The notes under the pieces: model-generated
Databases searched by the model: none
Seen by the model: the letters and a program-made list of their open reading frames with translations, nothing else
What the model was told of the DNA's origin: nothing
Made by a program: the position numbers and the translations under genes
In this document: positions 1-26,825 of the stretch, piece after piece
How positions within the stretch are numbered: position 1 is the stretch's first letter
Layout of the letters: each line of letters opens with the position of its first letter
Source of the DNA: Candidatus Fermentibacterota bacterium
GTDB lineage: Bacteria; Fermentibacterota; Fermentibacteria; Fermentibacterales; Fermentibacteraceae
Direction: 5' to 3'
Assembly: GCA_002748705.1 (NCBI GenBank)
Contig: PDSZ01000007.1
Location: forward strand, 1-26,825
DNA: 26,825 bases

Positions 1-169
1 CCTGCAGAGTATGCCTGAAAAGGCAGTAGGGGGAGTGTAGCCTCATCACTTGAGTGCCGCATTGAAGCCGGTGATTGGGTCCGAAATCTCTATGAAATGA
101 TACCGAATCCTATCCATTGACGAGAAGTGAACCAGAATCAGGCAGAATTCAGTGAAAAATCAGCCCTGA

Positions 170-421
170 ACGAGGGGATATGAGAAATCCGGGCTAGAAC
201 CATTTCCGGACATCGCTATAGAAACTGCTGATCATGTTACTGCAGCCAGATTTTTCAATAAATGCCGATCAAAGGGAATTCAGGGATCTAACACTGATTT
301 CTTAATATGTGCAGTTGCAGTACGACGAGAATTGGCTATTTACACCACTGATAAGGATTTTCAGCAGTATGTAAAGCATCTCCCAATAGTTATGCATGAG
401 ACAAGAAGAATTAAATCTTGA
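170..421 (+). pseudogene. VapC-like PIN-domain toxin, C-terminal remnant
   Basis: An open stretch of 83 codons lies between an upstream stop (167-169) and a TGA at 419-421, with no start codon or 5' half. The translation contains NTDFLICAVAVRRELAIYT followed by TDKDF, the usual end of PIN-domain ribonucleases (VapC family). There the acidic residues of N-T-D and T-x-D-K-D-F help bind the metal. An intact VapC is about 130 residues, so roughly half remains. No matching antitoxin is visible upstream, and the first 169 bases carry stops in all plus frames. The family is known to cut tRNA or rRNA, but this copy should be inactive. The PIN assignment rests on motif recognition only. Confidence 0.6.
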
Positions 422-1041
422 GATGTCCTGCTTTCTTGTGATTTTTTTATGTCTGAGATATTTACTATAACAAGTAATGTATAGCATATTCCTTGAAACT
501 CCGGGAGCTATACTGGAAACTCTCGACATACTGAAAACCCTGACGAACCAGACAGGTACGAACCACATTCTCGCCGCAGAGGCGTTCCGCAGAATAGAGG
601 AACTCAGGCCAATCCTGCTTGAAGCGGTTGAATATGCCGCTTCGAACTCTGTGAAGGTATTGAAGACCGATTCAATCTGCACCTGAACGCTCTGTTCATA
701 CTGGCAAGGGCCAGGGTCCACGAGGGCTCGCCATGAAGATATGCATGAACAGGTCATACAGAGCTGATTCCTGATTTCGCCGAATGTGAAAAACTACTTC
801 TGTCACAGAATACCGGCATCCCTGTTCGACGGTAATCTCGAATCACTGAAGGAATTTCTTGAAAAGCCGAGACTGGGTGAGGACGCATACCTGACATTCT
901 GAAAACCCTGTGCCTTCCGGCAAAGAAGGACATGGTCAACAGAGAGGATACCGCAGAGTATCTGGGAAAGCAGAGCTAAAGCGAAAAAACTTCAGGACAG
1001 GCAGGCAGAGCCTGGTAAAGTGGTGAAGCTGCTGAGAAAGA
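422..1041. other. Degenerate non-coding stretch
   Basis: About 620 bases without a convincing intact gene. An ATG frame at 477-686 gives a 69-residue helical peptide (centre RRIEELRPILLEAVEYAAS). A second frame continues it through about 738 (FNLHLNALFILARARVH), as if one gene had been frameshifted near 660-670. Further short open pieces at 800-900 and 910-980 also look protein-like but end quickly. I do not recognise the parent gene. The stretch reads as decayed accessory DNA between the PIN remnant and the transposase remnant. Confidence 0.4.
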
Positions 1042-1632
1042 ATGGATGAATCAAGCATTCAGCTGATAGGAGAAGTTCAACAGCCTATCCAGGCAGTACC
1101 CGGTCATCCAAGACTTGTAGATGATGAATATGTGTGTAACGGAGTTGCAAGTATCTTTCTCGAAGTTGAACCACTTGGAAGCAAGCGGCAGGTTGACATC
1201 ACTGAGCGACGGACAAGGATTGACTGGGCTCACTTCATCAGGGATATGCTTGAAGAACGCTATCCAGAAGCAAAGAAGGTAGTACTGGTATTGGATAATT
1301 TGAACACACATGGCCTGGCGTCCCTATATGCAGCATTTCCTCTGGAAACAGCAAGAAAGCCGGCCGAGCGCCTGGAAATACACAACACACCGAAACACGG
1401 AAGCTGGGTTAACATTGCAGAAATCGAACTCAGCGTATTGAAACGCCAATGCCTCTCCGGCCGTATCCCTGAAATCAGCAAAATGCGATCAGAAGTAAAA
1501 GCATGGAATACGGATAGAAATAGTCGTCAAACCAAAGTTGACTGGCATTTCGCAACAGAGGATGCTCGAATCAAACTCAAGCACTTGTATCAGAAGCTTT
1601 ATAGTGTACTAGCATACAGCAGCACAAAATGA
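1042..1632 (+). pseudogene. IS630-family transposase, DDE half only
   Basis: The 196-residue frame matches the C-terminal catalytic DDE_3 half of IS630-family transposases. It starts at MDES (first Asp, residue 2), has LVLDNLNTH (second Asp, residue 85) and HGSWVNIAEIELS (Glu, residue 127), and ends with VDWHFATEDARIKLKHLY. The family is normally about 340-370 residues, with an N-terminal helix-turn-helix region. Immediately upstream the frame has stops at 1033-1035 and earlier, and no other frame in the preceding 300 bases encodes that region. The element is therefore truncated and presumably immobile. The three catalytic residues are intact, so loss of the DNA-binding half is the main defect seen. 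Confidence 0.8.
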
Positions 1633-1653
1633 AAAATACCAGCATTGTGAATG

Positions 1654-1668
1654 TAGGATAATATCCTA
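1654..1668. repeat. Perfect 7-bp palindrome with a second half-site at 1691-1697
   Basis: TAGGATA, one base, then TATCCTA forms a perfect inverted repeat at 1654-1668. The right arm TATCCTA recurs at 1691-1697, inside the spacer of the promoter at 1677-1705. It could be an operator for the ATPase gene downstream or a relic of the IS630 end. The sequence alone cannot decide. Confidence 0.4.
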
Positions 1669-1676
1669 AACCAACA

Positions 1677-1705
1677 TTGACAGTATTGGGTATCCTATGT
1701 ATTAT
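1677..1705 (+). promoter_or_regulatory. Sigma70-like promoter for the DUF4143 ATPase gene
   Basis: A consensus TTGACA at 1677-1682 is separated by 17 bases from TATTAT at 1700-1705. Transcription would start near 1712, at the AGGAGG ribosome binding site (1712-1717) that lies 4 bases before the ATG at 1722. The leader would be extremely short, so the true start may be slightly different. Confidence 0.6.
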
Positions 1706-1721
1706 TTGAGCAGGAGGTTAC

Positions 1722-2966
1722 ATGGAACCATTACGTTTGAAAAGGTTGATTGAGGACCAGCGACAGGAGTTTCTGGCGAAGAAGCCGGGTGTTATAAGGG
1801 AAGTGAAATGGAGAGATTTGCTCTCCCTGGAGCGCATTCTTGCGGTAACCGGAATCAGGAGGGCTGGTAAATCAACACTATTGAGGCAAATTGCTGAAGA
1901 AGAAAAGTATTCCTTCGCATACTTGAATTTCGACGATATCAGGCTTTCAGGTTTTCAGGAAGATGATTACACAACAATTCTTTCCAGCTACTCTGCTCTC
2001 AGTGAAAAAACAGTGTTTCTCTTTGATGAGATACAAATGGCACCTGCCTGGGAACGGTTTCTCAGGCGTCTGCATGATATTGGCAGAATGGTCGTTGTTA
2101 CCGGTTCGAACACTTCCATACTGAGTGATGAACTCGGAAGCCATCTTACAGGAAGGTATCTGAAGCAGGAACTCTTTCCATTCTCCTTCCGTGAGTATCT
2201 TCGCTTCTGTGGAAACAGTCAGAAAATGCCGGTATCAACAGCTGAAGCTGATATTCTTCTGAAGTGCAGTATTGAATACATGGAAAACGGTGGGTTTCCT
2301 GAGTATCTGCCCAATCAGAGAAGAGAACTTCTAGAGCATCTGTTCATAGATATAATCACCAGAGATATCATTGCCAGACACGGAATTCAGGGGAGAAGTG
2401 GTTTTAGGGATCTGGCTCTTTATCTAATGTCCCACGCCGGTTGTCGGATGTCATATGGTAAACTTGCTGGCACAATGGGTTTCAGAAGTGCTACTTCTGC
2501 GAAAGAGTATCTGGGATTCATGGAAGATGCATACCTTCTATTTCAGCTGAGAAGGTTCGACTGGTCACTTAAACGAAGCATGCTCTCTCCGAGAAAGATC
2601 TATCCGATAGACAATGGATTGAGTTCTGCTGTTTCGTTTAACATCTCTCCCGATAGAGGACACAAGCTGGAGACAGCTGTTTTCCTGGAGCTGAAAAGAA
2701 ACGGGGAAGTCTGGTACTACTCCGGAAAGTCAGAATGTGATTTCATTGCCGGAAACAGCTCCAGTCGCAGCTGTATTCAGGTTTGCTGGTATCTTGATAA
2801 TGAAAACCGCCAAAGAGAATTGAGAGGGCTCAACGAGGCAATGGATTTCTTCAAGCTGAATACCGGCACCATAGTCACACTGAATCAGGAAGAAGTTATA
2901 GAAGAGAACTCCGGAAAAAGAATAAGTGTGGTGCCTTTCTGGAAATGGGCTCTTGATCACAACTGA
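1722..2966 (+). CDS. AAA family ATPase with DUF4143 domain
   Basis: This 414-residue protein has the architecture of the AAA_14-DUF4143 family. The N-terminal P-loop is GIRRAGKST, with Lys50. Walker B is FLFDEIQ, with Asp102-Glu103. VTGSNTSIL follows as a sensor-like motif, then LTGRYLKQELFPFSFREYL, typical of the family. The C-terminal half (about 240-400) contains the DUF4143 region, with KIYPIDNGL, ETAVFLELKR and a SGKSECDFI segment resembling a degenerate nuclease-like fold. Length is normal for the family. The start is well supported by AGGAGG and the upstream promoter. These ATPases are widespread in anaerobes, and their cellular role is mostly unproven. The gene stands alone and is convergent with the following minus-strand gene. 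Family assignment is secure; function is unknown. Confidence 0.9.
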   Translation: MEPLRLKRLIEDQRQEFLAKKPGVIREVKWRDLLSLERILAVTGIRRAGKSTLLRQIAEEEKYSFAYLNFDDIRLSGFQEDDYTTILSSYSALSEKTVFLFDEIQMAPAWERFLRRLHDIGRMVVVTGSNTSILSDELGSHLTGRYLKQELFPFSFREYLRFCGNSQKMPVSTAEADILLKCSIEYMENGGFPEYLPNQRRELLEHLFIDIITRDIIARHGIQGRSGFRDLALYLMSHAGCRMSYGKLAGTMGFRSATSAKEYLGFMEDAYLLFQLRRFDWSLKRSMLSPRKIYPIDNGLSSAVSFNISPDRGHKLETAVFLELKRNGEVWYYSGKSECDFIAGNSSSRSCIQVCWYLDNENRQRELRGLNEAMDFFKLNTGTIVTLNQEEVIEENSGKRISVVPFWKWALDHN

Positions 2967-3099
2967 GCAAATACCTGATGTGTACAACCTCCCAGTCAAT
3001 TGTTTCCGTGTATGTTGAACTGTTGGTTGTTAAACCGAGAGAAGCATGAAAAAAAGGCAAGTGCTATCTGCTGAAGTTGAAATGCGGCCGGAGGATCAG

Positions 3100-5169
3100 T
3101 CAGCTGTTCAGAAAGATACCTTTTTGTTCCAGCAGCTTCATCAGCTTTTTAAGGACTTTTCTGTTTGTAACAGAAAGAGCCACAGGTGATAACCTTTCCA
3201 CATTACAGCCGGCAAGGTCTACAATCAGAGATGCAGTCTCCTCATCAGGGCATTTTAGAACCACTCCTGAGTCAGCGGTTATCCACCGGCATTCAGATGC
3301 CCAGGTTACAATAGCCTCCGATACATTTGCAGGTACCCGGCCATGTGAATACTGAGATAGGAGAGAGAGCATTCTATCAGAGGTAGCTCCATCACCCACA
3401 GCACTGTATACGCTTGATGATGTTATTTTCAGAAGACATCCGCTGGAAAAACCTGTTCGGTGAGTGAAACTGCTCAATGCGATTTCAGCTACAGTATTAG
3501 TACCATCGAATCGAATCATGAAATCAGGTTGTACAACTACAGGGTTTGTCTCAGGCTCTTCAAGTTCGAATACATCTGAGTCTCCTGCGAAAAACCTTCC
3601 TGCACTGGAAAGCTCAATAACCGGAGTTGTTTCATTGCCTGCTTTAGTAAAAGCTGTATTCAGCAGGCCCAGAGGAATGACTGTTTCTCTTAGATAGTCC
3701 TCAAGATTCTGTCTCCAGAGGCTTTCCATCTCTTGCTCTTCAACTACATACTTCTTTTCTAAAGTCTCAGATTCCTGTTTGTTCAGCAGAGGAGCGCCTG
3801 AATGAAAGAGTACTGCCAGCGGATTGTTCTGCTCACACTGGTAGCCCAGAAACGACTCAAGGGTAACAGGGTTGACCGTATCCGCCAGATTCTGCAGAGT
3901 GTGGTACAACGATTCTGTCAGATCTGTCTCAACAAAGTGAGAGAAGTTGATCTTTCTCACTGCCTCAAAGCTGAACATGATAGAGGTACCCTTCCCCCAG
4001 ACATCTCGGTTGAAGCAGTCTCTCTTCAGATCAAATCGAGGAGGAATATGTTTTTCAAGAATGGCCTTCAGCTTTTCAGCAAAGCTTCCCTTAAGCCACT
4101 GCTTTCCCGATTCTGTCACTGTGAAGAAAAGCTTTCCTTTTTGAGTTACAATGCCACCATACTCTAGAATGCGAGCTTCAAGGATAGCGCTGCATATTCG
4201 TTTATGTGGAGTGTAGCATTTCCGGAATGGAACATGTTCAGGCAGACTAATCATCCTGTCGGATAGTTCCTTCTCACTCCTGGCGTAGAGTTTACCTGTA
4301 CTTTTTACCACAGGTAAAGGGTTTCTTGCAGCTTCCACAAGCAGTTCAACGGTGTCGTGTAACCTGAAAGGGGGAACCTGAAATGTTTCCCATGAATGGC
4401 TGACAAGCTCCTGTGGCTTGAAATAATCCGGGTTAAGGAACTTGTATATTGGTAGTGGTAAATGAACATAGAATGAGAGATCCACTGAGCTGAAATTAAC
4501 AAAGATCAGCATGTTCTCCAGCAGAAGAGTAAAAGCTTCAATCACTATTTCATAATCACACTCAGGAACCAGCAGCGGCATGTAACCAAATTGCATCCAA
4601 TGCACAGGATGAGATATAATCTTTCTGAGTATGTTCTTCGCACAGACAAATACTTCATTAAAGTGATCTATCTTGGGATCATCTGAATTGCTGTCTATGG
4701 GGAAGCCTGTCTCCCATTCTGAAACATCTCTGCATCTAAGGAAGCTGGCTGCCCAGGCTGCTCCACTAACCTGTATTGCAAGATCAGTTTCTTCCCACCT
4801 GTTGTTGCGTTTCAGGCGGGTAATCTCTTCCCGTTCTTTTCTGGTGTAGAACATCTTGAGATAAGCAATAACTCTCCCCAGGGGAATATCTATAACTTCG
4901 TTCTCATTATTTCTCAGCTGATACAAAGCATGAAAGATTCTGTGATAATGATTCCCGGTCCTTGTGAAGGAAAGCTTTTCTCCTGAAGCTGATACTGATA
5001 TCAAACCGCATGAAGCAAGGCTGTCTGCTGTATCAACTGGAACACCATCTGCATCAGTCACACCTGGTTCCATCTTGAACAGAAAGTATTCTTTGTCTTC
5101 AAGACGAAGTTCTTCCCACAGGCAGACAACATCAAGCATTTCAACCCAGTTTGTATTCAGAAGTTTCAT
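3100..5169 (-). CDS. Helicase-associated (XPB/Ssl2 N-terminal-like) domain protein
   Basis: I place the start at the ATG at 5169 (MKLLNTNW), which has AGGAATGAGAG upstream on the minus strand. A TTG at 5217 would add 16 residues. The product is about 689 residues with no P-loop or DEAD motif, so it is not itself a helicase. The C-terminal third has NPVVVQPDFMIRFDG, LSSFTHRTGF and VYSAVGDGATSDRMLSLL, followed by VPANVSEAIVTWA. This pattern is that of the helicase_C_3 / XPB-Ssl2 N-terminal domain (PF13625 type). The N-terminal two thirds is unassigned. It is divergent from the primase-helicase gene at 5557, whose motor is XPB-like, so a partnership in which this protein supplies a DNA-recognition module is plausible but inferred. 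Family recognition is by eye. Confidence 0.75.
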   Translation of the reverse strand: MKLLNTNWVEMLDVVCLWEELRLEDKEYFLFKMEPGVTDADGVPVDTADSLASCGLISVSASGEKLSFTRTGNHYHRIFHALYQLRNNENEVIDIPLGRVIAYLKMFYTRKEREEITRLKRNNRWEETDLAIQVSGAAWAASFLRCRDVSEWETGFPIDSNSDDPKIDHFNEVFVCAKNILRKIISHPVHWMQFGYMPLLVPECDYEIVIEAFTLLLENMLIFVNFSSVDLSFYVHLPLPIYKFLNPDYFKPQELVSHSWETFQVPPFRLHDTVELLVEAARNPLPVVKSTGKLYARSEKELSDRMISLPEHVPFRKCYTPHKRICSAILEARILEYGGIVTQKGKLFFTVTESGKQWLKGSFAEKLKAILEKHIPPRFDLKRDCFNRDVWGKGTSIMFSFEAVRKINFSHFVETDLTESLYHTLQNLADTVNPVTLESFLGYQCEQNNPLAVLFHSGAPLLNKQESETLEKKYVVEEQEMESLWRQNLEDYLRETVIPLGLLNTAFTKAGNETTPVIELSSAGRFFAGDSDVFELEEPETNPVVVQPDFMIRFDGTNTVAEIALSSFTHRTGFSSGCLLKITSSSVYSAVGDGATSDRMLSLLSQYSHGRVPANVSEAIVTWASECRWITADSGVVLKCPDEETASLIVDLAGCNVERLSPVALSVTNRKVLKKLMKLLEQKGIFLNS

Positions 5170-5556
5170 TACTCTCATTCCTGTCAGCAAGAAAACCAAT
5201 CCACCGATTCGCATCAATATATCTCAAGCGAGCTAAACTGGAAACAGATTGGAACGGGAGACGAGGATTTTCATCAGTACCTGAAGTCTGTTGAAGGAGT
5301 TGTTACCACTGAGACACACACATTCTTGCAGGTGGCGGCTGTGTGGACAGGGAGCAACAGGAAAGAATACCAGGCAAGTGCAAGGGTATCGGGCAGCCGG
5401 GAAACATGGATGGAGGAGCTGGCCATACCGGAACTTAAATGCCAGTAAAGCATAAACTGGTGGCAGAAAAAGCATTATGATGTAACAGGTTGATACTCTG
5501 TTGACGGCCTTTATTATTGGTTTGAATCAGCAGAACAACTCTTTTCTGGAGCGCTA
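5170..5556. other. Divergent intergenic region with an ORF remnant
   Basis: This space separates two divergent genes. From about 5218 to a TAA at 5446-5448 the plus strand is open in one frame without a start codon (for example TFLQVAAVWTGSNRKEYQA). It looks like the tail of a lost gene, possibly a pilin- or secretion-type protein, but I cannot name it. The promoter for the downstream primase-helicase lies at 5490-5517. No clear promoter was found for the minus-strand gene. Confidence 0.4.
5490..5517 (+). promoter_or_regulatory. Sigma70-like promoter for the TOTE primase-helicase
   Basis: TTGATA at 5490-5495, a 16-base spacer and TATTAT at 5512-5517 each match the consensus at five of six positions. 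A start near 5524 would leave a leader of about 30 bases before the TTG start codon at 5557, which has GGAG at 5548-5551. Confidence 0.5.
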
Positions 5557-7884
5557 TTGAAAAACGAGGTTGAAAAACTCAGAGCGGAGAACCGAAGACT
5601 CAGGGGTCTTCTGAATAAGCATGGAATAAAATGGCAGATCAAAGCAGGGGAAGAGAGCAAAGAAACCCGCAGGAAGTTTACCTCAGGGGATAAGATTAAA
5701 CTCTTCAGGGATCTCTTCAGAGGCAGAAAGGATGTCTTTGCACTTCGCTGGGAGGCAAAGAGTGGAAAATCCGGTTACTCACCTGCTTGTGCTAACGAAT
5801 GGAAACCTGGTGTATGCGGCAAACCCAGGGTAAAATGCGGAAGCTGCAACACAAGGAAGCTGCTTCCTTTGACAGATAGTGTAATCTACGATCACCTTTC
5901 TGGAAAGCATACAATTGGGGTTTATCCTCTTCTTCAGGATGACAGCTGCAGATTCCTGGCTGTGGATTTTGACGGAGGAAAATGGCGGGAGGAATCACTT
6001 GCTTACAGAAACACCTGTGCAAAGTTTGAAGTACCGGCATACCTGGAAGTATCCCGCTCCGGCAGGGGAGCACATGTGTGGGTATTCTTCAGTGAACCGG
6101 TCCCGGCTTTTTCTGCAAGAAGGCTTGGTTCAGCGCTGATCAGTGAAACCTGCAGGAGTTCCTGTCTTATGTCCCTTGAAAGTTATGACCGGTTTTTCCC
6201 AAATCAGGATACACTGCCACAGGGTGGTTTTGGGAATCTGGTTGCGCTTCCACTCCAGAAAATGCCCAGACAGAACGGATGCAGCGTGTTTGTTGATGAC
6301 GGGCTTGAACCATATGATGATCAGTGGGATTATCTCTCAGGGGTGAAGAGGATTTCATGCAACAGTATTGATTCCATTGCGGACAAACTCTGCGGAAAGG
6401 GAAATGCTCTGGATGTGGATTTCGTGGATACAGAGCAACCATGGCAGAGAAGGAAGAACAGCAAAATACAGGGCAGGCTTCCAGCAGCGATTCAGATCGT
6501 AGAGGCAAATGGAATCTATGTCAGGAAAGCCAATGTTCCCAGAAACCTTATCAACAGAATCATCAGACTTGCAGCATTCCAGAACCCGGAGTTCTACAGG
6601 GCCCAGGCCATGAGACTACCTGTGTGGAACAAACCAAGGATTATTTGCTGCGCTGAAAACTTTGACGAATACATAAGACTGCCCCGGGGATGCGGAGAAA
6701 GCCTTGCTGAACTCATGAGAACTAACGGAATCAGTTTGGAAAAAACCGATAAGCGTCTTGCCGGAAAACCATTGAAAGTCAGTTTCAGAGGAGTGCTCAG
6801 GGAAGATCAGCAAAAAGCTCTCAGTGCAATATTGAGGAATGATATCGGTGTACTCTCTGCTCCAACCGCTTTCGGTAAAACTGTTCTTGCGTCTGCCCTG
6901 ATAGCCCGCAGGCAGGTCAGCACACTTGTTCTTGTTCATAGAACAGCACTTATGCGTCAATGGGTGGAAACACTTTCATCTTTTCTTGAAGGTGAAGATT
7001 CCTCGCCGGGATTTCTGGGTGGAGGCCGGAAGAAACCCACCGGGAAAATCGATATCGGTGTGATACAGTCCATGTCCAAAATGGACTCACTGGGAAGTTT
7101 TCTTGATGACTATGGCCAGGTAATCGTAGACGAATGTCATCACATATCCGCTTTTTCATTTGAGTCCATTCTCAGGGAATCAAAGGCGAAGTTCGTAACC
7201 GGTCTCACCGCCACACCTGTCAGAAGAGACGGACACCACCCGATAGTATTCATGCAATGCGGTCCCATACGCCACAGAGTAACCAAGCGGGTTCTTCCAG
7301 CATCCAGCATGGAAGTGTGGCCGAGACCCGGTCACTCGGAGTACATTCCACAGGATGCTCCCGTTCAGGAGGTCTTCAGGTATCTGATAAACAGTTCAGA
7401 CAGGAACAGGAGAATAGCACAGGATACACTGGAAGCCTACTCGGAGGGGAGAAAAATACTTGTTCTTACCGAAAGAACCGGGCACCTGCTGACCCTGAAT
7501 GAAATGATTTCAAAACAGGCTGAAAACACCTTCCTGCTCTATGGAAGAATGACCCAGAAGCAGCGCAGGGAAGAGATCGGCCGATTGAAAGCCCTTGATG
7601 AGAGCAATCCTCTGATACTCATAGCAACCGGTAGACTCATTGGTGAGGGATTTGATCACCCCCCTCTGGATACTCTGGTTCTCGCAATGCCCGTCTCATG
7701 GCGAGGTACCCTTCAGCAATATGCGGGAAGACTTCACAGAGACCACCAGGACAAGCAATCTGTGCGGATCTACGACTACACAGAAAACACCCATCCAATT
7801 CTCAGGCGAATGTGGGATAAGCGCTTAAAAGGCTACAAGGCCATCGGGTATACCCTGAGGGGTGAGAAGGGTTTGTTTGAATAA
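5557..7884 (+). CDS. TOTE-type archaeo-eukaryotic primase fused to XPB-like SF2 helicase
   Basis: This 775-residue protein starts at TTG with GGAG five bases upstream. Domains in order: a short leucine-rich coiled coil (residues 3-23); a Cys cluster (CANEW..CGKPRVKCGSC, about 75-102) that probably binds zinc; and an archaeo-eukaryotic primase core. The core has the metal-binding DFD (Asp137, Asp139) and GRGAHVWVFF (His173), characteristic of the primase palm. A superfamily II helicase follows, with Walker A SAPTAFGKT (Lys441), DECH (525-528), GLTATP and a motif V/VI segment, TGRLIGEGFDHP then QQYAGRLHR. The motor most resembles XPB/RadD-type helicases. The combination matches the primase-helicase of the TOTE conflict systems predicted by comparative genomics. 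The expected role is priming or copying at foreign DNA, unproven. All catalytic residues are present, so it should be active. Confidence 0.88.
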   Translation: MKNEVEKLRAENRRLRGLLNKHGIKWQIKAGEESKETRRKFTSGDKIKLFRDLFRGRKDVFALRWEAKSGKSGYSPACANEWKPGVCGKPRVKCGSCNTRKLLPLTDSVIYDHLSGKHTIGVYPLLQDDSCRFLAVDFDGGKWREESLAYRNTCAKFEVPAYLEVSRSGRGAHVWVFFSEPVPAFSARRLGSALISETCRSSCLMSLESYDRFFPNQDTLPQGGFGNLVALPLQKMPRQNGCSVFVDDGLEPYDDQWDYLSGVKRISCNSIDSIADKLCGKGNALDVDFVDTEQPWQRRKNSKIQGRLPAAIQIVEANGIYVRKANVPRNLINRIIRLAAFQNPEFYRAQAMRLPVWNKPRIICCAENFDEYIRLPRGCGESLAELMRTNGISLEKTDKRLAGKPLKVSFRGVLREDQQKALSAILRNDIGVLSAPTAFGKTVLASALIARRQVSTLVLVHRTALMRQWVETLSSFLEGEDSSPGFLGGGRKKPTGKIDIGVIQSMSKMDSLGSFLDDYGQVIVDECHHISAFSFESILRESKAKFVTGLTATPVRRDGHHPIVFMQCGPIRHRVTKRVLPASSMEVWPRPGHSEYIPQDAPVQEVFRYLINSSDRNRRIAQDTLEAYSEGRKILVLTERTGHLLTLNEMISKQAENTFLLYGRMTQKQRREEIGRLKALDESNPLILIATGRLIGEGFDHPPLDTLVLAMPVSWRGTLQQYAGRLHRDHQDKQSVRIYDYTENTHPILRRMWDKRLKGYKAIGYTLRGEKGLFE

Positions 7885-7934
7885 TCCCGGGATTCACTGC
7901 CTGAGCAACTGTACCAGACTACTGATTCCGTAAA

Positions 7935-8156
7935 TCAGTCTAACTCAGTTGAGGATGTGGTTTTTCCAACTTCTTGAATTGCTTTCAGGATGTCTTTTCC
8001 AACCATGCACCAGTCATTATACAGAGCTCTGGCGTCGGTTTCCGGGCCTGTTTCAGAGATGTCGAAGTAATCACCGTATACAGAACCAATAGATCCCATA
8101 CCGGTAACGAAATCCATTTCGAATTGAAGAAAGACTGTTCTTACATCTGATTCCAT
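7935..8156 (-). CDS. Small acidic hypothetical protein
   Basis: A 73-residue product begins at the ATG at 8156 (MESDVRTVFLQFEMDF). I prefer this start because GGGAG sits 7 bases upstream, whereas the upstream ATG at about 8195 has none. The sequence is acidic and soluble-looking (GDYFDISETGPETDARALYND), with no membrane segment and no motif I know. It is convergent with the primase-helicase gene and divergent from the toxin-antitoxin operon. It could be a small accessory or regulatory protein of either neighbour. The gene call rests on the ribosome binding site and the plausible composition. Confidence 0.55.
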   Translation of the reverse strand: MESDVRTVFLQFEMDFVTGMGSIGSVYGDYFDISETGPETDARALYNDWCMVGKDILKAIQEVGKTTSSTELD

Positions 8157-8503
8157 TGAAATACTCCCAAAGTTAATTCTTACATGAATATACAACTGAA
8201 CAGGTCAGGGCGATACTGATGAAACTGCCAGGCCTGCATTCCTGATTTCCGTGCAAATTGTCCGGTACAGGCGTACTCACTTTTTGTTCAGTTGCCCATC
8301 TGAAAAAGACTCTGTGAACATCGCAGTCAGCATAAAGATCTTTACAGAAGAAAGTGCAGGGATCAGAAAAGAATTCTGCACTACATCAGGTTACTGATCA
8401 TGGATCAGCTCCCTTCATCTGTAAGAAAATAACACATTGACATAAAAGAATATATTACATAGCTTCGAAAAAACAAACCAGAGGAATGGGTAAGGAGAGA
8501 GAA
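8157..8503. other. Intergenic region between the small gene and the toxin-antitoxin operon
   Basis: No open frame of note lies on either strand. A TTGACA occurs at 8437-8442 and AT-rich TATATTAC at 8451-8458, close to the antitoxin gene. The two are too close together to form a standard -35/-10 pair, so the promoter cannot be placed exactly. This is also where an autoregulatory HTH antitoxin would be expected to bind, but I saw no clear palindrome. Confidence 0.35.
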
Positions 8504-9280
8504 ATGAATACCCTTCATGTAGGTTCTGAAATACGCAAACTCCGGGAAACAGCAGGTATGTCCCAGGAATATCTGGCCGGGTTAGTTGGCGTATCACGGC
8601 CATCCATTGCCAACATCGAAAGCGGAAAAAGAAAGATCTCCGCAGATGAACTGATTCAGTTTGCTGAGATCTTCGGTCTTACTCTGGATCAGCTTGTGAA
8701 TCCGTCATTGAGGCCGGAGATTGGTGTAGAGGAGGGCAACGCAGCTGAAACACCAGAGGAATCCATGAGAATCAGCATTCCCCGTGAGAACTACGACAAG
8801 TTCAGGGAGGTGCTCCTCTATATCCTTGCAGAAATCGGAGCAAGACCCAATGTGGGGCAGACGGTGCTTTACAAGCTTCTCTATTTCATCGACTTCGATT
8901 TCTACGAGAGGTATGAAGAACAGCTGATAGGAGCGGTGTACATAAAGAATCACTATGGGCCTACTCCAACACACTTCAAGAGGCTCGTAGAGGAAATGGA
9001 GGCAGATGGTTCCCTGGAAGCCGTTTCCTCCAAGTACTTCAAGTACAGGCAAACGAAATACCTTCCCAGAAGAACACCTGATCTGTCACTTCTTTCAGCA
9101 CGGGAGCTGCAGATGATCGACGAGGTAATCAACAGGCTGGGGCATATGACAGCATCCCGGCTCAGCGATTACTCACATGGAGACACACCATGGCTGGGTG
9201 CGGAAGAAGGCGAAAAGATCAGTTATGAAATGGTCTTCTACAGAACTCCGGAATACTCTGCCAGAAACTATACCGACTGA
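8504..9280 (+). CDS. HTH-Panacea antitoxin (SocA-like domain)
   Basis: The 258-residue product starts at the ATG at 8504, which has AAGGAGA five bases upstream. An ATG 18 bases earlier has no usable site. Residues about 5-60 are a classic XRE/Cro helix-turn-helix (GSEIRKLRETAGMSQEYLA, then GVSRPSIANIESGKRKIS). After an acidic linker, residues about 95-230 carry the Panacea/DUF4065 domain also found in SocA: VGQTVLYKLLYFIDFDFYER, then NHYGPTPTHFKRLVEEME. Panacea is known as a versatile antitoxin domain that pairs with unrelated toxins. Here it is coupled to a RelE-like toxin by a shared base (TGATG). The HTH makes it the likely autorepressor of the operon. Confidence 0.88.
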   Translation: MNTLHVGSEIRKLRETAGMSQEYLAGLVGVSRPSIANIESGKRKISADELIQFAEIFGLTLDQLVNPSLRPEIGVEEGNAAETPEESMRISIPRENYDKFREVLLYILAEIGARPNVGQTVLYKLLYFIDFDFYERYEEQLIGAVYIKNHYGPTPTHFKRLVEEMEADGSLEAVSSKYFKYRQTKYLPRRTPDLSLLSARELQMIDEVINRLGHMTASRLSDYSHGDTPWLGAEEGEKISYEMVFYRTPEYSARNYTD

Positions 9281-9663
9281 TGAGCGAAACAGCCTTTATC
9301 TTCGAAACCACACCGGAGTTCGACAAAGACCTCAAAAAGTACTCCAGAAAACACCGCTCCCTCCCTGAAGACATCGAGAATCTCAAAACAGCCATGAAAG
9401 TGGCACACTTCACAGATGGAATCTCAAGTATGGGCTTTTTCCCTGTTTCTCATCCTGAGATACCAGAGGGTTTCTTCATCGCAAAGAAGTTCGCCTGTAA
9501 ATCACTAAAAGGCAGCGGAAGCAGATCCGGTTACAGGGTTGTATACCACCTTCAGGGCGAAGTCTTCAAGATATGCCTGCTTGAGCTCTACCGCAAGAAT
9601 GAAAAGGCGGTTGAAGACTTCCAGAGGCTAAAGGACTGCAAGTTCACAAAAGAGAATTGCTAA
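9280..9663 (+). CDS. RelE/ParE-superfamily toxin
   Basis: This 127-residue protein is translated from an ATG overlapping the antitoxin stop by one base, indicating translational coupling. The N-terminus (FETTPEFDKDLKKYSRKHRS) and C-terminus (SGYRVVYHLQGEVFKICLLELYRKNEK) have the strand-helix-helix-strand pattern of RelE/ParE toxins. It is longer than the usual 85-100 residues because of an insert around residues 45-75 (GMGFFPV-like region through FFIAKKFACKS). The family either cleaves mRNA on ribosomes or poisons gyrase; the sequence does not say which. Arg and Lys residues in the C-terminal strands could be catalytic. The neutraliser is almost certainly the gene upstream. Confidence 0.8.
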   Translation: MSETAFIFETTPEFDKDLKKYSRKHRSLPEDIENLKTAMKVAHFTDGISSMGFFPVSHPEIPEGFFIAKKFACKSLKGSGSRSGYRVVYHLQGEVFKICLLELYRKNEKAVEDFQRLKDCKFTKENC

Positions 9664-9702
9664 TGCTTACCCTGCAAGGGATCTGTAACGCAGAGAAACA
9701 GG

Positions 9703-9738
9703 CAGGCAGTGGATACCACTTGCCTGGGTTGCTTTTTT
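9703..9738 (+). terminator. Intrinsic terminator after the toxin gene
   Basis: A GC-rich 10-bp stem (9703-9712 with 9716-9726, one bulged T, three-base loop) is followed after a few bases by six T at 9733-9738. It lies 40 bases past the toxin stop and separates the toxin-antitoxin operon from the HNH gene. Confidence 0.75.
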
Positions 9739-9795
9739 CTGCAATAGTGGTTTTTCTGGAACCGAGAGGTTTGAGGTCATACTGGCAGGAGCGAA

Positions 9796-10716
9796 ATGAT
9801 CAAGTCCTTCGTTGGAGTAACTGACAGAGAGTGGTTCGATTTCCTTCGCCAAAGACCTCAAGTGAACGAGATCAACTTCTGGCAGCCCTCTGGAAAGACT
9901 CAGTTCAGAGCACTAAAGCCCGGTGAAATGTTTCTATTCAAGCTTCACAGCCCACTCAACTACATTGTGGGCGGTGGAGTGTTCACCCACTCATCGATAC
10001 TCCCGATCAGCCTTGCCTGGGAAGCATTCGGTCCGGGCAACGGTGCTTCAGATCTCATGGAGATGAAGAACCGGGTTGCAAAGTATCGCAGTATACAGGT
10101 TTCTCCTTTCGAGGATTACCGGATCGGATGCATTTTGCTTGAGCAGCCGTTTTACTTCCAGGAAAAGGACTGGATTCCAGTACCTGAAGACTGGAAGCCC
10201 AATCTTGTCAGGGGCAAGACATATGATCTCAGCGTTCAGCCCGGCAGAGGGTTGTGGAGTGAGGTTTCTGCCAGGATTGCCCGGTCCTCGTCAGAATCAG
10301 CGGCTCTTGAAGTCCCCGCTTATGGAGATCCGGTTCTTGTAAAGCCAAGGCTGGGGCAGGGGGGCTTCAGAGTTCTGGTTACGGATTCTTATCAGAGGAG
10401 ATGCGCCTTTTCCGGTGAGAAAACCCTTCCTGCCCTTGATGCAGCGCATATCAAACCCTACACCATCGGTCACGATCACAGTGTTTCCAACGGCATTCTT
10501 CTTCGCAAGGACATACACGCACTCTTTGACAGGGGCTACATCACTGTCTCACCTGATTACCGGATTGAAGTAAGCAGGAGAATAAAGGAAGAGTTCGAAA
10601 ATGGCAGAGACTACTACAAGTTCCACGGCACCGAGATGAGACTGCCTGTAACACAGGATAAGAAGCCAGACAGAAACGCCCTGGAATGGCATAACGATAC
10701 GGTGTTTCTGGGGTAG
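9796..10716 (+). CDS. HNH endonuclease (predicted restriction endonuclease)
   Basis: A 306-residue product with AGGAG four bases before the ATG. The C-terminal third is an HNH_2-type nuclease. It has CAFSGEKTLPALDAAHIKPY (His218), VSNGILLRKDIHALFDRGYI (Asn232, His241), and the usual closing strand ending at ALEWHNDTVFL. The N-terminal 180 residues (FLKPGEMFLFKL-like strands, YIVGGGVFTHSS) suggest a small beta-barrel of the EVE/PUA sort, which would fit reading modified bases, but that part is inference. Proteins of this design are annotated as predicted restriction endonucleases (COG3440 type). It lies 167 bases upstream of the large helicase operon on the same strand and may be co-regulated with it or be an independent type IV-like enzyme. 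Confidence 0.85.
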   Translation: MIKSFVGVTDREWFDFLRQRPQVNEINFWQPSGKTQFRALKPGEMFLFKLHSPLNYIVGGGVFTHSSILPISLAWEAFGPGNGASDLMEMKNRVAKYRSIQVSPFEDYRIGCILLEQPFYFQEKDWIPVPEDWKPNLVRGKTYDLSVQPGRGLWSEVSARIARSSSESAALEVPAYGDPVLVKPRLGQGGFRVLVTDSYQRRCAFSGEKTLPALDAAHIKPYTIGHDHSVSNGILLRKDIHALFDRGYITVSPDYRIEVSRRIKEEFENGRDYYKFHGTEMRLPVTQDKKPDRNALEWHNDTVFLG

Positions 10717-10883
10717 AAACGGATCAAAGAAAAGCCACTGAGTAATGAACCCCAAGCGCGGTAACAGTTGCTCCTGATAACCTACTGGAAAACTATGAAA
10801 TGGGGCCTTGTTTCCCGGGCCACATTTGTTAATAATGATTTTTCTTGTTGATTTGCATGCGATCCTTTGATAGATGGGGATGT

Positions 10884-13800
10884 ATGGACGCTTTTAAATT
10901 GCGTGAGAAGATCGTAAACAGGTACAAATCTTATGTCCGCAGCTTTATTAACATTCGTGACCCACGAATAAAGAATGAGGTTAACAGGACTGTAGACAGG
11001 GGCCTTCTCTGGCCAGATCCGCTCATTCAGATCAACCCGAAGTTCCAGACCGGTGAATCCATCACTGATTTCATTCAGCAGGGAGTGCTTCATCCCGAGT
11101 GTGAGAAGATCTTCTCCATCAAGAAGCAGGACACATTACCAAAGCCGCTTACACTTTACAGACATCAGGCTGAAGCGATAAAAACTGCACATCGCGGCGA
11201 GAACTATGTACTCACAACAGGTACCGGTTCAGGTAAAAGTCTTTCCTACATCATTCCCATTGTTAACTATGCGCTGCAGAACAGGGAGAAAAAGGGCGTT
11301 AAGGCTATCATTGTCTATCCCCTCAATGCCCTTGCCAACAGCCAGATCGAGGAATTGAACCGATTCGTAAACAAGGGCTATCCCAACGAGAATGGACCGG
11401 TTACTTTCAAAAGGTATACAGGGCAGGAAAAAGAAGATGAAAAGCAGGAAGTTAGGGCCAATCCACCTGGCATTCTCCTTACAAACTATGTGATGCTGGA
11501 GCTGATTCTCACCCGTCCAGAGGAAAAGGTGATAATCAGGAACGCACAGGGGCTGAGATTCCTGGTGCTTGATGAGCTGCACACATACAGAGGCCGTCAG
11601 GGTGCGGATGTGGCAATGCTTGTTAGAAGGGCCAAGAACTACTTCTCAGCCGATAACCTTATCTGTGTGGGCACATCAGCCACCATGGCAGGTGAGGGAA
11701 ACCCTGCTGAGAGCACCAGGCAGGTTGCTGAAGTGGCCTCAAAGCTCTTCGGCTCTGAAGTGAAACCTGAGAACATCATCGGTGAGTCCCTTACCAGGGT
11801 CACGAAAACATGTGATGAGAAATCCCTGGAGTTCAGAGAAAATCTGAAACAAGCCCTTACCGATAAGAACATTCCGACAACCCTTGATGAGTTCAGAAAG
11901 AATCCTCTTGCCCAGTGGGTGGAAAACAACTTCGGAGTTGAAGAGGATTCACAGGGAAACCTCAAGAGAGCCATGCCAAAACCGCTTAAAGGTGAGAATG
12001 GCGTTGGTAAGAAGCTCGCATCAGAGTTTGAGCTGAAAGCCAATGAAACAGAGCAGACCATCAGAGATGTTCTCGACGCTGGAAACACTATCAAGTCGGA
12101 AGATTCAGAGGACAAGCCCTGCTTCGCGTACAGACTCCACCAGTTCATAAGCCCCAGTGAAACGGTCTTTACCACTCTGGAGGAGCCTGATAAGAGAAAA
12201 GTCACACTTAGCGGGCAGTACTACTCTCCATCAGACCCGGATAAGATTCTGTACCCCATGGTATTCTGTCGTGAATGCGGTCAGGAGTTCCATGCGGTAA
12301 GGATGGACGCCGACTCCGGGATGATCGAACCCAGGGAGTTTCATGATCTTCAGAAAAACCAGGAAGAATTCACCGATGGTTACCTCTACCTGAACATGGA
12401 TGAACCCTGGCCTGAAGACAGGGAAGAGGTTTACAGAAAGCTTCCTGAGGACTGGCTGGAGGAGAAGGACGGAAGGCTGTATCTCCCCAAGACCAGAAGA
12501 TCATGGGCTCCCCGCGCCATCAGCTTCAATGCTCTGGGACTGCAGAATGAAAAAGGGCTCAGGTTTGCCTTCATAAAGGCACCGTTCAGATTCTGCCCCA
12601 ACTGCGGTGTTACATACGCACCTCAGCAGGGTGATTTCGGAAAACTTGCATCCCTGGGAACCGAGGGCAGAAGCACCGCCACAACAATCCTTGCCCTGGG
12701 AACACTTTCAAACCTCCTTATGGACAAAGATCTTGAAAAAGAGGCCAGAAAGCTTCTCAGTTTCACCGACAACAGGCAGGACGCTTCACTTCAGGCTGGT
12801 CACTTCAACGACTTCATTCAGATGGGAATTCTTCGGGCAGGCATCTACAAGGCAGTAAAGAAAGCAGGGGAAAAGGGTCTTAACTACGAGAACCTTATTG
12901 ATGAGGTGTTCGACGCGATGAACATTCCGTTCCCGGAATACGCTGCGGACCCCGATGTTTTCCTTCTGGCCAGACAGGAAGTAAACAAGGTTTTCAAGGG
13001 AGTACTAGGCTACAGGATCTACAGTGATCTTCGCCGTGGCTGGCGAGTGAATGTACCAAATCTGGAGCAGGTTGGGCTTCTGACAATCGAGTACAGCCAC
13101 CTGGACATAATCTCTGAAAAAACAGACTTCTGGAGCAGTACCCATGAAGCCCTGGCAACAGCTTCATCTGAAGAGCGAAAGAGCATACTGAAAACACTCC
13201 TGGACTACATGCGAAGAGAGCTTGTGATAAAAACCGACTACCTGGATCCAGAGTATCAAGGAAGGATTGTCAGATCATCCAACCAGCGCCTCAGGGATTC
13301 ATGGGCACTTGATGAGGACGACAAACTATCCTACTCGAGTGTTCTGTTCCCTACTTCGAGACCAATAGATGATCGATTCCTGAAAGACGAGAAGAAATAC
13401 CGCTTCATGTCCGCTAGGGGCGGAATGGGCAGGTATCTAAGAAGAGCTTCCACTCTTCCCGGATACAGCGATAAATTAAACCTCGAAGAAACCGATCAGA
13501 TCATCAGTGAACTTCTTGAAGTTCTCAGAAGAGCCGGTATAGTTGAGAAGCTGCCTCAGATAAGGAAGAACCTGTCAGGTTTCAGGCTTAACTCCGCAAG
13601 CCTGATCTGGAAAGCCGGTAACGGAGAATCCCCCGCTCCAGACCCTATAAGAGTAGTAAAGGAATCTGAAAGCCGCAGAAAGATCAATGCCTACTTCAAG
13701 GACTTCTATGAAAGAGTGGGCAACAGAATACCTGAGATAAAAGCAGCGGAGCATACCGCCCAGGTGAAGAGCTACATAAGAGAAGAAAGAGAAAAGGCTT

Positions 13801-16055
13801 TCCGAAAAGCCAATCTCCCCATTCTATTCTGCTCACCAACCATGGAGCTGGGTGTAGACATTGCCCAGCTCAATGTGGTGAACATGCGCAATGTTCCACC
13901 GAACCCCGCCAACTACGCCCAGCGTTCAGGCAGGGCAGGCAGGAGCGGTCAGCCGGCCCTTGTTTACACCTACTGCGGCAAGAGCCGTCCCCACGACCAG
14001 TACTTCTTCAGAAAGCCCGAGCAGATGGTTGCCGGCGCGGTGCTCCCCCCGAGAATCGACATGGTTAACGAAGAGCTTATCCTCAGCCACCTTCATTCGA
14101 TCTGGCTTGCTGAAACAGGTGTGAAGCTCGGTAAATCCCTGAAGGACATTCTCGATCTGGGAGAAAAAAGAGAAGAACCCAGGCTCTACCAGCACATCCG
14201 CGATGAACTGGAAAAAGACCACATCACAGAAAGAACCCTAAGAAGAGTTGAAGAGATCTACAGAGACCTTATCCCTGAATTGAAAAAGGCCTTCTGGTAT
14301 GAGGAAGGCTGGTTCGAGAAGCAGCTTTCAAGGGTAATGGATCGTTTTGAGCAGGCAATGGAAAGATGGAAGTACCTCTATATGTCCGCTGCCAGCCAGA
14401 TGAAACTGCAACATGACATTGTGATGAATGCCAAGGAACGGGAGAGAAAGGACAGGGATAGAGCTGGACGGCTTTACAATGAGGCGAAAAGGCAGAGAGA
14501 TCTGCTCCTTAACGAGGACTTCGACCTGGGCAGTGATTTCTACAGCTACCGCTACTTTGCCAGCGAGGGTTTTCTTCCCGGCTACAACTTCCCCAGGCTT
14601 CCCCTCAACGCCTACATCCCGGGCAAGAGAAAACGCAGTGAGGGAGAATACCTCTCCCGCAGCAGATTCCTTGCAATAAGCGAGTTCGGTCCCAGATCCA
14701 TGATCTACCACGAGGGAGCCAAGTACGAAATAGACAGGGTGATCTTTCAGGTTGAAGGAGAAGAGATATCAACAGGTGAGATTAAGATCTGTGAGAACTG
14801 CGGCTATCTGCATGAGATAAAAACTCCACCGGGTCCTGATCTCTGCGAGAATTGTGAAACAGCTCTCCCTGTTCCCATGAGCAACATGTTCCGTCTGAGA
14901 AATGTTGCAACAAGACGCAAGCAAAGGATAAGCGCAGACGAAGAAGAGCGCATGCGTTACGGCTTTGAGCTTAGAACCGCTGTAAGGTTCGCAAAATCAG
15001 CAAAGGGTAGATACAGCAGAACCAGTACAGTAAAGGACAAAGACGGGAACACAATCCTCAACCTCAAGTATGGTCCTTCAGCCACACTCTGGAGAATCAA
15101 CCTGGGTTGGAAACGCCGCAAGGAGCAGTACAAGTACGGCTTCATCCTGGACATTGAGAAGGGCCGCTGGGAAACCCAGGAAAAGGAAGAGACCAACAGT
15201 GATAATCCACAGGCAGCCGTTACAAAACGAGTTATCCCCTATGTTGAAGACACAAAGAACTGCCTGATTGTTGAACCAGCCACAAAGCTTACCAGAGAGC
15301 AGTTCTTTTCATTCATGTCCGCCCTCAAGAATGCAGTTCAGGTTGTATACAAAATTGAGGACCGTGAGCTTGCAGCTGAAGCAATGCCCACAAAGGCAGC
15401 TCCCACCAGCATCCTTCTTTATGAATCATCGGAGGGCGGAGCAGGAGTTCTGGAACGCATCCTCAACGAGGAAAACTCCATCACGAGAATCGCAACAGAA
15501 GCCCTGAGCATCTGCCACTTCAACACGGAAACAGGCGAAAACGAAGCAGATGAACAGGAATGCAGCAAAGCCTGCTACAGTTGCATTATGAGCTACTACA
15601 ACCAATCTGAGCACAAGCTCCTGAACCGCCACAGCATCAAAGACCTCCTGATGAGCCTGAAAGAGAGCAAACACAAGATATCCCCAACGGATAAAACCCG
15701 TGAAGAACACCTCCAGAGACTCAAAGCCCTCTGTGAATCCGACCTTGAAAGAGAATGGCTGAACTTTCTGGAAGAAAACAACCTCAAGCTTCCAGACAAA
15801 GCACAGGTCCTCATCAAGGAAGCCAACACCAGAGTAGACTTCCTCTACGAGAAAGACTGCATCGCAGTGTTCATAGACGGCCCCCACCACGACAATGAGA
15901 AGGTGAAGAAGGATGATGCGGAGAAGAGGGAGAATCTGGAGGAGATGGGGTATGAGGTGGCTGTGTTTCACTACAGCGAGAAAAGCTCTTGGAATGGAAA
16001 CAAATCCATGTTCCTGCTGATGAGTTCAGGAGGAGGCAGGTGCAATGACTTCTAG
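10884..16055 (+). CDS. DUF1998 DEAD/H helicase with C-terminal nuclease-like domain
   Basis: I use the ATG at 10884 (MDAFKLREKIVNRYK, preceded by GGGGA); a TTG at 10845 would give 1736 residues. Domains: Q-like motif LYRHQAEAI; Walker A TGTGSGKS (112-119); DELH (230-233); GTSATM; CxxC pairs at 462/465 and 571/574; motif VI QRSGRAGR (1013-1020); and a Cys4 cluster at 1303/1306/1321/1324. The DUF1998 region follows, with YESSEGGAGV (about 1513) and CSKACYSC (1560-1567). The C-terminus has RVDFLY (Asp1652) and VFIDGPHH (Asp1665), as in Vsr/DUF559-type nucleases. DUF1998 helicases are core parts of DISARM and Druantia (DruE). Here the DrmA-like motor and DrmB-like DUF1998 appear in one chain. It is the first gene of a long operon and overlaps the next gene by 11 bases. 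Confidence 0.9.
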   Translation: MDAFKLREKIVNRYKSYVRSFINIRDPRIKNEVNRTVDRGLLWPDPLIQINPKFQTGESITDFIQQGVLHPECEKIFSIKKQDTLPKPLTLYRHQAEAIKTAHRGENYVLTTGTGSGKSLSYIIPIVNYALQNREKKGVKAIIVYPLNALANSQIEELNRFVNKGYPNENGPVTFKRYTGQEKEDEKQEVRANPPGILLTNYVMLELILTRPEEKVIIRNAQGLRFLVLDELHTYRGRQGADVAMLVRRAKNYFSADNLICVGTSATMAGEGNPAESTRQVAEVASKLFGSEVKPENIIGESLTRVTKTCDEKSLEFRENLKQALTDKNIPTTLDEFRKNPLAQWVENNFGVEEDSQGNLKRAMPKPLKGENGVGKKLASEFELKANETEQTIRDVLDAGNTIKSEDSEDKPCFAYRLHQFISPSETVFTTLEEPDKRKVTLSGQYYSPSDPDKILYPMVFCRECGQEFHAVRMDADSGMIEPREFHDLQKNQEEFTDGYLYLNMDEPWPEDREEVYRKLPEDWLEEKDGRLYLPKTRRSWAPRAISFNALGLQNEKGLRFAFIKAPFRFCPNCGVTYAPQQGDFGKLASLGTEGRSTATTILALGTLSNLLMDKDLEKEARKLLSFTDNRQDASLQAGHFNDFIQMGILRAGIYKAVKKAGEKGLNYENLIDEVFDAMNIPFPEYAADPDVFLLARQEVNKVFKGVLGYRIYSDLRRGWRVNVPNLEQVGLLTIEYSHLDIISEKTDFWSSTHEALATASSEERKSILKTLLDYMRRELVIKTDYLDPEYQGRIVRSSNQRLRDSWALDEDDKLSYSSVLFPTSRPIDDRFLKDEKKYRFMSARGGMGRYLRRASTLPGYSDKLNLEETDQIISELLEVLRRAGIVEKLPQIRKNLSGFRLNSASLIWKAGNGESPAPDPIRVVKESESRRKINAYFKDFYERVGNRIPEIKAAEHTAQVKSYIREEREKAFRKANLPILFCSPTMELGVDIAQLNVVNMRNVPPNPANYAQRSGRAGRSGQPALVYTYCGKSRPHDQYFFRKPEQMVAGAVLPPRIDMVNEELILSHLHSIWLAETGVKLGKSLKDILDLGEKREEPRLYQHIRDELEKDHITERTLRRVEEIYRDLIPELKKAFWYEEGWFEKQLSRVMDRFEQAMERWKYLYMSAASQMKLQHDIVMNAKERERKDRDRAGRLYNEAKRQRDLLLNEDFDLGSDFYSYRYFASEGFLPGYNFPRLPLNAYIPGKRKRSEGEYLSRSRFLAISEFGPRSMIYHEGAKYEIDRVIFQVEGEEISTGEIKICENCGYLHEIKTPPGPDLCENCETALPVPMSNMFRLRNVATRRKQRISADEEERMRYGFELRTAVRFAKSAKGRYSRTSTVKDKDGNTILNLKYGPSATLWRINLGWKRRKEQYKYGFILDIEKGRWETQEKEETNSDNPQAAVTKRVIPYVEDTKNCLIVEPATKLTREQFFSFMSALKNAVQVVYKIEDRELAAEAMPTKAAPTSILLYESSEGGAGVLERILNEENSITRIATEALSICHFNTETGENEADEQECSKACYSCIMSYYNQSEHKLLNRHSIKDLLMSLKESKHKISPTDKTREEHLQRLKALCESDLEREWLNFLEENNLKLPDKAQVLIKEANTRVDFLYEKDCIAVFIDGPHHDNEKVKKDDAEKRENLEEMGYEVAVFHYSEKSSWNGNKSMFLLMSSGGGRCNDF

Positions 16056-16836
16056 CGAGTTCTTCATTGGAGTAGTCATTGCATCAATAGGACCGCTTCT
16101 TCTTGGAGTGGGTTTTCTCTACAAAGCCCGTCAGGAAAAGATAAGAACAAGGCGGAGAGCCGCCTATCTGCTGTTGGAAATATGGAATTACATTGCTTTT
16201 ACATGCTATTTCCCTGTTGAGAAGATGATTACCGACATGATTGAACTTGTGAAACAGAAAATTTCTTTTCCGCTTCCCGAAGATGAGAATGCCAGTACAG
16301 ATGCAATCAACAAGATAACTCCCATAATGACAAGTCACATTCTGGAACAGCAGATAGAATGCGTAAACAGATATGAGAAGCTATACATGGAAGCAATTGA
16401 TCTTATGTCATACACAGACCCCATGCTGGCTTTCTCGATCAGCTCTGCTGGTAATGTTAGAAAGAATCTGGAGAGGAGCAAAGCGCAACTTGAGGAAATG
16501 GGTGAGGATTCGGTTGATGATGATCTTCTCAACGATTTCCTAGGCCAGTTCAAGGCTGGTGTTACAGAAAATGTTACCCATGATGCGCTTGACTCACTTG
16601 AAGATGAAATCTCTGAGCTGACCGGAAAAATCGGTCCTCTTATTCACAGGAAGTGCAAGAAGCTTTTTAAAGATTCGAAAGTAGATGTAACAAGGGAGAA
16701 GGAGTACAGGGAAACTCTTGAAAAAGCAACAGAGGAGATTGTTCAAGTATTGCTGGTAACGCTGACCAATATCGTTCAGAGAATCCCAAATGGTGAAGCA
16801 AGCCTAGAAAAACTTCAAAGCAAGGATAGCACTTAA
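16045..16836 (+). CDS. Membrane-anchored helical protein of unknown function
   Basis: This 263-residue product is not one I recognise. An N-terminal hydrophobic segment (residues 7-27, FIGVVIASIGPLLLGVGFLY) is followed by RTRRR, predicting a single anchor with the body in the cytoplasm. A second moderately hydrophobic stretch (39-58) could be membrane-associated. The rest is alpha-helical and charged, with likely coiled-coil stretches around 130-160 and 185-255. The start overlaps the helicase stop by 11 bases and the stop is 2 bases from the next start, so it is an integral part of the operon. A membrane-bound member suggests a scaffold or effector at the envelope, but no catalytic motif is visible. 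Confidence 0.8.
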   Translation: MTSSEFFIGVVIASIGPLLLGVGFLYKARQEKIRTRRRAAYLLLEIWNYIAFTCYFPVEKMITDMIELVKQKISFPLPEDENASTDAINKITPIMTSHILEQQIECVNRYEKLYMEAIDLMSYTDPMLAFSISSAGNVRKNLERSKAQLEEMGEDSVDDDLLNDFLGQFKAGVTENVTHDALDSLEDEISELTGKIGPLIHRKCKKLFKDSKVDVTREKEYRETLEKATEEIVQVLLVTLTNIVQRIPNGEASLEKLQSKDST

Positions 16837-16838
16837 TC

Positions 16839-18629
16839 TTGAGAAAAGACATTCGCCTCTTCATAAGCAGTGTCCAGAGCGAGTTCTCTAAAGAGCGAAT
16901 CGCTCTCCGGGACTTTATTCAGGGTAATGCGCTTCTCGGCAAGTTTTTTACTGTATTCATCTTTGAAGATACTCCTGCTGAAGACCGTAAACCGGATTCT
17001 GTATACCTGGATGAGATCGGCAGGAGCGATATCTACCTTGGGCTCTTTGGTGAGAAGTACGGTAGAAAGAACAGTGATGGCTTGTCTGCTACCCATGCTG
17101 AGTTCAATGAAGCAACAAGACTCGGAGTGGAGAGGCTTGTCTTTCGAAAGAGAGTCGATGAAGCAATTTGTGACCGGGAACTGCTTCATTTCTTGTCAGG
17201 CACCAGCTCTGACTTAACCTATCATCCTTTTACAGATCTACCGCAATTGCTTGAAGCTGTTTATTCTGCACTGATCAGGTATCTGGAAACCAGGAAGCTC
17301 ATTGTCACTGGTCCCTTTGATGCTTCATCAACTCAAAAGGCAACGCTGGATGACATTTCTGATGCAAAGATCAGTGAGTTCCTGGTAAGAGCAAGAAACA
17401 CTAGGGGTTTTCCTCTGGATGAAACCACACCGAAACTTGATCTGTTGAAGCATCTCGATCTCCTTGATGAAGAAACACCCAAGAACGCCGCACTTCTTCT
17501 CTTCGGGGAGAAACCTCAGAAGTTTTTCATCACTTCAGAAGTGAAGTGCATGATGTTCTACGGCAATACAGTTACCAAGCCTATACCCTCATATCAGATA
17601 TACAAGGGAACCGTTTTTGAGATGGTGGATCAGGCGGTGGACTTCATAATGTCCAGAGTTGACTGTTATGTCGGCGAAGCAATTAAGAGCAATCAGGTTC
17701 CTGTTGAGTATGAAATTCCCCAACAGGTAGTCAGAGAGGCCATTGTGAACGCAGTAGCCCACAGAGACTACACCAGTAACGGCAGTGTGCAGGTAATGCT
17801 GTTCAGAGACAGGTTTGAAATATGGAATCCTGGCAGATTACCTTCTGCTCTTTCAATAAGCATGCTGTACGAACCACATACCTCAATCCCGGCTAATCCG
17901 CTTATTGCAGAAGAGATGTACCGTGCCGGATACATCGAGAAAGCCGGAAGCGGAACAATCGATATGCTGAACAGGTGTAGGGAAGCGGAGATCCCTGAGC
18001 CGGTTTTCTCCACTGAAACCGGGCAATTCACCATTTCGTTCAGAAGAAAATCCAGCTTGACCGATCAAGTCACCCCCCATGTAACCCCGCAAGTACCCCG
18101 CATGATAAAACCCCATGATAAAATGCGACTAGATTCTCCACAAAATAGACTGATTGCTGTTCTTGTTGGTGAGATGTCAAGAATAGAGCTGATGGATCTG
18201 TTAGAGCTTAGAGACCGTAAAAGCTTTATGGATAACTATATAGATCCAGCAATTCAATCAGGTGCAGTTAGAATGACACTACCGGATAATCCTAGAAGCA
18301 AATCTCAGAAGTACTGTCTTACTGCAATTGGTGAGAAGCGGAAAAAGGAACTGACCGTACAAGTCACCGTACAAGTTACCGACCAAGTCACCGACCAAGT
18401 TGCTGATCATTTGATGGAACTACTCACTGTAGTTATTGAAGAAATGAGTAGTGCTGAAATCATGTCAAAGCTGGGGTTATCACACAAACCAAGCTTCAGG
18501 ACAAACTATATCAACCAGGCAATCGCTCAGGGTTTGCTTGAAATGACAATACCCAACAAGCCAACAAGCAGCAAGCAGAAATACAGATTGACCGCAAAGG
18601 GAAAACAACTTCAGAAAGAGATTGAGTAA
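16839..18629 (+). CDS. DUF4062-GHKL ATPase with duplicated winged-helix modules
   Basis: A 596-residue protein starting at TTG, two bases after the previous stop. Residues 1-110 are a DUF4062 domain (RLFISSVQSEFSKERIALRD, then DIYLGLFGEKYG and ATHAEFNEA), related in fold to TIR-like modules. Residues about 180-400 match the COG2865-type ATP-binding regulators: AALLLFGEKP, EAIVNAVAHRDY (His308), FEIWNPGRLP and EEMYRAGYIEKAGSGT. The C-terminus holds two copies of a linker of V-T-x-Q-V units followed by a winged helix (about 430-505 and 525-596), clearly duplicated. The likely job is sensing and regulation, with DNA binding through the winged helices. Whether DUF4062 has NAD-related activity cannot be read from the sequence. 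Confidence 0.85.
   Translation: MRKDIRLFISSVQSEFSKERIALRDFIQGNALLGKFFTVFIFEDTPAEDRKPDSVYLDEIGRSDIYLGLFGEKYGRKNSDGLSATHAEFNEATRLGVERLVFRKRVDEAICDRELLHFLSGTSSDLTYHPFTDLPQLLEAVYSALIRYLETRKLIVTGPFDASSTQKATLDDISDAKISEFLVRARNTRGFPLDETTPKLDLLKHLDLLDEETPKNAALLLFGEKPQKFFITSEVKCMMFYGNTVTKPIPSYQIYKGTVFEMVDQAVDFIMSRVDCYVGEAIKSNQVPVEYEIPQQVVREAIVNAVAHRDYTSNGSVQVMLFRDRFEIWNPGRLPSALSISMLYEPHTSIPANPLIAEEMYRAGYIEKAGSGTIDMLNRCREAEIPEPVFSTETGQFTISFRRKSSLTDQVTPHVTPQVPRMIKPHDKMRLDSPQNRLIAVLVGEMSRIELMDLLELRDRKSFMDNYIDPAIQSGAVRMTLPDNPRSKSQKYCLTAIGEKRKKELTVQVTVQVTDQVTDQVADHLMELLTVVIEEMSSAEIMSKLGLSHKPSFRTNYINQAIAQGLLEMTIPNKPTSSKQKYRLTAKGKQLQKEIE
18060..18095 (+). repeat. Degenerate 12-bp tandem repeat, first linker
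   Basis: Three imperfect 12-base units (18060-18071, 18072-18083, 18084-18095) encode T-D-Q-V, T-P-H-V and T-P-Q-V. They join the ATPase module to the first winged helix and echo the better-conserved array at 18354-18401. Confidence 0.6.
18354..18401 (+). repeat. Four 12-bp tandem repeats, second linker
   Basis: Four units of ACCGnnCAAGTy lie head to tail and encode T-V-Q-V twice, then T-D-Q-V twice. They differ only at two internal bases and the last base. The unit length preserves the frame, so gain or loss of units would lengthen or shorten the linker without breaking the protein. Confidence 0.8.
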
Positions 18630-18632
18630 GAA

Positions 18633-21404
18633 ATGCCATACGCATCAGGTTCACTGGTAAAGGCAAGAGGCAGAGAATGGGTTGTTCAGCTTGACTCAGG
18701 TGAGAGGATTCTTCTGCTCAAGCCTCTTGGCGGCACAGATGAAGAGATCACAGGTATTTGCCTTGATCTTGAAAAGGTAGAAGAAGCTTCATTCAGGCCA
18801 CCTGAGAAGACTCAGCTGGGGGATTACAGGTCAGCGAGGCTTCTCAGGAATGCCGTTAAGCTGGGGTTCAGGAACAGCGCAGGGCCCTTCAGGTGTTTCG
18901 GGTCAATTGCTGTTGAGCCCAGGCCTTATCAGCTTGTGCCCCTTCTCATGGCTTTGAAGCTTGATCCCATAAGAATGCTTATCAGTGATGATGTGGGTAT
19001 AGGTAAAACAATCGAAGCATGTCTGATAGTGAAAGAACTACTGGCCAGGGGAGAGATAACCGGGTTCAGCGTACTGTGTCCGGCGCAGCTTGCTGAACAG
19101 TGGCAGAAGGAACTGAAAGAGAAGTTTCATATTGATTCTGAGCTTGTGCTGCCCGGTACCGTAAAAAGGCTTGAGAAGAACCTTACCATGGGGCAGTCTC
19201 TCTTTGAGAAGTATCCCGTAACGGTTGTTTCACTGGACTTCATCAAGAGTGACAGGCACAGAAGTGATTTCATCAGAGCATGCCCCAAAACAGTGATAAT
19301 CGATGAGGCACACTCATGCGCCAGTAAAGGTACCAGAAGGCATCAGAGATACAACCTTGTAAAAGAGCTGTCGCAGGATGAGAGCAGGAACATGCTCTTT
19401 GTTACAGCAACACCCCACAGCGGTAATGAAGATGCCTTCAGATCGCTCTTAACCCTGCTGAAACCTGAGTTCAGTGGTCTGCCTCCGGTTCTTACAGGCA
19501 AAGAGAATGAACAGCACAGAAGGAATCTGGCAAAACACTTTGTGCAGAGAACCCGTGGAGACATCACAGCATACCTGAACGAGGAAACCTCATTCCCAGC
19601 AAGGGAAGACAAGGAAGAACCCTACCTCCTCAGTGAGAAGTACAAAAAGCTCTTTGATGATGTTATCAGCTACACAAGGGAATCCATCTCAAAGAAACAG
19701 ATAGACCACAGAGGCAGGATCAGATACTGGTCTGCCCTTGCGCTCCTGAGAGCCCTTGCCTCCAGTCCCAGTGCCGCTGCGGCAACACTGAAAAACAGAG
19801 CCGCGGTTGCCGACACTGAAACCGCCGAGGAAGCCGATGAAATAGGAAGAAGAACCATTCTCGACCTGGACCTGGACACCATGGAGGAAGCTCCGGACAT
19901 CATTCCCGGAAGCAAAACAGGAGAGAATGAAAAGAAACTCATTTCCCTTGCCAGACAGGCAGAGGCAATAGAACCTGAAGATGACCTGAAGCTCCAGAAG
20001 GCAATCAAGCTTGTGAAGAAACACATGAAGGAGGGTTACTACCCCATTGTGTTCTGCAGGTTCATCGACACAGCCGAATACCTGGCAGCGAATCTCAGAA
20101 GCAAGATCAAAAAGGCAAACATAGAATGTGTAACAGGTAAGTTGCCCCATGAGGAAAGAGAGAGAATAGTTGAAGAACTCTCCTCCATGGAAAACAGAGT
20201 ACTTGTATGCACCGACTGTCTCAGTGAGGGTATCAACCTCCAGGAGGGTTTCAACTCCGTTATTCACTATGACCTGTCATGGAACCCCATGCGACACGAG
20301 CAGAGGGCAGGCAGGGTAGACCGTTACGGTCAGAAGAGTGGCACCGTAAGGGTAACCAACTACTACGGGGAAGACAACGGCATAGATCAGCGTGTAATGA
20401 AGGTCCTTTTGAAGAAGCACACCAGCATAAGGAACTCACTGGGAATAAGCGTACCCATTCCAGGCTCCACCAGCGAGATAATGGAAGCCCTCATTGAAGA
20501 CCTCTTCCAGAGCAGCAGCCAGATGGTGCTCTCCGGGTTTGAAGACTTCATGGCAAAAACAGGAAACGAGATCTTCAGAAGGTGGGACAGGGCAGAGGAG
20601 AGGGAGAAGCAGTCCCGAACCATGTTCCGCCAGATGACCATTAAGGTAGATGAGGTTGCAAGAGAACTCCAGGAAGCCCGGGAGGCAACCGGTTCCGGCA
20701 TAAGCATCGAGCAGTTCGTAACCGATGCTGTACGGTTCCATGACGGAGTAGTAACTGAAACAAAGGGAACCGTTACCCTGGACCTGAAAGACTCCCCGGA
20801 ACCCCTTGCGGATGCCCTTGAACTCCCGGACACAAACAGGGTGAAAAGGGTTACCTACTCATACCCGCCCAAGGCAGATGAAGAATACCTCACAAGAACC
20901 CACCCCTTTATTGAAAACCTTGCCGCCTACATTGTAGACAGCACAATGGACGAGGAAACAGACAGCAGAACCGGCAGGTGCGGTGTTATCAGGACAAATC
21001 AGATCCAGAAGAAAACAACCCTTATTCTCACAAGAACCAGGTACCACATAGACAACCTGCTCACAGAAGACACAGAACTGTTCGCATTCACCGGGAAACC
21101 CTCAAATCCCGCACTCCTCACACAGGACGAAGCAAAAGAACTGCTCACAATGAAACCCACTGCACAGATGAACCCCGACATTGCCTGGGCCAACATCGAA
21201 CGAATCACAGGCGAGACGGAAACACTCATGAAGCATCTCACCGCCCATGCTGAACAGCGTGGTGAAGAGATACTCAGGTCACACACAAGGGTAAGACAGG
21301 CCACGAGGCAGAAGAAGCAACCGAAGATCAAACTCCAGAAACCTGTGGACATACTGGGCATCTATGTGTTCCTCCCCACACCGGGGGGAGTAAGCAATGC
21401 GTAA
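18633..21404 (+). CDS. SNF2-family helicase, DrmD-like
   Basis: The 923-residue product starts three bases after the previous stop. The N-terminus (VKARGREWVVQLDSGERILL, LLKPLGGTDEEITG) is followed by EPRPYQLVPLLMALKLDPIR and Walker A VGIGKT (Lys125), then DEAH (224-227) and FVTATPHSG. The second motor half has CTDCLSEGINLQEGFN and QRAGRVDRYGQ (from 557). The C-terminal 300 residues are unassigned and helical. This layout agrees with the SNF2 helicase DrmD of class 1 DISARM and with HepA/RapA-like motors. It overlaps the methyltransferase start by 8 bases, the same order (helicase then methylase) as in class 1 DISARM. All motor motifs look intact. Confidence 0.87.
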   Translation: MPYASGSLVKARGREWVVQLDSGERILLLKPLGGTDEEITGICLDLEKVEEASFRPPEKTQLGDYRSARLLRNAVKLGFRNSAGPFRCFGSIAVEPRPYQLVPLLMALKLDPIRMLISDDVGIGKTIEACLIVKELLARGEITGFSVLCPAQLAEQWQKELKEKFHIDSELVLPGTVKRLEKNLTMGQSLFEKYPVTVVSLDFIKSDRHRSDFIRACPKTVIIDEAHSCASKGTRRHQRYNLVKELSQDESRNMLFVTATPHSGNEDAFRSLLTLLKPEFSGLPPVLTGKENEQHRRNLAKHFVQRTRGDITAYLNEETSFPAREDKEEPYLLSEKYKKLFDDVISYTRESISKKQIDHRGRIRYWSALALLRALASSPSAAAATLKNRAAVADTETAEEADEIGRRTILDLDLDTMEEAPDIIPGSKTGENEKKLISLARQAEAIEPEDDLKLQKAIKLVKKHMKEGYYPIVFCRFIDTAEYLAANLRSKIKKANIECVTGKLPHEERERIVEELSSMENRVLVCTDCLSEGINLQEGFNSVIHYDLSWNPMRHEQRAGRVDRYGQKSGTVRVTNYYGEDNGIDQRVMKVLLKKHTSIRNSLGISVPIPGSTSEIMEALIEDLFQSSSQMVLSGFEDFMAKTGNEIFRRWDRAEEREKQSRTMFRQMTIKVDEVARELQEAREATGSGISIEQFVTDAVRFHDGVVTETKGTVTLDLKDSPEPLADALELPDTNRVKRVTYSYPPKADEEYLTRTHPFIENLAAYIVDSTMDEETDSRTGRCGVIRTNQIQKKTTLILTRTRYHIDNLLTEDTELFAFTGKPSNPALLTQDEAKELLTMKPTAQMNPDIAWANIERITGETETLMKHLTAHAEQRGEEILRSHTRVRQATRQKKQPKIKLQKPVDILGIYVFLPTPGGVSNA

Positions 21405-24400
21405 GTCGAACATCTTTGAAACGGTAACAACCAGAGGCGCACTGCTGCCAACAGATTTTCTCACGAAGCTTTCCCTGACCCCCAGTGAAGTAAGCAGCAC
21501 CAGACCTGAAGACTTCAATCATCCAGGTGAAAAACTGAATGAAGTAATCAGCAGAGCCTGGAATACCCTTCAGATACACTGGAAGCATTTCTCTGAACAG
21601 GAAGACAAGACAATAGCCATTACAAGGGAAAGGTGGCTGATACCCCTGTTCAGAGAGCTGGACTACGGCAACCTGAAAAGAGCCGAAAAGCACACCATCG
21701 ACGGCAAGGATTATCCCGTTTCCCACACCAGAGACAATGTGCCAATTCACCTCCTTGGCACAAACATCAATCTGGACCACAGAACACCGGGAAAAACAAG
21801 GCAGATTCCCCATTCCATGATGCAGGAGTACCTGAATAAGAACGAAACCCCAACCTGGGGAATACTCTCAAACGGGCAAAAACTCAGAATACTCAGGGAA
21901 AACTCATCAATGACCCGTCAGGCCTACATCGAGTTCGATCTTGAAAAGATGATGGAAAGCCAGGCATACAGTGACTTCACTCTCCTGTACCTGATCTGCC
22001 ACGAATCAAGGTTCACAAAACAGACTGAAGAGAAGAAACAGATAATAGAACAGTGGGCAGCAACCGCAAGAAAATCCGGCATCAGAGCCCTGGACACTCT
22101 CAGAACCGGTGTAAAGGAAGCCATTGAAGCTCTGGGAAAAGGCTTCCTCATCAACCAGATCATAAGGAACAACCTCAGAGACCGGGAAGACTACAAGCAG
22201 GACTACTACAGGCAGCTCCTCAGAGTAGCCTACAGATTGATTTTTCTCTTAACCGCTGAATCAAGGGAACTGCTTCTTGATCCCGAGGCCACACAACAGG
22301 CCAAAGACCTCTACTACAAGTACTACTCACTCACAAGGATCAGAAACCTTGCCGAGAGGAAACGCGGCACCCGCCACAAAGACCTCTGGAAAGCCCTCAA
22401 TGTTACCATCGCAAGTCTGTGCAAAGCAGAGCCAACGCCAGAAATTGGAATAAAGCCCCTGGGCAGCTTCCTCTGGAGCGCAGAGGCAACCAGAGATCTC
22501 AATGAAGCAGACATAGAGAACAAGTACCTCTGCCAGGCACTCAGGGCAATAACCCTCACCACAAAAGAGGGAGTAACAACAAGGGTAGACTACCGCAACC
22601 TGGGTAGCGAGGAGCTGGGCAGCATCTATGAATCCCTTCTTGAAATGCGCCCTGAAGTAAACGCCGACGCAAGGTTCTTCAAGCTCAATATCACAGCAGG
22701 CAACGAGAGAAAAACCACAGGCAGTTACTACACCCCCACTGAACTCATCAATGAACTCCTGAACTCAGCCCTGGACCCAGTAATCAAAACAAAAAAAACC
22801 GAGGATGAAATCCTCAACACCAAAGTCTGCGACCCTGCCTGCGGATCCGGTCACTTCCTCATTGCAGCAGCCCACAGAATGGCAAGGCACCTTGCTGCAA
22901 AACGCACCGAGGAAACAGAGCCTGACCCCACCACCTACAGAACTGCCCTGAGAGACATCATCAGCCACTGCATCTACGGAGTAGACATCAATCCAATGAG
23001 CGTTGAACTCTGCAAGATCAGCCTCTGGCTTGAAGCAATTGAACCGGGTAAACCACTCAGCTTCCTGGACCACCACATCAAATGCGGCAACAGCCTCATG
23101 GGAACCAGCCCTGACCTCATGATAGACCATGAAGTAAGCGAGAAGAAGCACAAGTTCATATCCATTCCGGACAAAGCATTCAGCCCCATAACAGTTGACG
23201 ACAAGCAGATAGCATCAAAGCTGAAAAAGCTCAACAAAACCCAGAGGAAATCCACAAGCCGGGACTTTTTCTACTCAATGACAGATGATGACACACAGGT
23301 AAAGCAACTGGCCCTTCAGGTAGCTGAAATAGACCACAGGCAAGACAACAGCATAAACCAGCTCAAAGAGAAGGAAGCAAGTTACAGAACAGTAACAACC
23401 TCAGCCATATTCAACACCGAGAAAACCAAGGCAGACCTCTGGTGCGCAGCATTCGTACAGAGAAAAACCAGTGAAAACGAACACCCCATAACAACCGAAA
23501 CACTGAGATCATTCAAAGACAACCCCAAGACCCTCAAAGAAGTCCAAAGAGAAGAAACCAGAAGACTCGCAGAAAAGTACCAGTTCTTCCACTGGTACAT
23601 TGAGTTCCCCGAGGTATTCCAGAGGGAAAATAAGGAACAGAATGGGTTTGATGTTGTGCTGGGGAATCCGCCGTGGGAGCACACGGAACTCAAGGAGAAA
23701 GAGTTCTTTGCTTCAAGAGATGAAAAGATTGCCAACGCAACCGGAGCCCAGAGAAAGAAACTGATTGCATCACTGGAACAGAGTGATCCTGATTTATTCA
23801 GTCTTTTCAATGAAACAAAGAGAGAGCATGATGCTCCAAGCCATTTTGTAAGGAACTCAGAGAAGTATCCTCTGTGCGGTTTGGGAAGAATCAATACCTA
23901 TGCCGTGTTTGCGGAACTGAACAAAGATCTCATCAATGCAACTGGAAGAGTGGGCTGCATTGTTCCTTCAGGAATTGCCACTGATGAGAATACGAAGACA
24001 TATATAAGCTTCTTGTTCCAGCACAATATGCTAGTGTCATTCTATGATATGCAAAATACAAGCGACATATTCAACGGTGTATCGACACTACTCAGATTTG
24101 CTTTGTTGACTTTGGCTAGTGGCATTAAAAAACCTGCAACTATTGCATACAGCACTACTAGTGCTAATATACTTAATAATAGTATCTCTATATATTCTAT
24201 GGATTATAATGAATTAATACTATTCAATCCAAACACGCATACATGTCCAATGTTTTCGGATAGAAAAGATTATCATATTTCTAAAAAAATATATCAAAAG
24301 CATAATGTGCTATATGACAACAGCAAGATGGGGAACAGAGAAAGTATACTATTTAAGCAAGGTTACTTTAATATGACAAGTGACAGCCAGCATTTTAAGG

Positions 24401-25269
24401 ATTCTAGCTATTTCAACTCAATGCAGTGTGTTGCTGTCAATAATAAGTATCTGGCCAAAGAGAATTTTTTTGTACCTCTATACGAAGGTAAAATGGTAAA
24501 TATATACAATTATAGATATTCTGATTGGTCGAGAATTAGTGGATCAAGACAGAAGAGGTTACCTGAGACACCATTGGAGGCATTGCGAGATTCCGAGCAT
24601 TATACAGTTCCCTACTACTGGGTAAGCGAGAAAGTACTTCGAGAGCGTCAAGCAACAACATATTGGGATAGAAAATGGAGTGTTGGTTGGAGGGACATAT
24701 GTAGAAGCACAGATGAAAGAACTGCCATTTTTACATTATGGCCCAATGAAGCTGCAGGACATACTTTTCCACAAATCTTCTTCTTAGAGCGTACACCACA
24801 AGAAATAGCCTGCTTTCTTGCGAATGCGTCAACATATATATTTGATTATTTAGTGAGACAAAAAATTACAGGAATACATTTAACATATAATATACTAAAA
24901 CAAATACCTATCGTAGCAAAAGAAATATATTATCAGTCTCTAATATATAACAACTACAAGTATTGCTGTATGGATTTAATTCTTGAAAGAGTGTTGAGAT
25001 TGGTATACAATACATATGAGCTCAAGAGTTTTGCTGAAGACTGTGGCTACTATGGATCTCCTTTCCAATATGATGAGAAGCAGAGAATTGACGATATGGC
25101 CTTTCTGGACGCAGCATTCTTCCAACTACATGATATATCTCGAGAAGAAGTTGTCTTCATCATGGCTAAGTTTCCAGCTCGGCGACGAAAAGAGCAGAAA
25201 CGCTATGGAAGATATTTATCACTAGAATGTATACTTGAGCAGTATTCGAGAATAAGGAAAGAGATATAA
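21397..25269 (+). CDS. N6-adenine DNA methyltransferase (Eco57I/PglX/DrmMI-like)
   Basis: A 1290-residue protein with a strong site (GGGGGAG) upstream and an 8-base overlap with the helicase gene. The methyltransferase core has GSYYTPTELINELL before motif I, DPACGSGHFL (479-488) for AdoMet, GVDINPMSVELCKISLWLEA, and the catalytic NPPW (757-760) typical of N6-adenine enzymes. The large N-terminal region (1-440) is like PglX/BrxX and DrmMI, and the C-terminal 400 residues should be the target-recognition part. No separate restriction nuclease domain is seen here. Its expected job is marking host DNA so that the helicase-nuclease complex spares it. The region from about 24030 on is markedly AT-richer than the rest. 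Confidence 0.9.
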   Translation: MRKSNIFETVTTRGALLPTDFLTKLSLTPSEVSSTRPEDFNHPGEKLNEVISRAWNTLQIHWKHFSEQEDKTIAITRERWLIPLFRELDYGNLKRAEKHTIDGKDYPVSHTRDNVPIHLLGTNINLDHRTPGKTRQIPHSMMQEYLNKNETPTWGILSNGQKLRILRENSSMTRQAYIEFDLEKMMESQAYSDFTLLYLICHESRFTKQTEEKKQIIEQWAATARKSGIRALDTLRTGVKEAIEALGKGFLINQIIRNNLRDREDYKQDYYRQLLRVAYRLIFLLTAESRELLLDPEATQQAKDLYYKYYSLTRIRNLAERKRGTRHKDLWKALNVTIASLCKAEPTPEIGIKPLGSFLWSAEATRDLNEADIENKYLCQALRAITLTTKEGVTTRVDYRNLGSEELGSIYESLLEMRPEVNADARFFKLNITAGNERKTTGSYYTPTELINELLNSALDPVIKTKKTEDEILNTKVCDPACGSGHFLIAAAHRMARHLAAKRTEETEPDPTTYRTALRDIISHCIYGVDINPMSVELCKISLWLEAIEPGKPLSFLDHHIKCGNSLMGTSPDLMIDHEVSEKKHKFISIPDKAFSPITVDDKQIASKLKKLNKTQRKSTSRDFFYSMTDDDTQVKQLALQVAEIDHRQDNSINQLKEKEASYRTVTTSAIFNTEKTKADLWCAAFVQRKTSENEHPITTETLRSFKDNPKTLKEVQREETRRLAEKYQFFHWYIEFPEVFQRENKEQNGFDVVLGNPPWEHTELKEKEFFASRDEKIANATGAQRKKLIASLEQSDPDLFSLFNETKREHDAPSHFVRNSEKYPLCGLGRINTYAVFAELNKDLINATGRVGCIVPSGIATDENTKTYISFLFQHNMLVSFYDMQNTSDIFNGVSTLLRFALLTLASGIKKPATIAYSTTSANILNNSISIYSMDYNELILFNPNTHTCPMFSDRKDYHISKKIYQKHNVLYDNSKMGNRESILFKQGYFNMTSDSQHFKDSSYFNSMQCVAVNNKYLAKENFFVPLYEGKMVNIYNYRYSDWSRISGSRQKRLPETPLEALRDSEHYTVPYYWVSEKVLRERQATTYWDRKWSVGWRDICRSTDERTAIFTLWPNEAAGHTFPQIFFLERTPQEIACFLANASTYIFDYLVRQKITGIHLTYNILKQIPIVAKEIYYQSLIYNNYKYCCMDLILERVLRLVYNTYELKSFAEDCGYYGSPFQYDEKQRIDDMAFLDAAFFQLHDISREEVVFIMAKFPARRRKEQKRYGRYLSLECILEQYSRIRKEI

Positions 25270-25271
25270 GT

Positions 25272-25556
25272 ATGAATGTTTACATGGTTATTGGCAACGG
25301 AGTTACACTTGATCTTGTTCAAGAACTTCGTAAAGAAAAGGATATTGATTTAAAAAACTTGTTTAGAAATGGTGAAAAGGTAAAATGGCCTGGAGATGAT
25401 AGAGTCGGCTACCTTTCTTATAAAAGATGTCCTGCTCTTTGGCGCTTGGGAGCTCGACCTCACTCCACAAGAGAGGAGTATCAAAAAATAGTAACAGACA
25501 TAATAACATGTGCAAATGTATATGCATCAATAGAGATAAAAAAAGACCAAGGATAG
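25272..25556 (+). pseudogene. N-terminal fragment of a 'GNG'-motif protein
   Basis: This 94-residue frame starts 2 bases after the methyltransferase stop and keeps the AT-rich composition. It begins MNVYMVIGNGVTLDLVQEL, resembling the glycine-rich nucleotide-binding start of SIR2-like or AbiH-like proteins, and continues LSYKRCPALWRLGARP. I think it is the front of a longer uncharacterised protein. A run of seven A (25538-25544) precedes the stop. In the shifted frame the reading continues about 20 codons to 25603, just before the IS4-type element. It therefore looks truncated by the insertion and perhaps frameshifted as well. A short intact gene remains possible. Confidence 0.6.
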
Positions 25557-25619
25557 ATTCGAATATTGAATCTATATCAGGCCTGTCCAAGATAGCTTTT
25601 TAGCATCAAGATAAGAAAA

Positions 25620-25694
25620 ATGCCCTTTGCGGCTCAATTAAGTAGAATTTGATTTCCCAAGAACAAGTTCACTCAAAAGATCCGAAAGGGCATG
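25620..25694 (+). promoter_or_regulatory. Hairpin masking the transposase start
   Basis: Bases 25620-25632 (ATGCCCTTTGCGG) pair with 25682-25693 (CCGAAAGGGCAT), giving 12 base pairs with one bulge. The right arm contains the AAAGGG ribosome binding site and the first bases of the ATG. A transcript entering from the defence operon would fold and hide the start. Confidence 0.5.
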
Positions 25695-26825
25695 CCGAAT
25701 ATGACACACTGCGCAAGTTTATTCAATCAGCTACTGCAACAGTTCCCAAGAGCAGACTTTAAGAGACTCGTAAACAAGCACCGCACCGAGAGAAGAGCCA
25801 AAGGATTCTCCTCCTGGAGTCAGTTCGTTTCCATGTTATTCTGTCACCTGGCCAGAGCGGACTCTCTCCGGGAGATCAGTTATGGCCTTGCATGCTGCAT
25901 TGGGAAGCTCAGTCATCTGGGATTGAAAAAAGCCCCTCCCAAGTCCACTCTGGCCTATGCTAATGCCAACAGACCGGCTGAGCTGTTTGAGGACTTGTTT
26001 TACAGTACCCTGGCATCATTCCGAAAACAGAGAAAGCTTGGGAGAAGGAAGCCTTTCAGATTTAAGAACAAGCTGCTGACCTTTGACTCCACGACTATCA
26101 CACTTGTCCTTGAGGCCTTTCCCTGGGCTGAGTACAGAACACGGAAGGGCGGCGTTAAGCTCCATGTCCTGCTGGACAACGCAGATCTGATGCCGGAGTT
26201 CGTCTGCATGACAGAAGCTCGGATGAATGACTGTAAAGGTCTGAGCATGCTCAATCTCAAACCAGGTACCATCATTACCATGGATCGTGGTTACAACGAC
26301 TTTGCCCAGTTCGGTGAATGGACCGAAAAGGGAGTGTTCTTCGTGACCAGGATGAAATCGAATACGAAGCACCAGATCAAAGAGAGTAGAGTACCCCCTC
26401 AGAACAGGCATATTCTGGCAGATCAGATTGTCATTCTTACCGGGGCTAATGCAGATAAGTGTGCCCACGATCTTAGACTGGTCAGAGCCATTGATCCGGA
26501 GACCGGAAATGTCATAGATATTCTTACCAACAACCTGGAGCTTGGTGCATCCACCATCAGCGGCATTTACCGTGAAAGGTGGCGCATAGAGGAGTTTTTC
26601 AGGCTGCTCAAGCAAAATCTGAAGATCAAAACCTTTGTGGGAACATCACGCAATGCTCTTTTGACTCAAATTTGGACAGCTCTCATAGCCCTGCTCCTGC
26701 TGAGGTGGCTGCACTATCTGTCTGAAGGTGGGTGGTCATTCTCTAATCTTGCAGCGATGCTGCGAATGAACCTCTTTACTTACAGAGACTTACTCGAGTG
26801 GTTGAAGGATCCGTTCGGGTCTCCA
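25692..26825 (+). CDS. IS4-family transposase, 3' end outside the window
   Basis: 378 codons are visible and the frame is open at the window end. The N-terminus (SLFNQLLQQFPRADFKRLV, SWSQFVSMLFCHLARADSLR) is the usual DUF4372-type leader of this IS4 group. Catalytic residues are Asp132 in TFDSTT, Asp198 in TMDRGYNDF, and Glu300 within YRERWRIEEFFRLLK. That last motif fits the IS4 signature Y-2-R-3-E-6-K exactly (Tyr293, Arg296, Glu300, Lys307). The start is ATG with AAAGGG just before it. Nothing visible is broken, so the enzyme is probably functional if the missing end is intact. Confidence 0.92.
   Translation, partial: MPNMTHCASLFNQLLQQFPRADFKRLVNKHRTERRAKGFSSWSQFVSMLFCHLARADSLREISYGLACCIGKLSHLGLKKAPPKSTLAYANANRPAELFEDLFYSTLASFRKQRKLGRRKPFRFKNKLLTFDSTTITLVLEAFPWAEYRTRKGGVKLHVLLDNADLMPEFVCMTEARMNDCKGLSMLNLKPGTIITMDRGYNDFAQFGEWTEKGVFFVTRMKSNTKHQIKESRVPPQNRHILADQIVILTGANADKCAHDLRLVRAIDPETGNVIDILTNNLELGASTISGIYRERWRIEEFFRLLKQNLKIKTFVGTSRNALLTQIWTALIALLLLRWLHYLSEGGWSFSNLAAMLRMNLFTYRDLLEWLKDPFGSP

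Follow-up and report, generated by a model that had tools for sequence, protein, structure and literature searches.

A probable ARMADA Type I operon with a DUF4062-GHKL-winged-helix gene between yprA and snf2

Six plus-strand genes at 10884-25556 of the window – the whole 26,825-nucleotide stretch of DNA analysed here – form a compact operon that raises two questions: which defense system it encodes, and what the two genes set among its core components contribute. The original prediction was of a rearranged class 1 DISARM, possibly belonging to a group already named elsewhere. We confirmed all six open reading frames, and the spacings between successive genes (-11, +2, +3, -8 and +2 nt) agree with the predicted overlaps of 8-11 nt and gaps of 2-3 nt. 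The domains predicted for genes 1, 3, 4 and 5 also stood; gene 6, listed then as a component, is instead a truncated SIR2-like ORF.

Identity of the core genes

Gene 1 (10884..16055, plus strand; 1723 aa, with a longer TTG start at 10845 also open) encodes a YprA-family helicase in which Pfam recognizes DEAD, Helicase_C and MZB (DUF1998) domains and a DUF559-like tail, the last just at cut-off. Gene 4 (18633..21404, plus strand; 923 aa) encodes a SNF2/RapA-like helicase (Pfam SNF2) that matches a DpdE-labelled PADLOC model at 787 bits over residues 2-917 and DrmD at 288 bits. Gene 5 (21397..25269, plus strand; 1290 aa) encodes a PglX-like/type IIG-like adenine DNA methyltransferase with Pfam Eco57I and N6_Mtase domains, a DPACGSG motif at 479 and NPPW at 757; its PADLOC match to DrmMI reaches 241 bits.

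A system of this composition, ARMADA, has been described as comprising a YprA helicase-Vsr nuclease, a SNF2 helicase and a PglX-like methyltransferase, encoded in the order yprA, snf2, MTase in Type I (Bell et al. 2025, preprint PMC12458937). The same preprint presents helicase-fused DUF1998 as the usual YprA arrangement, with the split DrmA/DrmB of DISARM as the exception, and reports a Vsr tail on the ARMADA YprA. The window resembles Type I as described there – a YprA with DUF1998 and a Vsr tail first, then a SNF2/RapA-like helicase, then a PglX-like methyltransferase – and differs in adding gene 2, an orphan membrane protein, and gene 3, a DUF4062-GHKL-winged-helix protein, after yprA. Genes 1, 4 and 5 are homologous to ArmC, ArmA and ArmB of the Type II system of Escherichia coli ATCC 8739 (L125), respectively, with 29% identity over 636 columns for ArmA and 26% over 498 columns for ArmB. 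The Type II order differs, however, being snf2-MTase-yprA-armD, where ArmD is a RelE-UvrD protein.

In a tree of YprA proteins, gene 1 belongs to a clade of 62 leaves (local support 0.976) that all have yprA upstream of snf2; E. coli ArmC and DruE III both lie outside it. This tree was rooted on DruE, with DruE III as its sole Druantia protein and with DISARM proteins not included; the Type I assignment of gene 1 rests on gene order and on its exclusion from ArmC, the Type I reference WP_108720193.1 not being in the tree. CxxC pairs at positions 462, 571, 1303 and 1321 are present in 62 of 62 proteins compared; for Type I, the preprint describes a BrxA-like insert after RecA1 and zinc-binding inserts. 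The predicted model of the gene 1 tail resembles Vsr. Because a Foldseek search with that model returned nothing at E <= 0.001, and so no Vsr match, the assignment rests on inspection with VIA-align and on conserved residues; on this evidence, gene 1 ends in a Vsr-type nuclease, as expected of ARMADA Type I. The final residues are unlike those of its relatives, and the end of the gene has perhaps been remodelled at its junction with gene 2.

We consider it very likely that genes 1, 4 and 5 constitute an ARMADA Type I core, and probable that the whole, leaving aside any coupling between its parts, is an ARMADA Type I operon of a Ca. Sabulitectum-like bacterium, with a cargo insertion between yprA and snf2. 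The suspicion that the group had already been named was thus correct: the core received its name, ARMADA, in the 2025 preprint, and this locus adds members to it, not a class. Searches with the core SNF2 protein gave no match in phages at E <= 1e-60 and two loci in viral contigs, one full-length (L081) and one partial (L082).

The kinship with DISARM that had been noted is real, in that the window holds DrmD-like and DrmMI-like genes, its SNF2 helicase and methyltransferase matching the respective models, as class 1 DISARM would. That the locus is itself a class 1 DISARM in which DrmA and DrmB were fused and DrmC was replaced by a fused nuclease is nevertheless highly improbable. Gene 1 fits DruE far better than DrmA in PADLOC (377.7 versus 47.7 bits), and NCBIfam scores are well under cut-off both for DrmA in gene 1 (24.6 bits against 950) and for DrmD in gene 4 (334 against 610). 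The window DUF1998 is fused to its helicase, and neither the separate DUF1998 protein DrmB nor the PLD nuclease DrmC is among the PADLOC matches listed (the best 25 of 35, 64 and 47 for genes 1, 4 and 5); Pfam finds no PLD domain in the six proteins. Gene 1 also belongs to a large clade of proteins with the same layout (in the tree without DISARM proteins), and one same-phylum MAG (G004) carries separate DrmA-like and DrmB-like genes two genes downstream of its own ARMADA operon, the order there being a methyltransferase-like gene, an unassigned gene, the DrmA-like gene (373 bits) and the DrmB-like gene (118 bits). The proposed fusion and nuclease swap were therefore abandoned. Druantia shares with gene 1 its best PADLOC model, DruE3, but gene 1 has snf2 and methyltransferase genes as neighbours, no other Druantia model is among the matches listed, and the DruE-rooted tree places gene 1 apart from E. 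coli DruE III. Among open-licence PMC papers, we found none that joins DISARM, Druantia and DUF4062.

One further locus is of note for its gene order. On a Thermus thermophilus plasmid (L120), snf2 is followed by an NYN gene, the methyltransferase gene, two genes on the opposite strand, yprA and an ArmD-like gene (33% identity to E. coli ArmD over 703 columns). This order is Type II-like; the YprA of L120 groups with that of Haloquadratum and lies closer to the Type I clade than E. coli ArmC does.

At the downstream end of the operon, gene 6 (25272..25556, plus strand) encodes 94 aa of about 268: its residues 5-86 are 48.8% identical to a 268-aa Sulfurovum plasmid protein, which itself matches SIR2_2 at 23.0 bits, below the cut-off of 24.5. 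Gene 6 has no Pfam family, no relative in viral contigs or solved structures, and two plasmid matches, one of them convincing; a search of 42 same-phylum genomes for the full-length 268-aa relative, run without a positive control, did not find it. About 20 nt past its stop begins an IS element (25577..26825, plus strand) encoding a transposase with Pfam DUF4372 and DDE_Tnp_1 domains. The element runs off the window end, and its left end lies at about 25577, as DNA matches in three genomes (G026, G034 and G032) start at window positions 25576-25577. Gene 6 is a truncated SIR2-like stub beside the IS element, probably non-functional debris.

Upstream of the operon, the window holds further defense-type genes, all on the plus strand. 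These are an AAA_14/DUF4143 ATPase (1722-2966; PADLOC candidate PDC-S01, 335 bits), a TOTE-type archaeo-eukaryotic primase-helicase fusion (5557-7884; AEP-TOTE, 335 bits; PADLOC PrimPol), an HTH and SocA/Panacea antitoxin-like gene that overlaps a 127-aa gene by one base and with it (8486-9663) looks like a Panacea-type toxin-antitoxin pair, and, next to gene 1, an HNH protein (9796-10716) that resembles phosphorothioate-DNA restriction endonucleases at 63.6 bits, below the NCBIfam cut-off of 180. In three plasmid ARMADA loci, annotated HNH genes lie downstream of the methyltransferase gene.

The junction between yprA and snf2

We examined the place that genes 2 and 3 occupy by scanning genomes with an alignment of gene 4 and taking the best 80 of 351 query relatives as loci. 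The yprA-snf2 junction was visible in 73 of these and not visible in seven. It is empty in 55 loci, holds at least one co-directional ORF in 17 and is ambiguous in one (L072), though these counts come from mechanical ORF calls, mostly on MAG contigs picked by similarity to the window, and 17 of 73 is not a population estimate. In 44 of the empty junctions the two genes overlap, 25 times by exactly 4 nt; in the other 11 they are separated by 2-103 nt. A second sample, L128-L181 (54 loci), overlaps the first and is used qualitatively only.

The occupants are diverse. Pfam identified GHKL proteins (L003, L004), UvrD proteins (L012, L036, L061), Fic (L049, joined by L054 on similarity), Abi_2 (L043), NB-ARC/TPR (L029), a pPIWI-RE-associated REase-like domain (L005) and zinc ribbons only (L007), and assigned no family to cargo of L030, L047, L055, L070 and L074. 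The Pfam scan covered all occupants but the cargo of L038, which clusters with that of L030, the cargo of L054 and the 73-aa ORF of L074. The three UvrD proteins (L012:6258-8309, L036:2835-4916 and L061:7932-10004) are ArmD orthologues lying between yprA and snf2, in the Type I order, with 31-33% identity to E. coli ArmD over about 700 residues, the N-terminal region included; ArmD follows yprA in Type II too. At L012, we saw no methyltransferase after snf2.

Occupancy is clustered on the YprA tree. Of its 62 scored leaves, 17 have an occupied slot – a set that differs from the 17 occupied loci in that L036 and L070 are outside the tree while the window and L113 are in it. Scored as occupied or empty, the slot requires 8 changes. 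Shuffled leaves required a mean of 15.0 changes, with none of 1000 shuffles at or below 8, a rough control given that the leaves are related and unevenly sampled. When cargo kinds were told apart, each unclassified cargo counting as its own kind, the number rose to 14 changes. Because occupied slots cluster on the tree while cargo kinds change, slot occupancy looks inherited and its contents appear to switch.

Gene 2 (16045..16836, plus strand; 263 aa) is an orphan with a single hydrophobic N-terminal segment (hydropathy maximum 2.35 at residue 7) and no PADLOC, Pfam or NCBIfam match. A protein search that needs shared 5-residue words returned only gene 2 itself, plasmids gave no match, and the four matches in the 42 same-phylum genomes (best E 0.04, 28-34% identity over short stretches, two with internal stops) were not convincing. 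Gene 2 is also missing from the same junction in two of these genomes, G001 and G004. By this absence of relatives, it is a passenger or a private addition.

Whether gene 3 is a passenger as well can be asked in the terms of the original prediction, under which the membrane and DUF4062 genes would count as such if absent from all related loci. No search found a relative of gene 2; a DUF4062 gene recurs at the same place in G001 and G004, though 55 of 73 junctions are empty, and because of this recurrence gene 3 is not a one-off passenger. Defense islands accumulate genes, and both genes could still be passengers at a junction without functional meaning, an account that we judge possible if somewhat doubtful. 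It accommodates the empty majority of junctions, the orphan status of gene 2 and the inserts found also between snf2 and the methyltransferase gene (12 of 71 loci, including Phd-PIN pairs in L011 and an A. caldus plasmid). Clustering of occupied slots at about half the changes of shuffled trees, persisting while cargo kinds change, argues against it, as do the ArmD orthologues in the slot at three loci. A more far-reaching proposal is that ARMADA has a heritable effector slot immediately behind yprA, filled by ArmD (in Type II and some Type I), Fic, Abi_2, STAND-like or REase-like proteins, or by GHKL arrays whose NADase or AlbA heads and fast-changing winged-helix tails are re-paired by recombination, so that one restriction core would carry interchangeable phage-sensing abortive-infection arms. 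We advance it tentatively, and as a whole it is rather unlikely.

The main text of the ARMADA preprint (PMC12458937) contains no occurrence of 'accessory', 'membrane protein', 'DUF4062', 'GHKL' or 'slot'. In the main texts of open-licence PMC papers, we found neither the slot nor an ARMADA-associated DUF4062-GHKL protein described, and among the papers listed on type I R-M inserts and on AlbA_2/GHKL proteins we saw none on such an arrangement.

Gene 3 and its GHKL relatives

Gene 3 (16839..18629, plus strand; 596 aa, TTG being the first in-frame start) is the slot cargo of the window. Pfam recognizes a DUF4062 head, a GHKL ATPase (HATPase_c_4) and two Fic-like_C winged helices. The predicted fold of the head matches NDT and TIR, and its residue E88 is conserved without exception in the 37 proteins aligned; the final winged helix is a relative of the one in the Fic protein 4rgl. 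A 2026 preprint (PMC13174449) describes DUF4062 as an NADase with a catalytic glutamate, reports that the winged auxiliary domain of one such protein, KpSwz, binds the phage portal, and places some DUF4062 genes in operons with homologues of characterized defense genes. Gene 3 shares with the Swarozyc/DUF4062 NADases of that preprint a TIR-like DUF4062 with a conserved glutamate and a C-terminal winged domain, but differs in its central GHKL ATPase and Fic-type winged helices; 'GHKL', 'HATPase', 'Fic' and 'ARMADA' do not occur in the main text. E88 of gene 3 is the putative equivalent of KpSwz E97. On balance, we favor an NADase activity for gene 3.

AlbA-headed GHKL proteins are generally regarded as transcriptional regulators, and gene 3 may be no more than the regulator of its operon, its winged helices binding operator DNA, its GHKL domain sensing a ligand and its DUF4062 head a ligand-binding relic. 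One source gives some relatives the name predicted HTH transcriptional regulator, the Fic-type relationship of the last winged helix would suit this role, and paralogues within the same array bear SLFN_AlbA_2 heads. A relic would hardly keep E88 in every aligned protein, however; DUF4062 NADase activity has been shown elsewhere (PMC13174449), and the four different tandem copies in one operon of G004 would be odd for an autoregulator. We regard the regulator account as rather unlikely but not negligible. Proteins of the DUF4062-GHKL-winged-helix type abound (at least 3882 at E <= 1e-30; two plasmid records at E <= 1e-40), and the family among the loci examined occurs in ARMADA slots in this phylum only, which leaves room for gene 3 as a regulator or a hitch-hiker.

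Relatives of gene 4 (E <= 1e-100) are present in six of the 42 same-phylum genomes, at seven places. The G004 slot holds one DUF4062-headed and three AlbA-headed GHKL proteins, and that of G001, read across two contigs, one of each together with a GHKL-less winged-helix ORF. G003 has a single AlbA-headed GHKL protein, G002 a partial GHKL protein and a short winged-helix ORF, and G027 NYN and HTH genes with an opposite-strand ORF. Of the two loci in G005, one carries small cargo and the other is empty.

In these proteins, tails do not follow bodies. Comparison of seven GHKL bodies showed 29-34% identity between DUF4062-headed and AlbA-headed proteins. Copies a and c of G004 have tails that are 74% identical and bodies that are 32-33% identical, while the G003 protein and copy c of G004 are 95% identical in body and 47% in tail. 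In G004 DNA, the tail of a plus the head of b match the tail of c plus the head of d (76% over 1236 columns), which is best explained if a tandem duplication, or an unequal crossing-over, broke within the tails. Tail exchange between copies a and c was considered and dropped, since the matching stretches extend beyond a tail into the head of the following gene and duplication or crossing-over is simpler. In the L110 array (6314-13910), short repeats such as (TDQV)n link the winged-helix tails, which are re-paired with bodies; DNA matches that continue from a tail into the following head suggest tandem duplication with tail breakpoints. ORFs at L001:2200-3330 and L002:675-1187 keep a GHKL-protein start and winged-helix tails without the AlbA and GHKL parts, and read as either deletion derivatives of the array or tail stores.

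Within the 120 family members listed, the first winged helix has diverged more than the rest. For pairs with body identity of 0.75-0.80 (1003 pairs), median identities were 0.77 for GHKL, 0.66 for DUF4062 and 0.48 for the winged helix, a divergence that changing numbers of modules can inflate. The difference is nearly gone in close pairs (body identity >= 0.90, 96 pairs; medians 0.92, 0.86 and 0.83).

A putative two-arm mechanism

Every step of antiphage activity proposed here is drawn from homologues, our own observations being of gene content, homology, tree placement, predicted fold, conserved residues and slot recurrence. By analogy, the gene 5 methyltransferase would mark host DNA. Phage DNA lacking the mark would be located and degraded by the two helicases, YprA (gene 1, acting with its Vsr nuclease) and SNF2 (gene 4), and the cell would survive. 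In the ARMADA preprint, protection without growth arrest is described for Type II, the type assayed there, Type I not being assayed; the preprint treats ArmD as part of Type II, and the E. coli Type II system cannot do without it (PMC12458937). The window has no ArmD, with no UvrD domain recognized by Pfam in the six proteins, an absence that counts against this reading.

Gene 3, probably co-transcribed, would be a separate effector in which a GHKL ATPase serves as the switch between a TIR-like NADase head and winged-helix tails. It would most likely form a second line that either senses a phage product by way of its tails or is set free by a block of ARMADA; once triggered, it would deplete NAD+ as an abortive, suicide-type arm. 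Its gating by the state of ARMADA is a guess modelled on PrrC, an effector with genetic linkage to a type I R-M enzyme that keeps it silent (PMC2610378). PrrC itself is an anticodon nuclease unrelated to gene 3. We give limited credence to gene 3 as a gated backup of ARMADA, and it counts against this reading that the link of a winged domain to the phage portal is reported for KpSwz (PMC13174449), not for the gene 3 architecture.

If the slot is functional, a single ARMADA transcript would combine a DNA-targeting system with abortive effectors that can be exchanged. The presence of ArmD, by which Type I and Type II are told apart, would then be a softer dividing line than published. The GHKL arrays would then offer a natural set of proteins – one switch with different heads and tails – for mapping the phage triggers of DUF4062 NADases.
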